Assembly: GCA_016235245.1 (NCBI GenBank) | Contig: JACRLO010000009.1 | Span: forward strand, 1 to 64,000 | DNA length: 64,000 nt | Direction: 5' to 3' | Source of the DNA: Nitrospirota bacterium | GTDB lineage: Bacteria; Nitrospirota; Thermodesulfovibrionia; Thermodesulfovibrionales; UBA6898 | In this document: positions 1 through 64,000 of the stretch, piece after piece | How the letters are laid out: every line of letters begins with the position of its first letter | Position numbering within the stretch: position 1 is the first letter of the stretch | The notes under the pieces: generated by a model | What the model was told of the DNA's origin: nothing | Databases searched by the model: none | What the model saw: only the letters and a program-made list of their open reading frames with translations | Translations under genes and position numbers: made by a program

Positions 1-1357
1 GATAACGTATCATATTTTTCGCACAATTGAATCATGGTGACCTCAAAACTGGTAATGTAATTTGTCGAGAAAAACATAGCCAGAGGAGGCACACCATGAC
101 TCAGAAGAATTGTAGCAAAAAGATGGGCAAAATAATCCAGATTGACGAAGAAGGGGTAAAAGACCACCTTGGGCAGATCGTCAAGGGGACGGTCCAGGAT
201 ACCCTTAATGCAATGCTTGATGCAGAGGCGGACCATCTGTGTAACGCACAGCGGTATGAACGAAGCGCAGACAGAAAAGACACCCGTGCAGGCTCATACC
301 GGAGGAAGCTGCATACGAGGGCTGGGGAAGTAGAGATCACCGTGCCAAAACTAAGAGCATTGCCCTTTGAAACAGCGATCATAGAGCGATATCGCAGAAG
401 AGAGACCTCCGTAGAGGAAGCGTTGGTAGAGATGTATTTGGCTGGCGTATCGGTAAGGAGAGTAGAGGACATTACCGAAGCACTCTGGGGGACCAAGGTC
501 AGCCCCGGCACCGTATCGAGGCTCAACGGCAAGATCTACGAGACGATTGAGAAGTGGCGGATGAACCCGATTGAAGGGGAGCATCCCTATGTATACCTTG
601 ATGGCATCTCGATGAAGCGGAGTTGGTCAGGAGAAGTGAAAAACGTTTCCATATTGGTAGCCATAGGGGTAAACAGGGAAGGGTATCGGGAGGTGCTGGG
701 AGTTGCGGAAGGGGCAAAAGAGGATAAGGCAAGCTGGACAGCTTTTCTGCGGTATCTCAAGGGGCGAGGCTTGAAGGGGGTTGAACTGATCATCTCGGAT
801 AAGAGTCTGGGGCTCATTGAAATCCTGGGAGATTTCTATCCAGAGGCGAAATGGCAGCGGTGCATGGTACATTTCTACCGCAATGTTTTTACCTTGGTGC
901 CGAAGGGAAAAGTAAAAGAAGTTGCCGCAATGCTCAAAGCGATCCATGCACAGGAGGATCGGGAGGAAGCTATCAGGAAGGCTGGCAGCGTGGCAAAGAA
1001 GCTTGAGGTAATGAAACTGGGTAAGGCGGCCAAGCTCCTGAGTGAGGGAATACAGGAGACGTTGAGCTACTATGCCTTCCCTGAGGAGCATCATCGGCGG
1101 ATTCGGACAAATAACCCCCTTGAGAGAATCATGAAAGAAATCAGAAGAAGGACGAGGGTGGTAGGGGCGTTCCCAGACGGCAATTCAGCGCTTATGCTGG
1201 TTGCGGCCAGGCTCAGACATATCGCAGGGACAAAATGGGGACTAAAACAGTATCTGAAGATGGACCGGCTTGAGGAGCAGGCAAGGGAATTGGCAGCATA
1301 GAGGGAAAACCAGATGAGGACACCAAATTAAATGTGCGAAAGATTCTTGACACTATC
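1..1357 (+). mobile_element. IS256-family insertion sequence
   Basis: The first 39 bases and the segment at 1321-1357 are imperfect inverted repeats of each other: both contain the TTTCGCACA core and start or end with GATA/TATC. Between them lies one transposase gene, the usual IS256 layout. The left end coincides with the start of the window, so the left flank and any target duplication cannot be seen. The right end carries an outward TTGACA, as is common in this family. The insertion cut the 5' end of the next gene. Confidence 0.85.
96..1301 (+). CDS. IS256/mutator-family transposase
   Basis: This 401-residue DDE transposase cuts and pastes the surrounding IS. The family triad is visible: Asp in YVYLDGI, Asp in ISDKSLGL and Glu in NNPLERI. 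The second motif is normally close to SDGHxGL or SDAHxGL, so SDKSLGL is a variant. The length is typical of IS256 transposases, so the element may be active. I chose the ATG at 96 because AGAGGAGG lies just upstream; the longer reading frame from 27 starts inside the terminal repeat. Confidence 0.9.
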   Translation: MTQKNCSKKMGKIIQIDEEGVKDHLGQIVKGTVQDTLNAMLDAEADHLCNAQRYERSADRKDTRAGSYRRKLHTRAGEVEITVPKLRALPFETAIIERYRRRETSVEEALVEMYLAGVSVRRVEDITEALWGTKVSPGTVSRLNGKIYETIEKWRMNPIEGEHPYVYLDGISMKRSWSGEVKNVSILVAIGVNREGYREVLGVAEGAKEDKASWTAFLRYLKGRGLKGVELIISDKSLGLIEILGDFYPEAKWQRCMVHFYRNVFTLVPKGKVKEVAAMLKAIHAQEDREEAIRKAGSVAKKLEVMKLGKAAKLLSEGIQETLSYYAFPEEHHRRIRTNNPLERIMKEIRRRTRVVGAFPDGNSALMLVAARLRHIAGTKWGLKQYLKMDRLEEQARELAA

Positions 1358-1631
1358 TGAGACGATCATCAATGTCAGATCATATGTGGTATATGGCACT
1401 GAAATGACGGAGGGCTTACTGGCATTTCTTCTGCATGAAAACGATAAACTGAATCTGGGAGCATTTGGGCTGGATGACGAAAACAATATCTTTCTTGAGC
1501 ACACTATCCTGGGCAATACCTGTCAAAAGGCAGAGTTTGAGGCATCTCTTTTTGCTATACTATCGACCAGTGACAAATATGACGATGAAATTGTCTCCCG
1601 CTGGGGTGGGATCAGGGAAGCTGACAGATAA
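1358..1631 (+). pseudogene. 5'-truncated YbjN-like protein
   Basis: An open frame continues from the IS end and encodes about 90 residues resembling the C-terminal half of YbjN / type III chaperone-like proteins: LNLGAFGLDDENNIFLEHTILG, then YDDEIVSRWGG. The native start codon and N-terminus are missing because the IS256 element sits in front. Expression would need an internal start or read-through from the IS. The family assignment is from memory of the motif pattern and is moderately sure; the truncation is seen directly. Confidence 0.6.
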
Positions 1632-1687
1632 ATGAACTGCCCAGGACTGAAAGAAAACTTAATGTTAAAACGTTATATGAACAAGAT

Positions 1688-2395
1688 ATGAAATCATCCT
1701 ATGAACAGAAACAGACCGAGATGTCTGAAATAGACACTAACTTCTTAGAATCATTGAAAAAAGGCGAGGAAAAGGCCTATCTGCGGACGAGAAAATGGTG
1801 CTATTCATATTTCTATGACTACGTAAAAAATGATGAAGATACAAAAGATCTTGTGTCTGTCTCTATTGAAAAGATCCGTAAGGGACTATCGACCTTTAAT
1901 TCCAGCAAAGGCAAGGGGAATATCGAGAGCAATTTCAGGTCATGGATTAAGACAATTAATCGAAATACATATCTTGATTACAGAGACAGAAAAAAGAGGG
2001 AACTGAGCTTTTCTGAACTTTCCGCAGCGCTTGGATTTGACGATGAAGACAGTTCCCTTATGGAGAAGAATACCGGCAGTCTGATCGATATGCTCAGCAG
2101 TAATGCCTATGACAATTATTCATTCAAGGATAACCCGCTCTGGAATATTGCAGTAAAAGAGGTGATAGCGGTAATCGGCAGCGTTAAAGAGCCGCGCAAG
2201 AAGATTGCTCTTATCCTAAAGTTCATATATGGTTTTAAGACAAATGAAATTGCGGAGATAATGAGCGAGAACTTTGACTCTATCCAGAGTGTGCTCCACA
2301 GAAGCACCCTTGAACTGAGGGAGCTGTATATAAAGAAAGGAATAGAAGCTGACTACCTGGACCCCGACTCATTGAAGAATACCCAGGCAGTATGA
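1688..2395 (+). CDS. ECF-like RNA polymerase sigma factor
   Basis: A 235-residue protein with a sigma-70 region-2-like N-terminal half (KNDEDTKDLVSVSIEKIRKGL, then FRSWIKTINRNTYLDYRDRKKRE) and a region-4-like C-terminal half with a helix-turn-helix (FKTNEIAEIMSENFDSIQSVLHRS). Such factors direct core RNA polymerase to a small regulon. The acidic linker between the halves (residues about 110-150) is longer than in many ECF factors. The next gene, 25 bp downstream, has the zinc-finger signature of an anti-sigma factor, which supports the call. Its targets are not identifiable here. Confidence 0.7.
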   Translation: MKSSYEQKQTEMSEIDTNFLESLKKGEEKAYLRTRKWCYSYFYDYVKNDEDTKDLVSVSIEKIRKGLSTFNSSKGKGNIESNFRSWIKTINRNTYLDYRDRKKRELSFSELSAALGFDDEDSSLMEKNTGSLIDMLSSNAYDNYSFKDNPLWNIAVKEVIAVIGSVKEPRKKIALILKFIYGFKTNEIAEIMSENFDSIQSVLHRSTLELRELYIKKGIEADYLDPDSLKNTQAV

Positions 2396-2420
2396 CAAAA
2401 CATCCTGAAGACAGAAGAAA

Positions 2421-2870
2421 ATGAATACGCATATTAAAAAATCAGATATTCTCAAATACGTCTCATGTCTGTTGCCTGTAGAGACAATAGGGGCGATCGA
2501 AAGTCATATTTCCACCTGCCCGGAATGTCTTCTGAAGGTCTCCCATGGATATGCTAAGAAGAAGGAGGCCTGTAATAAGGCAGAAGAGCTCTTTGCGGAT
2601 TATCTTGAAGGTGAACTGCAGCCTGATGAAATGACTTTTGTTAACAATCACCTGCTTATATGCTACGCCTGTGAGCAGAAGTATCACAAGCTGGTTGAAG
2701 AAAAAGAGGAGAAGACATTAGAAACCGAATTAAATCTCAAGACCTTCGATGTTTCCGCTTACAATTTGCCCAACAACAGTCTTGGAGAGAGTGAGGATGC
2801 TGAGTCTGAAAAGAAGAGGATTGAGATTAATAAAAAGGACACAACTGCAGCTGATCAAAGCAAAAGTTGA
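2421..2870 (+). CDS. zinc-finger anti-sigma-like protein
   Basis: This 149-residue protein carries two HxxxCxxC motifs, ESHISTCPEC and NNHLLICYAC, characteristic of zinc-binding anti-sigma domains (zf-HC2/ZAS type). It follows the sigma factor directly and is probably co-transcribed with it, so it likely sequesters that factor. Unlike many relatives it has no transmembrane helix, which points to a cytoplasmic, perhaps redox- or metal-responsive regulator. The C-terminal 50 residues are charged and probably disordered. Confidence 0.65.
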   Translation: MNTHIKKSDILKYVSCLLPVETIGAIESHISTCPECLLKVSHGYAKKKEACNKAEELFADYLEGELQPDEMTFVNNHLLICYACEQKYHKLVEEKEEKTLETELNLKTFDVSAYNLPNNSLGESEDAESEKKRIEINKKDTTAADQSKS

Positions 2871-3206
2871 TTTGTGACAAAAGATATGGAGCTTACGAAT
2901 AGCCTCCCATTTAGTAAATTTCTTGCATATATCATATGATATATTTGAACGAAAAGTCCGAAAGTTTTCCCTATAGGGATATCTCAGAAGTAGATATTTC
3001 TGCTAAAAATAATAAATCAGGGCGCTAATCTCAGATTCAGTGGAGAATGTATCGCTGGATATCGAGTGCATCAAGAAGTAGTCGCATGCTTTACTTGAGG
3101 ACTAAGTTGCCGGAACGTTATCTGGAACAAAATGTCAGAGACGCTGCCTTGAAACTTTCGGCATAATAGTGGAGTCTATAGTTCCTCAACGAAAGGAGGG
3201 CTGACA
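2871..3206. promoter_or_regulatory. intergenic region with two perfect palindromes
   Basis: This gap has no gene I can support. It holds an 18-bp perfect palindrome at 2927-2944 (centre ATCATATGAT) and a 12-bp one at 2968-2979 (TCCCTATAGGGA). Both are candidate operators or small hairpins, upstream of the membrane-protein gene at 3207. The Shine-Dalgarno of that gene (AAAGGAGGG) closes the gap. No clear -35/-10 pair was found. Confidence 0.35.
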
Positions 3207-3989
3207 ATGAAAGTGAAAGATATTTTACTAAGTGTATCTATTAGCGTTCTCCTCTTTATCGTTATTGCTACATCGGAATTTCGCTTTGAGTATATGTATC
3301 TTTTTTTTATAGGTGTCGTGCTAAATGCTCTCCCAGTGCTCATTGGTAAGGTTATAGCAACCCCGAAGATAACTGAGAATCTTTTTATTGCAGGCACCTA
3401 TGGTGGTGGCAATAGAGGAGTATTTCTTGTTTCTTTTTTTATGCCAAACAAACTTCTTGAGTTTATGATAATTGATCTTGGCAACTACATTTCGCTGCTA
3501 TTGATCTATCCCATGCTGTTCAGGAGAAAACATTTGGAAAAGAAAAATCTTCTCCTTGTGTCACTGACTATTATCGCAGTTATCGGCGGTATTTATATTA
3601 ATAAGAATCAACTACCCTGCTATTGGTGTTCAGAAGTTAAGAGCGGTATTCTTTATGCGATTGTGATTTATACGATTATTCAGATAATCCAATGGCTAAA
3701 AGAGAACAGGCCACGGGTTCTGCTCGATGCTGATTTTGCATGGTTCATAAGCGCACGAATAGGTATTGTGGGATTACTGCTTCTTCTGTATTATTTTGTC
3801 ACGGCAAGTTGGATTCCCACCTTACTTATATTTACTGTCCTGCCGACAAGTTCTCTTCTTTTTGTTTTTTTTAATCGTCAGGACCAGATATATGACCGGG
3901 TTGTAAAAAATACAATTGCTTCTATGCTGGTATATTTCGCGGCTATTATTAGCTTCTTTATTGTAAAAAACATTCCGCAGTATATGTAA
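3207..3989 (+). CDS. polytopic membrane protein
   Basis: A 260-residue, very hydrophobic protein with about eight predicted membrane-spanning stretches. The pattern GTYGGGNRGVFLVSFF followed by IDLGNY loosely recalls auxin-efflux-carrier (AEC) type permeases, but the length is short for that family and I do not claim the match. A CYWC motif sits in a loop near residue 138. The start is supported by AAAGGAGGG upstream. Neighbours give no functional hint. Confidence 0.5.
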   Translation: MKVKDILLSVSISVLLFIVIATSEFRFEYMYLFFIGVVLNALPVLIGKVIATPKITENLFIAGTYGGGNRGVFLVSFFMPNKLLEFMIIDLGNYISLLLIYPMLFRRKHLEKKNLLLVSLTIIAVIGGIYINKNQLPCYWCSEVKSGILYAIVIYTIIQIIQWLKENRPRVLLDADFAWFISARIGIVGLLLLLYYFVTASWIPTLLIFTVLPTSSLLFVFFNRQDQIYDRVVKNTIASMLVYFAAIISFFIVKNIPQYM

Positions 3990-4138
3990 ATTTGAGAATT
4001 ATCTCAGGCATGCGAATTTGAGATTAAGAATAAATGGATAATTGAAAGGTTGTTCGGCAGACTCTATAATTGCATTTGCTAAATATGAAGGCTCACGACG
4101 CATAGCAGGATAGGGCGTATGGGCGAAGGAGGGATAAA

Positions 4139-5236
4139 ATGGGTAGGCACAACATTCATGTGTATATGCTCTATTTGCTGGATTTTGAAGACGGTAGGGT
4201 GGTCTTTACAAATGATCAATCATTAGAAATTAAAAAGTCTGTGCAGAAGATCATTAAAGAATATGGTCATCGCTTGGACAGTTGCGATGCTGAGTTTGAT
4301 ACTCACACGCTAAACATAGAGGGCCTTAATCAAAGCTTGGCTTCCCGCAATACTCAACTTATGGAATTGGTAGAAGCGAAAATCGGATATTACCATCACA
4401 GATTTATTTCTCACTTTAAACTAAAAAATTCTCATAATGATATAAATGTGCAAATACGTAAAATTAGAGATATCCTGCGACAATACAGCAATACTATCGT
4501 GGAGAAATGCAAAGAAGAAATAAATAATATCAGAAATCTTCAAGCTGATGGCAAAATCAAAGGTTTTTTTGAGTATCAGTTAATTGTTGCAGAAAAGAGT
4601 ACAGATATTCTTGACTCATTTCAGATACCTTTTTCATTTCAGACAACATCTCTATGCTTTGATATAATCAAGCCGACCTATTTTTTCCCGGAAAGAATGC
4701 TGGTCAGGATAAGTATTCCCTGTGCGGTTATATATGGACATATTCAGGTTGATAAGGATAAGACATTGGTCAGGGATTTTATAAATGCAATATACCAGCA
4801 TGCGCTTTATGGGAGAAAGAAACGCTTGGTTGAAATGGGAGCAAGTGTTGTGAAATCTATCAAAGATCCCTATAAAATTGACGAGCAAGATTTGCAAGAT
4901 CTCTGGGCTTATATGATAGATACTATGGGTGGAAAGACATCAAATGTATATTCGTTCAAGGTCATCAGGGTAACGCTCTTCATAACGATTATTGTTTGTA
5001 TTCTTACTATTGCCTTGGTTGGAAAAGAAATCAAGGAAATGATATTTAAGGAATCGCCTGCAAAAGAGACTATAGAAACAACCGGAAATAGTGTAGATAC
5101 GGGTCGTGATAAATTAGTCGAGCCAGTTTGCGGTAAGGATAGAAAGGCGCTTTTAGAAGATAATCGAATGGGAAGCAGTGAGCATGACCGCCCAATTGTG
5201 TATGAAAAGAGGGGCAGGAGTGAAAGAGGTTATTAA
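4139..5236 (+). CDS. hypothetical protein with C-terminal membrane anchor
   Basis: A 365-residue protein I do not recognise. The first 270 residues are soluble and mixed alpha/beta. A single hydrophobic helix (VTLFITIIVCILTIALVG, about residues 280-297) is followed by a charged tail. It is therefore probably tail-anchored with its main domain in the cytoplasm. A GAAGGAGGG Shine-Dalgarno sits just upstream of the ATG. It is AT-rich like the gene before it. Confidence 0.5.
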   Translation: MGRHNIHVYMLYLLDFEDGRVVFTNDQSLEIKKSVQKIIKEYGHRLDSCDAEFDTHTLNIEGLNQSLASRNTQLMELVEAKIGYYHHRFISHFKLKNSHNDINVQIRKIRDILRQYSNTIVEKCKEEINNIRNLQADGKIKGFFEYQLIVAEKSTDILDSFQIPFSFQTTSLCFDIIKPTYFFPERMLVRISIPCAVIYGHIQVDKDKTLVRDFINAIYQHALYGRKKRLVEMGASVVKSIKDPYKIDEQDLQDLWAYMIDTMGGKTSNVYSFKVIRVTLFITIIVCILTIALVGKEIKEMIFKESPAKETIETTGNSVDTGRDKLVEPVCGKDRKALLEDNRMGSSEHDRPIVYEKRGRSERGY

Positions 5237-5312
5237 TCGGGGGTATAAAATATTTTGTGCAAATAGCCTTCAGAGGGTAGGATAAAAAACCTATCATTAA
5301 GAAGGAGAGAAA

Positions 5313-5453
5313 ATGGAGATCAAAGCGGAGTTCATAGATGAGCTGATCAAGGGGTATCAGAGCCCTGAAAAGATACTTGGTGAGCATGGACTTTTAAAGC
5401 AGTTGACGAAGGCAGTATTGGAGCGGTGCCTACAGGGGGAGATGACCCATTAA
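5313..5453 (+). pseudogene. IS256-family transposase N-terminal fragment
   Basis: This 46-residue frame begins MEIKAEFIDELIKGYQSPEK and continues LLKQLTKAVLERCLQGEMTH before a stop. That is the conserved start of many IS256 transposases; the rest of the gene is gone. It differs in sequence from the intact transposase at 96-1301, so it marks an older, separate insertion. The preceding bases (about 5237-5300) look like an IS256 left end. Confidence 0.75.
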
Positions 5454-5745
5454 TCAGACAAAGGCAGATTACTGGAGAAGTTTCAAAACTGCCTTAAAAT
5501 ACTTTTCCCACTTGGCCCCATTTCAGAAAGAGATCTAATGTAATCGTCTTCGAACATTTCAGAGAAATTCAGATAAGTGTCCGCAATTGCAATAACCCTC
5601 GATAATGAAAAAAGTTGTATCACAAAGCCCCATATATTTAATACTGACTATGTCACCAGATCAAATCCTGCAAGAAAATGCCTTATTGAACCGTTTATAT
5701 GCTAAGACACTATTCAGTAATCACTTTGAATCAAGGAGGTGGATT

Positions 5746-5907
5746 ATGGCTAAGGCGGTAATTGCAGTATTTGCAGTAGTTCTGCTCTGTTTACTGGTTC
5801 TTCGCAGCGTTATGCTCTGGTATTGGAAGATCAATGAGATCGTAGGGCGACTGGACGAGATAGTTATGGAACTGAGGCGCATAAACGAAAGAAATATCAC
5901 CCGATAA
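5746..5907 (+). CDS. small single-pass membrane protein
   Basis: A 53-residue protein: an N-terminal transmembrane helix (residues about 4-25, AVIAVFAVVLLCLLVLRSV) followed by an amphipathic, charged helix (INEIVGRLDEIVMELRRINER) that could form a coiled coil. The ATG at 5746 has AAGGAGGT seven bases upstream; the longer frame from 5605 has no such site. It lies 9 bp before the next membrane-protein gene and is probably its operon partner. Confidence 0.55.
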   Translation: MAKAVIAVFAVVLLCLLVLRSVMLWYWKINEIVGRLDEIVMELRRINERNITR

Positions 5908-5916
5908 GGAGGAACA

Positions 5917-7281
5917 ATGGACGACAAGATGAAAGAAACGCTGACACATATTATAAAGACAGGAGGTGCTGTTCTTCTCTGCGCCGCAGGTATTCTGTTC
6001 ATTCTCTATCTGCTGTCTATTCCGTTTGACATCTACATCATCTACTGGATTTATGACTATGTTGTCGAAAAGATAGGCGATGTATCCGGACTGAACCAGA
6101 ATCTGCTGAAGGCGTCTGTTTTGATCGCGCTCATTCCGCTTCTCTGGGTGATTCCCAATCTTATCAGGGGCAATCATAAGAAAGAGGCGCGGGCAGCAGT
6201 GATTCTCTATTTCAGCCTTTTCTTTTTCGCTACCTACTACTTCAGCAGGGACATAAATTTTTCGAGATCAGCCGGGAAGGCTCTTAAATATTATGCCATT
6301 ACTCCGGAAGGGGTGAAGTTTTTCGATAAGGCAGGAGTAGATCCGTTATACGGCATTGCTCTTAAGCCTGTAACACCGGATTCCATAAAGAATCTTAGAC
6401 TGCTCCAAAAAGGTGAGTTCAAGGCTGTTGATCCAACTCAGGCCAATCTCTTTAATCCGGTAACCGGTGACCCTCAGGTCTGGTATTTCAGGCATGAAGA
6501 CGGGCGCTATCAATTCTTCAATAAACCTGGTTACCACCCAGTTAATGGAGAGGCCCTTTCCCCGATTACAAAGCAGATATACGCAGACTGGAAGAAGAAA
6601 GTTGAAGCAGAAGAGAAAAGACAGGCAGAGGAAAGAAGGATTGCAGAGGAAAAAAGAAAGATTGCTGAACGCAATTTCGTAAAAAACGGAGACTTTGCAA
6701 ACCGGCACGACAATTGGGAAAAGAAGATCGGCGATGTGAGCCAAGGTGCGAGCACCGCAGAGATCATCTCGCTGCCGTCGAGCAAATCAGGCAGGGCGCT
6801 TCATCTTAAGCATGAAGGCAATGGCTTTATTCAGTTTTCCCAGGTCCTTGATATAGAAAGTATTGATATGACCTTTTCGGCTTCCTTTCAGATGAAGTCC
6901 CATGAGGGCATGATCATGGGATTTACCGGAACCGGCATAGCACAGATAGGGCTCTTTTATCTGGATGCAGAGGGCAATGCGCTTGGAGAAACAGTGCTTC
7001 TTAACTATCAGAAAAATCCTTTTGCTGACACCGGCCTCATCGGCGTGCCCAAAAGAGAGGGAGATTCTTACAAAAAGCACTATATAGAGATTAACGATCA
7101 AAAGTTCCGGCAGGATTTCAGATTTCAGCTCAAAAGCGAGATTGAGGATCACCTGCACGGTATGGACATGGCTTTAGTTAAAAAGATTGCAATACTTATT
7201 TGGTGCGGTGCCAATCATCATCAGGCCGGTTCGGAGTTATGGATAGCAGATATAGGCCTCAGAAAACAGATGCCTCAATAA
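5917..7281 (+). CDS. membrane protein with C-terminal jelly-roll-like domain
   Basis: 454 residues. Three hydrophobic segments lie in the first 110 residues, then a region with repeated GxxxFNKPGYHPVNGEAL-type motifs (two or three copies of a short Y/F-x-P-x(2)G-x-L unit). A Lys/Glu-rich coiled coil follows (about 215-250). The final 200 residues (NFVKNGDFANRHDNWEKK, later QVLDIESIDMTFSASFQMKS) look like a carbohydrate-binding-module-type beta-sandwich. GGAGGAACA precedes the ATG. Function unknown; probably displayed at the envelope. Confidence 0.5.
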   Translation: MDDKMKETLTHIIKTGGAVLLCAAGILFILYLLSIPFDIYIIYWIYDYVVEKIGDVSGLNQNLLKASVLIALIPLLWVIPNLIRGNHKKEARAAVILYFSLFFFATYYFSRDINFSRSAGKALKYYAITPEGVKFFDKAGVDPLYGIALKPVTPDSIKNLRLLQKGEFKAVDPTQANLFNPVTGDPQVWYFRHEDGRYQFFNKPGYHPVNGEALSPITKQIYADWKKKVEAEEKRQAEERRIAEEKRKIAERNFVKNGDFANRHDNWEKKIGDVSQGASTAEIISLPSSKSGRALHLKHEGNGFIQFSQVLDIESIDMTFSASFQMKSHEGMIMGFTGTGIAQIGLFYLDAEGNALGETVLLNYQKNPFADTGLIGVPKREGDSYKKHYIEINDQKFRQDFRFQLKSEIEDHLHGMDMALVKKIAILIWCGANHHQAGSELWIADIGLRKQMPQ

Positions 7282-7340
7282 GACCTCGTTTTCTTCTGCC
7301 TGTTTACATCAGCAATTCGTGAAAGAATTCTCAGCCCTCA

Positions 7341-7360
7341 GGCGTTATCCATAGATAACC
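7341..7360. promoter_or_regulatory. palindromic leader motif
   Basis: GTTATC at 7344-7349 and GATAAC at 7354-7359 form a perfect 6-bp inverted repeat with a 4-base spacer, 21 bp before the start codon of the DUF932-like gene. The 10-mer GGCGTTATCC here recurs at 12096-12105, upstream of the cREC gene. It could be an operator shared by the two operons, or a small 5' UTR hairpin. Confidence 0.3.
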
Positions 7361-7380
7361 CAAATTCAAGGAGGATGAAA

Positions 7381-8412
7381 ATGATCACAAAAATGTTTGC
7401 AGCAGAGAGGGAAGAAAGCGTTAAGTCCTTTGACCAGGCAATGGATGCGATCAAAGGCGACTTTCAGGTCGAGCATTATGGTGACCAACTCAGGAATCTC
7501 ACACTTACCGAAGAAGGTCATCTTGATTTAGCGGCAGGCAGTTATCCTATCACCAGCAGTGCCTTTGACGGGCTCTGCAGAAGCATCAGGATGCCCTCGG
7601 ATTTTGGAAGAAAGATTCCCGTAGACCTATTTATTTACAATTTCGATGCCCTGAAGGCAAAGCTCAACCGCCGCTTACATATCTGCATCACAAAGGGAAC
7701 TGTCGTTAGTGTCGGAGACATCATGCCTGAGCCTATAAGAAATGCGGAGATTCTAACTGAAGCTACTGACCGGGCTGAACGGACAGGAATGAAGCTGCAC
7801 GATGTAAGGATCTCTGACCGTGGCATGCAGATCGATATTCTTGACCCTCGCAGAAACCTCGAACCTATCAAAGGGGATGTTACATCGGTCGGTCTGAACA
7901 TCGTTACGTCGGAAATGGGCCTGCTGAAGACAAAGGCGTCATTATTCCTGATGAGGCTTGTATGCAGTAATGGAGCTATAGTGAAGAAGGCATGGGGAGG
8001 CTATGAGTCACTTTTTGACTATAGGGTAAGCAAGGAAAAGTCACTGCCGGAATTCTTCGACAAGATGGGAAAGGCGAGCTTTAACTATGACGCCTTTAGC
8101 GGCAGATACAGGAGGTTAACCGAGAGAGAACTAAACGCAGCTGAATTCCTTGAACTTCATGGCAGGCTTGCAGGCATGATTGGCACAGAGCAGGCAGATA
8201 ATGTGAGCAATATCAGCAGAGATCAGCGTATTGAGCTGAAAAATAGAGTGGAAAATGGCAGAGACAGTAGATATCCCGCAGGGATTAACGCCTATGACTT
8301 CTATAACTCCATAACCCATGCTGTAAAGGGCTTTCCCTTTTCGACCCGTAGGGCCCTCGAGAACTTTGGTGGCTCGCTGATACAGATGATCCCGGCTATG
8401 TCATTCAATTGA
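7381..8412 (+). CDS. DUF932-like plasmid protein
   Basis: A 343-residue protein resembling the DUF932 family found on plasmids and phages: SSAFDGLCRSIRMPSDF near the N-terminus, then SLFLMRLVCSNGAIVKKAWGG, the typical central motif. The family is associated with mobile-element maintenance and its biochemical role is unclear. I place the start at the second ATG (7381), six bases after AAGGAGG; the ATG at 7375 overlaps that site. A strong terminator follows. A second DUF932-like protein is encoded at 19604-20317. Confidence 0.6.
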   Translation: MITKMFAAEREESVKSFDQAMDAIKGDFQVEHYGDQLRNLTLTEEGHLDLAAGSYPITSSAFDGLCRSIRMPSDFGRKIPVDLFIYNFDALKAKLNRRLHICITKGTVVSVGDIMPEPIRNAEILTEATDRAERTGMKLHDVRISDRGMQIDILDPRRNLEPIKGDVTSVGLNIVTSEMGLLKTKASLFLMRLVCSNGAIVKKAWGGYESLFDYRVSKEKSLPEFFDKMGKASFNYDAFSGRYRRLTERELNAAEFLELHGRLAGMIGTEQADNVSNISRDQRIELKNRVENGRDSRYPAGINAYDFYNSITHAVKGFPFSTRRALENFGGSLIQMIPAMSFN

Positions 8413-8438
8413 GAGTAGGCACATAACGCTACAGAACT

Positions 8439-8466
8439 AAGGGGGGCCTTGAGCCCCCTTTTTGTT
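8439..8466 (+). terminator. rho-independent terminator
   Basis: AAGGGGGGC pairs with GCCCCCTT across a short loop and is followed directly by a run of T. It closes the transcript of the DUF932-like gene. Confidence 0.9.
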
Positions 8467-8533
8467 GCCCAAATGAAATAAATATTGCTCATCTGACGCT
8501 ATATATCAAACAAATCGATAAATAGGGGGAAGA

Positions 8534-11044
8534 ATGAAACAACTGAACGTCGAAGTTCCGAACAAGGACAAGGCAGTATGGGAAACCATTATTAATCCAG
8601 AAAAACTCATAGAGCCTGCAATCCGCATCAGAAAGAACATAGAAGCAGTGAGATTCGACGCCGACTTTGCCCTCGAACTGAAGGGCGTTGCAGAGAAGCA
8701 GAGCAGATGGTCAATGATAGATGCCACAGCAGACAAGACATCACATGCTGATGAGGCGCAGGTCATCGGTAATCTGCTATCTGGTCTCTCGATGGGTCAG
8801 TGCCTGGACTTTATCTACTCCTTCAGCAAGAGCGACAGCGGGGCAGGAGTGATTGACTGGAAGATCAGAGGAAGGGTGAATGGGCAGACTGCCGATTCAG
8901 CTGCAACGGATGCAAGGGAGCTATATCAGAATATGGTGCTGGTTCTGGCGACCATCCAAGACCGTTATCAGTTCGGCCCGGTCACAGAACAGCAGGATCT
9001 GGCGGCGATGGACAAGAAAGATCAGTGGATTGGAACAGTCAGCCCTCTTGGCATCGATATCAGTGCTGCGGAGAGGGGAAGAATCGGTTTTGGGACAACA
9101 GAGCTTCTGCAGTCTCAGGCAAACAGTGTTATTGCCGTGCCCTACAGGAAGCAGAATACAATTAACCCTATCGACTCCGTTGCTGTAGCAGCAACAAGCT
9201 GTCTTGCTGATATGAAGATCAGAATTTCGATAAATCCTGTTCTCTTGTCAACAGACGAACTTAAGCATGTCGGCTCTGCCCTTGACTGGCTCCAAAACGG
9301 CGAGGCCAAGAAGCTGCTGTACCCTCAGGAAACAAATACCGGTCTGGACGACAAGGATATCATGACCGGCCTTGAGCATACGCTTAACAACTGGATCAAG
9401 AACCCCTATGGTTACAGGATCAGTTGCACAGTAAGCTCCGACAGGCCGATACCGGCATCACTTATGAGTATGAGCGCTGGGCTATTTAACTGTCCTGTAA
9501 TGATCAGAACCTCATCAACAGGCAGACAAAAGGTTGCCGCTGACAGTTTGAAAACGTCAGAAAAAAACAAAAGTAATGTGCTCGATCTTCAGGGATGCTG
9601 CAATAGCTCCAATGATATGCCGTCGATGATCCCGACAGTTAATGCCTTGACCATATGCGGCACTGATAAGATCTACCAGACTGCGCTGAATATTCCGGTC
9701 AGAAGTGGTCTGCTTCTCGGCGAAACTGTTGACAGATCTCTTATCAAGGACGTGAGATTCTCACGTCCTGACAGAAGCAGACACGCCTACTGCCTTGGAG
9801 CAACCGGCGTGGGCAAGAGCACACTGCTTTATAACATGATTATGCAGGACATTGAAAACGGAGAAGGCGTGACCCTTATCGATCCCCATGGCGATCTCTT
9901 TACCCAAGTCCTCAGCTCAATTCCGAAAGAACGGGCAGACGATCTGATCATCTTCGATCCTACTGACTTCAATTATTCTGTGGGACTCAACTTCCTCGAA
10001 TGCACTGATTTCTATAAGCCGGTACAGATGAACTACGTTATCAATGAGCTTATCATGATCTTTGATCGCCTTTATGATCTTCGAGAAACAGGGGGGCCTA
10101 TCTTTGAACAGTATATGCGCAACTCCCTGGCCCTGATACTCGACAATGATCTCGGAGAACAGGGGACGCTTGTGGATCTTCCTTCGGTATTTGAGGACAG
10201 AGGTTATAGAAGACATCTGCTCAGAAACTGTAAAAACAGGCTTGTAATAGACTTCTGGACAAAAATGGCGGAACGGGCAAGCGGAGATGCACAATTGAGC
10301 AACGTAGCACCTTATATAACCTCAAAACTTAACCAGTTTACCCACAATGCCATTATCCGACCGATCATCGGGCAGAAGAAGAGTACCATAAACTTTAGGG
10401 AGGTGATGGATAAAAGAAGGATACTGCTGATCAATCTCTCAAAAGGCATGCTTGGCAATTTTGACTCAAGGCTCCTGGGCATGCTGCTTATAGGCAAGCT
10501 CTTTGGTGCTGCACTCAGCCGCGCCAATCAGAAGCATGAGGACAGAAAGCCGATGTTCTTCTATATTGACGAGTTCCAAAACTTCGCAACAGAAGGAATT
10601 ACGCATATTTTGTCCGAGGCCCGGAAGTACTCACTATTCTTGACCTTGGCAAATCAGAATCTGGCGCAGTTGAATACTTCACGGGGCAATAATATTCTTG
10701 ATTCAGTTCTCGGGAATGTGGGCAGCCTTATGTTAATGAGGACAGGCTCTATCGATGCAGCGAAGATGGAGACATATACCAAGCCTGCTCTTCTGCAGCA
10801 GGATCTGCAGGAACTCCCTGACTTCCATGTTGTAGGGCGGTTGCTTTCTAACAACACTCCAACAAAGCCCTTTGTCTTTAAGACTATGCCGATGAGAAAG
10901 GTTGAAGACGCAGCCAACGTTGAGATGCTGAGATACTCATCACGGAAGAGATACGCAAGACCGACACAGGATGTGGAGAGCGAGATCATGTCAGCGAGAT
11001 TAGAAAGCAGTCCACTCGAAAAAGTCTTAACCGAAGACGATTAG
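8534..11044 (+). CDS. VirD4/TraD-type coupling ATPase
   Basis: 836 residues. The C-terminal half is a hexameric motor ATPase of the VirD4/TraD/HerA group: Walker A GATGVGKS (422-429), LIDPHGDLF after it, INLSKGMLG, and Walker B FYIDEFQNF (about 676-684), followed by ILSEARKYSLFL and a TraM-recognition-like region. Such proteins pump DNA to or through a transfer channel. The first 400 residues are a large domain I do not recognise. It is one of three relatives in this window (with 15808-17076 and 47999-50920). Whether it localises to the membrane is unclear; no obvious N-terminal helices are visible. Confidence 0.85.
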   Translation: MKQLNVEVPNKDKAVWETIINPEKLIEPAIRIRKNIEAVRFDADFALELKGVAEKQSRWSMIDATADKTSHADEAQVIGNLLSGLSMGQCLDFIYSFSKSDSGAGVIDWKIRGRVNGQTADSAATDARELYQNMVLVLATIQDRYQFGPVTEQQDLAAMDKKDQWIGTVSPLGIDISAAERGRIGFGTTELLQSQANSVIAVPYRKQNTINPIDSVAVAATSCLADMKIRISINPVLLSTDELKHVGSALDWLQNGEAKKLLYPQETNTGLDDKDIMTGLEHTLNNWIKNPYGYRISCTVSSDRPIPASLMSMSAGLFNCPVMIRTSSTGRQKVAADSLKTSEKNKSNVLDLQGCCNSSNDMPSMIPTVNALTICGTDKIYQTALNIPVRSGLLLGETVDRSLIKDVRFSRPDRSRHAYCLGATGVGKSTLLYNMIMQDIENGEGVTLIDPHGDLFTQVLSSIPKERADDLIIFDPTDFNYSVGLNFLECTDFYKPVQMNYVINELIMIFDRLYDLRETGGPIFEQYMRNSLALILDNDLGEQGTLVDLPSVFEDRGYRRHLLRNCKNRLVIDFWTKMAERASGDAQLSNVAPYITSKLNQFTHNAIIRPIIGQKKSTINFREVMDKRRILLINLSKGMLGNFDSRLLGMLLIGKLFGAALSRANQKHEDRKPMFFYIDEFQNFATEGITHILSEARKYSLFLTLANQNLAQLNTSRGNNILDSVLGNVGSLMLMRTGSIDAAKMETYTKPALLQQDLQELPDFHVVGRLLSNNTPTKPFVFKTMPMRKVEDAANVEMLRYSSRKRYARPTQDVESEIMSARLESSPLEKVLTEDD

Positions 11045-11162
11045 CCTCTTTTCTTGCCGCTTATTTACCGGCGACCCACCCAATCTGTATTACTCCAAAT
11101 ACGTTTCGAATAGACAGAAGGATTCATCGAATCCTTAATTCAATACAAAGGAGAAGTAAATT

Positions 11163-11972
11163 ATGAAGATGAAAGCTGTAATAGTAATGCTGTTGTTGGT
11201 GATGGTTTCTGCCTGTTCCTCGACTCAGACACTGAGCGAGAACGGCAAAAGATTTGATATGAAAAAGGAGATGGGGATTGTAATAGGCAAGTCTTTGAAA
11301 CGGGATGTTTTCGAGACATACGGGCAGCCGAGCGCAAGCAAAATTCTCGGCAAGTATGAAGTTATGACGTATTCGTATTCAAAGCAGTCGTTTAAAACGT
11401 CGGGTGTAGGAAGTGCGCTACTGGGGGCAGTGCCGGGAGTCGGATTGGTTCAGGCTGGTGTAGAGTTGCAGAGAGACCGCGGCAAGGACAGAATTAACAT
11501 GGAGTGGCAGGACCTGAGCGTCTATGTCGAGATGGCTACAGGAATAGTCAGGGATTTCTATTATCATGACAGTGATCTAAATGGTCATGACGAATCCGAG
11601 GCCCTTTATCTCAAGGCAACGGTTGCCTTTGCCGAGAAAAGAACTGATGAGGCAGTCAAGCTTCTCGAAAATTCAATAAGCCTGAATTCTCGAAATCACC
11701 GGGCTTTAAACACCCTTGCCTGGCACTGTATTGATCTTGGAATAGATGTTGATAGAGGAGTAAAAATGGCACAGCAGGCTGTTGAGGTATTCTCAGACTC
11801 TCCCCACAACAACGGCACCCTTGGTATGGGCTATTTCAAGAAGGGAGACCTGCAAAATGCCGAGAAATATCTCCAGATTGCCGTGAATTTGTACCCAGTA
11901 TATGCTCCACAAGATTACCAGGCCCTTCAGCATGACAAGGCCATGCTCCAGACCGTGCAAAACCAGAAATAG
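11163..11972 (+). CDS. lipoprotein with BamE-like and TPR regions
   Basis: 269 residues with a signal peptide and lipobox (VMVSACSS, Cys at residue 19), so probably anchored in the inner or outer membrane. The next part, RDVFETYGQPSASKILGKYEVMTYSYSKQ, has the look of SmpA/BamE-type domains. The C-terminal half holds two or three TPR-like helices (DEAVKLLENSISLNSRNHRALNTL, then GYFKKGDLQNAEKYLQIAV). It follows the coupling ATPase and may serve the same apparatus, but that is inference. A 19-bp terminator hairpin follows. Confidence 0.65.
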   Translation: MKMKAVIVMLLLVMVSACSSTQTLSENGKRFDMKKEMGIVIGKSLKRDVFETYGQPSASKILGKYEVMTYSYSKQSFKTSGVGSALLGAVPGVGLVQAGVELQRDRGKDRINMEWQDLSVYVEMATGIVRDFYYHDSDLNGHDESEALYLKATVAFAEKRTDEAVKLLENSISLNSRNHRALNTLAWHCIDLGIDVDRGVKMAQQAVEVFSDSPHNNGTLGMGYFKKGDLQNAEKYLQIAVNLYPVYAPQDYQALQHDKAMLQTVQNQK

Positions 11973-11988
11973 TTGTAGCAGTTTTCAG

Positions 11989-12031
11989 TTATGCAGAGCT
12001 GCTGTAGGACGACTATAGCAGCTCTGCATAA
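11989..12031 (+). terminator. long terminator hairpin
   Basis: A 19-bp stem (11989-12007 with 12013-12031, one G-T pair) with a five-base loop sits 16 bp after the lipoprotein gene. The downstream sequence is only weakly T-rich, so it may stop transcription from either side or protect mRNA ends. Confidence 0.7.
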
Positions 12032-12145
12032 TATTTACTGCTCAACTAAATTCAATAAACTCTCGTTTTATAGATGAAAGAAATATAAGCTCTCCGGCGT
12101 TATCCGTATATGGATGCAGTAAATTATAAAGAAAGGAGGGATTTC

Positions 12146-12595
12146 TTGAGGCCAATCAGAATACTGATAATCGAGGATGACAACGACCGGCTTGCCAGAC
12201 TGAAGGCAATGTTGCCAGAATGGACAAGGCCTGTAGCGGCTGTGAGTGCTGGCAGGGCAATAGGCCTGCTCGAAAGAGACAGCTCCAGAAAGAATGGGGG
12301 ACGAGATACCTACGCAGGCATCCTTCTGGACCATGATCTTGTATGCCATGCCGTCAACTTCACAGACAGCAGTCTCGACGGCAGGGATGTCACAAGGAGT
12401 ATAGTCCAGAATGTCACATCTAATGTGCCGGTGCTTGTTCACTCAATGAACTTCACGCACTCGCAGACCATGGTCAGCTGGCTCGAAGGTGAGGGATTTC
12501 CTGTGAGCCGAATCCCTATGAGCCTCATGACAAAAGACAAAATGGCTGTATGGCTGGAGGAGGTAATGGAACTGTGGGAGGACAGAGAGGAATGA
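12146..12595 (+). CDS. cyclic-phosphate receiver (cREC)-like protein
   Basis: 149 residues in a response-regulator-like fold. The acidic pocket IEDD (9-12), the LLDHDL motif (60-65) and VLVHSMN (96-102) followed by MVSWLEGEGFPVSRIP match the family called cyclic-phosphate-processing receiver (cREC), in which LDHDL and VHSxN replace the usual receiver residues. The start is a TTG at 12146 placed after AAAGGAGGG; the upstream ATG at 12110 lacks a site. Its stop overlaps the start of the next gene by four bases (ATGA), so the two are translationally coupled. The reaction is not established by the sequence. Confidence 0.65.
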   Translation: MRPIRILIIEDDNDRLARLKAMLPEWTRPVAAVSAGRAIGLLERDSSRKNGGRDTYAGILLDHDLVCHAVNFTDSSLDGRDVTRSIVQNVTSNVPVLVHSMNFTHSQTMVSWLEGEGFPVSRIPMSLMTKDKMAVWLEEVMELWEDREE

Positions 12596-12999
12596 ACTTT
12601 ATGCTCCTTGATCTGAGTGAAGTCTACTTCATACGCATACAGAAGACGCCTGTGCCTCATAAAAGAGGAGGCAAGTTTGTGCAACTGCGTAACAGTGACG
12701 GCGAATATCTTGTTTTCTCACCAAAGGAGCTTTCCAGTTTTCATGCGAATATTGTCGAGCGATTCTGCTTGATGCAGAAGCTGAAAGGTAGATATACCAG
12801 CAAAAGAATGGACAGCTATGAAATAGACGATCCTGAGTGGGAAGTAGTTGGAGGCGGCAAGTGGCACATAGATACTCGGGAGAAACGGCTTGTACTGTTC
12901 GATACCTCTGGCACATACGGAAGATTTGACTCAAATAAGTTGAAAGACCGAATAAAAGCTTCGGGGAATATGGCAGGGTATCAGATACAGATTCTGTGA
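12592..12999 (+). CDS. Janus/Ocnus (PHPT)-like protein
   Basis: 135 residues. FHANI (50-54) matches the YHADI segment of phosphohistidine phosphatase PHPT1, where the His is catalytic (H51 here). GGGKWHI (87-93) and a following SGTYGRF match the GGGRI and SxxYG motifs of that family. The fit in order and spacing is good, so I infer phosphohistidine phosphatase or related phosphoryl-transfer activity. The gene overlaps the cREC gene by 4 bp, which suggests a shared pathway. Prokaryotic members are rarely annotated. Confidence 0.6.
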   Translation: MNFMLLDLSEVYFIRIQKTPVPHKRGGKFVQLRNSDGEYLVFSPKELSSFHANIVERFCLMQKLKGRYTSKRMDSYEIDDPEWEVVGGGKWHIDTREKRLVLFDTSGTYGRFDSNKLKDRIKASGNMAGYQIQIL

Positions 13000-13015
13000 A
13001 TGAACCAGGAGGATC

Positions 13016-13279
13016 ATGAAAGCGATAATTAATGGAAAATCTTTGGAATGTTACCCTACAAACGACGAAGTGAGAGAGTTGTGCCGACCGGGTGAAGGAG
13101 CAGATACCTGTATCTGGCTGTCGATGGGGCTGAACGGGTTGGAGTGCTGGTATTGCAACAGGCCTGATAGCTTAGAGGATATGTGGCGGAATGGAGAAAC
13201 TACTGCAAAAAGGGACGGCTGCGATAAGATGAAGCAATTTGCACGATCCGAGCATAAGGGGAAAGATGTCAATTTTTAG
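13016..13279 (+). CDS. small cysteine-containing hypothetical protein
   Basis: 87 residues, unrecognised. Cys residues in CIWLSMGLNGLECWYC and a later DGCDKM could bind a metal. It has a good Shine-Dalgarno (CAGGAGGATC) and lies 17 bp after the PHPT-like gene, so it is likely in the same transcript. Confidence 0.5.
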   Translation: MKAIINGKSLECYPTNDEVRELCRPGEGADTCIWLSMGLNGLECWYCNRPDSLEDMWRNGETTAKRDGCDKMKQFARSEHKGKDVNF

Positions 13280-13363
13280 GAGATACTACTGAAAGAAATA
13301 TCTACCTCATGGAGTTATCTATATATTGGGACCTACATTATCTGGAGGGAGTGATTTCAGTGC

Positions 13364-14395
13364 ATGATTAAAAGACTCTCAAATAAGCAACAATACGAGA
13401 TCAAAACTCTATCTATAAAGTGGTTCGAAAACGCTTTTTATCGAAAAGATTTTGATAAGCCCTTGATTGAAGCATCACTCGCGTGGATATACGGGCTCTA
13501 CAGGCTGCCTTCACCTACAATCATATATGCAAAAAGTCCTGACGAATGCCAGAAGATCGCTGCAAGTCTCAGAGAAGAAGCAAAGGCAAAAGAGGCACTC
13601 TGGAATAATATTTACGGACTTCAGGCACAGATTGAGATCGAAAGGCAGGCCAATCGAATGACTGCTTACAAATTATCGACTGCGGCGAAGCAGGATATAT
13701 GGGCAGGAGTCGGAAGCAATCGGTTCGTGAGATTTGGGCTTGAGCATTATTTTCGAATCATGTATGAACAGGATCTGGAGCGGTTTAGCTCTGACGGAAT
13801 CTTTGCGAACGAATGGTGCTGCTACTACGATTTTCTTCGGGATTTGAAACTGCTGACATTAGAGGACTTTAGGCGGTATCGGGAATTTATCCATGACAGC
13901 GGAATATTTATGAGTATCTACGAAACATCTGTCGCAATTATCTGTCCACATCCCATATATGCCAGATTCAATGAAAAACAGGAACTGCATTGTTCTTACG
14001 GCCCCGCAGTTGCCTGGGAAGATGATTTCAGACTCTATTATTTGAATGGCAGACTCTCCTCAGAGGTATTTTTTATGCCGGCGCGCGACATTGATCCACG
14101 CCTTATTCTGAAGGAGCGGAACGCGGAAGCACGCAAGGAAATTATCAAAAAGCTTGGTGTAAAGAATGTTATCAGGACCCTCGGTTCCAAGACCATTGAC
14201 AAGGTTGGCAGCTACGAGCTTATTGTGCTCGAAATTCCAAGCATGAACACGAGGCCGACATATTTAAAGATGAGAAATCCATCTACAGGTGAATGGCATG
14301 TCGAAGGGGTTCCCCCCACAGTTAATAACTGTATACAAGCTTTGGCCTGGAGAGATGGCGAAGAAGAGTATATACGTCCAATACAAATTACATAG
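13364..14395 (+). CDS. DUF6745-like protein
   Basis: 343 residues. The C-terminal part (HPIYARFNEKQELHC, GPAVAWEDDFRLYYLNGR, then YLKMRNPSTGEWHVEGVPP) resembles the DUF6745 domain, a family of unknown function that often sits next to a roughly 100-residue partner, as here. The first 150 residues are helical. The preferred start has only a GGAGGGAG site 13 bases upstream. Biochemical role unknown. Confidence 0.55.
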   Translation: MIKRLSNKQQYEIKTLSIKWFENAFYRKDFDKPLIEASLAWIYGLYRLPSPTIIYAKSPDECQKIAASLREEAKAKEALWNNIYGLQAQIEIERQANRMTAYKLSTAAKQDIWAGVGSNRFVRFGLEHYFRIMYEQDLERFSSDGIFANEWCCYYDFLRDLKLLTLEDFRRYREFIHDSGIFMSIYETSVAIICPHPIYARFNEKQELHCSYGPAVAWEDDFRLYYLNGRLSSEVFFMPARDIDPRLILKERNAEARKEIIKKLGVKNVIRTLGSKTIDKVGSYELIVLEIPSMNTRPTYLKMRNPSTGEWHVEGVPPTVNNCIQALAWRDGEEEYIRPIQIT

Positions 14396-14406
14396 GAGGA
14401 ATTGAA

Positions 14407-14715
14407 ATGAAGAAACAGCAGGGTGACGTTATTATCAGGAGTATAAAAGAGATACCGGCATATGCAAAGAGAGTAGTAAGACAGAGGCGCGGCTTTATTT
14501 TGGCAGAAGGTGAGGCCACAGGGCATGCCCATGTCATTGAAGAAGAGATAGAGATGTACGAAATGAACGGTATTCTCTACCTGAAGGCCGACAGGCCGGT
14601 GACAGTTAAGCACGAAGAGCATAAGCCTGTCAGCCTTGACAAGGGTGTTTATGAGATTGGCATTGTCAGAGAGTATGATCCCTTTGAAGAAGAGGTCAGA
14701 AAGGTCGCGGATTAG
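14407..14715 (+). CDS. small beta-rich partner of the DUF6745-like protein
   Basis: 102 residues: QGDVIIRSIKEIP, GEATGHAHVI, then HEEHKPVSLDKGVYEIGIVREYDP. Its Gly/His-rich strands look like a compact beta-barrel. The His residues in GHAHV and HEEH could bind metal. It starts 11 bp after the DUF6745-like gene with GGAGGAATTGAA ahead of the ATG, and similar pairs occur elsewhere as far as I recall. Function unknown. Confidence 0.5.
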   Translation: MKKQQGDVIIRSIKEIPAYAKRVVRQRRGFILAEGEATGHAHVIEEEIEMYEMNGILYLKADRPVTVKHEEHKPVSLDKGVYEIGIVREYDPFEEEVRKVAD

Positions 14716-14808
14716 GCTGTTTAACTACAAGAGAAAAGCCCTTTTAGAGATTTCTCTGTAATGAATTTTGTTGAATAATATTGAATTTATAGTAAAGGAG
14801 ATATTCAG

Positions 14809-15180
14809 ATGGGTGGAGTTCTCTACGACATCAATATTTCAAAATATCTTCAAGCTGCATTAGCAGAAGGCTCGATTAATGAAAGAATGAGCCGAGTGCT
14901 TTTAAAATCATTTTCTGGTCTTAGATCTCGCCATTATTATCGGAGTTTTATCGAGCAGTTGAGAAGATTAGATAACGATGTAGACGTCGACAAGTTTTTT
15001 CAGGATGCAGTCGATACAGAAGATCTTGAAAGATATAATTCGATTATTATTCTCGATATTCAAATTGCTGTCCATAAAGTATTGGGCCATGCGTTTACTG
15101 AAGAGGAAAGAAAGGCAATGAGAAAAATTAATGCCTGTGTTTTGCTTGTGCTGAATGATGCGTCTATCGCGTGCAATTAG
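14809..15180 (+). CDS. hypothetical helical protein
   Basis: 123 residues, predicted mostly helical, no recognised motif. AAAGGAG lies upstream of the ATG. It probably belongs to the transcript that continues to the macro-domain gene. Confidence 0.45.
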   Translation: MGGVLYDINISKYLQAALAEGSINERMSRVLLKSFSGLRSRHYYRSFIEQLRRLDNDVDVDKFFQDAVDTEDLERYNSIIILDIQIAVHKVLGHAFTEEERKAMRKINACVLLVLNDASIACN

Positions 15181-15233
15181 CATGCATGCAAATAAGAGAG
15201 GCCGGTTATTTTTTGGATTTAGGGGGAGAAGAA

Positions 15234-15758
15234 ATGGCTGTTTCCATTATTAACGGCAATGTTCTTGAGGCGCAGGCGGATGCACTGATCCTAACTATTG
15301 ACGGTGCTCGCAAAGGGATGGAAGGGAATATTGCGCGTCAGTTTTCAAGGAAATGGCCAGAGGTTTGGGCAGAGCTTGAGGATGAAATATCATATCCGCT
15401 GCCCTTGGGGCAGGTATTTGATTATGAGCCTGTATCTGAATGTCCATTTAAGCTTCTGTTGATTGCCTCGACATTAGTTCATATGGGAAATCTTACAGAA
15501 TATTATCTCAAGGGTATCGTCAGGACTGCATTTGAGGAGGCGCTAACAAGAGCTGCAGAATACAATGTAAGCAAAGTTGCATCGGCCGTAATGAGCGGCG
15601 GATGGCGACTGAAACCACAGGCCGCCTTTCTCTCAATGACGGATGGATATGAAAGCGCTACCCGGAACGGAAGCAAAATCGGCATAGAGATCTATTTGCC
15701 AGATCAACAGCAGTATTTGCATATAAAGGCCCTTGCAGAAAGCATGGGATGGAGGTAG
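15234..15758 (+). CDS. macro-domain-like protein
   Basis: 174 residues. INGNVLEAQADALILTIDG at the N-terminus, then GNIARQFSRKWPEVW and YPLPLGQVFDYE, follow the layout of macro domains, which bind or hydrolyse ADP-ribose and related nucleotides. The usual Asn/Gly loop residues are partly changed, so the ligand is uncertain. I use the ATG at 15234 with GGGGGAGAAG in front; an in-frame ATG at 15171 overlaps the previous gene. Confidence 0.55.
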   Translation: MAVSIINGNVLEAQADALILTIDGARKGMEGNIARQFSRKWPEVWAELEDEISYPLPLGQVFDYEPVSECPFKLLLIASTLVHMGNLTEYYLKGIVRTAFEEALTRAAEYNVSKVASAVMSGGWRLKPQAAFLSMTDGYESATRNGSKIGIEIYLPDQQQYLHIKALAESMGWR

Positions 15759-15807
15759 GGGTGTCAAGGAAACATGAAGACGGAGAAAATGCATTACCTT
15801 TCAGGCG

Positions 15808-17076
15808 TTAGAGGTTACATTTCCTGATCTTCTCCTCCAAGATACTCCGTTTCGTCGCATATCGTTCCCTTGATACCCTGATAATGGTTGCAGCATTCTT
15901 CTCAGTATCTCGCAGGCTATCCGGGGGCAGCGTTATTGCCGAAAAAGCATTCCCTGCGATTCCATCGATCATCAGTCTGAGATAGACATGATATTTGGGC
16001 AAGTTACAGAAGTCGTCTTCTACGAAAGTCCCCAGTTCCTTTTCCAACCGTTCTGCATCCTCTGCCCCTACCCTGAAAGAGATAATCGTTCCACAATTGC
16101 CGAATATGGCATTTTTCACTTTATCCTCGACCTGCTCGATGTACTGATTTGCCAGAATAAGATTCAGCCGGTATTTCCTGGCCTCACTTAAGATATTGGC
16201 AAAGGATTCAGTCGCAAAGTTTTGAAATTCGTCAGTATACACATAGAAGTCTTTTCGCTCTTCTTCCGGAGTATCCACTCTCCCCATGGCTGCCAACTGT
16301 ATTTTCGTTATCATCATCGCCCCGAGCAGGGCTGAATTGTCTTCCCCGATCCTTCCTTTGGAGAGATTCATTATCAGTATTTTCTGGCTGTCCATAATCT
16401 CTCTCACATTAAAGGAGCTCTTTGGTTGGCCGAAGATATTCCTGATTAGGTGGCTGGACAGGAACTGTCCGACCTTGTTCTGGACTGGTGCTATCGCTTC
16501 CTCACGATAACGATCATTCCACTTGTCAAAGGTTTTCTGCCAAAAGGCTCTGACTACCGGATCTTCAAGCTCTGAGGCGACCTGTTTTCTGAAAGCTTCG
16601 TCCCGCAACATGCGCTGAACTCCCAAAAGAGTGGAATTGGATGTCTCCAGCAAGGCCAGGAGAGTGTTGCGTAAGGTATCTTCCAGTCGTGGTCCCCAGC
16701 TGTCATGCCAGATCTTCTTAAAAACTCCGATAAGGCCTGAAGCGGTCAAATGTCTCATTTCAGGGCCGATGTTCTCCATAGGATTAAAGGCTATCGGATA
16801 GTCCTGATCGGAAGGATTGAAGTAAATAACGTCATTGATTCGGCTTGATGGAATTGCTTTTAACAGTTTTTCGGCAGTATCCCCATGAGGATCAATATAA
16901 GCCACCCCATGGCCTTTCCTGATATCCTGAATGGCCATAGTCTCTAAAAGATTCGTCTTTCCCATGCCTGTTTTGCCGATAATATACATATGCCTTCTCC
17001 TGTCATCCTGCTTAATGCCGAACTTCTTTTGCTCGTTTCTGAAGTTTGTTTTTGCAAAAAAGGTAATTTCTGCCAT
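15808..17076 (-). CDS. compact VirD4-like coupling ATPase
   Basis: 422 residues, only the motor part of the VirD4/TraD family: Walker A GKTGMGKT (34-41), YIDPHGD, INLS-type MNLSKGRIG and Walker B VYTDEFQNF, followed by ILSEARKYRLNLILANQ. It lacks the N-terminal 400 residues of the 836-residue relative, so it may be soluble and serve DNA handling at replication or segregation. It is the last gene of the minus-strand block, 61 bp after the primase gene, and converges on the macro-domain gene. Confidence 0.8.
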   Translation of the reverse strand: MAEITFFAKTNFRNEQKKFGIKQDDRRRHMYIIGKTGMGKTNLLETMAIQDIRKGHGVAYIDPHGDTAEKLLKAIPSSRINDVIYFNPSDQDYPIAFNPMENIGPEMRHLTASGLIGVFKKIWHDSWGPRLEDTLRNTLLALLETSNSTLLGVQRMLRDEAFRKQVASELEDPVVRAFWQKTFDKWNDRYREEAIAPVQNKVGQFLSSHLIRNIFGQPKSSFNVREIMDSQKILIMNLSKGRIGEDNSALLGAMMITKIQLAAMGRVDTPEEERKDFYVYTDEFQNFATESFANILSEARKYRLNLILANQYIEQVEDKVKNAIFGNCGTIISFRVGAEDAERLEKELGTFVEDDFCNLPKYHVYLRLMIDGIAGNAFSAITLPPDSLRDTEKNAATIIRVSRERYATKRSILEEKIRKCNL

Positions 17077-17137
17077 GGCGATATGATTAATTGGTTAAAA
17101 ATAGAGGGCATACCTGTTAGGGATGCCCTCATGAGTT

Positions 17138-17917
17138 TCAGACCTTCAAGATCCTGATAAAGGTCTGCAGGTTCTTTACTGCCTGCATGGCTATTTCGTC
17201 AAGGTTCTTGCTCTCAGAAGAGAACGATACATATTTGCACTTGTTGAGTAGTGCAAAATGGGCCGCAGAAAGATAAGGCAGTCCGAAATTGCATACTGCC
17301 TGCTGCCCGCGGGAGATGAGTTTCACGCAGTCCAGCATATCAGTGGTGAACTGGACTTCCTGTTCCGTATCGATACGGCTGAAGTTGTAGAGATACAGCT
17401 CAGGGTTAAAGGAATTATGGAAGACCTGTCTTCCGTCCTTTATCCTGATCCCGTAGTAGGCTATTTTGCTGCCGAGTTCATCAAATACAGTAAAGGCGAC
17501 GCACCCTGACAGCATAGTCTTTCCCTTTGGCCTGCCGATTCCCAAAGAACTTGCCGTCTCCGCAGATATCCCCTGAAGCTCAAGATACCTGTCGTATTCG
17601 AGGTCATAAGAAATGCTGATCGGCTTTTCAATCCTGGAAGCAGGATATGCAACTGCTTTCTCGATCAAAAGTGCCTTGGCTTCGTCCCAGCTCATGACCT
17701 TTGTCTCCATGAGCAGAGATATTATCTGTCCTGACCCTTTACAACCAGGACAGTACCAGACATTTTTCTTGTCTCCGTAAGCCCTGATTACAGCCTTTCC
17801 TTCCTCACATTTGGTGCAGGGGTAGTGGACATAAGCCCCTGATTGCCCTCCTTCAACTCCGATAACGGTAAGCGCCTTCATGGTATCAATTGCCTGCAAC
17901 GTCTCGAGATACTTCAT
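17138..17917 (-). CDS. CHC2-type zinc-finger primase-like protein
   Basis: 259 residues. A zinc finger (C34, C37, C56, C59: YPCTKC then YCPGC) at the N-terminus and a Toprim-N-like region (LQGISAETASSLGIGRPKG, then ITYYGIRIKDG-type strands) give the layout of DnaG-like primases found on plasmids and phages. It ends with a possible Toprim-like fold (VQFTTDMLDCVKLISRGQQAVCNFG), although the classic EGxxD is degraded, so it might lack catalysis. AGGAGGAG precedes the ATG. The structured region upstream may be its replication origin or leader. Confidence 0.6.
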   Translation of the reverse strand: MKYLETLQAIDTMKALTVIGVEGGQSGAYVHYPCTKCEEGKAVIRAYGDKKNVWYCPGCKGSGQIISLLMETKVMSWDEAKALLIEKAVAYPASRIEKPISISYDLEYDRYLELQGISAETASSLGIGRPKGKTMLSGCVAFTVFDELGSKIAYYGIRIKDGRQVFHNSFNPELYLYNFSRIDTEQEVQFTTDMLDCVKLISRGQQAVCNFGLPYLSAAHFALLNKCKYVSFSSESKNLDEIAMQAVKNLQTFIRILKV

Positions 17918-17953
17918 GTCTCCTCCTTTGGTTGGGTTGATTGTTATTACTAA

Positions 17954-17972
17954 GGACCGCGTAATACGGTCC
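17954..17972. promoter_or_regulatory. GGACCG/CGGTCC inverted repeat
   Basis: A 6-bp perfect inverted repeat with a 7-base loop lies 37 bp upstream of the primase start. It could be an operator or a leader hairpin in the minus-strand mRNA. Confidence 0.35.
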
Positions 17973-18059
17973 CTGCAAGGAACAGATTGAACGATGGAAA
18001 TAATCTGAAAGGTCTGGGGAAAGAACTTTGTGCGTATATATTTAACGAGCGGAATTTCG

Positions 18060-18335
18060 GGATAACCCCAGCCGCCTCTTTGGGCGGCCAGGGTTAAAGA
18101 GTGTCGGTCCTTTAGGTTGATGTTTTGCTCTGCACCAGCTCAGACATCAACCGTCATCACGTTGTGCAGTCCCTATCACAGTTAAGCTATCTACCCTAAG
18201 GTAGAAGAGTTTCTGTCCCTATCTCTTGGACATCAATGATGACCGGCGCTTCCGGCATGGTGACCGTAAGCATTGGTAGGACCCCAAAATAAACCAGAAC
18301 AGTCCTGATCTGCTCTGGGCTCCTACCACTTTTTA
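18060..18335. ncRNA. candidate structured RNA or origin-like region
   Basis: No gene fits here, but the region is dense in pairing. There are hairpins at 18064-18095 (AACCC and GCCGCC arms), 18115-18152 (9-bp GGTTGATGT/ACATCAACC) and 18191-18204 (CTACC/GGTAG), and a nested one at 18274-18328 (TGGTAGGA/TCCTACCA outside CCAGAACAG/CTGCTCTGG). CTGCAC in the second hairpin loop (18130-18135) can pair with GTGCAG at 18164-18169, giving a pseudoknot. Plus-strand T residues after 18328 resemble a terminator end. It may be an RNA gene, a leader, or a single-strand origin near the primase gene. The strand cannot be fixed by eye. Confidence 0.45.
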
Positions 18336-18350
18336 ATAGACAGAAAAGTC

Positions 18351-18857
18351 TTATATCTGAACTTCAAAGCCTTTATGATTAAAAATCTTTCCGTTTTGTA
18401 AAAAACCGGAATAGGTTGCCCCCACAATTCTGTTTGGCTTCCTTCGTAAGGTCTTTCTCACTATTTCGAATAGTTTCTCAAGTCGGGCTTTTTCGCCCTC
18501 CGGGCTGTCATAGCGATGTCGCATAAAGAAGATCACCCGGTACGCTCCATGTCCTGAATAATTCTTTTGGATCTTCTCGATCAACTGGTCGTCGTTCATA
18601 TGTCCATTGTCAAACTCGAAATAGAGATTTTCCATATGAGCATCAGGGTTTTCCCTGATCCATCTGACAGACAGTTGTTCAATACCACCAAGGTTTCTGT
18701 CATGCAGAAACTTGGCAAGGCAGTCCCTCAGTTGGTTGTCATGAAGGAAGTGATGGTTTCCCACATCCTTCTTCTTTGTGCAGGGACTGCCATAAACTGC
18801 ATGGTTACCCTGATCATGCAGTTTCTTTAGACGCATTACCCTCTTGGTTCTGGTCAT
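18351..18857 (-). CDS. hypothetical basic protein, possible DNA-transfer or replication role
   Basis: 168 residues, His- and Lys-rich (MTRTKRVMRLKKLHDQGNH), with FLHDRNLGGIEQLSVRWIRENP and YRVIFFMRHRYDSPEGEKARLEKLFEIVRKTL. There is only a faint similarity in style to replication-relaxation proteins, and I do not assign it. I use the ATG at 18857: the longer frame to 19013 runs through a perfect inverted repeat and would encode an unlikely N-terminus. It sits between the structured region and its own leader. Confidence 0.4.
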   Translation of the reverse strand: MTRTKRVMRLKKLHDQGNHAVYGSPCTKKKDVGNHHFLHDNQLRDCLAKFLHDRNLGGIEQLSVRWIRENPDAHMENLYFEFDNGHMNDDQLIEKIQKNYSGHGAYRVIFFMRHRYDSPEGEKARLEKLFEIVRKTLRRKPNRIVGATYSGFLQNGKIFNHKGFEVQI

Positions 18858-18930
18858 CTTTTCGAGCTCGGTTCTGATGACTGCAGCCCCGCTGGTCGTA
18901 ATACATAGAAAAATATACGGGACGAGGGGG

Positions 18931-18996
18931 CCTGGGGCAACTCCCCAGCTCGGAAGTTTATGATGTCCTGCGTCTAAAGTTCCGAGCTGGGGAGTT
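18931..18996 (-). promoter_or_regulatory. leader with competing hairpins
   Basis: On the minus strand a 17-bp perfect inverted repeat (arms 18996-18980 and 18955-18939, 24-base loop) is followed by GCCCCAGG (18938-18931). That segment can pair with CTGGGG of the second arm instead, giving a mutually exclusive short hairpin. This is 75 bp before the start codon at 18857 and looks like an attenuator or other riboregulator. Confidence 0.45.
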
Positions 18997-19162
18997 GAAC
19001 ATCGAGAGTTCACTCGCCAGGTCTCCCTCTGTCCCTATTAGAAATGGCTTATTGCCGGCCCATATTACTGTGACCGGGCATGCTTGATGTTCTGAAAATT
19101 AAAATAGTGTGAGGTATTACGGTAAGGTCTGAATATACCCCTATCTAAAGGTTGCTTATTTT

Positions 19163-19195
19163 AAAAAGGAAGGGGAAAGTCATTGCCTTCCCCTT
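19163..19195 (-). terminator. rho-independent terminator
   Basis: Read on the minus strand, AAGGGGAA pairs with TTCCCCTT and the stem is followed by CCTTTTTAA. It lies just after the 55-residue gene and ends the minus-strand transcript that includes DUF932. Confidence 0.75.
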
Positions 19196-19203
19196 GAAAT
19201 GTT

Positions 19204-19371
19204 CTACGTGTTTCCGGTCTGTTTTAGTTCCGAAGATTTGTCATCGGCCTTCAGTTCTTCGATAACTGCCTGTCTGCCGATCTCCCTCAAAGGCCTCAGT
19301 TCGCATCCGAAACGGGCGATTGCGATCCGCTGCAGTTCCTCGTTCTTCAGATTGTCGTATTGCCAGCCCAT
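19204..19371 (-). CDS. small hypothetical protein (55 aa)
   Basis: Starts MGWQYDNLKNEELQRIAIARFGCEL and ends KADDKSSELKQTGNT. A perfect GGAGGTG lies five bases before the ATG, and the gene starts 10 bp after its upstream neighbour, so it is very likely translated. The predicted structure is helical. No family recognised. Confidence 0.6.
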   Translation of the reverse strand: MGWQYDNLKNEELQRIAIARFGCELRPLREIGRQAVIEELKADDKSSELKQTGNT

Positions 19372-19380
19372 CGTCACCTC

Positions 19381-19596
19381 CTAATAGGGCAATGGTTCTC
19401 CGTGGAGCCAGTCATTAAAGCGTTCGGCTATCGGCATTGTCACCTTCTTTTCGTCGATGGTGGCGTTATACTGCTGCCAGCCTTCATAGCACGGCACGAT
19501 CTTGACGATTGCACCATTTGAGAGGCCAACCTTGACCATTCTTTCACTTTTCTTTGTCTGCCCGATAAACTTTAGGTATCTGATATAGATATTCAT
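19381..19596 (-). CDS. small hypothetical protein (71 aa)
   Basis: Starts MNIYIRYLKFIGQTKKSER. The remainder (VGLSNGAIVKIVPCYEGWQQY) is likely a small beta-barrel. I use the ATG at 19596, seven bases after the stop of the DUF932 gene and behind GAGG; the frame extends upstream into that gene. It is part of the same operon. Confidence 0.55.
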   Translation of the reverse strand: MNIYIRYLKFIGQTKKSERMVKVGLSNGAIVKIVPCYEGWQQYNATIDEKKVTMPIAERFNDWLHGEPLPY

Positions 19597-19603
19597 GGAA
19601 ACC

Positions 19604-20317
19604 TCAGTTTTCTGTGATCGCGGCATGAAGCGATATATGCTTCTCCATAATCACGATCGGCGGGCAGGATTTCAATGCCTCGGTGCAGGCGTTGTAAAAG
19701 CTCCACATTGTCCGGGGTCTGAAATCGTCATAGGAGGGCGTGAGCCATTCCTTCTTTACGACCGGCAACTGTCGAGGTGTAAGGATACCGTGTCCGAACA
19801 TCAGACCTATCATCTTGAAAGCCTCGGTGTTGTCGATCATCCTTCCCTTCATGGTCTCTGAATCCTCGACGATCTTCCGGAAATTCTGCTGGCTCCGGTA
19901 CAGCGTCGAAATTGCTGCGTCTTCAAGTCCCTGCCAGACGTTCGCGGTATGCTTTCGCATGATCGTGATGTCTCCTGTAAGGGCAAGGTTATCGCAAACG
20001 AATACCTGTGCGCCGATGGCAATACCAATTGCCATGCTCTTGTCATAGGAATTCCTGAATCCTATGGAGAGCCCAAGCTCTGTATGGTCGTTCCTGAATG
20101 CCAGGACTCCGAACATCTGCTGCCCGTCCCTCGCAAGGGCATACTGCTCATTTGAGAGCGTGAAGCCTTTGAGAATATCTCTTCCGATGGTCGAAAGCGT
20201 ATCCGCAAGGTTGTTGTGAGGCACCGGGATATAACTGTCCGTGGCCTCTGGTACCGGGACAAGTGCAAGATCGTCCCTTGTTACGATCTGTCCTCCTCTG
20301 TGAACAAGTAATGACAT
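19604..20317 (-). CDS. DUF932-family protein
   Basis: 237 residues with the family pattern: GVLAFRNDHTELGLSIGFRNSYDKSMAIGIAIGAQVFVCDNLALTGD, where FRNSYDKS and VCDNLA are characteristic. These proteins are common on plasmids and phages near RadC and small DNA-binding proteins, as here. Role unknown. AGGAGG is placed well before the ATG. Confidence 0.75.
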   Translation of the reverse strand: MSLLVHRGGQIVTRDDLALVPVPEATDSYIPVPHNNLADTLSTIGRDILKGFTLSNEQYALARDGQQMFGVLAFRNDHTELGLSIGFRNSYDKSMAIGIAIGAQVFVCDNLALTGDITIMRKHTANVWQGLEDAAISTLYRSQQNFRKIVEDSETMKGRMIDNTEAFKMIGLMFGHGILTPRQLPVVKKEWLTPSYDDFRPRTMWSFYNACTEALKSCPPIVIMEKHISLHAAITEN

Positions 20318-20332
20318 GTTGTAAACCTCCTA

Positions 20333-20578
20333 TCAGTGGATTTCCAGACAGAAATAGTCTGGGATTAGGGAAAGCTGGTTTTCATCAATTCCGGGGGCCT
20401 CTGTTATAAGAAGCCCCTCCTCCTTTACCTCTATCCGATAACCTGAGACAGATAGCCTTGAGATGTTGTTTGCTTCAAGATACGTCGCTATACTGAACTC
20501 AAGATCGGGCAGTTCACCGGCAAGCCTTCGCCGGTGGTACAACTTGCGCACCAACCGCGACAGCTCTGTTCGTGTCAT
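20333..20578 (-). CDS. small hypothetical protein (81 aa)
   Basis: Starts MTRTELSRLVRKLYHRRRLAG. The N-terminus is basic and helical; the rest is mixed. The start at 20578 is nine bases after GGAGG; an in-frame ATG at 20587 touches that site. Its 5' end overlaps the preceding RHH-like gene by 65 bp in another frame, so the two are tightly coupled. Confidence 0.5.
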   Translation of the reverse strand: MTRTELSRLVRKLYHRRRLAGELPDLEFSIATYLEANNISRLSVSGYRIEVKEEGLLITEAPGIDENQLSLIPDYFCLEIH

Positions 20579-20702
20579 CGACTGCATCCTCCAATGCTTT
20601 GTGAATGATCTGGTTGACTAACCTTGTCATAGGGATCTTCATTTCCTTAGACCTTCTGTAGAGAACCGGGATGTACTGCTCTGATATTTTGGGGCTATAC
20701 AT
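20514..20702 (-). CDS. ribbon-helix-helix-like protein
   Basis: 62 residues: MYSPKISEQYIPVLYRRSKEMKIPMTRLVNQIIHKALED has a short strand followed by two helices, as in RHH DNA-binding proteins. It could repress this operon. The start is ATG 20702, behind GAGGTG. The last 25 residues overlap the next gene. Confidence 0.5.
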   Translation of the reverse strand: MYSPKISEQYIPVLYRRSKEMKIPMTRLVNQIIHKALEDAVDDTNRAVAVGAQVVPPAKACR

Positions 20703-20728
20703 TTTCACCTCGCTTTCTATTTGGGAAT

Positions 20729-21202
20729 TTATAGATATCCCTTTTCTTTGAGTGATACATAGCCATCTCCTATGATCACGTGGTCCAATACTGCAATCCC
20801 GATAATCTCTCCGGCCCCTTTGAGGTTTTCAGTTATCGAAATATCATCGCGGCTTGGTGTCGGATCTCCTGATGGGTGGTTGTGAATCAGCAACAAGGAA
20901 GCTGCTGAAGAGAGCAATGCGGTTTTGAATACTTCCCTTGGATGGATAAGAGAGCCGGTCATGGTCCCTGCTGATACCCTGTCTATGCAGAGTATTCTGT
21001 TTTTTACGTCCAAATGCAGAGCAATAAAGTGCTCCTTTGTCTCCTGTTGCAAAAAACTGAACAGGCTAAAAACTGTTTGAGCATCACTGATGATTTTTGA
21101 AACGTATTGCTCAGTTCCCTCCTGGATGGTCAGTTTTTCATAGACTGCCTTGATTACTTTGAAGTGTGTAGTGCGGCTGTTTTCTAAAAGAACTTTCGGC
21201 AT
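20729..21202 (-). CDS. radC: RadC-like JAB/MPN-domain protein
   Basis: 157 residues. HNHPSGDPTPSRDD is the JAMM metal-binding motif of RadC, preceded by VSAGTMTGSLIHPREVFKTAL. The N-terminal helix-hairpin-helix part of full RadC is missing, as in many plasmid- and phage-borne versions. The function of RadC is unsettled and it is not a proven repair protein. I use the ATG at 21202 after GGAGGAGG, eight bases after the stop of the 55-residue gene before it. Confidence 0.85.
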   Translation of the reverse strand: MPKVLLENSRTTHFKVIKAVYEKLTIQEGTEQYVSKIISDAQTVFSLFSFLQQETKEHFIALHLDVKNRILCIDRVSAGTMTGSLIHPREVFKTALLSSAASLLLIHNHPSGDPTPSRDDISITENLKGAGEIIGIAVLDHVIIGDGYVSLKEKGYL

Positions 21203-21210
21203 ACCTCCTC

Positions 21211-21378
21211 CTAATAGCAGCTGTGGCAATAGGTCTGGATTCTCCCTCCGCCTATTGATACGATGATGAGTGTGTTGGCCAGGTTATGGCCGACGGTGCA
21301 GAAATGTCCGCAATCGAGCCTGATTCTGTTGCCTGACAGAAGCAAGGCCAGATCACTGCTTGCAATCTCTTTGCTCAT
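21211..21378 (-). CDS. small Cys/His-rich protein (55 aa)
   Basis: Starts MSKEIASSDLALLLSGNRIR. Then comes LDCGHFCTVGHNLAN and, at the C-terminus, YCHSCY: two Cys pairs and His residues that could form a zinc knuckle. AAAGGAGGTG is six bases before the ATG. Next to radC in one operon. Confidence 0.6.
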   Translation of the reverse strand: MSKEIASSDLALLLSGNRIRLDCGHFCTVGHNLANTLIIVSIGGGRIQTYCHSCY

Positions 21379-21400
21379 GGTTTTCACCTCCTTTTGGTTT

Positions 21401-21523
21401 TAATACCCTGATTGCCGGAGACAATATGAAGGAAAGGCGCAAACGTGCGACTGGCGTGGAATCAGAAAATAGATTTCCTTGACTGTCAAGACCGATCAAT
21501 TGGCCCCGGCAATCAGGGTATTA
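21401..21523. repeat. 18-bp perfect inverted repeat around 87 bp
   Basis: 21401-21418 and 21506-21523 are exact reverse complements (TAATACCCTGATTGCCGG). The 87 bp between include an inner palindrome (CTTGAC/GTCAAG). It lies upstream of the minus-strand small-protein/radC operon, 23 bp before its start codon. It could be a MITE-like footprint, a protein-binding or recombination site, or a long leader hairpin. No target duplication is visible. Confidence 0.7.
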
Positions 21524-21642
21524 GAGGAGGGTTATAGAAGAAGATTTGAATACGTCTTAGTTCATACAGGCAAGGCGGGATTATATTTCACTTTTTTTCA
21601 TTTGGGGTCTTGACAGGATTTTCGGGCTTATTAAAGCGCCAA

Positions 21643-21679
21643 GGGGCGGAGAAGAAGTGACATACTTTTCCTCCGCCCC
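21643..21679. repeat. GC-rich hairpin after minus-strand gene
   Basis: GGGGCGGAG (21643-21651) pairs with CTCCGCCCC (21671-21679). It lies 12 bp past the stop of the 158-residue minus-strand gene. It lacks a T-run, so it may act as an mRNA-end structure more than a true terminator. Confidence 0.5.
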
Positions 21680-21690
21680 GTCTGGCAATC

Positions 21691-22167
21691 CTAATGAACC
21701 TTAATTTTTGAGAAGAGCCGCTTCTTGATCCGGCATTCTGGACAGGTGCCCAGTATGTTGCTACCCTGATCTTCTGTTTTATTCCAGATCAGTCCGCACT
21801 CCTGGCAGACACCTGTTTTAGGCATATAAGGCTCATTATGATCGGCGTGTTTCTCTTCACCGGCAAATGCCAGTGAAAGGGCCTGGGCTACTGCTGTCTC
21901 TTCTGCTCCTTCCAGAACATAAGTCTTCCGAAAGATAAATCGACTCTCCGAAAGTGCTGGAGCATGCCCAGTGAAGAAACGGGCTGGATTTGCAACGTCC
22001 GGGGTGACTGTTGCCCGGTAGAATGGCCATCCGAGCATCTCGACCTGTTCGGTCCAGATGCAGCCATTGGGGTGCTGCTTGTTAAAGAACATAAGCCTTT
22101 CGGCTACCGGCAGTGTTTGTTTTGTTTTTGTTTCTGTTTTTGTCTTAGGGGGTTGTTCCTGAGACAT
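21691..22167 (-). CDS. zinc-ribbon protein, possibly ssDNA-annealing-like
   Basis: 158 residues. The middle (WPFYRATVTPDVANPARFFTGHA, then EGAEETAVAQALSLAFAGE) resembles in style the GxxxxAExxAxxRAL motif of phage Erf/Rad52-type annealing proteins. The C-terminus is a zinc ribbon (CQECGLIW, then CPECRIKK). The N-terminal 20 residues are Lys/Thr-rich and disordered. No clear Shine-Dalgarno is seen. The annealing link is a guess; the ribbon is clear. Confidence 0.45.
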   Translation of the reverse strand: MSQEQPPKTKTETKTKQTLPVAERLMFFNKQHPNGCIWTEQVEMLGWPFYRATVTPDVANPARFFTGHAPALSESRFIFRKTYVLEGAEETAVAQALSLAFAGEEKHADHNEPYMPKTGVCQECGLIWNKTEDQGSNILGTCPECRIKKRLFSKIKVH

Positions 22168-22223
22168 AACATTTGGGATTAATGATTAACTATGGACAGT
22201 AGCACACTGGCAGAATCTGTCAA

Positions 22224-22257
22224 GAGGAGGAGAATGAATTGAGGAGGAGAATGAATA
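22224..22257. repeat. 17-bp tandem duplication
   Basis: GAGGAGGAGAATGAATT is repeated once with a single difference at the last base. It lies just beyond the terminator in the minus-strand direction and has no known role. Confidence 0.6.
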
Positions 22258-22289
22258 AAAAGAAGGCCGAGCTTCAGTGAGCCTCGGCC
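22253..22289 (-). terminator. rho-independent terminator
   Basis: On the minus strand GGCCGAG pairs with CTCGGCC and is followed by TTCTTTTTATTC. It lies 21 bp after the 57-residue gene. Confidence 0.85.
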
Positions 22290-22309
22290 AAGCTTTGAGG
22301 ATGCAATAT

Positions 22310-22483
22310 CTACTTTTCTTTTCTGACGCCCTTGAATGGCTTATCATCAGCCTTCTGGTCTGCAAAGCGGCCGGTGTCGCTATCACGCTTTATCCAGCGG
22401 TCGTTCTGCGGATTGTGCGTCTGACTACGATCTTTTACAGCACCGATACGATGACCGTCCCCATAGGGTTTGTTTTTTGCCAT
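22310..22483 (-). CDS. conserved small protein (57 aa)
   Basis: Contains HRIGAVKDRSQTHNPQNDRW followed by KRDSDTGRFADQK and PFKGVRKEK. This pattern (GAVxDRSQ, WxKRDxxTGRF, KPFKGVRKE) belongs to a widespread family of short basic proteins of unknown role, recalled from many genomes. AAAGGAGGTG precedes the ATG. It follows the DUF2130 gene by 18 bp. Confidence 0.75.
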   Translation of the reverse strand: MAKNKPYGDGHRIGAVKDRSQTHNPQNDRWIKRDSDTGRFADQKADDKPFKGVRKEK

Positions 22484-22501
22484 TGATTAGCACCTCCTTT
22501 T

Positions 22502-23773
22502 TTATATGATTTCTTCGTCGCCTGCATCTACGTCTTCACTGCTGGCTTCCAGATCGAGCATCTTGATCTCCGGAAGGGATGAACCGATGATACCCTGCAT
22601 ATCTCCGTACATCCCTGAAGTGCTCATGATTACCTTTTCAATCTGACGCTCTCGTTTCGCCCACATTTTTGTTGTCGCCCGTTTTTCCTTATCAAGGTCC
22701 GCTTTTATGGTAACGAACGCCTCAACAATGGCCTCGACTTTATGTCTGAAGGACGGACCTGATAGATAGTTGTAAAGAAGTTCCATTTTTTCGTCCTTAT
22801 TTGTAATCGATAACGTCGCCTGATTGACCTGTATCAAGGTAGACCTAAGGAGTGCTGCTACATGGGTGGCGATGGCCGGGGTGGTTACCCATATTCCTTC
22901 GACTTCGCCAAAGGTATGCATACCTTTTGGGAGTGCCTCCGTAACGATGACAGCGATCTCCGCTCTCACTTCTCTCTGATCGTTTTTCAGCTTTTCGATC
23001 CATCCGTCGCTCCAAGCCTTTGTCCTCTTTGTCTCCCATATGATGGTTCCGCAATTCTGACCTGCGGAACTTATCACCCTTTGAAGGATGTCGGCGCCTC
23101 TCATGCCTTTTGACACCGGCTCGACACAATCGAATGGAAAGCAGGTTTTCAGCAGCACCTCAATGTCCAGTTCCAGCACCTCGCCCTGTGTCTGCATTGA
23201 ACCTTGTTCAGCCTTCCTCTTGAGATCATCTATTGTTTTTCGCATGTCATCAAGCTGTTTGTCTTTTTCAAGATCCTTCATCCTGTGATTCTCGGTAAAC
23301 TGCTCTACAGCCTTATCTCGAATCTTCTCTCGTTCCTCATCTATCTTCCTGGCCACCTCCAGCTCAAGACTTTTCTGACGATCATCGAGTTCTCTTGCCT
23401 TCTTCCTGAGTTCCAGTTCGTTATTCTGAGATTCTTTCAGTCTCTGGTCTTTTGATGCAATTTGCCCTTGAAGATCCTTGAGTTCCAACTTCATGGCAGA
23501 TTCAGCCTCTGCCTTCGCGGTTTGCCTCAGCTTTGTCTCTTCAATCTTCAGCTGCTCCGCCACCTGCTGAGCTACCGTGTTTCTTGCGACCTCGATTTCT
23601 CTGAGCTGTCCTGCAACCTGCTTCTCCCTTTTAGTGATGGCGAGTTCTCGCTCACGCGCTTCAATCTCAAACTCTTTCTGCAGCCCCTCCCTAATCTGGT
23701 GAGAGAGTGTTTCTGTCAGCGGTATTTCTTTGTTGCAATGGGGACATAGAATTGTCTGTTCCACTTTATTCAT
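22502..23773 (-). CDS. DUF2130 coiled-coil protein
   Basis: 423 residues. A CPHC zinc motif opens the protein, a long coiled coil follows (about 25-200), and the C-terminal part has the DUF2130 pattern (GTIIWETKRTKAWSDGWIEKLKND, then AEIAVIVTEALP). The E-x-K in WETK and the preceding GADILQRV fit a PD-(D/E)xK nuclease fold, as proposed for this family. Its partners and target are unknown. It is in an operon with the 76-residue gene upstream, 4 bp away. Confidence 0.75.
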   Translation of the reverse strand: MNKVEQTILCPHCNKEIPLTETLSHQIREGLQKEFEIEARERELAITKREKQVAGQLREIEVARNTVAQQVAEQLKIEETKLRQTAKAEAESAMKLELKDLQGQIASKDQRLKESQNNELELRKKARELDDRQKSLELEVARKIDEEREKIRDKAVEQFTENHRMKDLEKDKQLDDMRKTIDDLKRKAEQGSMQTQGEVLELDIEVLLKTCFPFDCVEPVSKGMRGADILQRVISSAGQNCGTIIWETKRTKAWSDGWIEKLKNDQREVRAEIAVIVTEALPKGMHTFGEVEGIWVTTPAIATHVAALLRSTLIQVNQATLSITNKDEKMELLYNYLSGPSFRHKVEAIVEAFVTIKADLDKEKRATTKMWAKRERQIEKVIMSTSGMYGDMQGIIGSSLPEIKMLDLEASSEDVDAGDEEII

Positions 23774-23777
23774 CCTC

Positions 23778-24008
23778 CTATGCCGCCATCTTCAGTGGGG
23801 GCATAACCTCTTCAACATCATCAGGTTTCTTTGTTCCATAAATGACCCAGTCTGCTGCAATGCGTCCATACGTCTGAAGGCAGCTGATAATTCGGTCATC
23901 AGCCTCAATACCTTCAATATGCAAATGATCCTCGACATCTTCGTTAAAATAGGCATAACTTACATACCTCTCAATACAAGCTTCTTCGGAGAAATCTAAC
24001 TCTTCCAT
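23778..24008 (-). CDS. small acidic hypothetical protein (76 aa)
   Basis: Acidic and probably helical (EELDFSEEACIERYVSYAYFNED). It has GAGGTCAGG before the ATG and ends four bases before the DUF2130 gene. No family recognised. Confidence 0.5.
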   Translation of the reverse strand: MEELDFSEEACIERYVSYAYFNEDVEDHLHIEGIEADDRIISCLQTYGRIAADWVIYGTKKPDDVEEVMPPLKMAA

Positions 24009-24021
24009 CCTGACCTCCTCA

Positions 24022-24243
24022 TCAGTACACGCGTATTCCTCTTTCTTCGCACAGTCTGCAATGGAATGCTAGGGGCCTGATTTCCAATATATTGATTTTG
24101 TCAGTGGTAGTCTCTCTCTTCTCCATATGAACGCAGAGTGTGTAATAGATCTCTTCCGGAAAGATGTCACTCCCACAGGAGCTGCATCTGATATCGCTGG
24201 TATTTTTAGTTCCCTTCGTTGTTGATAAGGTTAAGTCGATCAT
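24022..24243 (-). CDS. small zinc-binding hypothetical protein (73 aa)
   Basis: [15 protein letters not shown] and CRLCEERG form two CxxC pairs, a probable zinc ribbon. The ATG at 24243 lies almost at the expected start of transcription from the sigma-54-type promoter at 24255-24270, so it may be leaderless. No Shine-Dalgarno is seen. The longer frame (to 24288) crosses that promoter. Confidence 0.45.
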
Positions 24244-24254
24244 GCCATATGCAT

Positions 24255-24270
24255 TGCAAAGGTAATGCCA
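24255..24270 (-). promoter_or_regulatory. sigma-54 (-24/-12) promoter candidate
   Basis: Minus strand: TGGCATTACCTTTGCA has the GG and GC elements 12 bp apart, matching TGGCAY-N5-TTGCW. It points at the minus-strand gene starting at 24243 and lies next to the divergent sigma-54 activator gene. Confidence 0.5.
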
Positions 24271-24435
24271 GGATCGAAAAACAGCCAATGTTTGGCATTT
24301 AACGAAAATAACCTATTCATTTATAAGAGTTTTCGCTGGAACGTTTTGAGTCTGGGATTCTTGGCCATGTTCTTTAATATGATGTTTATGATAATAATTA
24401 TTGTAATTAACAAGATTATTTGTGTAATATTCAGC

Positions 24436-25953
24436 ATGATTAATAAAGTCTTATTTGCTTGGATAGGCAAAACCGACCTGCGAGCCTCGCTGGGGGAACT
24501 GGGGGATGGGCTTGGACCAATCGGCCAGGCTGTCAGCAAGCGCTCTTTTTCCTGTATTGCCCTTATCTCAAATTACAAAAAGGAAGAAGAAAAGCATTTT
24601 ATAGATTGGCTTAAAACGAAGACATCTGCTCTTGTCCTTAGACATCATGTGGAATTATCCAGCCCTACAGACTTTAAAGAGATTTACGAGTCTGCTACAA
24701 ATACTATAAATGAAGTAAAAATGAGACTCGGGTCAAAAGAAATGCAGCCAACTTATCACCTAAGCCCCGGCACACCAGCTATGGCTGCGGTATGGATACT
24801 TCTCTCAAAGACATCACACCCCGCTGAACTTATAGAATCTTCACAGGAGAAGGGAGTAAAGACCGTATCCCTACCTTTCGAGATATCGGCTGATTATGTT
24901 CCCGATATTCTGAAGCCCGCTGACGATGAAATTCTTAAGCTTACCCAAGGCCTACCTCCTGAGTCTCCTGAGTTTGGGGCAATCATTCATCGCTGCAAAG
25001 AGATGAAGCGAGTTATCGCTCAAGCACGAAGGCTTGCTGTCCATGATGTCCCTGTTCTTATACAGGGAGAATCCGGCACTGGCAAGGAGCTTTTCGCTCG
25101 TGCTATTCATACGACAAGTCCAAGGATGGCTAATCCCTTTGTTGCAGTCAACTGTGGATCAATACCGCCTGAGCTCGTAGAGTCTGAGTTTTTTGGTCAC
25201 ACAAAAGGTGGCTTTACGGGGGCGATTTCCGATAGGAAGGGCTATTTTTCTGCCGCTGATGGAGGCACCCTTTTCCTTGATGAAATCGGAGAGTTGCCCC
25301 TTCCTGCACAGGTAAAGCTTTTGAGAGCAATACAAGAAGGCATGATCACTAAGGTCGGCTCCAGTAAGACGGAGTCTATTAATGTAAGAATCATCGCAGC
25401 GACCAACCGAAACCTTATAGAAGAGGTTGCATCAGGGAGATTCAGGGAAGACTTATTTCACCGTATTGCCGTTGGCGTACTGTATCTACCGCCACTTAGA
25501 GACCGTCACGGAGATCTTAACCCAGCTATCGAGCACATCCTTGAAAGTATTAACCGAAAGTTCGAGGATAGGCCAGGCTGGAAACATAAGAATATTTCTG
25601 CAGGCGCAAGAAATCTTATGCACCAACACCCTTGGCCAGGCAATGTCAGGGAACTCTATAATACTCTTTCGCGGGCTGCTATCCTGATCGCAGGTGAGAC
25701 AATAGAAACTGACGATATCCGTGAGGCATTATTCCCTGTGAGCAGTTCTCAAAATAACCAAGAAAAAATGCTAAATCGCAATCTGGGCAACGGTTTCAGC
25801 CTGCCTGACATGCTTTCAGATGTGGCGCGTCACTATTTGAAAAGAGCGGTTGTGGAAAGCAAAGGAAATAAGACAAAGATTGCCTCGCTGTTAGGCTTAT
25901 CAAACTACCAGACGGCAAGTAACTGGTTAAAGAAATATGGGATCGAGGAGTGA
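24436..25953 (+). CDS. CARF-like sensor, sigma-54 activator
   Basis: 505 residues. A bacterial enhancer-binding protein: Walker A GESGTGKE (211-218), GGFTGA (258-263, the sigma-54 contact loop, normally GAFTGA), Walker [12 protein letters not shown] (278-288) and a Fis-type helix-turn-helix ([20 protein letters not shown]). In place of a receiver the N-terminus is a Rossmann-like sensor with [10 protein letters not shown] (107-116), matching the ligand loop of CARF domains that bind cyclic oligonucleotides, as in RtcR. I use the ATG at 24436; the AT-rich upstream frame would encode an unlikely run of hydrophobic residues. The promoter right after its stop makes the hsd operon its probable target. 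Confidence 0.75.
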
Positions 25954-25969
25954 TGGCACGACGATTGCT
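25954..25969 (+). promoter_or_regulatory. sigma-54 promoter of the hsd operon
   Basis: TGGCACGACGATTGCT matches the consensus TGGCACG-N4-TTGCW with GG (25955-25956) and GC (25967-25968) 12 bp apart. It starts directly after the stop codon of the activator gene and lies 32 bp before hsdR. Transcription would begin near 25980. Confidence 0.85.
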
Positions 25970-26001
25970 TTATAATCAATTATCATGGAGAACAGTCATC
26001 A

Positions 26002-28374
26002 ATGAATGAAAAAGAGACGTGCAAGCAGATAATTGAACCGGCACTGCAGAATGCTGGCTGGGATTTAGAAGCACAGCTACGCATAGGTCCGGGTCGCGTC
26101 AATCTCACTGGCGAAACACTTACTTCAATGTACGATGAGACGCAGGCAATTATTGCAGACTATCTCCTTCGATATCGTGGTATCCCTCTCGCCATTTTGG
26201 AAGCTAAGGCAAAGTCTGAAGACGCGGCCGACGGCATGCAACAGGCATCACGCTACGCGCACCGCTTATTAATTCGTTTCTCGCTTGCCTCTAACGGACA
26301 TCATTGGATTCTTACTGATAACGATACCGGAAAATACGAAACGCTAACAACCCCACCTACACCTGAAGACATAGTTGGGCGAATGGGTGTCAACATAGAC
26401 TGGGACCGGTGGGCAAGTTCCTTTATTGCTGGCCTTCATGTTGACCAGGTTTCTCGCAAAAAGGTCCGCCCATATCAGGAAATGGCGATTGCAAAAACAC
26501 TATGGCAATTTGCGCAGGGCAATCCACGTGCCCTTTTGTTGATGGCAACAGGCACAGGCAAGACATTCACTGTATTTCAGCTCATTTGGAAGATGCTGAA
26601 CAGCAATGCTCTTAAACGTCAGCATATCCTATTCCTTACCGACCGGAACAGTCTTAAAGATCAGGCCTATCGGGCATTTGCTGCTTTTTCGGCGGACGAA
26701 CGGGTCACTATTGATAAGGAAACTATATCTCAGGGCCAGCATCTTGTCGGCAAGATTTTCTTCGCCAACTATCAGAATCTCGATGAGGAGTTAAATGGCA
26801 AAAAGCTCTATGAATACTACGATCAGGATTTCTTCGATCTTGTCGTAATTGATGAGTGCCATCGGTCGGGTTTCGGTGACTGGTTTGGCGTGCTGGAGCA
26901 TTTCAGCGGTGCACTTCAGCTCGGACTGACTGCTACGCCGCGAGAACTGGAAGAAGCCAGCCGGCCGCTGACCGCTGAAGAAAAACGGCGAGACACTTAT
27001 GATTACTTTGGTGAGCCTATTTATATCTACAGCCTGAAACAGGCTATTGAGGATGGCTATCTTGTTCCTTATCTACTGGAAGAACGTATTACTAATGTTG
27101 ATGAGGCTGGCTACACCGGTCCTGACGGCAAGCACTATACAACTGCAAACTTTGAACGCGATATTCGTATGCCTGACCGGACAAAGGCGATCGCTGAAGA
27201 TCTTTGGGAAATTTCTGGAAAGTATGGGCTGCGCGATGATAAAACAATTATATTCTGTGTCGACGACACTCACGCAGCATTCATGGCCCAGGAGTTACGC
27301 CGCCTCTCCGGCGATAATGACTACGCAGCTCGTATCACTCGGGCTGAACGAAATAGCCATCAGCTTGAGCGCAATTTTGCGATTGTTGGTCCCAGTAATC
27401 CGCGTGTTGCAGTTACTGTGGATCTTTTGACTACCGGTTATGATGCCCCTGATGTAAAAAACATTGTCTTTGCGAGACCGCTGCGCAGTTCAATTCTCTA
27501 CAAACAGATGAAGGGACGCGGCACCCGCCTTTGCGAGGACATTAATAAGCGCTACTTCACTATTTTTGACTATTCGGGTGCAAGTCAACTTGAAGATGCC
27601 GAGTTCGATGGACATCCTGCCAACCAACAAAAGGGAACGCTGCCAAAGTCCAAACCCAAAAAGAAGAGTGAAGACTCAGCTCCTAAGCCGGTGGGGGAAG
27701 GTGTCTCAGTCATCATTTCGGCTACAAATCGATACATCTGCCTTGCAGATGGCCGTAAGATTCCCTTTGAGGAATACACTGAGCAGTCCCGAGAGTTCAT
27801 CTTGGATGTGTCTACTAAAAGCATCGATGAATTGTTATCCATCTGGATTGACAAGAAAAGTCGTCAGGAGCTTCGTGAAGAGTTACGCGATCATGATATA
27901 TATCCATCGGCTTTTCGTCATTACCTGGAATTGCCGCAGACTGATGATGTCGATATTCTTGCCAAGATTGGATTTGACCTGGTCCGTGTTCCTACCCGCC
28001 ATCAGAGGGTAGACAGGTTCTGGCAGAAGGATAAAGCATGGCTGCTTTCCCACTTTGGGATGGCACTTCCTAAAACAGCAGAGATCATTCCTTTTCCAAA
28101 ACCGAATCCGGTTTCTCTTCCTTTGGCTGCCGAAGCTCCGGCAATCTACAAAACAGATGGTCAGCATAAACTTGAATTCTGGGAAACCGCGTTGGACCAT
28201 TATGCACTTTTCGGAATAGACGACCTGGAGCAAGCGCGCACCTACGGCGCACCCCAGTTTGTCGATCAGTTCGGCAGCTTTCAGTCACTGACCCGCCATT
28301 ACGGCGGTGCTCAATTATTAAAAACAGACTTAGAGGCAGTAAAAAAACATCTCTATGTCCCAATGAAGGCATAA
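26002..28374 (+). CDS. hsdR: type I restriction enzyme R subunit
   Basis: 790 residues. An N-terminal nuclease of the PD-(D/E)xK type (Asp53 in ADYLL, EAK 67-69), then a superfamily-2 translocase with Walker A MATGTGKT (181-188), DECH (284-287), TATPR and the LTTGYDAP / GRGTRLC motifs. The C-terminal part resembles EcoEI-type R subunits. It cuts DNA after long-range translocation when bound to an M/S complex. Its promoter is of the sigma-54 type, which is unusual for restriction genes. hsdM follows after 19 bp. Confidence 0.93.
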   Translation: MNEKETCKQIIEPALQNAGWDLEAQLRIGPGRVNLTGETLTSMYDETQAIIADYLLRYRGIPLAILEAKAKSEDAADGMQQASRYAHRLLIRFSLASNGHHWILTDNDTGKYETLTTPPTPEDIVGRMGVNIDWDRWASSFIAGLHVDQVSRKKVRPYQEMAIAKTLWQFAQGNPRALLLMATGTGKTFTVFQLIWKMLNSNALKRQHILFLTDRNSLKDQAYRAFAAFSADERVTIDKETISQGQHLVGKIFFANYQNLDEELNGKKLYEYYDQDFFDLVVIDECHRSGFGDWFGVLEHFSGALQLGLTATPRELEEASRPLTAEEKRRDTYDYFGEPIYIYSLKQAIEDGYLVPYLLEERITNVDEAGYTGPDGKHYTTANFERDIRMPDRTKAIAEDLWEISGKYGLRDDKTIIFCVDDTHAAFMAQELRRLSGDNDYAARITRAERNSHQLERNFAIVGPSNPRVAVTVDLLTTGYDAPDVKNIVFARPLRSSILYKQMKGRGTRLCEDINKRYFTIFDYSGASQLEDAEFDGHPANQQKGTLPKSKPKKKSEDSAPKPVGEGVSVIISATNRYICLADGRKIPFEEYTEQSREFILDVSTKSIDELLSIWIDKKSRQELREELRDHDIYPSAFRHYLELPQTDDVDILAKIGFDLVRVPTRHQRVDRFWQKDKAWLLSHFGMALPKTAEIIPFPKPNPVSLPLAAEAPAIYKTDGQHKLEFWETALDHYALFGIDDLEQARTYGAPQFVDQFGSFQSLTRHYGGAQLLKTDLEAVKKHLYVPMKA

Positions 28375-28393
28375 TTAAGGAAGGCTCAAAATA

Positions 28394-29872
28394 ATGACCA
28401 AGAAGATAGATCATCGTCGTCAGGAAGTCCAGCAAATCGTCAAGAATGCCTGCGACCAGCTTAATGCAGAAGGCGTGGATGCACGCAATTATGTGGAGCA
28501 GCTGGCCTGGCTGTTTTTCCTAAAGGCATTTGATGAGGCTGAAGCGCGTCGCGAGGAAGAAGCATCCTTTGATGATAAGCCGTATGAACGTCGGCTATCA
28601 GGTAATTACGCTTGGTCGGCTTGGGCTAGGGATACAGACCATCCTGACGAGATGTTGGAATTTGTTACGGGCAAGCTCTGGACGAAGCTCACCAGTCCTG
28701 ATCCGAAGAAAGGTTTGGGCGATGATCTGTTAGCCCAGCGGTTCCGCCGCATTTTCGATAATGTGCGTAACTATTGCCGGCGAGGCGTATCTTTTGCAAA
28801 GGTCGTCCAACAGGTCGATAAGCTGCACTTTGCCGATGACACAGATGTGCATGTGCTGTCAGAGATTTATGAGGACCTCCTGAAGCGCGTTGCAGCTGAC
28901 TCGGCTGGGTATGCAGGTGAGTTCTATACCCAGCGGCATGTTATTCGTGCAATGGTGGCGGTTGTTCGACCGAAGTCAGGTGACCGGGTATACGACCCCT
29001 GTTTTGGTACAGCCGGATTTCTTGGAGAGGCTGCAGACTTCATCCGCAAGAATGGCTCGCTTAGCGGTAAGGACCTTGATAATCTCCAGAAGAACACTTT
29101 TTACGGTATGGAGATTAAGCCACTCACTTACCTGCTCGGTACCATGAACATGATACTCCACGGGATCGAGGGTGCTAATCTGGAGCTGACCAATACATTG
29201 GAAATCCACAGCCAGAATGTCGGAGAGAAGGATAAATATAGTGTAATTCTTGCAAATCCTCCCTACGGTGGCAAAATGGATCAGACTATGCAGACTAATT
29301 TCCGTGTTAAGTCCGCTGCGACGGAATGCCTCTTTGTCCAACACATCATGGCCAACCTGGCCAAAGGCGGCCGCGCTGGCGTGGTCATTCCGGAAGGGGT
29401 GCTATTCCGTGGTGGGCCGGATCAGAAAGTCCGCAAGGAATTGATCGAGCAATTCAATGTCCATGCTATCCTCTCGCTTCCTGCAGGATGTTTCTTGCCA
29501 TATACAGGCGTAAAAACCAATGTCATTTTCTTCGACCGGCCTAAGGACGGATCGGGAACAAAGAACGTCTGGTTCTATGAACTTACCAACGATGGATTTG
29601 AGTTAAAGCAGACTCGTAAATCTATTGAAGGCAATCAGATCCCAGATTTCCTTTCCAAGTGGGAGAAACGAATTGAGGGAGAGAACTCCTGGACAGTTCC
29701 CGTGGAGCAGATCATTGAGCGTGGTTACGATCTTTCAGCTAAGAACCCGAATCGGAAGGACGATTACGAGCACCGGCCAGCACTGGAGTTGGTGCAATCT
29801 ATTAAAGCCAAGGAAAACCGAATCATGGAGCTTCTTGATGAATTGGAAGCAATCCTGGAGGCTAAGCAGTGA
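28394..29872 (+). CDS. hsdM: type I DNA methyltransferase M subunit
   Basis: 492 residues. An N-terminal helical domain (VEQLAWLFFLKAFDEAE) and an adenine-N6 methyltransferase: motif I DPCFGTAGFL (201-210) and catalytic NPPYGG (288-293). It protects host DNA at sites chosen by the S subunit. The stop overlaps the GTG start of hsdS by four bases. Confidence 0.93.
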   Translation: MTKKIDHRRQEVQQIVKNACDQLNAEGVDARNYVEQLAWLFFLKAFDEAEARREEEASFDDKPYERRLSGNYAWSAWARDTDHPDEMLEFVTGKLWTKLTSPDPKKGLGDDLLAQRFRRIFDNVRNYCRRGVSFAKVVQQVDKLHFADDTDVHVLSEIYEDLLKRVAADSAGYAGEFYTQRHVIRAMVAVVRPKSGDRVYDPCFGTAGFLGEAADFIRKNGSLSGKDLDNLQKNTFYGMEIKPLTYLLGTMNMILHGIEGANLELTNTLEIHSQNVGEKDKYSVILANPPYGGKMDQTMQTNFRVKSAATECLFVQHIMANLAKGGRAGVVIPEGVLFRGGPDQKVRKELIEQFNVHAILSLPAGCFLPYTGVKTNVIFFDRPKDGSGTKNVWFYELTNDGFELKQTRKSIEGNQIPDFLSKWEKRIEGENSWTVPVEQIIERGYDLSAKNPNRKDDYEHRPALELVQSIKAKENRIMELLDELEAILEAKQ

Positions 29873-31026
29873 CGGCATGGCCTTCAAAGCCGATAGGCAA
29901 TCTGTGCAACTTGATCAATGGGCGTGCCTTTAAGCCCTCAGATTGGGGTGTATCAGGATTGCCTATTGTTCGGATTCAAAACCTTAATGACCATTCAAAA
30001 CCTTTTAACCTTTATAAGGGCAAATTTGTCGAGAAGCATCTTATCGATAATGATGCAATCTTGCTTTCATGGTCCGGTACTCCCGGGACATCTTTCGGAT
30101 GCTTCCGATGGATGCGAGGCCCTGCGATATTAAATCAGCACATCTTTAAGGTGATCGTTAATGAGGAAATAATAGATGGTGATTTCTTCATTTATGCCGT
30201 TAATAGTAAATTGGAAGAGATGATTCGCCAATCTCATGGTGGTGTTGGTCTTCAACATATCACGAAAAGTAAATTGGAGGCAATCCGACTTCCCGTGCCA
30301 CAGCTCGTAGTGCAGCGCCGCATTGTTGCTCGCATTAAGGAGTGCCTGGAACGGATAGAGGAGATAGAGAGCTTACGTGCTACGACTACGCAGGAGCATG
30401 ACTTCTTATTGGAGTCTTTAATCGAGGCTGAGTTCCAGCAAGTCGATGGAGAGCCGGTATCTTTGAGCGAAGTCTGTTCTATCACGTCGATCCTTGTTGA
30501 TCCACGAAAGGGCGCATATCTCGATCTGCCGCACGTTGGGGGAGCGAACATAGAGTCAAAGACTGGATGGCTGCTCGACATCAAAACATCGCGTGGCGAA
30601 AAATTAAAGTCGAGCAAGTTCGTTTTCGATGAAACAATGGTGCTCTATAACAAGATACGACCTTACCTTATGAAGGTGGCGCGTCCTGACTTCAAGGGGC
30701 TATGCAGTGCAGATATGTACCCTTTGGCACCAAACCAGGATAGGCTTACGAGAGACTACTTATTTTACTTGCTGTTGTCTCGAAACTTTACACAGTATGC
30801 GATTGGTGGATCAAACCGAGCGGGTATGCCAAAGGTGAATCGTGAACATCTTTTTGCCTACAATTTTATATTACCTCCAGTGGAGCAACAGGTTCGGCTA
30901 ACTCAAGTAATGGATTCAGCAGCCTCCGCCATCGGAGAGCTTTGCAGTGATATGCGTGCCAGTGCCTTGGAGTCATCGGCTCTTCGACAATCCATTCTGC
31001 GTAAAGCTTTTGCAGGAGAATTGTAA
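29869..31026 (+). CDS. hsdS: type I specificity S subunit
   Basis: 385 residues starting with GTG. Two target-recognition halves can be seen: CNLINGRAFKPSDWGVSGLPIVRIQNL with LLSWSGTPG, and later SEVCSITSILVDPRKGAYLDLPHVGGANI. Each ends in a conserved helix region (LPVPQLVVQRRIVARIKE and LPPVEQQVRLTQVM). It defines the bipartite DNA target. The fusion gene begins five bases after its stop. Confidence 0.9.
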   Translation: MTAWPSKPIGNLCNLINGRAFKPSDWGVSGLPIVRIQNLNDHSKPFNLYKGKFVEKHLIDNDAILLSWSGTPGTSFGCFRWMRGPAILNQHIFKVIVNEEIIDGDFFIYAVNSKLEEMIRQSHGGVGLQHITKSKLEAIRLPVPQLVVQRRIVARIKECLERIEEIESLRATTTQEHDFLLESLIEAEFQQVDGEPVSLSEVCSITSILVDPRKGAYLDLPHVGGANIESKTGWLLDIKTSRGEKLKSSKFVFDETMVLYNKIRPYLMKVARPDFKGLCSADMYPLAPNQDRLTRDYLFYLLLSRNFTQYAIGGSNRAGMPKVNREHLFAYNFILPPVEQQVRLTQVMDSAASAIGELCSDMRASALESSALRQSILRKAFAGEL

Positions 31027-31031
31027 CCATT

Positions 31032-34000
31032 ATGGCTTATCCACCGTCAGTAAATGTGATCTCGCAATTAATATTTCGTATTCGAGAAGATAAGATACCT
31101 GCACATGAAATGGGCGTGGCTCTTGCCGCGCTTATCTATCTGCGCTGGGCCGACTTTCAGGAGTCTGAGCAGGAGGCTATTGCCGCCTTTGACGATGTTG
31201 AGTATGAGCCTGTCTTGCCCGTTTTATTGCACTGGCGGACCTGGCATATGTTTTCGCCAAAAGAGGTTCATGAACTTTTCAGAGGACGTCTCCCCCAGAT
31301 GTTAGAAGGCCTGAATAATTCCCGCTATAACCATTTGGCGACTCATCTGCACCGTATTGCCTCAGCTGTGAGACTTCTGGGTCAGCTATCCCCAAGTTCG
31401 CTTGATGTGATGATCCGTTGGCTTGCTGACCAGCCCTTTGAGACTCAGAGCAACCGCCGGGCCTTGCTGGATGTTTTTGACTCATTGTTGCAGATGCTAC
31501 TTGCAAATAATCAGTATGCGAATAATCGGTTCTTCGGTGAGTTTCATACGCCTGCCCATATCACGCGACTGCTTATTGAAATAGCCTCACCAAACTCTGG
31601 CGAGAGTGTGTATGACCCATGCTTTGGTACATCGGGATTTCTTACAGCGGCATATGACTACGTAACGGGCAAGAAGAGTAATGGATTTAACCGTAATGGC
31701 GATCCACTGCTTAGGATAGCGGGCGTTGAAATAAACTCTAACGCATATTTAATCGGTCTAACCCGTCTTGTACTCGCCGGCGTTGATGATCCTCAGCTTG
31801 AGATGGGAAATAGTCTTGAGCGTCTGCCTTTTAGTAATCCACAGCGCGATGGCTTTGATCTGGTAATACTTAATCCTCCTTGGGGAGGGCGGCAACATCC
31901 ATCGGGATTAGACCACTTCCCTGTGCGGACCTCAGACTCTACAGGTTTGTTCATCCAACATTCTCTTTCACAGTTGCGGCCCCAGGGGCGGGCTGTAATC
32001 ATTGTCCCTGAAGGTTTTCTTTTTAGGGGCGGTGCGGAACAACGACTGCGAAGAATGCTTTTGGAACAGCATGCTGTTGAAGCGGTGGTTTCCCTGCCGA
32101 CGGCAGCTTTTATGCCATACACATCGATAAAAGCGAGTATCCTTGTGCTCAAGCGAGGAGGTCAAACAAAACAGATTCGGATGTTGAATGCTGATTCCTA
32201 TTTCAAAAAAGGAAAAGGAAGGCAGCCTGCAACTATATCTGACGACAAGGTATTACAGCTTGCGGAGGATCTGCGTTCGCTTCAAGCCACTGAAAATAGC
32301 TGGGATGTGGATATCGCAGCGCTTGCTGAGGCTGAATGGGACTTTTCTCCCCGCCGTCGTGATAAAGCCGGATTGTCTGGCGTATTAGATGCGCTTCGAT
32401 CAAAAGTAGAAGTGCAGCTACTCAGGGAATGCTGTAATATCGTTGTCGGGCGAGCCGTGAAGTCAACAGATCTTATAGATAATATCGTTAACAAAGATTG
32501 GGTCAACATATTAATTCCATATGTCCGTATCAAAGATGTGCAGCGCGGGCAGGCAACAAAGGGTTCTTCCTGGTTATCTCCGGAAGCGGCTTCTTCTGTG
32601 GAGGCCAACTGGAAGCTCCGTGCTGGTGATGTTTTACTCTCTAAATCCGGCACTATCGGAAAGACGGGAGTAGTACGAAATGGCGCTGTCGGCGCTATCG
32701 CCGCCTCTGGCCTATTTGTCATCCGACCTGATCAGGACCGGATAGATCCCTATTTTCTCCTTGCATACTTTGAAAGCTCAGAGTGCCGCGCATGGTTTGC
32801 TTCGAAGGCGCGAGGAGCCACTATACAAAACCTTTCTAAAAACGTTCTCGATGAACTGCCAGTCCCTGTGCCGCCATTGCAGATGCAGCATCGCGTTGCT
32901 GAAGAATACCGGGACAATAAGGTCGACGCGCTGACGTTCCTGAGCAAGCTGATGACCGAAGGCGAAAGCGATCCTATTGTTGAGTGGCTTGATAAGTTCT
33001 ATACAAACTTCCCAGCTATTACGGATTCTTTTAATGATCCGCGCGATCTTACTCTCTTGGATCGCCTATCCGACGAAGTTCGTTCCATTCGCAATGCGAC
33101 CGCACATGACCGATTTGGTCGAGGGGATGCACACCTCGTGGCATGGCTACTCAAATTCAATGAGGCTCTGGCTGGCCTGCGTGGAGTGAAGAGTATTCCT
33201 CGCGGTTCCGGGTTACTCAGCGTATTGCAAGAGTCGACTCGTCAAATGGATAATGTGATGCAGATGGTTAGAGGGCAGCAGCGTGAAGAACACATGGCTC
33301 AAACCCTGACCAAACTTGTTCAAGAATGGTTAGTTATGGTGAGCTCAGCTTTGTTAAACGATGTAAAGCTAATCTTGAGCACGGAAACAGGATCGTTGAG
33401 AGCGGGGGAAATGCTGGATATTTCACTCCAGGTCGATAACCAGGGTCCTTTGCCGCTTCGAGAGGTGCTCATAACTACCTCGCCTGATTTCGGCCACGGT
33501 GAGTTTAATTTTCTTGCAGAAAATTCGAAGATTGCAGTTAATCTGTCTGGTGTCGGCCCAAAGGTGACCGGAACTTTCACAATTGTAGCAGATTGGTCTG
33601 CCCTAACTCTTGACGGGCAACGAGTGACGGGCTCACGTGAGCTTGCATTTGAGATCAGAGAAGCAATTACTTTATCTGCTGAACCTGTCATAGATATGGG
33701 CGGCAGTCCGTATGTTTGCGGAGACCCGGTCAAACCGGATCGCAATGACGTATTTTTCGGTCGTGAGGAATTATTGGATCAGATACGCCGGCAGATCATG
33801 CTGAGTGGAAATGTAGTTTTACTTGAAGGGAACCGAAGGGCTGGCAAATCTTCCATATTACGTCACCTTGAGGGGATAGAAGCCGTTCCTGGCTGGCTGG
33901 GTGTATACTGCAGCCTTCAAGGTACGGAGGGAAGTCGGGAAGGTGCGGGCGTACCTACGGTAGAGGTTTTTCGAGGTATCGCGATTAGCATTGCGACAAG

Positions 34001-34928
34001 CTTACAAAGGCTTGGAGCTGAGACACCGTTGCCGGATGGGTCTATTCTTCCCCCAGGGAAAAGACTCGGCATTACCGATGCTTGTATTGCTGGAATCAAG
34101 GAGACCTCCCCATTCTCGTATTTTCGTGAGTATATCGAGATTGTTCTTGAAACGCTCGCACAGAAAAAACTTGGGCTGCTGTTAATGCTGGATGAGTTCG
34201 ACAAGCTTCAGGAAGGTATTGATAGCGGTATCACATCCCCTCAAGTTCCTGAGAACATACGGTTTCTCGTTCAGACCTATCCGCATTTCTCTGCAATACT
34301 CACAGGCTCACGACGACTGAAACGTTTACGAGAAGAATATTGGTCTGCATTATTTGGACTTGGGACACGTTTTGGAGTCACCTCTCTGCCACCTGATTCG
34401 GCAGGGCATCTTGTGACGGAGCCTGTAAAGGGGCGGCTAACCTATTCAAAGGAAGCTGTTGATCGCGCTATAACGCTGACTGATAGGCAGCCATACCTTT
34501 TACAGTGCCTCTGTAATCGAATATTCGATATGGCCGCACAGCTCAAGACTCGTTCTATTACACTTGATTTGGTCGAACGCGCCGGAGATGCATTGGTTGA
34601 GGATAATGAGCACTTTGCAAGCTTATGGGATTATGCCGGCTCAGATCGCCGCCGCTTTATTCTTGCTCTCTGCCAGCGAGAGGGGAAGAGTCCTGACTCC
34701 TTCCGTTTGGGCGTTATTCAGGAACAGCTGGTGAATTGTGGAATTGAGGTGGAGGACGAGAGGATTATAGCTGATCTCGAGTTTCTCCGAGAATTAGAGT
34801 TGATCGACCTTGTAGGGGAATCTTACGTTCTCTCCATTTCGTTAATGGGAACGTGGATTGAAAGACAACAGGACTTTGCTGTCCTTATGAGTAAGGCAAG
34901 GTCTGAAACGGAGGATCTACATGAGTGA
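31032..34928 (+). CDS. methyltransferase-TRD-RNxxxH-ATPase fusion
   Basis: 1,298 residues, five parts in order. (1) HsdM-like adenine methyltransferase, DPCFGTSGFL (195-204) and NPPWGG (281-286). (2) One HsdS-like target-recognition domain (about 460-630, AGDVLLSKSGTIGKTG and VPVPPLQMQHRVAEEY). (3) A helical segment with R687-N688-ATA-H692, the HEPN-type RNxxxH motif. (4) A beta-sandwich (about 775-880). (5) An AAA/STAND-like ATPase (FFGRE, Walker A GNRRAGKS 933-940, Walker B LLMLDEF 1050-1056) with a C-terminal winged-helix-like tail. It overlaps the next gene by 8 bp. I know of no named system with this order. The methyltransferase part is sure; the HEPN part is inferred from one motif. Confidence 0.8.
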   Translation: MAYPPSVNVISQLIFRIREDKIPAHEMGVALAALIYLRWADFQESEQEAIAAFDDVEYEPVLPVLLHWRTWHMFSPKEVHELFRGRLPQMLEGLNNSRYNHLATHLHRIASAVRLLGQLSPSSLDVMIRWLADQPFETQSNRRALLDVFDSLLQMLLANNQYANNRFFGEFHTPAHITRLLIEIASPNSGESVYDPCFGTSGFLTAAYDYVTGKKSNGFNRNGDPLLRIAGVEINSNAYLIGLTRLVLAGVDDPQLEMGNSLERLPFSNPQRDGFDLVILNPPWGGRQHPSGLDHFPVRTSDSTGLFIQHSLSQLRPQGRAVIIVPEGFLFRGGAEQRLRRMLLEQHAVEAVVSLPTAAFMPYTSIKASILVLKRGGQTKQIRMLNADSYFKKGKGRQPATISDDKVLQLAEDLRSLQATENSWDVDIAALAEAEWDFSPRRRDKAGLSGVLDALRSKVEVQLLRECCNIVVGRAVKSTDLIDNIVNKDWVNILIPYVRIKDVQRGQATKGSSWLSPEAASSVEANWKLRAGDVLLSKSGTIGKTGVVRNGAVGAIAASGLFVIRPDQDRIDPYFLLAYFESSECRAWFASKARGATIQNLSKNVLDELPVPVPPLQMQHRVAEEYRDNKVDALTFLSKLMTEGESDPIVEWLDKFYTNFPAITDSFNDPRDLTLLDRLSDEVRSIRNATAHDRFGRGDAHLVAWLLKFNEALAGLRGVKSIPRGSGLLSVLQESTRQMDNVMQMVRGQQREEHMAQTLTKLVQEWLVMVSSALLNDVKLILSTETGSLRAGEMLDISLQVDNQGPLPLREVLITTSPDFGHGEFNFLAENSKIAVNLSGVGPKVTGTFTIVADWSALTLDGQRVTGSRELAFEIREAITLSAEPVIDMGGSPYVCGDPVKPDRNDVFFGREELLDQIRRQIMLSGNVVLLEGNRRAGKSSILRHLEGIEAVPGWLGVYCSLQGTEGSREGAGVPTVEVFRGIAISIATSLQRLGAETPLPDGSILPPGKRLGITDACIAGIKETSPFSYFREYIEIVLETLAQKKLGLLLMLDEFDKLQEGIDSGITSPQVPENIRFLVQTYPHFSAILTGSRRLKRLREEYWSALFGLGTRFGVTSLPPDSAGHLVTEPVKGRLTYSKEAVDRAITLTDRQPYLLQCLCNRIFDMAAQLKTRSITLDLVERAGDALVEDNEHFASLWDYAGSDRRRFILALCQREGKSPDSFRLGVIQEQLVNCGIEVEDERIIADLEFLRELELIDLVGESYVLSISLMGTWIERQQDFAVLMSKARSETEDLHE

Positions 34929-36516
34929 TTTAACATTTCCAATCCTGGGGACAGACATTCCGCCAATGCTTGGCCGGACCAAGATTATGCAGAGACTTTG
35001 GAGTGACCTGACGAAAGCCACACCCAGCAACCTGTCCATAATCGGTCCAAGGTTCGTTGGCAAAACCGTAATTATGAATGCCCTATCGCAACGAGCAGAA
35101 CGCGAAGACTCACCCTATGAGTTTGTGCTTTACTGGCATCTTGGCCATGATACTCCAAGATCTGATAGTGACTTTATTACTCAACTTTGCGATTTGCTTC
35201 AAAAAAAACTGGCGTCTATTGATAATAAATATGCTGAACATGAAGCATACCTTGGTAAGCACTCGTATAACCACCTTAAGGAGGTTACTGACTTACTTAC
35301 TTATGATGCTAAGCCTATTCTCATGATTTGGGATTGTTTAGACAAACCATTAGGTCAAGGGAATATATCCGGCGACCTCTGGAACCAGATGCGAGGAATA
35401 TTCTACGGAACGCAGCACAAAATAGTTACTGCAACGCGAAAGCCTTTAAGCGAGCTCATTCGAAGTGAGGACGCTCTTGATAGCCCATTCTGGAATATCT
35501 TTGATATGAATCTTGTACGTGTCGAAGCCTTCGATGATGCTGATTGTGAAACAATTATAAACACACTACATAGTCATTCTTTCCAGCCAGGCGCTAAAAC
35601 CGAGCTAATTAACTGGTCTTCTGGTTTTCCTCCTTTTTTTCTTGGCTTGCTGAATCATATAATTGCTGACAAGCCTAACGGATCTATTGACAATGCATGT
35701 GTGAATAGTGCGGCATCAAAAGCTGCAGAAACTTTATCTCCTATGATTAGTGCGCTTTGGGTGGATTGCCCAGCTTCTGCTAAAGATATCTATGTTCACT
35801 TAGTGGAGCGTGGCGACCTGCCATTAAAAGATATCGGGAAGGATGCCCGGGCTTGTTTAATTGAAAAAGGTTTTGCAAAGGAGTCTGGCAACAAGCTCGC
35901 ATTCTCAAGCCGAATGTTACAACAATATGTTGTGGGTTCTGGTTCCGACACAGGAAGCATGGCTCGACTGTTCGGAACTTGGGATGATTACAGGTCAAAT
36001 ATCCGAAGTCTGTTGGAACGTCGACTTGCCCAAATAGCACGTTTTGATGATCGCTTGTATGTTTTCGTTGCCCGCGCGATTCAAGATATCCCAGACCTCC
36101 CCGACGTTTGTCTCAATCATCTAACAAGCATTGAAGAACGTGCCCTTGATCTGATATGGCAACGTGAATTTGGGTCGACAAAAACGATACCCCAAAATCT
36201 TATCGATTTTTGGGCTTATGCTGCACCTTCAGACAAAACCGCGCAGCGCCTAAAAGAGCAGGCTGTTACATCCGTGCCCCCTGATCGCTGGCTCCAGTGC
36301 GGCATTTTGCAACTCTTAACAGGAAGTAAACAGGGAGTCGATTATCGAGCTCAACATGTAACGAAGGATACGTATGTCTTAATCAATGCGTTGCACAGCT
36401 TTCGTAATCGAAATCAACACTCCGAGGGGCAGGACATGCATGTCGGCGTCGCCGTAGCTGCGATCACGACCTGCTTGGAGCTCTTGTCGTGCTTGGAGAG
36501 GGAGTTGGCACCATGA
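34921..36516 (+). CDS. ATPase with C-terminal RNxxxH motif
   Basis: 531 residues. P-loop ATPase domain with GPRFVGKT (42-49), Walker B-like LMIWDCLD (134-141) and a sensor-like ATRKPLSELI, a middle helical region, and a C-terminal helical domain with SFRNRNQHSEG (R495, N496, H500). R-N-x3-H is the catalytic signature of many HEPN ribonucleases, and the layout ATPase plus C-terminal nuclease recalls PrrC and RloC, tRNA-cutting guards of type I restriction systems, though the sequence is not close to them. The ATGAGTGA overlap with the fusion gene couples their translation. Confidence 0.6.
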   Translation: MSDLTFPILGTDIPPMLGRTKIMQRLWSDLTKATPSNLSIIGPRFVGKTVIMNALSQRAEREDSPYEFVLYWHLGHDTPRSDSDFITQLCDLLQKKLASIDNKYAEHEAYLGKHSYNHLKEVTDLLTYDAKPILMIWDCLDKPLGQGNISGDLWNQMRGIFYGTQHKIVTATRKPLSELIRSEDALDSPFWNIFDMNLVRVEAFDDADCETIINTLHSHSFQPGAKTELINWSSGFPPFFLGLLNHIIADKPNGSIDNACVNSAASKAAETLSPMISALWVDCPASAKDIYVHLVERGDLPLKDIGKDARACLIEKGFAKESGNKLAFSSRMLQQYVVGSGSDTGSMARLFGTWDDYRSNIRSLLERRLAQIARFDDRLYVFVARAIQDIPDLPDVCLNHLTSIEERALDLIWQREFGSTKTIPQNLIDFWAYAAPSDKTAQRLKEQAVTSVPPDRWLQCGILQLLTGSKQGVDYRAQHVTKDTYVLINALHSFRNRNQHSEGQDMHVGVAVAAITTCLELLSCLERELAP

Positions 36517-36601
36517 CTTATTCTTTATCGTCAGGCAATTTCAATATTGTGTGGCTTAACATTTTTGTTTAATAATTTAATCTTATTGGAGGGGCTGTTA
36601 C

Positions 36602-38359
36602 ATGTACGACAAAATTAAAGAAGAAATAAAACAGGATTATTACAAGCAAAACTTCCCGAACGAGGGGCAGAGATTTGTCGCTTGGTATTTAATGAATATC
36701 CATCTGAGGGATAAGAATGAGACCAAAGATTGTATTACTGATGGACCAGACGATAAACAGATAGACGCAATCGTTATAGATGACGATAAGGCCACAGTAT
36801 TTGTGATTCAGGGTAAGTTTATAGGGTCAGACAAAGTCGATGCTGCTCCGTTACGAGAGGTGCTTTCTTCCTGGATACAGCTTAAAGATCTCGTGAGACT
36901 TCAGGAAGTGGGGAATATTAAGCTTAAAAGAAAGCTGGCTGAAGTAGCGACTGCTCTTGAGGATGATTACGATGTCTCATTTGAGCTTATAACTACTTCT
37001 TCACTTACCGATGCTGCTAAAACAGATTTAGCGACTTTTCAGGAGCAACTTGCAAATGCAGAAGACCTTGCGGCGACTATCCATCTTGTGGACCAGGATG
37101 AACTAAGGCGTCGTTATGATATGGCACTTGAAAAGGACAACCCCAGTATTAGGCATACGATAAAACTCGAACCGAATAAATACCTGAAAATGGACGTTGG
37201 AGGAACACAGGCAGTTCTGGCTGCTATTCAATTGAAAGACTGCCTAAGTTTTCCGGGAGTTAAAGATGGAACATTGTTCCAAAAGAATGTGCGTCAGTCT
37301 CTTGGTCTTAATAACGCTGTCAATAAGGGTATTAAGAACACGATATATGGAGACAAGCACCGTGATTTCTTCTTTTTTCATAATGGGATAACAGCTATCT
37401 GCAATAAAATGACGTTCAATGCTGAGAACAACCTTGAGCTCCAAGGGTTAAGCGTCGTGAATGGTTGCCAGTCCCTAAACACTATCCTGTCATGTAGTGA
37501 ACGCGTAAAGACTGTATTAGATACATACATAATGTTCAGATTTTATGAGATCCCGCAAAGAGACAGGGCTGATAGAATCAGTATTTCCACTAACTCCCAG
37601 AGCGCTGTTAAGCCTCGTGATTTGCGAAGCAATGACAAGAGAGTGCTCAATCTGAAAAGGGTCTTTGAACAGAAATATGCAGCTGGGTATTTCATAACAA
37701 AAAGGGGAGAAGCCCCGCCCGCGGAAAAAGACAGGAATTATGTTCTGGATCTTTCTGACTTTGGAAAATACCTTATATCATGGCATTCACAACGGCCCAA
37801 TATCGCCTATAGCGAAGCCAAAATATTTGATAAGTATTTTGAGCAGTTATTCAAACGGAATGAAGAGTATAAACCTGAAAAGGCACAGGCACTTAATTTT
37901 TGGATGACTGAGATTATGAAAGGATGGGTCCCCGCCAATCCATTGGGATTGAATGAATCGTTGTTGGCCATGAAGGCGTATGCGCCGTTCCATCAGCTCT
38001 ATGCGACCTCTATATGTTTTTCAAAATCGAATAACCAGATTGATCGAGTGCCTAATCCATTTGCATGCTGGGAGCGAGTACAAAGCAAGGGCCTGGTTGA
38101 GCAAATAGTGCAAATTGCGGGAACATGTCTCAATACTGCACTTGAAGCTGCGGCTAATGAGCCCTTGCCTCAAAATCGAGTCTTTAGCCCTCAAAACTGG
38201 ATAAAAACTAAAACTTGCCTATCGGGAATAAATGCTGCCGTCGGCCAGTATTTCGCAATGCTCCCCTCAATGCCCGGAGGAAAAGAGCTGAGCAAAAATC
38301 TCAGAGAATCGCTTGCCCTACCGGTGGAAGATTTTGAATACAGATGGGCAGCCGATTGA
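36602..38359 (+). CDS. AIPR-family abortive-infection protein
   Basis: 585 residues. The central part has the AIPR signature FFFHNGITAICNKM and LSVVNGCQSLNTI. The N-terminus, DDKQIDAIVIDDDKATVFVIQGKF (about 51-73), looks like a Mrr/PD-(D/E)xK nuclease core with Asp55 and Gln70-x-Lys72. Family members are linked to phage resistance; the mechanism is not well settled. GGAGGGG precedes the ATG. It follows the ATPase gene by 85 bp, so it may be part of the same operon or have its own promoter. Confidence 0.8.
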   Translation: MYDKIKEEIKQDYYKQNFPNEGQRFVAWYLMNIHLRDKNETKDCITDGPDDKQIDAIVIDDDKATVFVIQGKFIGSDKVDAAPLREVLSSWIQLKDLVRLQEVGNIKLKRKLAEVATALEDDYDVSFELITTSSLTDAAKTDLATFQEQLANAEDLAATIHLVDQDELRRRYDMALEKDNPSIRHTIKLEPNKYLKMDVGGTQAVLAAIQLKDCLSFPGVKDGTLFQKNVRQSLGLNNAVNKGIKNTIYGDKHRDFFFFHNGITAICNKMTFNAENNLELQGLSVVNGCQSLNTILSCSERVKTVLDTYIMFRFYEIPQRDRADRISISTNSQSAVKPRDLRSNDKRVLNLKRVFEQKYAAGYFITKRGEAPPAEKDRNYVLDLSDFGKYLISWHSQRPNIAYSEAKIFDKYFEQLFKRNEEYKPEKAQALNFWMTEIMKGWVPANPLGLNESLLAMKAYAPFHQLYATSICFSKSNNQIDRVPNPFACWERVQSKGLVEQIVQIAGTCLNTALEAAANEPLPQNRVFSPQNWIKTKTCLSGINAAVGQYFAMLPSMPGGKELSKNLRESLALPVEDFEYRWAAD

Positions 38360-38433
38360 AATAGACTCCTTATTAAAATAGATCGCTTTGGATCTGATGT
38401 TGATGAGGCCATTAAAGAAAAGAGGTGATTAGA

Positions 38434-39405
38434 TTGCAGAAAATACTATTTTTGAACGTCGGTTGGATGAAATACTACACAGGGATCACAGACGATCAGA
38501 TTGTTGGCGGCGGGTCTTTTGTTCAGGAGCATGGATTTGGACACGAGATTTTTAATTATCAGTCTTACAGTGGTCACTTGTATGGCTATGTGCAACCAGT
38601 AGGAAAGACGATAAGAATAGAAAGACTTGGAGCATTAGAACAAGACGCATCTATCAATGACGTCCTTGTTGTTTGGGTTTCAAGATCGCCTGTAGGAGGG
38701 GTTTATATAATTGGATGGTATAAGAATGCAATAGTTTACAGAAATTGGCAACATGCTCCGAGAAATTCAAATAGGACACATAAAAATGAAGAGCTCGGTT
38801 TTTTTGTTGAAGCAGGAGAGGATGATTGCACGTTGTTGCCGTTAGACAAAAGGATATTTCAGATACCAAGAGGGGAAGGAGGAATGGGACAATCAAATGT
38901 TTGGTACGCAGATCAAAAAGAACATATTGGATTTAAACAAAGTGTAACGGATTATATTACTCAAAACAAGCTTCCCCAGGATTACAAAACAAAAAGGACT
39001 GCTCAGGGAAAACCTTGGCAGACTGATCCATTTAAAAGGCAAGAAGTGGAAAGAGCTGCTGTTAAACTAACAATAAATTATTATACACACTTGGGCTATT
39101 CTGTAGATTCTGTTGAAAAAGATAATGTTGGCTGGGACTTAGAAGCATCTCTCAATGAAAGAAAATTGAAACTCGAAGTTAAGGGATTGTCTTGCGAGGA
39201 GTTAATAATTGAGCTCACACCAAATGAATATGTAAATATGAAAAAACACAAGGACAGCTATAGAATATGTGTTGTTACAAAAGCACTTAGCAAACATGCT
39301 TCTCTGTCAGTTTTCTCATTTTCGCCTGAAAGCGGAAAATGGGAAGATGAACAGCAAAGACAATTAAAGCTCGTTGAAATTATTAGTGTCAGAATGAATG
39401 TTTAA
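38434..39405 (+). CDS. DUF3883-domain protein
   Basis: 323 residues with a TTG start behind GAGGTG; the annotated GTG nine bases earlier overlaps that site. The C-terminal part (VERAAVKLTINYYTHLGYSV, then VGWDLEASLNERKLKLEVKGL) is a DUF3883 domain with PD-(D/E)xK-like residues D and E-x-K. The N-terminal 150 residues (FLNVGWMKYYTG, GGGSFVQEHGFGHEIFNYQ) form a separate domain I cannot name; it might read modified or foreign nucleic acid. Probably a defence effector, as such proteins often sit beside restriction genes. Confidence 0.65.
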   Translation: MQKILFLNVGWMKYYTGITDDQIVGGGSFVQEHGFGHEIFNYQSYSGHLYGYVQPVGKTIRIERLGALEQDASINDVLVVWVSRSPVGGVYIIGWYKNAIVYRNWQHAPRNSNRTHKNEELGFFVEAGEDDCTLLPLDKRIFQIPRGEGGMGQSNVWYADQKEHIGFKQSVTDYITQNKLPQDYKTKRTAQGKPWQTDPFKRQEVERAAVKLTINYYTHLGYSVDSVEKDNVGWDLEASLNERKLKLEVKGLSCEELIIELTPNEYVNMKKHKDSYRICVVTKALSKHASLSVFSFSPESGKWEDEQQRQLKLVEIISVRMNV

Positions 39406-39444
39406 TCGCGAAATATATTTTTAGCGCCTATGTGTCCGCGCTTG

Positions 39445-40548
39445 TTAGCAATTTCTTTCCTCTATCTCCCTGACTAAATCTGCAAGATTGCCATTTTGGA
39501 ATGAGTTGTCATTGCGCCAATTGCCTGAGCCACGCTTCTGAACAGTATATAATCCCGTAACTTGGTTATGAACCACCCGGTGCAGAATTCGACCATAACG
39601 CGTCGCACAGCCATCCTCAACTCGCCAGTCGTGAATATCAGAACGAATTGCCCCGATCCTGGCCAAGAACTCAGAACACGATTGATAACGTCTCTGCGGA
39701 TCTATACTGCACGCCTTCGATATTGTGCGCCTGAGCTGTTCGCATACCCAAGGCGGCAGGGAGTTGATGTCGACTATTTGACCACGGACGATACGATTTT
39801 TTATAACATTAGCCGCATATATTTGTTTGTCAATTGGATCTGGTAGCAGACGGTATTCTCGCAACTGACGAGCATTGAGCCACGCTGATTCCTCATACGG
39901 TAATGCACCACCAAGAAGCTGGAACATTACAACACCAACCTGGTAAAGATCGCTTGAAATCCCATACATCCTTGAACCGATGGACTCAGGTGGACGGTAT
40001 ATAAGTGAATGCCCCGAGCCTGGAATTGTGTGCTGACCGTCAGGCATTCGTTTCACAGAACCAAAATCACCGATGACAGCACGATCATCATCTGATAGTA
40101 AAATATTCTGAGCTTTCAAATCTCGGTGAAGAAGTCTTCCGGCGTGCAAATGACTTAATCCTGACAAAATGTCTCTGCTTAGATTGATTGCTCGAATGTT
40201 TGCGTGGATGCCACGACACATTTCATCGTCAAGATCGCCCCTGTGATAAAAGGGCGTCGCAAAGTATGCGAAATCACCGTCGACAATGGCTGCGTGCATC
40301 ACATTGATGACATTAGGAGAATTTAGTCCACTAAGGTATCTCGGCTCGGCATGGTATAAAGGATCGCCGGACCAGTCGTAGAACTTAACCGCTACGCGTT
40401 GCTCGTGTACAATGTTAGTGCCAAAGAATAGCCAGCCGCAACTCCCCTTGCGGCTTTGCTTATCGAACGAGATGCTAACAGAAAGTTCCCTCAATTTATC
40501 CCTTATGGGTTCGGGGATTGTCAGCGTATCGAGGTTAAGTGGTGGCAT
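39445..40548 (-). CDS. Hanks-type Ser/Thr protein kinase
   Basis: 367 residues. ATP-binding VAVK (Lys55), HRDLKAQN (141-148), DFG (161-163) and PPESI give a full, probably active kinase. The glycine loop KGSCGW is degenerate. The C-terminal 90 residues are a small extra domain (WRVEDGCATRYGRILHRVVHNQVTGLYTVQKRG). There is no transmembrane helix, so it acts in the cytoplasm. It starts three bases after the DUF3010-like gene, so the two act together. Kinases of this kind are known in phage abortive infection. Confidence 0.88.
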   Translation of the reverse strand: MPPLNLDTLTIPEPIRDKLRELSVSISFDKQSRKGSCGWLFFGTNIVHEQRVAVKFYDWSGDPLYHAEPRYLSGLNSPNVINVMHAAIVDGDFAYFATPFYHRGDLDDEMCRGIHANIRAINLSRDILSGLSHLHAGRLLHRDLKAQNILLSDDDRAVIGDFGSVKRMPDGQHTIPGSGHSLIYRPPESIGSRMYGISSDLYQVGVVMFQLLGGALPYEESAWLNARQLREYRLLPDPIDKQIYAANVIKNRIVRGQIVDINSLPPWVCEQLRRTISKACSIDPQRRYQSCSEFLARIGAIRSDIHDWRVEDGCATRYGRILHRVVHNQVTGLYTVQKRGSGNWRNDNSFQNGNLADLVREIEERNC

Positions 40549-40551
40549 GCA

Positions 40552-40962
40552 TTATGGAAGTGCCGCGAAAGCAGTTTCAAAAGCAAATTGCTGGTATTTT
40601 CTAATGCCTGTTGGAATGACTGGAGTGTAATTTCGTTGTGCTGCAGCTATCGTTTGGGGTGAGAACAGCGATACGGGGCAGCCTGCATATAGTTGAATTA
40701 CGCCTTCTAACTTAAAACTTACAGGTCCACCCGAAAATTCACCGCGCTTGTTTCGTTTCTTTATCGCGATAGTCTCTACACCATTTTCTCTCAGGAAGGC
40801 ATATGCCGTATCCTGAAAGGCTTTAACCTCTTCAGGATTTTCATCATTTGCCAGAACGATCTTTGGCGGATTTACTGCAATATGGGAAAAACCATTTTTT
40901 GTGCCGTTTAAAATCACGAGGCGCGCTTCTGAGGCTGCCATTTCCATACCACAAACTATCAT
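40552..40962 (-). CDS. DUF3010-like RNase H-fold protein
   Basis: 136 residues: MIVCGMEMAASEARLVILNG starts like a RuvC/RNase H fold, and AVNPPKIVLANDENPEEVKAFQDTAYAFL fits the DUF3010 family. The expected first catalytic Asp is not seen in GMEMAAS, where Glu replaces it. The operon partner of the kinase; it may be its sensor or target. Confidence 0.6.
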   Translation of the reverse strand: MIVCGMEMAASEARLVILNGTKNGFSHIAVNPPKIVLANDENPEEVKAFQDTAYAFLRENGVETIAIKKRNKRGEFSGGPVSFKLEGVIQLYAGCPVSLFSPQTIAAAQRNYTPVIPTGIRKYQQFAFETAFAALP

Positions 40963-40999
40963 CTCTTTCCCCCCCTAAGATAGTGTTAGAGCTATGTTC

Positions 41000-42322
41000 T
41001 TATTTAAGAAACTCCCTGATATTTTCTATATGCAATCCCAGCCATTCTTTTTTATAGCCTATATATTCATCCTCCAGCTTTAAAGCCTTGCCTTTTAAAG
41101 CCTTCAGGTTGATCCTGGAGGAGTCAAGCTTGATATCAGCAAAGACGACTTCTTTTCTTAAGTCATTCACCGCTACCAGGTCAATCTCATTCTGATTTCC
41201 TCTTTCCCAGTACGTGCCGATCCGGTTATATCTTCCGGACTCGGCAAAGATCTGCTGGTAGAAACTCTCAAGGATGCGTCCTGCATAGGTAGAATAGTCC
41301 CGGTTAATGATTTCTCTGATGTAGCTGAAATTGCCTGTCTCGACCGCCGAGCGGTTCTTGAATATGAAACGGAACCAGAAGCCTAAAAAGTTATCTACGA
41401 TGCGATACTTCTGAAGGCGTGAGTTGGGTTTGGCATTTATGGGTTTGAGCTTTGCGATCAGCGCGTAATCGGTCTCAAGCTTTGCCAGATATGCCCCAGC
41501 ATGTATTTCGAGCACTGATTCAATCTCTGTTCTGGCGGTCTTGCCGGAGGCGATCAGTTCCAGGATCGAAAAGTAGGTGCCGTATTCCTTGCCGAACTCT
41601 TCGACAAGAAGGCTCCTGCCCTCATTGAGAAAAGGTGAGTTGTCCTTAAGAATAAAGTCCACCATATTGTCCAACTGAAAGACATCGTTTGATGCAAGGA
41701 TGTCGAGATATTTAGGCATGCCTCCGGTTATCGCAAAGCAGTCGAAAAGCGTCCGGCCGTCTGTGTGGCCATGGTCCTTAAGAACAGCATACATGTCACG
41801 GATAGAGAAGGGGCGGAGAAATAATATCCTGTCGGCCCGGCCAAAAAGGGGTTCTTTTGATTCCTCGAAGATCTTATGCATGAGGGAATAGACCGAGCCG
41901 ATACAGATCAGGTTGAGCCTGCAGGATGCTTTATTTACATCCCAAAGATGCTGAATGTCGGAATAGACCGAGGGATTGATATTATAGAATTCCTGAAATT
42001 CATCAATGATCAGTGTGAAACGTTCCTTTCTGGCGTATTCAATAAGCAGCATGAAGATCTCTTTGAAGGTCTTGATTTCTCCGATTACAGGAATGGAGAA
42101 GTTTTTCCTGATCTCTTCAAGATATTCCATGCAGAGCAGATGCTCTGACTTTTTCGAGACAAAGAGATAGAGGTGTTTCTGTTTCCGTGCAAATTCCAGG
42201 GCAAGCATGGTTTTCCCGACCCGGCGGCGTCCTGTAATAACGGTCAATCTTGCAGATGTGTTGGCCTGATCGTAAAGCTTGGTCAGTTCTGCCAGTTCGT
42301 TTTTCCGGTTATAGAATTTCAT
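41000..42322 (-). CDS. DUF234-type ATPase
   Basis: 440 residues. N-terminal FYNRKNELAELTKLYDQ, Walker A TGRRRVGKT and Walker B TLIIDEFQEF (residues about 100-110), followed by a winged helix and a C-terminal PD-(D/E)xK-like DUF234 domain (YWERGNQNEIDLVAVND, then VVFADIKL). The family is widespread in archaea and bacteria; its function is undefined but a nuclease-like C-terminus is known. Next to the kinase operon, same strand. Confidence 0.85.
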   Translation of the reverse strand: MKFYNRKNELAELTKLYDQANTSARLTVITGRRRVGKTMLALEFARKQKHLYLFVSKKSEHLLCMEYLEEIRKNFSIPVIGEIKTFKEIFMLLIEYARKERFTLIIDEFQEFYNINPSVYSDIQHLWDVNKASCRLNLICIGSVYSLMHKIFEESKEPLFGRADRILFLRPFSIRDMYAVLKDHGHTDGRTLFDCFAITGGMPKYLDILASNDVFQLDNMVDFILKDNSPFLNEGRSLLVEEFGKEYGTYFSILELIASGKTARTEIESVLEIHAGAYLAKLETDYALIAKLKPINAKPNSRLQKYRIVDNFLGFWFRFIFKNRSAVETGNFSYIREIINRDYSTYAGRILESFYQQIFAESGRYNRIGTYWERGNQNEIDLVAVNDLRKEVVFADIKLDSSRINLKALKGKALKLEDEYIGYKKEWLGLHIENIREFLK

Positions 42323-42439
42323 GTTACCCCTCTCATGGCTCTTCCGTAATGTGCATTACGGTAATTAAAGTTACTATGAAGGGGACAGGAAAATCAAGCA
42401 CTTTTAACTGCCCAAGTAACCCTTTGCTGCTGATCGTGT

Positions 42440-42670
42440 CTATACATTATTCAGAATGCCCATGAGATACCGGAACGACCTGATCTGTTTCCCCTGACAG
42501 ATTTTGTAGGCGTCTCGGATCTTCCATTCTTCCTTCTTCCGGAAAAGCCAGAAGCAATTCTCGCCGAAATAGCCGGTCATCTCGTCAGCCAGAACCTCCC
42601 ATCCTGCACGGTAGGCTCTGCAGGGTGTCTGAATTTGGAAGGCCTTTATGTTTGCTTTTAGGGATTTCAT
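42440..42670 (-). CDS. small hypothetical protein (76 aa)
   Basis: Basic and aromatic (MKSLKANIKAFQIQTPCRAYRAGW). Its start overlaps the stop of the zinc-ribbon gene by four bases. Unrecognised. Confidence 0.5.
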   Translation of the reverse strand: MKSLKANIKAFQIQTPCRAYRAGWEVLADEMTGYFGENCFWLFRKKEEWKIRDAYKICQGKQIRSFRYLMGILNNV

Positions 42671-42861
42671 ATGCTTTGGTTGTTACTTGGCTGCTCGTCA
42701 ACAGGATGATACGTCAGTTCCTGTTCTTCATATACCCTCTCCCTGAACTTGCAGTGCTCATTGCGGCATTCATAAAGAATCGTGGTTCCTCCCGGTTCTT
42801 TGTCCTCCAATAAGGCATACATGTAATACCCGCACTCCGGGCAGATTCTACCTTGACCCAT
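42667..42861 (-). CDS. small zinc-ribbon protein (64 aa)
   Basis: CPECGYYMY and CRNEHC give two knuckles of a zinc ribbon. I choose the ATG at 42861, six bases after GGAGGTG; an in-frame start three codons earlier is too close to it. Confidence 0.55.
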   Translation of the reverse strand: MGQGRICPECGYYMYALLEDKEPGGTTILYECRNEHCKFRERVYEEQELTYHPVDEQPSNNQSI

Positions 42862-42870
42862 ACATGTCAC

Positions 42871-43391
42871 CTCCTTCCATTGTTGTGTTTATCATGAAAT
42901 TATCCATAGGCGCGTTTATCCTCCAATATCTATAAATTAAATTGGAAGATAATATATAAATTTTTGGAGCAATACTTTTTTCAGCGGTTTGGATAGACCT
43001 ACCGGACAGATTGGAGGTCGGGTCGCTCGCCAGCGTTGCCCGAAATTTGATCTGTCCGCTATTAACGCATCCTTAACGAAAGAGTATCCAGCTGAAGGCG
43101 GGGCAATCGAAGTTGCAGAGTTTTTGGTTGTAGACGGAAGCCCTGAAAACCGCCGTTATTGCATTGTGAGCCAAACAAAAAGAACCTTACACACTATACG
43201 ATGGTGACTGTGCAAACGTGGCTATTAGGTAACCACTGCTTGGCGATAAGCCGAAGCTATCACCATCGTAAAATGCATAAAGTTGTCCCCTAATACTTTT
43301 GCTTGCACGTTGGTTATTGTTTGAGCTGTCTTCATAATAGCAGGCCTGCAAAAGCTGTCAAGGCAAGTTGTCCCCAGGTATAACACGGGCG
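42871..43391. other. gene-free region with cloverleaf-like structure
   Basis: A 72-codon plus-strand frame at 42989-43207 has no homology or start signal I trust. At 43197-43207 and 43260-43270 lies an 11-bp perfect inverted repeat (TACGATGGTGA). It encloses two smaller hairpins (GTGG/CCAC near 43219 and GCTTGGC/GCCGAAGC near 43240), giving a 74-base cloverleaf-like unit. AAGTTGTCCCC occurs twice after it (near 43279 and 43367). Confidence 0.35.
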
Positions 43392-44123
43392 CTACTGTTT
43401 ACTAATGTTGTTTTTGAACTGTTTTATTCCTTTTGAGATTGCGTTCTTCAGCCCATTAATAAAATCTATGCTGCTAATTTCATCCTCACTGATCCATTTA
43501 TATTCAGAAAATTCCTTCTTACTTATTTTAATATCCTTGATTATTTCATTGTTAACCTTCGAGCAGAGAAAACGCAGTCCTGGGATTATCCGCTGCGCCA
43601 GTTCCGGAGTAGGTATTTGATAGGTCTCTATTAGTCCCAATGGCTTTACATCAATACCGAATTCCTCTCTCATTTGACGCTTTATCGCCCCTTCAAAATC
43701 TTCGCCTGGCTTTACTTGACCCCCACCACATTCCCATTTGTCAGGATACAATTTTCTTGTCGATAGCCTTTTTGCTATTAGAATTCTAAGACCCTGTTTT
43801 GTTTGCTCTATGCAAACGCCAGCTACATGTGTTTCTATTTCAAATCTCTTGTCCTCCCTTGCTTCAGGCAGGAACTTCATAATATCGAAGCTAGTGACTC
43901 CAGCGATCTGGAGTAAAATGCTTACTACTTCTTCTCCCGATAAGCCTAATGCCCTTCCGATTAATTTGATTTCGTCAATAGAAAGTTCTTGTTTCCCTCG
44001 TTCTATCCGGCCTATTTTATCATTGGTCCAGCCTGTCAGTTCGGCGAGATTTTCTTGTGACAACCCTCGCTTCTTGCGGAATTCCTTTAACCAGCTATAG
44101 GTTACGGTAACTTTTTCTCTCAT
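43392..44123 (-). CDS. XRE-Nudix fusion regulator
   Basis: 243 residues. The N-terminal HTH (GLSQENLAELTGWTNDKIGRIERGKQELS) is of the Cro/C1 type; the C-terminal half has a Nudix box GGGQVKPGEDF, then REEFGID. A Nudix domain with an HTH usually senses a nucleotide such as ADP-ribose and regulates transcription. The gene precedes the element's second cluster on the other strand and may control it. I use the ATG at 44123; the upstream GTG overlaps the weak GGGAG site. Confidence 0.8.
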   Translation of the reverse strand: MREKVTVTYSWLKEFRKKRGLSQENLAELTGWTNDKIGRIERGKQELSIDEIKLIGRALGLSGEEVVSILLQIAGVTSFDIMKFLPEAREDKRFEIETHVAGVCIEQTKQGLRILIAKRLSTRKLYPDKWECGGGQVKPGEDFEGAIKRQMREEFGIDVKPLGLIETYQIPTPELAQRIIPGLRFLCSKVNNEIIKDIKISKKEFSEYKWISEDEISSIDFINGLKNAISKGIKQFKNNISKQ

Positions 44124-44234
44124 ATCTCCCACAGAAATTAAATCATATCATTTGCAAATAATGCAAATAGAAGGAACTAATCTACTAAAATCACTCTTCA
44201 CAAAAGGCGGGTCTTCAGAAATAATATAGCAGAT

Positions 44235-44417
44235 ATGAAAACACCGTATATTGAGATAGAAGCAGCTCATGATAAGGACTCTGATGGGCATAAAATCATA
44301 CTTGAGATTAGATGTCCTAATAAGCATAAACTTGCGGAAATTGCAGAAAACAAAATAATTGTCATTAAATGTCATCGTTGCAAACATATAACGAAAATTG
44401 ATTTGAAAAGACTTTAG
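44235..44417 (+). CDS. Com-like zinc-finger protein (60 aa)
   Basis: IRCPNKHKLAEIAENKIIVIKCHRCKHIT follows the pattern of Mu Com and relatives (C-x2-x..., then KCxRCK). Com activates translation of the Mu mom DNA-modification gene. Here one Cys pair is replaced by Asn/His. The weak start site makes expression uncertain. Confidence 0.5.
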   Translation: MKTPYIEIEAAHDKDSDGHKIILEIRCPNKHKLAEIAENKIIVIKCHRCKHITKIDLKRL

Positions 44418-44457
44418 CTGGACAGTGTAGATTCTGAGGCGAGAGGCCATTGAGCCC

Positions 44458-44501
44458 AAAGCCCGAGGTAGTAACTAAATGTTGCCACCTTGGGCTTTTT
44501 T
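44458..44501 (+). terminator. rho-independent terminator
   Basis: AAAGCCCGAGGTAG pairs with CCACCTTGGGCTTT across a 13-base loop (two mismatches) and ends in a T-run. It separates the Com-like gene from the next operon. Confidence 0.8.
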
Positions 44502-44540
44502 AATTTTAGCAGAGAGATTCTTAATCAGGAGGATGATGGC

Positions 44541-46364
44541 ATGAACATTTTTAGCAAGGCCAAAATATTCGTCGAAACATACCTGTTACAGAGAACTGGT
44601 GTTCCAATACAGGATGCAATCGAGACAAAATTATCGATACTCGATGCGCGTGCTCCTGAAGAACGTAAACCTTTCTCCCACTCCGTCCAGAACGATGGTG
44701 CATTAGTCAGAACCGAACTTGATCAGTCTGAGCCTGCGCTCTTGGATGAGCCGGTATTGAGGGATAGAATGGGTAACTCATATGCCGACCGCAATCAGCA
44801 GAAAGCTTCCACTACACTTGAAGAGATCTCTCGCCATGAAATGCAGATTCGGGATCTGTCCGATTCCCTCCAGGAACACGCAGAAAAAAGGGTTGAACTC
44901 CTTCAGAATACCCCAGACTATCACTATGCCAAAAGTGAAGCCTTCAGAAATAGGCTTATCTTCTATGTTGTGGGGCTGGGAGAGATAGGGGCCATGTTTG
45001 TACTCTTCGCAGACTTCTTTGGAATTGATCCGAGGAGAATAACTTCGGAAGCAACCAAGCACCCAGTATCCGTTATTGCCACGCTCTTTTTTACAATAGG
45101 TTTTTTTGTTGCGACATTGAGGATTGCAAAGCAGGTGCTGATCTCAAATCACAAAAAGTTCTGGGCTGCCTGCCTTTTGGGGATAGCTGTGTTGGTTGGG
45201 CAGATGAGGGCCATTCAGGCCAATGCCCATCTCGAAACTGATATGAACATGTGGTTCATGACACTCCTTTATACCGTCATCGGCATTATCCTACCTCTCG
45301 CAGCAGCCTACTATGGTAGAAACGGGGAGGAGGCCTCTCAGGTAGCAGGCAGTACCGATAGTGTTCAGAGACGTCTTGATGAGCAGGCAGCAGAGTATAC
45401 CACTCGCATCGAAGAGGCCAATCAGGCCAGGACCCAGTCTCTCGAACGGATTGATCAGCTTACCAACGAGTATGTTACACATTACCAAAAGGCTCTTATG
45501 CAACGGGAGCAATCAAAAAGGGACTGGGAAGCCCACCAGAGGCACGTTGAAGCATATGTTTCGCAAATGCGCTACTTTTACAATTTCTGGACTGGATGGA
45601 ACGCACGTGGCATGACCATGCCAAAGCTGCTCAAGAGTGGTCTCCAGGCGACCGCACTAATCCTACTTGTTCTGATCGTTACCCTTTCGAGTTGTCACAA
45701 AGCCCATGCCGAGGACCAATTCAATCTCCTTGCCGTCTGCGATAGGAGCAGTTCGGCAGGTGGGATCTCCTGCACAGCCGATGCACTCAATAATGCCGGA
45801 ACCTATTGGATAAGAAAGGCAGATGATGCCGGCGGTGGAATATTCGAGCTGTTTCTGATTGACCAGGGCTTTGACACTGCTATAATCCTTTTTTCTGCTG
45901 AATACCCTGAAAAATTCCCCGGCCCTGTCAGTTCGCACAAAAAGAAATGGCGAAATGATTTTATACAGAGGCTAACCGATGTCACCAAGTCACTTCCCAC
46001 AAACAAGGGCTCGGCTGTTGTCGAGGCGATCTATCGAGCGTCAATTCGGATGCCGGATAGAGGTGAGAATCTTCTTTATATCCTCTCCGACATGCGCCAA
46101 CAGAATAAGGACTTCAATTTCGAAAAGACTGTCCCTACAGACAAGGAGTTTCTTCGTTGGCTTGATAAAAGCTCTATCAAACCTGCATTCAAGGCATCGA
46201 CAAGTATCATTGCCTGTGGCATCCACCCCTATACTCCTGATCAAACAAGTCGTATGACCACTAATAACTATGATCGCTTATTGAAACTCTGGAGAGCCGT
46301 CTTCACACAATGGGGTGTGAAGGCTACCATCACCGAGGCATGCAGCCTCAAAACTACGGAATAG
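44541..46364 (+). CDS. membrane protein with vWA-like domain
   Basis: 607 residues. Four transmembrane helices lie in the first half (FYVVGLGEIGAMFVLFADFF, VIATLFFTIGFFVATL, AACLLGIAVLVGQM, FMTLLYTVIGIILPLAAAYY) with a coiled coil between (DEQAAEYTTRIEEANQARTQ). A further hydrophobic stretch (ATALILLVLIVTLSSC) precedes a C-terminal von Willebrand-type domain (LLAVCDRSSSAGG, a D-x-S-x-S MIDAS-like motif). Probably part of a membrane complex with the genes that follow. Start at 44541 behind AGGAGGATG. Confidence 0.65.
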   Translation: MNIFSKAKIFVETYLLQRTGVPIQDAIETKLSILDARAPEERKPFSHSVQNDGALVRTELDQSEPALLDEPVLRDRMGNSYADRNQQKASTTLEEISRHEMQIRDLSDSLQEHAEKRVELLQNTPDYHYAKSEAFRNRLIFYVVGLGEIGAMFVLFADFFGIDPRRITSEATKHPVSVIATLFFTIGFFVATLRIAKQVLISNHKKFWAACLLGIAVLVGQMRAIQANAHLETDMNMWFMTLLYTVIGIILPLAAAYYGRNGEEASQVAGSTDSVQRRLDEQAAEYTTRIEEANQARTQSLERIDQLTNEYVTHYQKALMQREQSKRDWEAHQRHVEAYVSQMRYFYNFWTGWNARGMTMPKLLKSGLQATALILLVLIVTLSSCHKAHAEDQFNLLAVCDRSSSAGGISCTADALNNAGTYWIRKADDAGGGIFELFLIDQGFDTAIILFSAEYPEKFPGPVSSHKKKWRNDFIQRLTDVTKSLPTNKGSAVVEAIYRASIRMPDRGENLLYILSDMRQQNKDFNFEKTVPTDKEFLRWLDKSSIKPAFKASTSIIACGIHPYTPDQTSRMTTNNYDRLLKLWRAVFTQWGVKATITEACSLKTTE

Positions 46365-46376
46365 GAGGAAAAGGTT

Positions 46377-47279
46377 ATGAAGAAGTCTCTGTTCATAGGT
46401 GGAGCACACAGGGGTGGTCAGGCAATTACCGTGGAGGCTCTGAAGACAGAGCCTCGCTACAACCACGTGGCAATCGCTGACCCAAAAGAAGATAGAGCAG
46501 ACCGTCTGATGCTCGACTGGAGAAGTCATGGTGTCGGCGCAACTGGTTATAAAGAGCCCTGTGAATCTGCGATCGAAAAGATCGAGGCTGATGAGGTCAT
46601 CCTTGCCATAGACACGGTTGCTCCTATGTCTTCAGTACTTCGGAAAACCGATTTGCCGACCCAGTGGCAGCTGTTGGCCAGAGGTATCGGAACTCATGGC
46701 CCGGTTATTGGTCTTGCCGGCACTTTGATTAAGGGTGACACAGTTAGCCGGGAATCATCGGTGAGATTGATTGATGTCCTGAGCTCGTTCATTAGACCTC
46801 AAAGTTCCAGCCAGATAAGGATGAACCCGCTCAATGCGGATGGTCTGCACATTATGAGAAAGAAGATATCCGACCATACGGTCAGAAGGATTGGATTTCT
46901 GGACCGTGAGCCTGATGACATTAAGGGCGGACCGTTGAACATTCTTTGGGGGCAGAAGGAATATCCTCTTCTCATTCAGAACAAACCCTCTGGAGAGAAG
47001 TGGAAAGAGGTAAAGGAGCAGGTCATGGAAGCAGATCTGCCCCACAATCTCGAAGGCAGCTCCGAATATGCAGTTGCGACAATTGGCAATAAGAATGTCG
47101 ACTTCTTTGTTGTTGAGTCTGCTGGCAAACGGCGCTCAGTCAGGTTTCATATGCCGCTCATCCATCTCCTTCAGGGCAACGCTGGCGAGAGCAGAAACTT
47201 AGGCCGACTCCTGGGCTCTGTGGCAGCAGGTCTTCTGGGTTTGGCCCCGGTCATGGCAGCCGCTGTTGTGACTGATTGA
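46377..47279 (+). CDS. Rossmann-like hypothetical protein
   Basis: 300 residues. FIGGAHRGGQAITVEAL followed by HVAIADPKED suggests a nucleotide-binding Rossmann fold; VILAIDTVAPMSSVLRKTDLP follows. The C-terminal part ends in a hydrophobic helix (VAAGLLGLAPVMAAAVV), so it may be membrane-attached. It starts 13 bp after the vWA protein gene, so they likely act together. No family named. Confidence 0.5.
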   Translation: MKKSLFIGGAHRGGQAITVEALKTEPRYNHVAIADPKEDRADRLMLDWRSHGVGATGYKEPCESAIEKIEADEVILAIDTVAPMSSVLRKTDLPTQWQLLARGIGTHGPVIGLAGTLIKGDTVSRESSVRLIDVLSSFIRPQSSSQIRMNPLNADGLHIMRKKISDHTVRRIGFLDREPDDIKGGPLNILWGQKEYPLLIQNKPSGEKWKEVKEQVMEADLPHNLEGSSEYAVATIGNKNVDFFVVESAGKRRSVRFHMPLIHLLQGNAGESRNLGRLLGSVAAGLLGLAPVMAAAVVTD

Positions 47280-47285
47280 AACCTG

Positions 47286-47329
47286 TCGATAACCCCAGGT
47301 TAATAACGGTCTTGTCCTGGGGTTATCGA
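47286..47329. repeat. 14-bp perfect inverted repeat
   Basis: TCGATAACCCCAGG and its exact complement CCTGGGGTTATCGA flank a 16-base loop, between the Rossmann-like gene and the small membrane-protein gene. No T-run. The core GATAACCCCAG also occurs at 18061-18071. A protein-binding site or mRNA-processing hairpin is possible. Confidence 0.6.
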
Positions 47330-47337
47330 ACAATGCC

Positions 47338-47622
47338 ATGAATATAGCGAGGACAGCTCTAAAATGGATACTTATTTTTGCGGCAATAACATACCTCATG
47401 CGGCATCTCCACTTCAGGGAATCTGAGATGCTCTTAGTTGTGACAATTATTATATTGATATTAGCTCTTATGCTTATGAAGAAATGGTTCCCATTTGCCT
47501 TTAACGTAATGAAGAGTTTAGCTCTCTGGAGTGTCAGATCATTGGCATCGGTGCTTTGGCAAAAAAAGGAGCGAAAGGGTGGAGCAAGTGTGCGCTCACA
47601 GCGACTAAGGTGGAGGCCATAA
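47338..47622 (+). CDS. small membrane protein
   Basis: 94 residues with two hydrophobic helices (ALKWILIFAAITYLM and LLVVTIIILILALMLM) and a basic C-terminus. In a compact cluster with the next gene, which starts two bases after its stop. Confidence 0.55.
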   Translation: MNIARTALKWILIFAAITYLMRHLHFRESEMLLVVTIIILILALMLMKKWFPFAFNVMKSLALWSVRSLASVLWQKKERKGGASVRSQRLRWRP

Positions 47623-47623
47623 C

Positions 47624-47983
47624 ATGTTTTTGACCGGGAACGTCAGAACCAGAAGGCAGATGATCTCTTTTTTATACCATCTGGCGGTTTTGACAGTCAG
47701 TCTCCTTGGAATAAGCGCAGGCATTAATCTGATGTTCTACCTATTGGCTTTTCATCTGCTCACGTTCCGGGTTATCCCGATAGTGCGCCTGATACAGGAA
47801 GCTCTCATACCAGAGGCCGTCTGCTTTGCCTGCGGACAGGAAGTGGAGCTTGTGAACCAGTACCGCTGCGGTTGCGGTTATATCTCTCCCAGAGAGAGAC
47901 ACATTTTCAGTCCCTGTCCATTATGCGGGCAATCTTTCTTGTGGATTGTCTGTCCTGCCTGTGAGACATCAATCCTGATATGA
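47624..47983 (+). CDS. membrane-anchored zinc-ribbon protein
   Basis: 119 residues. Two N-terminal helices (YHLAVLTVSLLGISAGINLMFYLLAF) are followed by several Cys pairs: CFACG, CGCG, CPLCG and CPAC, enough for two zinc sites. Part of the putative transfer cluster. Confidence 0.6.
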   Translation: MFLTGNVRTRRQMISFLYHLAVLTVSLLGISAGINLMFYLLAFHLLTFRVIPIVRLIQEALIPEAVCFACGQEVELVNQYRCGCGYISPRERHIFSPCPLCGQSFLWIVCPACETSILI

Positions 47984-47998
47984 ATGGGGTGAAAGGCG

Positions 47999-50920
47999 AT
48001 GGGCATTATTGAAGAGAAAAGAAAGAAAATCCTAAGGGAGATGGAGGCAGGGCGTGGTTCAGCAATAATCTTTCCCCATCCTGTGTCACTGGAGCCACCA
48101 TATTTGCCGTTTAATCTGCAGGCGAGGAAGGCCTCTATTTTTGAATCCATTTTCAATCGCATATCTGAGGATCATCCAGTTGGATCGAATCCAGCCCAGG
48201 CACGCATTTCTCGCCTGAATTGCATACGCATTAAGCCCTCAAGAGAAGACAAAAACAGCATAGATACTGCCGAACAGTTTCTCATATCGCTGCCGTCTGA
48301 AAGTCCAATTGCCTTTGAAATCATCGGTTCCAATAGGAAAGTTAGTTATCAGGTCATTGTTGCCGAAAATCAGTGTTCTCAGACGGTTTCTCACATAAGA
48401 TCTCATTTTCCAGAGGCAGATGTCTCTATTGATAAAGATCTTGTCTCTGGCTTATCATCACGTTCCGTAGCACGCGCCTATCGCCTTATAGCCTCACCGT
48501 TTTTTGTCCTGTCTTCAGTTGCCGATTCCTCTCTCGACCCTTTGCGGAGCCTCTTTGGTCTTCTGAGTGAGCTTGACCAAGGCCGGGCAGGGATTCTTCA
48601 GGTTCTCTTTGCCCCTGTTGCCAATGATTGGAAGGACAATATGAGACGAGCCTCAAGAAGTCCCTATGACCCAGCGCAGTCTCCCTTTGTCGACCTGCCG
48701 GGTCTGCCCAAGATTGTGGACAAGAAGACTACCAAACCGCTCTTTGCTGTCAGTCTCAGGATGCTGGCTTCTGACAAGGCCCTCCTTGTATCCATGGAGC
48801 AGTTTTTGAGACAGTTTGATAACGCTGAAACCGGATTGACGGGTATTCCCGGTATCTATCCGATCGAAAGCATTCAGGCACGTAACAGCTTTGTTCATGG
48901 GTCTCTGTTAAACTCGGCAGAACTTTCATATTTTGTCCATTTACCGGCACCTGAGATTCTCGAATCGATGCCTGCTATTGAACAGGCAGTGAAGTCCTAT
49001 CCGGTTCCCGAAGAATACCTCTCAGGAGGACCGGTCCTCGGAACAAACACCTATAGAGGCACAAAAAAGTCTGTGTGCCATAGCAGACATCTTCCGAACC
49101 AGCACGTCTATGAATCCGGAAAATCCGGTTTTGGAAAGTCTAACCTAATCCTGACGACTGTAATGCAGAGGATCAACAATGGAGACGGCGTATGTGTTTT
49201 CGATCCCCACGGTGCCCTAATCAGGCACGGTATCCTGCCCAGAATTTCGAAAATGAGAGTCGAAGATGTGATCTACTTCAATGCCGGAGACTTTGAGCAT
49301 CCCATGGCTGTCAATCCTCTGGCACATAACGGGACGAAGATTGAGAAGGAACATATCCGTACAGACCTCCTCAGCTTTTTTGAAGACCTCTTTGGAACAT
49401 CGCTGGGCGTAAATGTTCAGCACACCCTAAATTTTATCATCATTACACTCCTTCACTATAAAGACTCTACCCTCTCTGACATGGAAAGGCTCATGATCGA
49501 TAAGAATTGGAGGCAGAAGGTTCTTGAAGATATTGATGACGAGCGTATTCAATCATTTTGGGAGCATGAATTCCCTCTATTGGAGAAGCGGGGAGTCATA
49601 ACTACTATTACGAACAAGCTCAGCCCGCTCATCCTACCAGGCAGTACTATTGGACCGATGCTTGCCAGCCGTGAGAACAAAGTGGATTTTCTCGATGTCA
49701 TGAATAAACGGAAAGTGTTACTCTGCGACCTTTCACATGGAGATATAGGAAAACGCAACAGTCAACTGCTCGGTAAGTTGCTGGTGTCAAAGCTCCAGAT
49801 TTCCGCAATGATGCGTGAGGGCGATGGCAGGAGCCCAGACTTCTACTGCTATATCGACGAATTCCAGCATATGATCTGTCCCAGCATGGCCGATATCTTA
49901 AGTGGCGCACGAAAGTACGGTCTTCATTTGTGGCTTGCAAATCAGATGATCGGGGACATTCCAGACTACATCATGCGTCACGTTTTTAATGCCTCGACCC
50001 TGATTTTTTTTGCAACTGATTCTCCGTCGGATCAGCTGTTTGCCGAAAAAACACTCTCCCGCCGCTTCAAGGCAGAGGAGTTCGGCCGTCTCAGGAAGGG
50101 TGAGACGTATCTGAAGATGGTTGGGTCTGTCTTCAATATGACGACAGAGCTTGCGCCTGAGCCTCCATCTGTTCAGTATACGAACGAAATCATTGCCCTT
50201 TCCCGTTCCAGATATACCATTACAAAAGACTCTTCCAGAACTGAGACCGGGAAAACAGATAAAACGACAAGGTCTGCACAGCCGAAGGAATCGGCGAGCG
50301 TCAGGTCAAAGGCTGCTACAGATATCTCAGTTTCTGAGAGGACTTTTCTGGAGTGCCTGTTCCAGAATCCGACGCTTTCTGTGACCGCTATCTACAGAAA
50401 CCAGAAACTGAGTGCCTACATGGGAGATAAGCTCAAAAGGATGCTGAAAGAAAAGAGACTTGTCGAAGAGATGACAACCCATCTGGGCTCAGGATCCAGG
50501 CTTGCCAAATTCCTTATCCTTACTTCAAAGGGGTTCGATGCATTGAGCCTGAATTTCGATAGCGGCAAAGGCGGCCCCCTGCATCGTTACTGGCAGTCAG
50601 TAATAAGGCTTTATGCCGAAAATGCAGGCTACGATACGCTGATTGAGGAGTCAATCAGTGGGAGCAAGGAGTCAGTTGATATCGGACTTCGGAAAGACGG
50701 CAATAGGCTTGCTGTAGAGATCTCAGTGACCAACAGGGCAGAGTATGAACTGAGCAATGCCATTAAGTGCATGGCAGCAGGATACTCAAAGCTCATATTC
50801 CTTTTCCTGGATGAGAGCAAGATGAAGGCTTTTGGAGAGCTGATCACTGTGCGCTTTACTGAAGAAGACCTTTCAAAGATATCAATGGGACTCTTATATG
50901 ATTTCTGCCGATTCTTTTGA
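47999..50920 (+). CDS. VirD4/TraD-type coupling ATPase with C-terminal extension
   Basis: 973 residues. Walker A GKSGFGKS (374-381), FDPHGALI, LCDLSHGDIG and Walker B CYIDEFQHM (about 617-625) show the motor, related to the two other ATPases here. After it come a winged-helix region (ERTFLECLFQNPTLSVTAIYRNQ) and a terminal domain (VDIGLRKDGNRLAVEISVTNRAEYELSNAIK) that looks like a PD-(D/E)xK-type nuclease fold with Asp and Glu but without the usual Lys. It ends the second cluster, just before the integrase module. Confidence 0.85.
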   Translation: MGIIEEKRKKILREMEAGRGSAIIFPHPVSLEPPYLPFNLQARKASIFESIFNRISEDHPVGSNPAQARISRLNCIRIKPSREDKNSIDTAEQFLISLPSESPIAFEIIGSNRKVSYQVIVAENQCSQTVSHIRSHFPEADVSIDKDLVSGLSSRSVARAYRLIASPFFVLSSVADSSLDPLRSLFGLLSELDQGRAGILQVLFAPVANDWKDNMRRASRSPYDPAQSPFVDLPGLPKIVDKKTTKPLFAVSLRMLASDKALLVSMEQFLRQFDNAETGLTGIPGIYPIESIQARNSFVHGSLLNSAELSYFVHLPAPEILESMPAIEQAVKSYPVPEEYLSGGPVLGTNTYRGTKKSVCHSRHLPNQHVYESGKSGFGKSNLILTTVMQRINNGDGVCVFDPHGALIRHGILPRISKMRVEDVIYFNAGDFEHPMAVNPLAHNGTKIEKEHIRTDLLSFFEDLFGTSLGVNVQHTLNFIIITLLHYKDSTLSDMERLMIDKNWRQKVLEDIDDERIQSFWEHEFPLLEKRGVITTITNKLSPLILPGSTIGPMLASRENKVDFLDVMNKRKVLLCDLSHGDIGKRNSQLLGKLLVSKLQISAMMREGDGRSPDFYCYIDEFQHMICPSMADILSGARKYGLHLWLANQMIGDIPDYIMRHVFNASTLIFFATDSPSDQLFAEKTLSRRFKAEEFGRLRKGETYLKMVGSVFNMTTELAPEPPSVQYTNEIIALSRSRYTITKDSSRTETGKTDKTTRSAQPKESASVRSKAATDISVSERTFLECLFQNPTLSVTAIYRNQKLSAYMGDKLKRMLKEKRLVEEMTTHLGSGSRLAKFLILTSKGFDALSLNFDSGKGGPLHRYWQSVIRLYAENAGYDTLIEESISGSKESVDIGLRKDGNRLAVEISVTNRAEYELSNAIKCMAAGYSKLIFLFLDESKMKAFGELITVRFTEEDLSKISMGLLYDFCRFF

Positions 50921-50994
50921 AATATCAATATGTTCTGCGATTTCGGGCAGAAATATATACCTATTTAGAAACCAGAAATAAGACAGAATGGCAT

Positions 50995-51225
50995 ATGAAA
51001 CTCATAACAATACAAGAGCTCGCCGAACTGCTCAAAGTAAAACCCAAGACTCTGTACCAGTGGGCTGAGTTAAGGCAGATCCCTTTTCTGAAGCTCAATG
51101 GAGCCTTACGCTTTGATCTTGATGATATAGAAAAATGGCTTGCCAGCTGTAAAAAGAGCAATGGTAGCGGTTATAATCAAATTACCAAAACCGTTGCCAG
51201 TAGCCCCAGGAAAGGAGGCAATTAA
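50995..51225 (+). CDS. excisionase-like HTH protein
   Basis: 76 residues: MKLITIQELAELLKVKPKTLYQWAELRQIPFLKLNGALRFDLDDIEKWL is a MerR/excisionase-type winged helix. Such proteins guide excision by the neighbouring integrase, which starts two bases after its stop. I use the ATG at 50995; the longer frame has a weak start. Confidence 0.75.
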   Translation: MKLITIQELAELLKVKPKTLYQWAELRQIPFLKLNGALRFDLDDIEKWLASCKKSNGSGYNQITKTVASSPRKGGN

Positions 51226-51227
51226 GT

Positions 51228-52322
51228 ATGGGGCTTTACCTGAGAGGTAAAATTTACTGGTTCAAGATTAACACAAATGAAGGCCGCATCCAGCGATCAA
51301 CTGGAACTGCCAATAAAAGACTGGCAGAAAATATTTATGCCAAGGCCAAAACTGAGGTTGTTGAGGGCAGATGGTTCAAAGAACAGGAGATAAAATCTGA
51401 TCCCTCTTTTCAGGAATTGGCAGAAGAGTATGAAAATTGGATGCAGGGCAGGTATAGATCTAATTTCAAGGTCTATTTGATCAGTCAACTCAAAGAGCGT
51501 TTTAGGGATTATAGCTTGTCGATGATAAGCGTGCGTGAGCTTGAAAAATTACAGTCAGAAAAATTGAAGGCGGGAAAACATCAGAAAATGATAGATGGAA
51601 AAATTCAAAATGTGCCAAACAAGCCGGCAACTATCAATCGATTTCTTGCTGTTATTGCTCACATGTTCACGAAGGCTGCTGACTGGAAAATGATCGACAG
51701 GGCCAATATCCCGAAAATCAAAATGCTCAAGGAAAACAACAAACGTCTTCGGTATCTCTCCAAGGAAGAGTGCTCGGAATTGATAGCAGCCTGTGATCCT
51801 CATTTAAGACCTATCGTGATTACCGCTCTCAACACAGGAATGAGAAAGCAGGAAATCCTGGGTCTAAAGTGGGATGCTAATGTTGATCTCAAGCATGGTT
51901 TTATTCTGCTATCTATCACAAAGAATGGGGAGCGCAGAGAAATTCCGATTAATGCTACGCTCAGGAATGCCTTGCAGAGTATGCAAAGAAGGCTGGATGT
52001 AAAGTATGTTTTTTTCGATCCAATAAGCGGTAAACCATATCAAGAGGTTAAGAAGAGTTTTGCAACGGCGCTACGACGGGCCAAAATTCAGGATTTCCAT
52101 TTTCATGACCTTCGCCATACCTTTGCATCTCAGTTAGTCATGGCCGGTATAGACCTGGTAACAGTAAAAGAATTATTGGGTCATGCCGATATAAAAATGA
52201 CTTTGCGGTATGCGCATCTCGCCCCCAGTCACAAGGTCAAGGCGGTGGAAATCTATGACCGAAGCATGTCTGGCTACAATTTGGCTACAGTGCCTACTGA
52301 ATCTAAAGTTGCAACCTTGTAA
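51228..52322 (+). CDS. tyrosine integrase
   Basis: 364 residues with all catalytic residues of a phage/ICE-type tyrosine recombinase: Arg206 (TGMRKQEI), His293 and Arg296 (FHDLRHTF), His319 (LLGHAD) and Tyr328 (LRYAHL). A core-binding SAM-like domain spans about 60-170. It integrates the element at a tRNA gene: its stop lies 14 bp from a tRNA-Ala 3' half. AAAGGAGGC precedes the ATG. Confidence 0.93.
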   Translation: MGLYLRGKIYWFKINTNEGRIQRSTGTANKRLAENIYAKAKTEVVEGRWFKEQEIKSDPSFQELAEEYENWMQGRYRSNFKVYLISQLKERFRDYSLSMISVRELEKLQSEKLKAGKHQKMIDGKIQNVPNKPATINRFLAVIAHMFTKAADWKMIDRANIPKIKMLKENNKRLRYLSKEECSELIAACDPHLRPIVITALNTGMRKQEILGLKWDANVDLKHGFILLSITKNGERREIPINATLRNALQSMQRRLDVKYVFFDPISGKPYQEVKKSFATALRRAKIQDFHFHDLRHTFASQLVMAGIDLVTVKELLGHADIKMTLRYAHLAPSHKVKAVEIYDRSMSGYNLATVPTESKVATL

Positions 52323-52336
52323 GTCATTGATAAATA

Positions 52337-52383
52337 TGGTGGAGCTGATCGGGATCGAACCGACGACCTCTTGAATGCCATTC
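52337..52383 (-). other. att site: tRNA-Ala(GGC) 3' half
   Basis: Read on the minus strand, these 47 bases begin in the anticodon stem (GAATGGCATTCAAGAGG), run through variable loop, T-arm (GGTTCGATCCC) and acceptor strand, and end with CAGCTCCACCA. The anticodon loop reads ATGGCAT, i.e. GGC for alanine. No 5' half follows beyond 52383. This is the core site where the integrase acts; whether it is attL, attR or attP cannot be told from this window. Confidence 0.85.
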
Positions 52384-52384
52384 G

Positions 52385-52684
52385 TTCAAAGGGGATTTTC
52401 AGAGAGCCTGTAAATACCACTGAAAAGCGCTCCAGGAGTGAGTTTGAGGCAGATTGATGTTTCGATATGGAACTATCTATTTTGATCATTTCTGTCCAAT
52501 TTTTCTTACACTTTTCTGACAGTCCCTGATCGCAGCTGACCTTTCCGGGTTCAGCCATGGGTAATCCATTTCATCGGTTATACCATGAATCACCATCGGG
52601 ATATAGATTGTATACGAGCATCTCTCTTCCCTATTAATCCAATACATAACCTATTTCAGCAGTCTCAAGAAGGAAAGAAACGGA
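52385..52684. other. gene-free segment beyond the att site
   Basis: No supported gene, tRNA 5' half or strong hairpin is seen in these 300 bases. It may be the flank of the element or the opposite end of its circular form. Confidence 0.4.
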
Positions 52685-52831
52685 AGGCGGATATATCGGA
52701 CCAGGGAAGAAGCCCGTTCAGATATATTTGATTACATCGAGGTGTTCTGCAACAGGACAAGGCGTCATAGCGATCTCGGTCAGGTGAGTCCCAGTGAGTT
52801 TGAAAAGGCGGCTGCCAGTGGTAGTCTATGA
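52685..52831 (+). pseudogene. IS3-family transposase C-terminal remnant
   Basis: 48 codons ending in a stop match the tail of IS3-family OrfB (YRTREEARSDIFDYIEVF and CNRTRRHSDLGQVSPSEFE). Upstream sequence is not a transposase. The bases after the stop (TGTCTACTGAACGAGGGG) look like the IS right end. A relic of an old insertion. Confidence 0.8.
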
Positions 52832-53000
52832 GTGTCTACTGAACGAGGGGAACTCCAACATCGAAAAAAACTTCTTGACAGAAGTATATTTTTTTGGGTA
52901 GGGTTATTCCCAAGCAACCGGCAGAGTTGCACAAGCATTTTCAAGGGAATCTACTTTTCAATACAGATTAAAAGACTTACGTTGACTTGCGGAGGGGTAA

Positions 53001-56000
53001 GTGAACAGCGTTTATGGGGGCAAAGAGCACTTTAATAGATTATCGACGTCTATCCTGACAGTATCTCTTCTGTTGATTCTTCTTCCGCTCCTTGCAACAT
53101 CTTCTGTCTTTGCTTCAGAAGCCGCACTTTTCGAACACACCTTTAAACGCGCAAAAGGCGCACCGGTCACCGAGAAAATGATGATTGATATCCCTGTGTC
53201 CGACGGGAGATACCGTGTCACGGTCAAAAACGGACTGCCCGACGGATCGTTGCGATGCTCAAGCGCTGATATAACGATAAACAGTTCGATAGTCGTCGGC
53301 CCCTCAGACCTGAACCAGCAGATATCCAATGTAAGAAAATCCATTGAACTCAGGGCAAAGAACCTCCTGAGTGTGACGCTTAACGGTGAGCCGGGCTCTC
53401 AGGTGATTATCAGAATAAGAGGAGCGGGCGACAGTGATGGAGATGACGATGGAGATCACGACCAGACGTCTGTCACGATCTCCTCATGGTCGGTTGATCC
53501 GAACCCATTTTCTCCCAACAGCGACGGTATTGCGGATAAGTCCACCGCTACGGCAGCCCTCCATCTGGACAACATTTACAAAGAGCAGGGATACAAATAT
53601 TTTCTGAGATCGCACTGGAACATCGGAACTACCTTCCTGAAATCGGATACGGATATTACCTATTCCGATCTGCGTGATTGGTCTGTGGCCCTTGATTGGG
53701 ACGGCAAAGGCTTTTCGGCCGGCGCTTATCCGTTCATTTTTTATGTGGAGCTCGTCAAACGGCTGATCGTTAGAGATGGTGAAGGCCACGAAAGAGACGA
53801 TGACGATCACGATGGTGACGATCACAACACAGGGAATACAGGGGAGAGCGTCATAGCCAAGACCTCTACTGTTAACGGGACCATTACGATTGAACTGTCG
53901 CTGATCAAAATTGTCATATCCACACCTGCGGACGGCGAAATCACGAAAATACCCGGCAGCACTGTCTCGGGGACAGTAGGAGATCCTCAGGCCCTGATCA
54001 CCGTAAACGGCATTCCGGTGACGAATTCAAATGGTGCGTTTCAGACCCCAATAACTCTTGTCTATGGCTTCAATACCATAACGGTCAGTGCAACTGATGC
54101 CACTTCAGCCTCTGTGAGTGCTGAGGTGAATGTTGTGATGGACAACCTGAGCCCCGTCATATCGCTCAGTCCTGTTCCCGAAGTCACCACAGGCCCTGCG
54201 ATAGAGATAAAAGGAAATGTGGATGACGTTACTGCCACAACGGTCAATCTTCAGGGCAAGAGCGTAACCGTCCCGGCAGGCGGAGGTCAGTTTTCCATAA
54301 TTGCAGACCTGGTAGAAGGTCTGAATATTTTGACCGTGACGGCGACAGACGCCGCGGGAAACAGCACCGTGCTGCCGATGCCGATCACCTTTGATTCAAT
54401 CTCACCTGTTGTCGCCATCACCTCGCCTTTGTCGGGTTCATATACCAATAGGAATTCCACCGGGGTTGAAGGTACTGTTTCCGATGCGACCGCAATCGCG
54501 GTTACGGTCAATAGCCTTGCCGCTGTTATCTCGTCCGGGGGGTTCACTATTAGTGCTGTCCCTCTCATTGAAGGCCCAAACCAAATCACAGCTACGGCAA
54601 CTGATGCTGCGGGTCATACCGGAACCAGCGAGATCACGATCATATCCGATACCGTCTCTCCTGTTGTCACTATAGATCCGACGCCTGAATTCAGTCCGAA
54701 TCATATACTGGAGATCAAGGGAAGGGTGGAAGACCAGACTGCTACAACTGTTGCGATTCAGGGAAAGACTGTCTTAATAGCGGCAGGAGGCGGGACTTTT
54801 TCCCTGACTGCGGATTTGGTCGAGGGGATGAACGATCTGTCCTTGACCGCAATGGACAGCGCAGGGAATTCCTCTGCATTAACCCTGCATATAACAAGCG
54901 ATACCATGAAGCCGGTTGTGAAGATCAATAATCCGGCATCCAATACGTATACCGATAAAAAAACGATAGCAGTTTCCGGGACAATTGCTGATGCCACGGT
55001 AACCAGGGTTATCGTAAATGGCGTGGAGGCAAGCGTTTCCTCTGGTGTTTTCACTGTCCCTGATATTTCCCTTGGCGAAGGGACAAATACGATCAATGCC
55101 ACGGCAACTGATGCCACTGGCAACACCGCATCTGATGAGATCACGATCATATCCGATACCGTCCCTCCTGTCATCACCATCGATACCTTGCCGGGTATTA
55201 CCAGACAGAGGACTATCGATATCAAAGGTGCAGTTGTCGATCAGACGGCGACGATCATATCCCTACTGGGTAAAACTGTCTCTGTGCCGGGAGGCGGCGG
55301 AACATTCTCTCTAACCGTTGAACTGACCGAAGGACAGAACAGTATCAGCGTCTCGGCCACTGACAGCGCAGGCAATGCCTCGAACGAGCAGCGCAGCATT
55401 ACCCTTGACACCACGCTGCCGCTGGTGAAAATCAGTTCGCCGGCCACAGGCTCTTATATAAACAAAGGCACAACTGCCGTCTCAGGCCAAATCGCTGATG
55501 CCACGATAACAAGTGTGATCATAAACGGTGTCGATGCGATTGTGGCGGACAGTGGGTTCAGTCTGTCTTCTCTGTCGCTTTCAGAGGGGAGCAATACGAT
55601 AACTGCCACCGCTACTGATGCGGCGGGCAATATTGGGTCGGATACGGTCACCGTAGTAGCGGACACGATCGCTCCGGCGATTACTATCGATCCTACCCCC
55701 CAATACACCAATCAAAGTTCGATCGAAATCAGGGGAAGGGTAGACGACCAGACCGCTTCGACCATTACGATTCAGGGAACAACTGTCTCGATACCGGCCG
55801 GAGGCGGGCCCTATGCAATAACGGTCGTGCTTTCCGCTGGAACAAACAGCATCACTGCCATGGCTACGGACAGCGCGGGCAATACGTCTGAGGCAATGCG
55901 GACGATTACTGCCGATGCAGTGGCGCCGATTCTGAAAATCACGTCTCCTGTTGCCGGCGCATATATAGGTTCACACAGCGTAACAGTCAGCGGCACGGTG

Positions 56001-59000
56001 AGCGAATCCAGTTCGACAAAGGTCGTAGTCAACGGACAGGAGGCTCAAGTCACAGGCAACAGCTTCACTCTTCAGTCGTTGACCCTTTCAGAAGGGAGCA
56101 ATGCGATACAGGCAGAAGCGACAGACGCTGCCGGCAATAAAGGCTCTGACGGGATATCGGTTATTTCCGATACGATTGCGCCGGTTGTTACTATAACCGC
56201 GCCTGCTGACGGCTTGAAGACATCCAACAGGGTACAGACAGTATCGGGTTCAGCAATTGATGCCTCTCCCATCGTCTCTGCAACCCTTAACGATGCGCCC
56301 CTTTCGCTTGCCTCTACTGCTTTTAATCAGCAGATTACCCTTCAGGAGGGCAGTCAAACCATAACGGTCAAGGCTACAGATAAGGCCGGCAACATTGGGA
56401 CCGCGACAGTTACGGTAACGCTTGACGATATGGCGCCTGCTGCGCCTGTTTTGGATGCCCTTCCTGTTATAACGAATCTTTTGAGCTTGACCCTTGCCGG
56501 ATATTCGGAGCCCAATGCGAAGATAAGAATCAGCAACGGCACAGAAACGACTTCTGATGCAGTCGGCCGGTTTAGCGCGCCGGTAGCACTTACGCCAGAT
56601 ACGACGAACACTTTTTCGGTTATAGCGGTCGATGCAGTCGGCAACGAAGGCGAGGCAGCGACTGCCTCGATTATCCAGGACTCGATTGCGCCCTATGTGA
56701 CAGGGCATACCCTCAAGGCAGACCCGAAGATTACCCTGCTTATCCCTATAGCAATGACGTTTTCAGAGCCTATTGACCCTGAGACCGTCAACAGTAACAA
56801 CATCACGGTAAACGGGACTTCAGGCCTTATTGACGGGACGTTTGAGGTGAAGGGGACTGAGGTTGTCTTTAGTCCTTTATCCGAGTTTCCCGCAAACAAG
56901 ACGTATATCCTGACAATCGGCCCAGGTATCAAGGACACGGCCGGTAATCCCCTGTCTCCTATCTACTCGTCTTCCTTTAATACGGTTCGCGGACCTGCCT
57001 TTATCGCAGGAGAGGTGTACGACGATACCACCGGCCTGCCCCTTGAAGGGGCAATGATGAAGATCACACGGATCAATGACGTTGTGCCCGAGCCGGTGCC
57101 CTCTGCAGTATCCGATGCGATGGGCCGTTTCAGTCTCAGCTATGAGGGTGTCTCTGGCGTTGCGCAGATAGTTATCGAAAAAACGGGATTTTCGAAGGTC
57201 TTGAGAGAATCGTATCTCTGGCCGAATAAATCGATGACCATCTTTGACGGCCGTCTGACGCCGGTCATTACCCATCCGATATCCGCCACCTCGGGCGGGA
57301 CCCTTGGGGCAGGAGACACTGCCCTCTGGCTGCCTGCCGGGGCACTTGCTTCGAATGCTGATATTTCAGTCACCGCGCTAAGCCAGCAGGGCATAGGTCA
57401 GAGGCTCCCGCTTGGCTGGTCTCCAATCTATGGCGTGGATATTGCGCCGTCATTGACAGCGCTCAATCCCCCAGCCCAACTTACGATCAGGAATATCTGG
57501 TCTCTTGTACCGGGAGGTTTTGTTGTTGCGTATCTGGATGAAGGCAGCCGGTCCTGGATGGCAGCGTCCCATGTTGTTTCTCCGGATAGCATTACCGTCA
57601 CCATGGACCGGCTTGGACAGTATCTTTTGCTTCTGCCCGATTCTCTGCCTTCTGCTCCGCCGATGCCGGCCCAGCCCGGTGACCCCATACTGCCCTCAGG
57701 CAGCATCGGTATAGACAGCAGTACAGCCGAAGTCAAGGTCGTGCCGCCTGCGGTCCTCTCCCGGGAAGGCGCACATGGTTTGACGAAGGTGATTATGACA
57801 ACGGCCTCTCCACTGCCCTCAGGCACAGCCCTTGAGGCAAGGTTCACGGAGCAGTATACCCTCAAGGAAGGGCAGGTCATCACCCCTGAGACGTACACGC
57901 AGGACATAACCATGTATGGGGGGTATGCGCTGCCTGCTATCGGCCAGCCTAATACGCTTTCTGCGGAATTCCCGGCAACCCCATCGAAGATATATCCCCT
58001 TGGTCAGCTCTATTACGGGAAGGTGGGTATTGATATCTTTATTCCGTCCAACGCGGGTCAGCCTGCGGACAATGTGATCAGCGAAAGCGGCGGCACGGTC
58101 TCTGCGCCGGACGGCACGGCGATCATCATACCGCCATCGTCTGTGATTAGCGGGACGGTATTTGGCGTGAGCAGGCTTTTGGAGCAGGACCTGCAAATCA
58201 AGGGATTTCCGGGCCTGACATTTATCGGTGCGCTCAACCTCCAGATGGATGGCGGAGGCTTTAAGACCGGAGTCTTCCCCCAGTTCACTGTCCCGGGATT
58301 ATCCGCCCCAGAGGGGACGCGGGTGATTGTCTCGAAGCTTGAGACGATGAACGGGCAGAATGGGTTAAAGGCAGTGGCAATAGGCTCGGTCGCTGGCGGG
58401 AAGGTTGTTATCGACAGATGCCTTGCCAACCCCCAGTCCCCGACCCCCGGCCCCTGCATTATCAGCGGCAGGTATGGTTTCCATATCCCCTCATCGCCTA
58501 TTGGATATATAACCGGCAGGGTATTGAAAGAGGCTGTGGCAGTGTCGGGTGCGCTATTAGGGGTGGATAATCTGCCGTACAAGGCCCTCTCGGATGGCAG
58601 CGGATCGTTCTCGATGGTCAGCCTTGCAGGTAACTATGCGATCACCGCTCTGGAGCCTTCGACCGGCCAGAGGGTTTCTGAGACCGGAACGCTCGCAGGT
58701 GAGCAGACACAGAACATCCTGCTTAATCTCGTGCCTTACCACCCGACTGTGCTTGCAGTGGTCCCGACAGACAAGACGGCCTCGATCGACCTTAAGGCAG
58801 AGGTGAAGGTGACCTTCTCTGATGCAGTTGATCCATTGACTCTGGACACCAATACCTTCAGGCTTATTCAGACGCCGGAACTCATCAGTCAGCCGGATAT
58901 TGTGATCCAGGGCCATATTTCGCTGTCAGGGAATAACAACATGGCACAATTCATCCCCGATGCCGGGCTCAAACCCAATGCAACCTATCGTGTAAAACTC

Positions 59001-62000
59001 ACGGACGGGATAAAGGATGTCTTCGGCAACTCGCTTGTTCCGTTTGAGTCGGTCTTTACGACCTCGAACGTCCTTGGCAACGAGGCCCTGCCCCCCGGAA
59101 CGCTCAAGGCGAGTATGCCGGATGCCGATGGATTTGTGACTGTTCGGGGCGGTGTCGGTCTGACGTATGGTGGGGCGGTTGTTGTGATCATCAACAGGAC
59201 AAAGAATATCACGGTCACGGTCATTGCCGACGAAGATGGCAGTTTTATGGCAAAGGTAAAGGCCGATCTTCCGGATGAGATCGTAGTAGATGTGAAGGAC
59301 CTTCTTGGCAATACGACAACCCTGAGCACAGGGCTGCTGCAGAGCGACGACGGCACTGCGGCAGTCGGGCCCAAAGGCGGGACGATCTACGGGCCGGGCG
59401 GTATCAAGGCGGTTGTTCCTGAAGGGGCGTTTGATGATATCGTGGTCGTAAAGATAACCATGGTGCCTGAAGAGACCATAAAAGACGTTACCATGGACCC
59501 TGAAATGATGCCTGCCGGTGTATTTCAGTTAGACAGCGGTGGGATCAAGAGCAAGCAGGAGATCAAGGTCTCGTTTCCTGCGCCTGACTGGATCACTGCA
59601 GAGCACCAGATACTCCTTGCAAAGAAGATCAATATCAGGGGGTTTGACGAGCTGACGCTTGCCTGTCCTGCAATACTCAAGGACGATGCAGCCGGCCAGA
59701 GTCGAAACATAGTCTCAACCTCCCCGCCGTTTGTCGGCGTTACAAGCGGCGGCCTTGATACGTATGTTGCGGCAACATGGCGCGACCCCGGCAAGGGCGT
59801 CGGGTATGCGCTTGTCCAGACCTGGAGCCCTTATGAAACTACGTTTGTTATGGGGGCCTTTGCCTTTGTATTTCCTGCATCGACAACCGAGCTCATAACC
59901 TTTCCTGTAACAGTGCCGGTAAACCAGCCTTATAATCTGACCCTCTCAAACCTTGAGGGGCCGGTAAAGACAATCTCGATACAGGGGCCGCCTAAGAGAG
60001 GGGAGTTTACCGAAGAGATACAGAAACTCGAAAACGACCCAATACCGCCCTCGGTATTTAAAAGCTCGATCCCTAACGGAGCAACAGGGATACTGCTTGC
60101 CGACAACCTCATCATAGAGATGAGCGAGCAGATTGATCCTGATACCCTGAACATAAAGAATAACCCGGATGCTGTCGTAGTCACAGACAGCGCAGGCAAC
60201 CGGGTTAAAGGTACGTTTTATCTTGCCGAAGACAGAAAGACCATTGTCTTTGTGCCGACCTACGGATACGCATACAACACGAAATATACCGTGACACTAA
60301 ACGGGATAAAGGACCTTGGCGGCAATCTGTTAGAGGGCTATTCAAGCACCTTTACCACCTTCGACCCTCCTGTCTTCTCTACGGTGGACAAGATAACCAA
60401 CGTAATCGCCATAGACAAATACAGGGACTATCTCGTGGTTACCGGCACATACACGGAAAACGGCAATGTGGTGGAGCAGTCGGGGATTATCATCATCGAT
60501 GTTTCAGACCCGGAAAACCCGGTGATCAAGGGCAGCGCCCATACCTTCGGATATGACTTTGATGTAAAGGCCCTGCCGAACATCACCTTTATGGACCGTA
60601 GCGGCAACTCCGTTACCGGGGATTTTGCGGTAGTGGTAGGGGGCCAGGCAAACACTATCGGATACCTGAATTTTATGAATATCACTGACCCCTGGCATCC
60701 GTATATCTACGAAGACCTCTATCTTTCATGGAACCCGATGTATACCGAGGATATTCCGCCCCATGTCCCTGATCCAGGCGGCAGGCCCTATGAAGTGGCG
60801 TTGCTTGGCGTCAATGCGTATGTGGCCAATCAGGGTCTTGGTCTTCAGGCGGTTGATCTGACAAGGGTCACACCGACCCAATACCAGGCGCAGAAAGAGG
60901 CGATCAAAGGGACGATAGCAGAGCTTTCCTACAGAAGCATCTCGAAGGTGAACAACCTTCTGCTTGCGACAAAGAACCATACGCTTTCGATCATCGATCC
61001 GCTCAGAGATAGTGAGGCGCCGAAGGCCGGGACGTTCAGCGTGCAGGCCAACCCGAACTCCCTTACTGTATGCATAACCGCCTTTTCCGCCACGGACAAC
61101 GTTGGGGTGACAGGGTATATGCTGACCGAGACCAATACCACCCCATCGCCCAGGAATGCCGGATGGAACGAGACGCCGCCTTCGGGCTACACCTTTAAGA
61201 CAGCGGGGACGAAGACGCTTTATGCATGGGCCAAAGACGCAGCAGGCAATATAACGTTGACCGGCAGCGCCACTGTAACGCCGGTAATCACTGACCCCAG
61301 CACTCAGACAACGTTTGTATGCACTTCAGTCCCGGTAATGACGGTGCCTGTTCTTCTGCACGATGTGATCTTTGCGGAGGACAGGATCATCGCCGAGATA
61401 AAGGACTTGAACTTCCCCTATGAGGTGACCGGGGTGCCTGCGTTTCCGATAGATATCGACGGAGATGGAAACGTCGGCAAATTTGAAGACGAAGACGGCG
61501 ACGCCATGAAATCGGAAGACGAGACCTTTGACCTTGCCTTTGTATCGACAGCGGACGGGGTGGTAATCGTCAATCTCAATAATCCATCAGCGCCTGAGAA
61601 GCTTGCGGTGATTCCGACTGGAGGGCTACCGGGGAAGATAGTGATAAACAGGGCCAAGAGGCTTGCCTATACCTCAATCGGCAATGACCTTATTGCGATA
61701 AGCCTGAAGGACCCCAGAGGCATTGGGTTGATAGACAAGGATGGAGATGGAAGGGACGACAGGATCGTGGCGGTGTTGGCGCCGAGCACCTATGTGGATG
61801 AGAACGGCCAGACTGTGATGAATAATTACGCGTTTACGGCTGGTATAGTGCAGATGGATAGTATGGGGCGGGAGCTGCTCTACAAGGTGGGCATTGACGG
61901 GAAGGTGCAGGTGGTGGATTTGAATGCCCCGAGACCCGTGTTAAAAATAGTGGCATATGATGATCCAAGTCAAGAAATGAAAGGCGCTGTGACAGATGGT

Positions 62001-63272
62001 GCTGCACTCTTGCGATTACAGATTATAGCCAAGAATGGCAGCGAGAAGTTGTATAAAAACCCCTCATTGATTATTGCAGACGAACAGGGTTCTGCCAATC
62101 AAACATCGCAGATGGGCACGTTGCTGGATGCCAATGGAATAGAAAAAAGTATATTGCCGTTGACCTTTAATGCTGATGGAGTTGCTGAAGCAGTCTATCG
62201 GGCGCCGGATACCTTTGTGAGATGGGGTACAGATCAAGCGAAAAACGATGCAAATAATAAGTATCGTAATATTGAAGTGGTTCTAAGAAGCGATAAGCTG
62301 CGTTCAATTTTGGATACTATTAAGGTCAAACGCCCACCGGTGGTGCTGGTGCATGGGTTGTGGGGATGCGGAGATCCGAACAACAAAATGTATGCATGGA
62401 AAGAATTTGAATCTAAGTTCAATCCCGTGGATAAGGGACTATATGATATTTTCAGTGTTGATTACTTTGAAAGGAACCAGGTGCGAAGTATTACAGAGCA
62501 TGCCTACAGATTAGGGAATAAGATGGATAATGCCTTTGATAAACTGAAGGCCTCTGGTTTTGCAGTTTCCAAAGCCGACATTATCGCCCACAGCATGGGA
62601 GGTTTGTTAACCCGCCAATACTGCTTCGATAATAAAACAGATTGTCAGAATAGGGTTCACAGATTCATCACTATTGCTACGCCGCATTTTGGGTCAGAAC
62701 TGGCTGACTTGTTGTTGGTGTATAGAGATGATAGAAATAATTTCCCTGGCCCTCCTCTATTGCCATTTTGCCGGACAGCTGTTGATAGATTTATCAGAGG
62801 GGCAATCATACCCTACGCTAATTATCAGATGGTTGAACCGCATCCTATTTCCCCGAGTGGTGGCGCAATCGATGATCTTGCGACAGGTACGCTTCCACCT
62901 TTTATGCAGAGCAAGAGTAAGACTTCTATGGGGCGATGGGCTGATCTTCCCCCACTACCAAGCATGATTAGCTCACACATCATTGTTGGAATAGCACCGA
63001 CGAGCGAAGATGGTGTGCATCCTCAAATCAAGGATTTATGGACCATGGTTTTATTAAACTGCGGAATAGGGCGCGATAATTTGTTTGGTTCGGAAGTTAA
63101 CCTGAATGATCGAATTGTAAAACAGAGCAGTCAGCGAGGTGGAGTTGACAGCCAATATACGACCATTGTTAATGGCGAGGATCACTTCTCAGTTAGAAAT
63201 TCTAATGTGACAATCAATAAGATTAGATTGCTGCTTGATTCGGCAGCTGGTTCGAGTTTATTTACAAAATGA
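53001..63272 (+). CDS. giant secreted Ig-repeat protein with lipase domain
   Basis: 3,423 residues, GTG start behind GGAGGGG, signal peptide at about 1-38. Asp/His-rich runs (DSDGDDDGDHD, ERDDDDHDGDDH) precede about eleven Ig-like repeats of roughly 90 residues with an ATDAAGN core. Then come three SbsA-like (Big_5) domains, a carboxypeptidase-regulatory-like domain, LVIVD-type beta-propeller motifs (IIIIDVSDPENPVI), calcium-loop segments (DIDGDGNVGKFEDEDGD) and a C-terminal alpha/beta-hydrolase: VLVHGLWG (about 3117), AHSMGG with Ser3198, His3395 in GEDHFS. Likely a cell-surface or secreted adhesin with lipase/esterase activity. No obvious sorting signal at the C-terminus. Confidence 0.85.
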   Translation: MNSVYGGKEHFNRLSTSILTVSLLLILLPLLATSSVFASEAALFEHTFKRAKGAPVTEKMMIDIPVSDGRYRVTVKNGLPDGSLRCSSADITINSSIVVGPSDLNQQISNVRKSIELRAKNLLSVTLNGEPGSQVIIRIRGAGDSDGDDDGDHDQTSVTISSWSVDPNPFSPNSDGIADKSTATAALHLDNIYKEQGYKYFLRSHWNIGTTFLKSDTDITYSDLRDWSVALDWDGKGFSAGAYPFIFYVELVKRLIVRDGEGHERDDDDHDGDDHNTGNTGESVIAKTSTVNGTITIELSLIKIVISTPADGEITKIPGSTVSGTVGDPQALITVNGIPVTNSNGAFQTPITLVYGFNTITVSATDATSASVSAEVNVVMDNLSPVISLSPVPEVTTGPAIEIKGNVDDVTATTVNLQGKSVTVPAGGGQFSIIADLVEGLNILTVTATDAAGNSTVLPMPITFDSISPVVAITSPLSGSYTNRNSTGVEGTVSDATAIAVTVNSLAAVISSGGFTISAVPLIEGPNQITATATDAAGHTGTSEITIISDTVSPVVTIDPTPEFSPNHILEIKGRVEDQTATTVAIQGKTVLIAAGGGTFSLTADLVEGMNDLSLTAMDSAGNSSALTLHITSDTMKPVVKINNPASNTYTDKKTIAVSGTIADATVTRVIVNGVEASVSSGVFTVPDISLGEGTNTINATATDATGNTASDEITIISDTVPPVITIDTLPGITRQRTIDIKGAVVDQTATIISLLGKTVSVPGGGGTFSLTVELTEGQNSISVSATDSAGNASNEQRSITLDTTLPLVKISSPATGSYINKGTTAVSGQIADATITSVIINGVDAIVADSGFSLSSLSLSEGSNTITATATDAAGNIGSDTVTVVADTIAPAITIDPTPQYTNQSSIEIRGRVDDQTASTITIQGTTVSIPAGGGPYAITVVLSAGTNSITAMATDSAGNTSEAMRTITADAVAPILKITSPVAGAYIGSHSVTVSGTVSESSSTKVVVNGQEAQVTGNSFTLQSLTLSEGSNAIQAEATDAAGNKGSDGISVISDTIAPVVTITAPADGLKTSNRVQTVSGSAIDASPIVSATLNDAPLSLASTAFNQQITLQEGSQTITVKATDKAGNIGTATVTVTLDDMAPAAPVLDALPVITNLLSLTLAGYSEPNAKIRISNGTETTSDAVGRFSAPVALTPDTTNTFSVIAVDAVGNEGEAATASIIQDSIAPYVTGHTLKADPKITLLIPIAMTFSEPIDPETVNSNNITVNGTSGLIDGTFEVKGTEVVFSPLSEFPANKTYILTIGPGIKDTAGNPLSPIYSSSFNTVRGPAFIAGEVYDDTTGLPLEGAMMKITRINDVVPEPVPSAVSDAMGRFSLSYEGVSGVAQIVIEKTGFSKVLRESYLWPNKSMTIFDGRLTPVITHPISATSGGTLGAGDTALWLPAGALASNADISVTALSQQGIGQRLPLGWSPIYGVDIAPSLTALNPPAQLTIRNIWSLVPGGFVVAYLDEGSRSWMAASHVVSPDSITVTMDRLGQYLLLLPDSLPSAPPMPAQPGDPILPSGSIGIDSSTAEVKVVPPAVLSREGAHGLTKVIMTTASPLPSGTALEARFTEQYTLKEGQVITPETYTQDITMYGGYALPAIGQPNTLSAEFPATPSKIYPLGQLYYGKVGIDIFIPSNAGQPADNVISESGGTVSAPDGTAIIIPPSSVISGTVFGVSRLLEQDLQIKGFPGLTFIGALNLQMDGGGFKTGVFPQFTVPGLSAPEGTRVIVSKLETMNGQNGLKAVAIGSVAGGKVVIDRCLANPQSPTPGPCIISGRYGFHIPSSPIGYITGRVLKEAVAVSGALLGVDNLPYKALSDGSGSFSMVSLAGNYAITALEPSTGQRVSETGTLAGEQTQNILLNLVPYHPTVLAVVPTDKTASIDLKAEVKVTFSDAVDPLTLDTNTFRLIQTPELISQPDIVIQGHISLSGNNNMAQFIPDAGLKPNATYRVKLTDGIKDVFGNSLVPFESVFTTSNVLGNEALPPGTLKASMPDADGFVTVRGGVGLTYGGAVVVIINRTKNITVTVIADEDGSFMAKVKADLPDEIVVDVKDLLGNTTTLSTGLLQSDDGTAAVGPKGGTIYGPGGIKAVVPEGAFDDIVVVKITMVPEETIKDVTMDPEMMPAGVFQLDSGGIKSKQEIKVSFPAPDWITAEHQILLAKKINIRGFDELTLACPAILKDDAAGQSRNIVSTSPPFVGVTSGGLDTYVAATWRDPGKGVGYALVQTWSPYETTFVMGAFAFVFPASTTELITFPVTVPVNQPYNLTLSNLEGPVKTISIQGPPKRGEFTEEIQKLENDPIPPSVFKSSIPNGATGILLADNLIIEMSEQIDPDTLNIKNNPDAVVVTDSAGNRVKGTFYLAEDRKTIVFVPTYGYAYNTKYTVTLNGIKDLGGNLLEGYSSTFTTFDPPVFSTVDKITNVIAIDKYRDYLVVTGTYTENGNVVEQSGIIIIDVSDPENPVIKGSAHTFGYDFDVKALPNITFMDRSGNSVTGDFAVVVGGQANTIGYLNFMNITDPWHPYIYEDLYLSWNPMYTEDIPPHVPDPGGRPYEVALLGVNAYVANQGLGLQAVDLTRVTPTQYQAQKEAIKGTIAELSYRSISKVNNLLLATKNHTLSIIDPLRDSEAPKAGTFSVQANPNSLTVCITAFSATDNVGVTGYMLTETNTTPSPRNAGWNETPPSGYTFKTAGTKTLYAWAKDAAGNITLTGSATVTPVITDPSTQTTFVCTSVPVMTVPVLLHDVIFAEDRIIAEIKDLNFPYEVTGVPAFPIDIDGDGNVGKFEDEDGDAMKSEDETFDLAFVSTADGVVIVNLNNPSAPEKLAVIPTGGLPGKIVINRAKRLAYTSIGNDLIAISLKDPRGIGLIDKDGDGRDDRIVAVLAPSTYVDENGQTVMNNYAFTAGIVQMDSMGRELLYKVGIDGKVQVVDLNAPRPVLKIVAYDDPSQEMKGAVTDGAALLRLQIIAKNGSEKLYKNPSLIIADEQGSANQTSQMGTLLDANGIEKSILPLTFNADGVAEAVYRAPDTFVRWGTDQAKNDANNKYRNIEVVLRSDKLRSILDTIKVKRPPVVLVHGLWGCGDPNNKMYAWKEFESKFNPVDKGLYDIFSVDYFERNQVRSITEHAYRLGNKMDNAFDKLKASGFAVSKADIIAHSMGGLLTRQYCFDNKTDCQNRVHRFITIATPHFGSELADLLLVYRDDRNNFPGPPLLPFCRTAVDRFIRGAIIPYANYQMVEPHPISPSGGAIDDLATGTLPPFMQSKSKTSMGRWADLPPLPSMISSHIIVGIAPTSEDGVHPQIKDLWTMVLLNCGIGRDNLFGSEVNLNDRIVKQSSQRGGVDSQYTTIVNGEDHFSVRNSNVTINKIRLLLDSAAGSSLFTK

Positions 63273-63294
63273 AGATCGCAAGGGGGAATATATA

Positions 63295-63954
63295 ATGAAA
63301 ATTATTTTTGGAATTATTATGTTTGTGCTACTGGTCATATATATAGAAGAATCGCATGCTATAGAGATTACATCGCCCAAAGAGGGTGAGGTGTTTTATG
63401 CCGGATCAACATTTGACATAATTGTTAAACCGGGCGATGGTGAAGACTGGGCTAAAGTTTTCTATTACGTCAATCCGATGGATTATAACTTTATTTACAG
63501 ACAATACAAAGCAACGCTTAAAATTCCAATTGACTTATTGGGTAATCAAGAACTCTCCATATCTGCTGTTGATCAATCCGGAAATGCAGTTGAGCTTAGA
63601 GGAAGTATCTTCATCAAACTTCCTCCCAATGTGGTGTTGAAGGGGATTGTGGCGGGCGATGCCGGTGATGATTTAATCTCATTAAAGAAGATGCCTGTGG
63701 GAAGTGCCGCCATTGATATTGAGCGGTATGGAACTCGTCAACTTACTACTCATGGTCAATACTCGGACAATGTCAATCGCGAAATGACTTCAGCTACCAG
63801 TGGCACGACCTATACCAGCAGCAATGAAAATATTGCAACTGTGAGTCCCGATGGCAAGGTGTCTGCACAGGGTCTCGGCACTGCGACAATCACTGTTATA
63901 AACGGCAAATACAGCGCGACGGTAAAGGTTGTCGTAAAGCCGTATAAACAATGA
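63295..63954 (+). CDS. secreted Big_2-domain protein
   Basis: 219 residues with a signal peptide (IIFGIIMFVLLVIYIEESHA). An Ig-like region with ITSPKEGEVFYAGSTF and a C-terminal bacterial Ig-like group 2 domain (TYTSSNENIATVSPDGKVSAQGLGTATIT) follow. It starts 23 bp after the giant protein's stop, so the pair is probably co-expressed. I use the ATG at 63295 behind AGGGGGAA. Confidence 0.75.
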   Translation: MKIIFGIIMFVLLVIYIEESHAIEITSPKEGEVFYAGSTFDIIVKPGDGEDWAKVFYYVNPMDYNFIYRQYKATLKIPIDLLGNQELSISAVDQSGNAVELRGSIFIKLPPNVVLKGIVAGDAGDDLISLKKMPVGSAAIDIERYGTRQLTTHGQYSDNVNREMTSATSGTTYTSSNENIATVSPDGKVSAQGLGTATITVINGKYSATVKVVVKPYKQ

Positions 63955-64000
63955 GGACATGCTATGCAGCTTGAGTAGAGAGCCACTTGAGGGACGACAT

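Follow-up and report, generated by a model that had tools for sequence, protein, structure and literature searches.

The gene examined here raises the question of what a single protein that joins a DNA methyltransferase, a target recognition domain (TRD) and an ATPase does directly behind a Type I restriction-modification (R-M) gene set. The gene, FUS, lies in the 64,000-nucleotide stretch of Nitrospirota DNA that was analysed as a whole (the window; Table 1). A first-pass annotation, made from the sequence alone, had read the domain order as methylase, one TRD, a helical segment with an RNxxxH motif, a beta-sandwich and a STAND/AAA-like ATPase, and Pfam, PADLOC and AlphaFold together showed this order to be correct. 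The N-terminal half matched N6_Mtase at residues 147-441 (Pfam, E 4e-47) and MTase_I at 31-442 (PADLOC), and a weak AAA_16/nSTAND1 match began at about residue 898 (Pfam). An AlphaFold model of residues 624-1298 (39 aligned sequences, pLDDT 85.7; rows from the plasmid collection were left out of the structure predictions) placed helices at 633-775, followed by the beta-sandwich at about 780-876 and an AAA+/lid/winged-helix unit at 892-1278. The set in front of FUS (26002-31026) is complete, as that annotation had also stated: HsdR has intact nuclease and helicase motifs, HsdM has an intact NPPY motif and HsdS has two TRDs, as in Type I R-M systems.

Table 1. Positions of the FUS operon, parts of its proteins and adjacent genes in the window
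Feature	Position	Strand	Basis
RtcR-like CARF-AAA-HTH sigma-54 activator	24265..25953	+	PADLOC RtcR_PspF2--CARF_AAA_HTH, E 3e-194
Sigma-54 promoter site TGGCACGACGATTGCT, right behind the rtcR stop	25954..25969	+	sole exact consensus match in 64 kb
HsdR, nuclease and helicase motifs intact	26002..28374	+	motif check, profile matches
HsdM, NPPY intact	28394..29872	+	motif check, Pfam
HsdS, two TRDs	29869..31026	+	Pfam, PADLOC
FUS, methyltransferase-TRD-helical-beta-sandwich-STAND ATPase, 1,298 aa	31032..34928	+	single ORF
FUS residues 1-441, HsdM-like N-terminal helices and N6 methyltransferase (DPCFGTSG, NPPWG)	31032..32354	+	PADLOC, Pfam
FUS residues 464-624, one HsdS-like TRD	32421..32903	+	Pfam Methylase_S, E 2.8e-9
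FUS residues 648-775, helical segment	32973..33356	+	AlphaFold model
RNATAH (R687-H692) in FUS	33090..33107	+	sequence
FUS residues 780-876, beta-sandwich (Ig-like), eight strands	33369..33659	+	AlphaFold model
FUS residues 892-1298, STAND/ORC-Cdc6-type ATPase with lid and winged helix (EGNRRAGKSSI, LMLDEFDK)	33705..34925	+	2qen Z 23.8; near-invariant motifs
ATP2, second STAND-type ATPase, 8 bp overlap with FUS	34921..36516	+	43/45 homologous loci; AlphaFold
RNRNQH (495-500) in all-helical C-terminal part of ATP2	36403..36420	+	sequence
AIPR-family protein (AbiU-like), possible variable cargo	36602..38359	+	Pfam AIPR, E 6e-36; PADLOC AbiU, E 2e-33
NOV_C (DUF3883-type) protein, possible variable cargo	38425..39405	+	Pfam NOV_C, E 1e-9

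With one genome scanned per species, 45 strong FUS relatives (L012-L056) were found in many phyla. About 40 of these are complete single-ORF proteins, 1,291-1,438 aa long except for L024 (1,834 aa), and only in Minicystis (L055) is FUS clearly split, at the ATPase. Two genes joined by a sequencing error are thereby ruled out, and the fusion is real, representing an old and stable protein family. A full-length relative (42% identical) occurs on Acinetobacter ursingii plasmids. A close copy of the Citrobacter locus was not found in Escherichia coli genomes. The family is rare: within the window's own class, the C-terminal part of FUS was present in 1 of 230 genomes, namely that of the window. 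Three far weaker matches (L057-L059) have only the ATPase region in common with FUS; in L058 (8690-11635) this distant ATPase relative lacks a methyltransferase and is followed by a TCAD9 protein, so that related ATPases occur with other partners. Phage origin of FUS was rejected, as the viral contig collection (viral_contigs) held no relative covering the C-terminal part and phage records gave partial methyltransferase/TRD matches only.

FUS and ATP2 make up a conserved operon core, which is joined by an RtcR-like activator, a sigma-54 site and usually hsdRMS. The first-pass annotation had been right about the complete hsdRMS set upstream and had lacked the activator, the promoter and ATP2. 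The recurrent gene order is rtcR-like, hsdR, hsdM, hsdS, FUS and ATP2, and the operon is found across Desulfobacterota, Gamma- and Betaproteobacteria, Planctomycetota, Acidobacteriota, Cyanobacteriota and Fimbriimonadaceae. ATP2 comes after FUS in 43 of the 45 loci and is missing behind it only in L040, at a contig end, and in L052. The full hsdR-M-S-FUS-ATP2 array occurs in 22 genome loci in addition to the window, with rtcR seen in about 16 of those 22, some of which reach a contig or locus end before the rtcR position. Two reduced forms were also found: rtcR-FUS-ATP2 without hsdRMS (L041-L044 and L047), and hsdR-FUS-ATP2 without hsdM and hsdS in Acinetobacter and Citrobacter (L025), where HsdR no longer has helicase motifs II, III and VI and is motor-dead. 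On one A. ursingii plasmid (L009, 12672-20455), which also has a resistance gene, the HsdR-FUS-ATP2 operon has dead helicase motifs and the methylase motif HPPV, and it lies near a WYL regulator in place of RtcR. In Planctomycete operons, rtcR and hsdR are separated by an additional 613-aa gene (L020, 1102-2943; L021, 1074-2915). Across five genome samples (398, 258, 392, 379 and 296 genomes), all seven carriers of the close HsdM subfamily have it inside FUS operons, which argues against FUS being appended to a self-standing R-M system and implies that the hsdRMS set and FUS form one system rather than chance neighbours.

The RtcR-like protein scores 347 bits against NCBIfam RtcR, under the cut-off of 650, and has the GGFTGA loop, Walker A/B motifs and HTH of a sigma-54 activator. 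The first part of its ORF (24265-24435) is a hydrophobic stretch outside the profile match, and the true start is probably the ATG at 24436. Of 18 junctions between rtcR and the next gene, 13 have such a sigma-54 site (shuffle p<0.05), usually only a few bases from where rtcR ends, against 0 of 20 regions upstream of rtcR; the site is also present in two of the RtcR-FUS-ATP2 loci (L041 and L042), and rpoN was found in the window's genome. A sigma-70 scan of the region gave sites no commoner than in shuffles and is silent either way on a basal promoter. Divergent from rtcR is a DUF2130 protein gene (22502-23773, minus strand), and a sigma-54-like site with two mismatches lies on the minus strand at 24255-24270. 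For the RtcR that belongs to the RNA repair operon, PMC4012209 and PMC11090510 describe a response to RNA ends that bear a cyclic phosphate. Judged from the sequence features above, the R-M system seems to come on only when a stress-RNA sensor triggers it.

Is the methyltransferase of FUS then an enzyme? It is not a recent duplicate of the local hsdM, since in a tree the FUS methyltransferases form a single old group (100/100 support) separate from all HsdM. One explanation gives FUS the role of a further, active modification enzyme, a single-chain M plus half S, which guards a second target with the ATPases as accessories. Its motif I (DPCxG, SAM-binding) is mostly kept across homologues, a TRD is present in all the full-length ones, and motif IV is [NDS]PP[FYW] in 16 of 42; both motifs are intact in the window copy (motif IV NPPW), which may therefore still methylate. 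However, a further six have N or D without the aromatic residue and 20 have no catalytic N, D or S, among them 7/7 loci that have lost hsdM/hsdS and keep rtcR or hsdR (the five rtcR-FUS-ATP2 loci, Acinetobacter and Citrobacter). The catalytic motif is thus not kept throughout the family as it is in Type I HsdM, and the HsdM of FUS operons is always NPPY. With a TRD that is not hypervariable (below) and a fold of STAND type rather than that of a translocase, we regard a second modification enzyme as distinctly improbable.

Sequence divergence was compared among 21 full-set loci. Median pairwise identity was 0.70 for HsdR and 0.72 for HsdM, 0.50 for the FUS ATPase and 0.41 for the FUS TRD, against 0.23 for each of the two HsdS TRDs, so the FUS TRD does not have the hypervariability of Type I target recognition domains. 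FUS TRD similarity tracked that of HsdM (rank correlation rho 0.86, pairs not being independent) and was unrelated to that of the HsdS TRDs (rho 0.12 and -0.06, about 0 after control, with the same non-independence of pairs). In the Planctomycete pair L020/L021, for example, the FUS TRDs are 95% identical and the HsdS TRDs 21% and 33%. A TRD that follows HsdM and not the hypervariable HsdS TRDs is no normal swappable specificity domain, and together with loss of motif IV where the SAM motif is kept, this indicates that FUS is no swappable methylase. A methyltransferase-TRD that binds or reads without catalysis fits these patterns best. The sensor proposed in the first-pass annotation survives to that extent, as repeated loss of the catalytic Asn beside a retained SAM motif suits a reading or sensing role; that it reads methylation by the HsdMS set is doubtful, given that the FUS and HsdS TRDs do not co-vary and that FUS-ATP2 also occurs without hsdM/hsdS.

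Another possibility is that FUS and ATP2 govern the induced Type I enzyme, restraining or dismantling HsdR complexes on self DNA not yet methylated (restriction alleviation), and do not sense phage. As the same sigma-54 site precedes both hsdM and hsdR, the host's own targets may lack modification when induction sets in, and HsdR and HsdM evolve slowly, together with FUS. Nevertheless, the RtcR-FUS-ATP2 loci have no hsdRMS to govern, and we think this role rather unlikely.

The modelled ATPase of FUS was matched best by an archaeal STAND-clade ATPase (2qen, Z 23.8, rmsd 3.0, 336 aligned; VIA/Foldseek), then by archaeal 2fna, the plant NLR RPP1 (Z 18.0) and ORC/Cdc6, with Avs3 at Z 14.6; the ATP2 model (pLDDT 90) matched 2qen at Z 18.9. 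Both models have an ORC/Cdc6-type P-loop ATPase followed by a lid and winged helix, as in STAND proteins, which bears out the earlier description of the FUS ATPase as switch-like, and both modelled folds resemble those of NLR receptors. In the GxP region, ATP2 has TGGxPVL (G235, P237) and FUS retains the Pro only.

STAND domains of this kind might switch on the RNxxxH segments of FUS and ATP2 as HEPN ribonucleases for abortive infection. RNATAH lies at the end of FUS helix 674-691, and the ATP2 motif closes the penultimate helix of that protein, both in segments that are all-helical in the models. The structural match lists were filled by the ATPase part, so a missing HEPN entry there is no evidence against such a fold. 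The motif occurs in 13 of 46 FUS proteins, spread over distant lineages, and is thus probably ancient, with many losses; in ATP2 it is RNR.[QE]H in 9 of 40 and of G[DN]FGQH type in most others, the Arg usually being Gly and His500 invariant (40/40). HEPN descent of both segments is possible. Against ribonuclease activity, the Arg is lost in most members, so that the Rx4-6H motif conserved in HEPN proteins is not conserved here; Pfam gave no significant HEPN match (best RiboL-PSP, E 0.12, in one member), nor did a PDB profile search. A motif in so few FUS proteins cannot be an obligate effector, catalysis by it across the family as a whole is unlikely, and the HEPN effector that the RNxxxH motif had first suggested is a weak proposal; abortive infection by such ribonucleases seems to us very improbable.

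Genes behind ATP2 were also considered as effectors. A fixed effector there was ruled out, because these genes differ between loci (SAVED-HNH, GmrSD, SIR2, OLD-like, SNF2, DUF4011-helicase-REase, RNase III and RACo). They are often close behind ATP2 (gap of 15 bp or less in L017, L020, L021 and L027), and such variable defence genes, AIPR and NOV_C in the window, could be cargo under the same promoter. Convergent with the operon is a Ser/Thr protein kinase gene (39445-40548, minus strand), like the MADS MAD6 and PD-T4-6 kinases and a further defence gene in the island. A different Type I operon, on a Vibrio fluvialis plasmid (L068, 1827-12034), has an AAA ATPase between hsdR and hsdM and is followed by Shedu and another ATP-binding protein.

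On balance, we lean towards an inducible switch linked to restriction and built from two NLR-like ATPases, in which FUS is the receptor half and a repurposed methyltransferase-TRD forms its receptor part. An infection or damage signal would induce the operon. The HsdM/half-HsdS part of FUS, catalytically dispensable, would then serve to bind or read, docking either on DNA or on the HsdM2S(R) complex. This docked state would make the STAND domains of FUS and ATP2 exchange nucleotide and oligomerise. Once switched, these would permit or release the action of an effector, namely HsdR in loci that have it and, in loci that do not, a variable downstream gene or the helical C-terminus of ATP2. This receptor-switch reading draws on the conserved operon, the HsdM subfamily found only in FUS operons, the sigma-54 site and the STAND folds, as well as on motif IV loss, a FUS TRD that follows HsdM, the single old FUS group and the motor-dead HsdR. 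Counting against it are the intact motif IV of the window FUS and the absence of C-terminal repeats.

Such repeats are usual in STAND receptors. FUS shares the ATPase-lid-winged-helix fold with those receptors (NLR, Avs, CED-4), but its sensor part would be the N-terminal methyltransferase-TRD. By motif, the window hsdRMS is a canonical Type I system (EcoAI/FtnUII-type), and the N-terminal half of FUS corresponds to HsdM plus one HsdS TRD; unlike in Type I R-M, an RtcR/sigma-54 promoter lies in front and FUS-ATP2 behind, and the FUS TRD lacks HsdS-like variation. MADS and BREX likewise combine an N6 methyltransferase with ATPases in one defence operon, yet scores here are far under the curated cut-offs (MAD2, 70 vs 720 bits; PglX, 21 vs 500). 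RtcR-like CARF activators near R-M genes, with probable sigma-54 activation, are treated in parts of Makarova et al. 2014 (PMC4012209); the regulator type and R-M association are alike, and the FUS-ATP2 pair and the promoter are not described in those parts. In the CoCoNuT RtcR superoperons an RtcR homologue heads operons that include HsdRMS (PMC11090510), whereas the window operon has a fixed FUS-ATP2 pair and a conserved core without McrBC/CoCoNuT genes. No description of either the fusion or the pair was found in the open-licence papers searched, and within that scope the first-pass view that no system of this architecture had been reported appears to hold.

Three immune logics that are usually met separately come together in the operon: sensing of RNA damage through CARF, restriction-modification and STAND switching of the NLR type. 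Tentatively, and with less confidence than an even chance would warrant, an NLR-like receptor, its ligand-binding part a repurposed and often catalytically dead methyltransferase plus TRD, may work with ATP2 and be made only when an RNA-damage sensor fires, turning a Type I R-M system from a standing barrier into an induced response. If hsdM does lie behind a sigma-54 promoter, host DNA may be unmodified until induction, which would break the standard rule of modification before restriction and open induced restriction, perhaps at the cost of the host itself, to testing. The dead methylase and dead HsdR motor of the reduced forms would clearly exemplify how components of restriction can become sensors.

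Follow-up and report, generated by a model that had tools for sequence, protein, structure and literature searches.

The 64-kb stretch of DNA analysed here (the window, in which coordinates count from the first letter) carries a conserved gene set that comprises a CARF/sigma-54 activator, a sigma-54 promoter, hsdR, hsdM, hsdS, a gene for a fusion of methylase, specificity, and ATPase parts, and a gene for an ATPase (ATPase-HEPN protein) whose C-terminal domain most likely has a HEPN fold. This set is a larger finding than the RNxxxH motif of the last protein, and its strongest conserved feature is the CARF/sigma-54 control, which was absent from the reading given in the first-pass annotation of this DNA.

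Operon organization and predicted sigma-54 control

The window contains a complete type I restriction-modification set, including HsdR with helicase and nuclease motifs, HsdM, and HsdS (Table 1). The gene order hsdR, hsdM, hsdS, fusion, and ATPase-HEPN was kept in the window and in loci L002, L023, and L024, with a TIR gene between hsdM and hsdS in L002. HsdR and HsdM were 77–90% identical among the four complete loci, and the fusion and ATPase-HEPN proteins were 41–58% identical; this greater divergence is as expected for sensor and effector parts. The AIPR/AbiU-like gene that follows in the window was not common to L002 or L024 and is probably operon cargo, and the NOV_C gene is probably cargo as well.

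Table 1. Features of the operon and of the ATPase-HEPN protein in the window (feature, coordinates, strand, characteristics).
RtcR-like CARF/sigma-54 activator (bEBP)	24265..25953	+	Sigma54_activat 8.6e-68; PADLOC RtcR_PspF2 CARF_AAA_HTH 3.1e-194 over 61-561
Sigma-54 promoter TGGCACGACGATTGCT	25954..25969	+	directly after activator stop codon, 32 nt before hsdR
HsdR (EcoAI-like)	26002..28374	+	Walker A, DECH, and nuclease D...EAK present
HsdM	28394..29872	+	NPPY motif
HsdS	29869..31026	+	Methylase_S 2.5e-26, two stretches; two target recognition domains
HsdM-HsdS(half)-helical-ATPase fusion	31032..34928	+	1298 aa; NPPW methylase motif; second P-loop GNRRAGKS at 933-940
ATPase-HEPN gene (P0001)	34921..36516	+	STAND/Orc-like ATPase with predicted C-terminal HEPN-fold domain, 531 aa
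Segment folded in isolation	35944..36513	+	residues 342-531; pLDDT 84.5; HEPN-matching part ~373-531
RNRNQH motif	36403..36420	+	residues 495-500 (R495-N496-R497-N498-Q499-H500) of ATPase-HEPN protein
AIPR/AbiU-like gene	36602..38359	+	AIPR 5.8e-36, AbiU 2.4e-33; same strand
NOV_C (DUF3883-like) gene	38425..39405	+	NOV_C 1.2e-09

The activator of the window was 54% identical to that of L024, which belongs to the same family (PADLOC RtcR_PspF2, 9.7e-203), and an alignment of the two suggests that translation starts ~57 codons downstream of the listed ATG. The consensus of sigma-54 promoters is TGGCACN5TTGCW, and TGGCACGACGATTGCT was its only exact match in the 64-kb window, for which ~0.05 matches per 64 kb are expected. 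L024 showed the same order of activator, exact sigma-54 site (in the same position), and hsdR, and an exact site was located 28 nt before hsdR in L023. At L018, the upstream end of the L002 contig, a small ORF separates hsdR from a site with one mismatch, which is located ~350 nt before the gene, and the sequence preceding this site appears to encode an activator's C-terminal HTH. The window, L018, L023, and L024 are all four loci in which sequence upstream of an intact hsdR could be read; L001 was cut before the promoter region. In L004, 2 kb of sequence were examined and contained no sigma-54 site, and the stretch read included no separate hsdM or hsdS.

The fusion and the ATPase-HEPN gene

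The fusion combines an N6-methylase with half of a specificity subunit, a middle part of helical/beta character, and a second P-loop ATPase. Of the five copies in which its methylase motif could be read (that of L001 is cut), three have NPPW and two have damaged forms, namely TPPW in L024 and HPPV in L004; this variability suggests that methylase catalysis is dispensable in the fusion. BLAST detected no similarity between the ATPase-HEPN protein and the fusion, and the two are therefore not recent duplicates.

Translation of the ATPase-HEPN gene from its ATG yielded a protein with the Walker A motif GPRFVGKT (residues 42–49), and its ATPase part matched NACHT/AAA_16/AAA_22 and Orc/RFC folds, with no match to ABC ATPases. 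Because the fusion gene ends at 34928 and the next gene starts at 34921, the two overlap by 8 nt (ATGAGTGA). The same 8-nt overlap was present in five of the six loci, including the window, L001 (from ORF ends), L004 (from annotated ends), and L023 and L024 (both measured), whereas L002 has a 1-nt gap and no overlap. The ORF, the P-loop, the RNxxxH near the C-terminus, and the overlap described in the first-pass annotation were all confirmed, and its interpretation was supported in part: a P-loop ATPase whose C-terminal domain probably has a HEPN fold, according to structural matches, lies beside a type I restriction system.

The Orc/RFC-type AAA+ alignment of the ATPase half, the methylase/specificity portion of the fusion, and the 8-nt gene coupling could also be explained if the two ATPases formed an accessory motor or clamp (Orc/RFC-like) of the type I enzyme that controls methylation versus restriction and involves no cell shutdown. 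This explanation appears very unlikely, as a HEPN fold would be unusual in a DNA motor and the full hsdRMS set that is already present needs no such motor.

RNxxxH occurred anywhere in the ATPase-HEPN protein in 3.8% of composition shuffles and within its last 60 residues in 0.3%; taken alone, these statistics are weak support for a motif beyond chance. Three of the 38 window ORFs scanned carried RNxxxH, namely the ATPase-HEPN protein, the fusion (RNATAH, 687–692), and the ORF at 47999–50920. The fusion motif was rejected as a second HEPN site, with R, N, and H present in only two of six loci (window and L001).

Fold of the C-terminal domain

The C-terminal domain folded in isolation gave a model with a pLDDT of 84.5 and a pTM of 0.81. 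Its best solved match in VIA-align was 2hsb (Z 10.6, rmsd 2.8, 116/126 aligned), although Z values under ~13 in this structure comparison are not decisive for helical bundles, which can reach them by shape alone; for this reason, the HEPN fold of the domain is graded as likely and not as proven. Further HEPN matches included 2q00 (Z 9.2), Csm6' 8pe3 (9.1), EiCsm6 6tug (8.9), the sacsin HEPN domain 3o10 (8.8), and HepT 6m6u (8.4). HEPN proteins accounted for seven of the top eight rows and 15 of the 50 listed (2hsb, 2q00, 8pe3, 6tug, 3o10, 2jpu, 6m6u, 6m6w, 7bxo, 5yep, 8xdj, 1wwp, 8xeh, 1wty, and 6y2p), with 1wty taken here to be a HEPN protein. Similarly, 6y2p is RnlA (RNase LS) and is taken to be a HEPN protein, partly on the basis of PMC4012209. 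The labels of the other 13 were taken from entry titles or from the accessible text of PMC3710099, PMC7101355, and PMC7641770. The full-length model, which was built with three orthologous sequences, was poor (pLDDT 57.9); for its C-terminal part, EiCsm6 ranked first (Z 9.9 over 135 residues), followed by S. epidermidis Csm6 (Z 8.3) and the HepT toxin SO_3166 (Z 8.1).

No HEPN profile matched the window domain in Pfam, PADLOC, or NCBIfam searches, and the best sequence-level HEPN match was HEPN_Swt1 (Pfam, E=0.1), obtained for a single one of three orthologous domains and not for that of the window. No HEPN sequence profile matched the L023 and L024 domains, comparison of the domain with the sequences of solved structures returned no HEPN match, and Foldseek on the isolated domain found no match with E below 0.001. 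The first-pass annotation would have given up its reading if both a HEPN match and a helix pair around the motif were missing; the pair was present, and the HEPN match came from the fold and hardly from sequence.

In the models, the motif lies between helices at ~482–497 and 508–529, in which one helix ends at R495, H500 falls at or just past the helix end, and the following helix runs from ~508. Model residue 190 pairs with HepT 133; assuming no gap in the last helix, H500 then falls on HepT 102, and a histidine at this position is implied by the RX4HXY motif of HepT, whose tyrosine is Y104 (accessible text of PMC7641770). The EiCsm6 register was five residues off without a gap, with H500 at 382 against the catalytic H377 of a motif formed by R372, N373, and H377 (accessible text of PMC7101355).

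An unrelated helical bundle with a coincidental RNxxxH would account for the missing sequence-level match of the window protein, for the shuffle frequency of the motif anywhere in the protein, and for the existence of orthologues without R and N (see below), and unrelated bundles did reach scores up to Z 8.9, the best such row being a designed protein. However, such a coincidence is improbable, considering the share of HEPN proteins in the top eight rows and in the whole list, their lead for the same region in the independent full-length model, and the position of the motif at the right helix-loop-helix place.

Relatives and the RN and GD forms

The system is rare and scattered. A scan of GTDB contigs identified two relatives of the ATPase-HEPN protein, L001 (67% identity) and L002 (57%). 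Within the limits set for these searches, one of 395 genomes of the window's phylum and one of 230 of its class contained a relative, which was the window's genome itself both times. In the phylum of G396, three of 395 genomes had a match (G396, a partial copy in G528, and an ATPase-only match in G438), and a draw around G395 that largely repeated previous genomes also gave three of 395. The class of G396 yielded six of 389, comprising full-length proteins in G395, G396, G1177, and G869 and ATPase-only matches in G1022 and G1037. The ATPase-only matches of G438, G1022, and G1037 were rejected as orthologues, as they lacked the C-terminal domain or the restriction context. Three of 72,556 plasmid records had a match, all from Acinetobacter ursingii. 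Searches of viral contigs with the ATPase-HEPN protein (P0001), alignment A1, and the fusion alignment A2 revealed no relative, and a search of phages with the fusion ATPase domain revealed none.

Six full-length orthologues were aligned, with the frameshifted copy H2/L005 and H3 (81% coverage) omitted. The motif took the form F-RNRxQ-H in the window, L001, and L002, and F-GDFGQ-H, with G and D in place of R and N, in L004, L023, and L024; the partial G528 copy has Y-RNRTE-H and hence RNxxxH. R and N were therefore present in three of the six full-length orthologues and H in all six, and F494, Q499, H500, G509, and E520 were invariant. The three RN-type full-length proteins and the partial G528 copy conform to the Rx4-6H pattern of HEPN proteins, in which N, D, or H follows R; of this pattern, L004, L023, and L024 keep the H only. 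A branch with support 1.0 divided the RN from the GD forms, both with the tail and after its removal, and thus one change, in either direction, separates them. A decay of R and N was considered for L004, because the DECH of HsdR and the NPPY of the fusion are also lost there and because the L005 copy is frameshifted, but was dropped once intact operons were found to carry the GD form as well: in L023 and L024, HsdR DECH, HsdM NPPY, and exact sigma-54 promoters are all intact, so that the loss of R and N is not mere decay and these loci look functional. Consequently, RNxxxH does not hold up as the defining catalytic motif that the first-pass annotation took it for, since R and N are absent in three of six orthologues, two of which lie in intact operons. 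From the alignment, either the GD members would have an inactive or altered HEPN domain, or R and N are not the decisive residues in any of these proteins.

Another explanation is a HEPN fold without catalysis, a dimerisation or RNA/nucleotide-binding module of the ATPase, with the effect exerted via the restriction complex, for example by gating HsdR or by holding HsdR on DNA. Half of the full-length members lacking R and N around an invariant core, the occurrence of GD members in intact operons, and the record by Anantharaman et al. of HEPN families without R but with H (accessible text of PMC3710099) are all in line with it. On the other hand, R495, N496, R497, Q499, and H500 are all retained in the RN clade across 57–67% identity, and RNxxxH recurs in the partial G528 copy; this conservation is difficult to reconcile with R and N having no role. 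A non-catalytic HEPN domain is thus possible but rather unlikely.

Proposed function

The ATPase-HEPN protein may be the effector arm of a two-protein module on a type I restriction operon, in which the HEPN domain of RN-type members would cut RNA and shut the cell down; this proposal has about an even chance of being correct. The protein is read here as an abortive-infection effector of the type I operon that would be PrrC-like in logic with a different ATPase. Its probable role is that of a shutdown switch of last resort, although half of the known relatives are missing a residue that RNA cleavage would require. The guard-type toxin reading of the first-pass annotation can be kept by analogy only. 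In the proposed sequence of events, the activator would sense a nucleic-acid damage product and turn the operon on, with induction possibly by RNA damage, following the logic of the RtcR and CoCoNuT precedents; Salmonella RtcR binds fragments of tRNA that carry a terminal 2',3'-cyclic phosphate (accessible text of PMC7790460). HsdRMS would attack invading DNA first, and the fusion, which is a natural sensor because it holds target-recognition and methylase parts, would sense whether restriction is engaged or failing. If restriction fails, the fusion and its partner ATPase would release the HEPN domain, which in RN-type members would cut RNA through R495/H500 and cause cell shutdown. In GD-type members, the switch would be the same but would act on an inactive or altered HEPN domain.

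A further extension is a self-amplifying restriction and suicide circuit, in which the methylase-specificity half of the fusion would read the state of the target DNA or of the HsdRMS complex and the paired ATPases would unlock the HEPN RNase. The CARF/sigma-54 activator would then respond to the cyclic-phosphate RNA ends that the RNase produces and increase expression of the entire operon. RtcB is encoded on another contig of the window's genome, which gave no match to RtcA, and an RNase would therefore be the natural source of cyclic-phosphate ends. This circuit as a whole is doubtful.

Comparison with known systems

PrrC and RloC, similar to the protein described here, carry a C-terminal HEPN-type domain on an ATPase, and a type I hsdMSR set encoded together with PrrC keeps it inactive (accessible text of PMC3710099); linkage to type I hsd genes is found here as well. 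In contrast, the PrrC and RloC ATPase is of the SbcC/Rad50-like ABC type, whereas a STAND/Orc-like ATPase is present here, and the partner here is an HsdM-HsdS-ATPase fusion, which the accessible text of PMC3710099 does not describe for PrrC. The DUF499 ATPase-HEPN proteins (Ava_2192 type; Hma; “Type-1 BREX-related”) also combine a HEPN domain, of the Swt1/Abi2 family, with a STAND/Orc-like AAA+ ATPase, and an N6 methylase and a helicase are their neighbours (accessible text of PMC3710099 and PMC12839542). However, their HEPN domain is N-terminal, whereas here it is C-terminal, with no DUF499 match and with the full HsdRMS present.

RtcR-linked CoCoNuT superoperons likewise have an RtcR-like CARF/sigma-54 activator, type I restriction-modification, and a HEPN RNase in the same direction, and a feedback from HEPN to CARF through cyclic-phosphate RNA ends has been proposed for them (accessible text of PMC11090510). 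Their HEPN domain resides on CnuE, whereas here it is part of the ATPase, and a Pfam scan of 20 window proteins gave no match to the McrB-like GTPase and McrC-like partner of CoCoNuT. In 2014, an RtcR-like CARF-AAA-HTH family was noted as “often associated with restriction-modification systems,” and sigma-54 action was predicted (PMC4012209); the activator here is of the same kind, but the gene set and promoter are not described in the accessible text of that paper. Weak methylase, specificity, and kinase similarity to the MAD2/MAD5/MAD6 models of MADS was also observed. Identity with MADS was rejected, as the NCBIfam scores were all far under the cut-offs (MADS2, 90.6 of 720 bits; MADS6, 69.6 of 460) and the activator, HsdR, and fusion point elsewhere.

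A literature search found no description of this gene set, but most subscription journals were outside its reach, and the case for novelty is correspondingly weak. Each part belongs to a known kind; an HsdM-HsdS-ATPase fusion together with an ATPase-HEPN protein under CARF/sigma-54 control was not found in this literature, and this combination is tentatively regarded as new.

If the proposed function is correct, this system would be a second solution to the PrrC idea, the linking of cell shutdown to a type I restriction enzyme through an effector, built on an unrelated ATPase, and a methylase/specificity subunit would apparently have been rebuilt as part of an ATPase sensor. With the clean consensus promoters, the control of restriction by CARF/sigma-54 activators that was predicted in 2014 becomes open to experiment. 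Furthermore, the RN/GD split offers a natural comparison; if only RN members were toxic, the two clades would separate sensing from killing.

Genomic surroundings of the operon

The window also contained minus-strand genes encoding a TrwB/TraD-like coupling protein, DUF932 and RadC, and their presence suggests that its defence genes are carried by a mobile element. A serine/threonine kinase gene was convergent with the operon. A sigma-54-like site with one mismatch points away from the activator gene and may be a chance match. At the G396 locus (L002), a Thoeris ThsB-like TIR gene separates hsdM from hsdS, and a CBASS set (HNH-SAVED, DncV-like cyclase, and E2-like) lies immediately 3' of the ATPase-HEPN gene. 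The HNH and cyclase genes located downstream in G528, a genome with a partial ATPase-HEPN copy, are apparently common to the G396 locus.

Features of the window and of related loci
Feature	Location	Strand	Remark
Coupling protein, DUF932, RadC genes	window 15808-21229	-	
Sigma-54-like site	window 24255-24270	-	
Fusion gene	window 31032-34928	+	
RNATAH of the fusion	window 33090-33107	+	residues 687-692
Kinase gene	window 39445-40548	-	resembles MAD6 and PD-T4-6 models
973-aa ORF	window 47999-50920	+	RNSFVH at residue 295
TIR gene and CBASS set	L002 3895-4848 and 11597-14651		also L015
Acinetobacter ursingii plasmid locus	L004 8798-16563		

Variation of the fusion protein and its orthologues

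RNxxxH was also found in a 973-aa ORF without a Pfam match, and in a helical segment of the window fusion (RNATAH). Comparison of orthologues placed RNRVAH at the same position in the L001 fusion, whereas the motif was absent from the fusions of L002, L004, L023, and L024 (present in two of six loci).

On the Acinetobacter ursingii plasmid (L004), catalytic residues were gone from HsdR, the fusion methylase, and the HEPN motif, although the reading frames were still open; a sister plasmid copy (L005) was frameshifted. The window, L002, and L023 fusions share NPPW as methylase motif IV; L024 has TPPW and L004 HPPV. Judged from sequence, this variation looks as if the methylase half were shifting toward a non-catalytic sensor.
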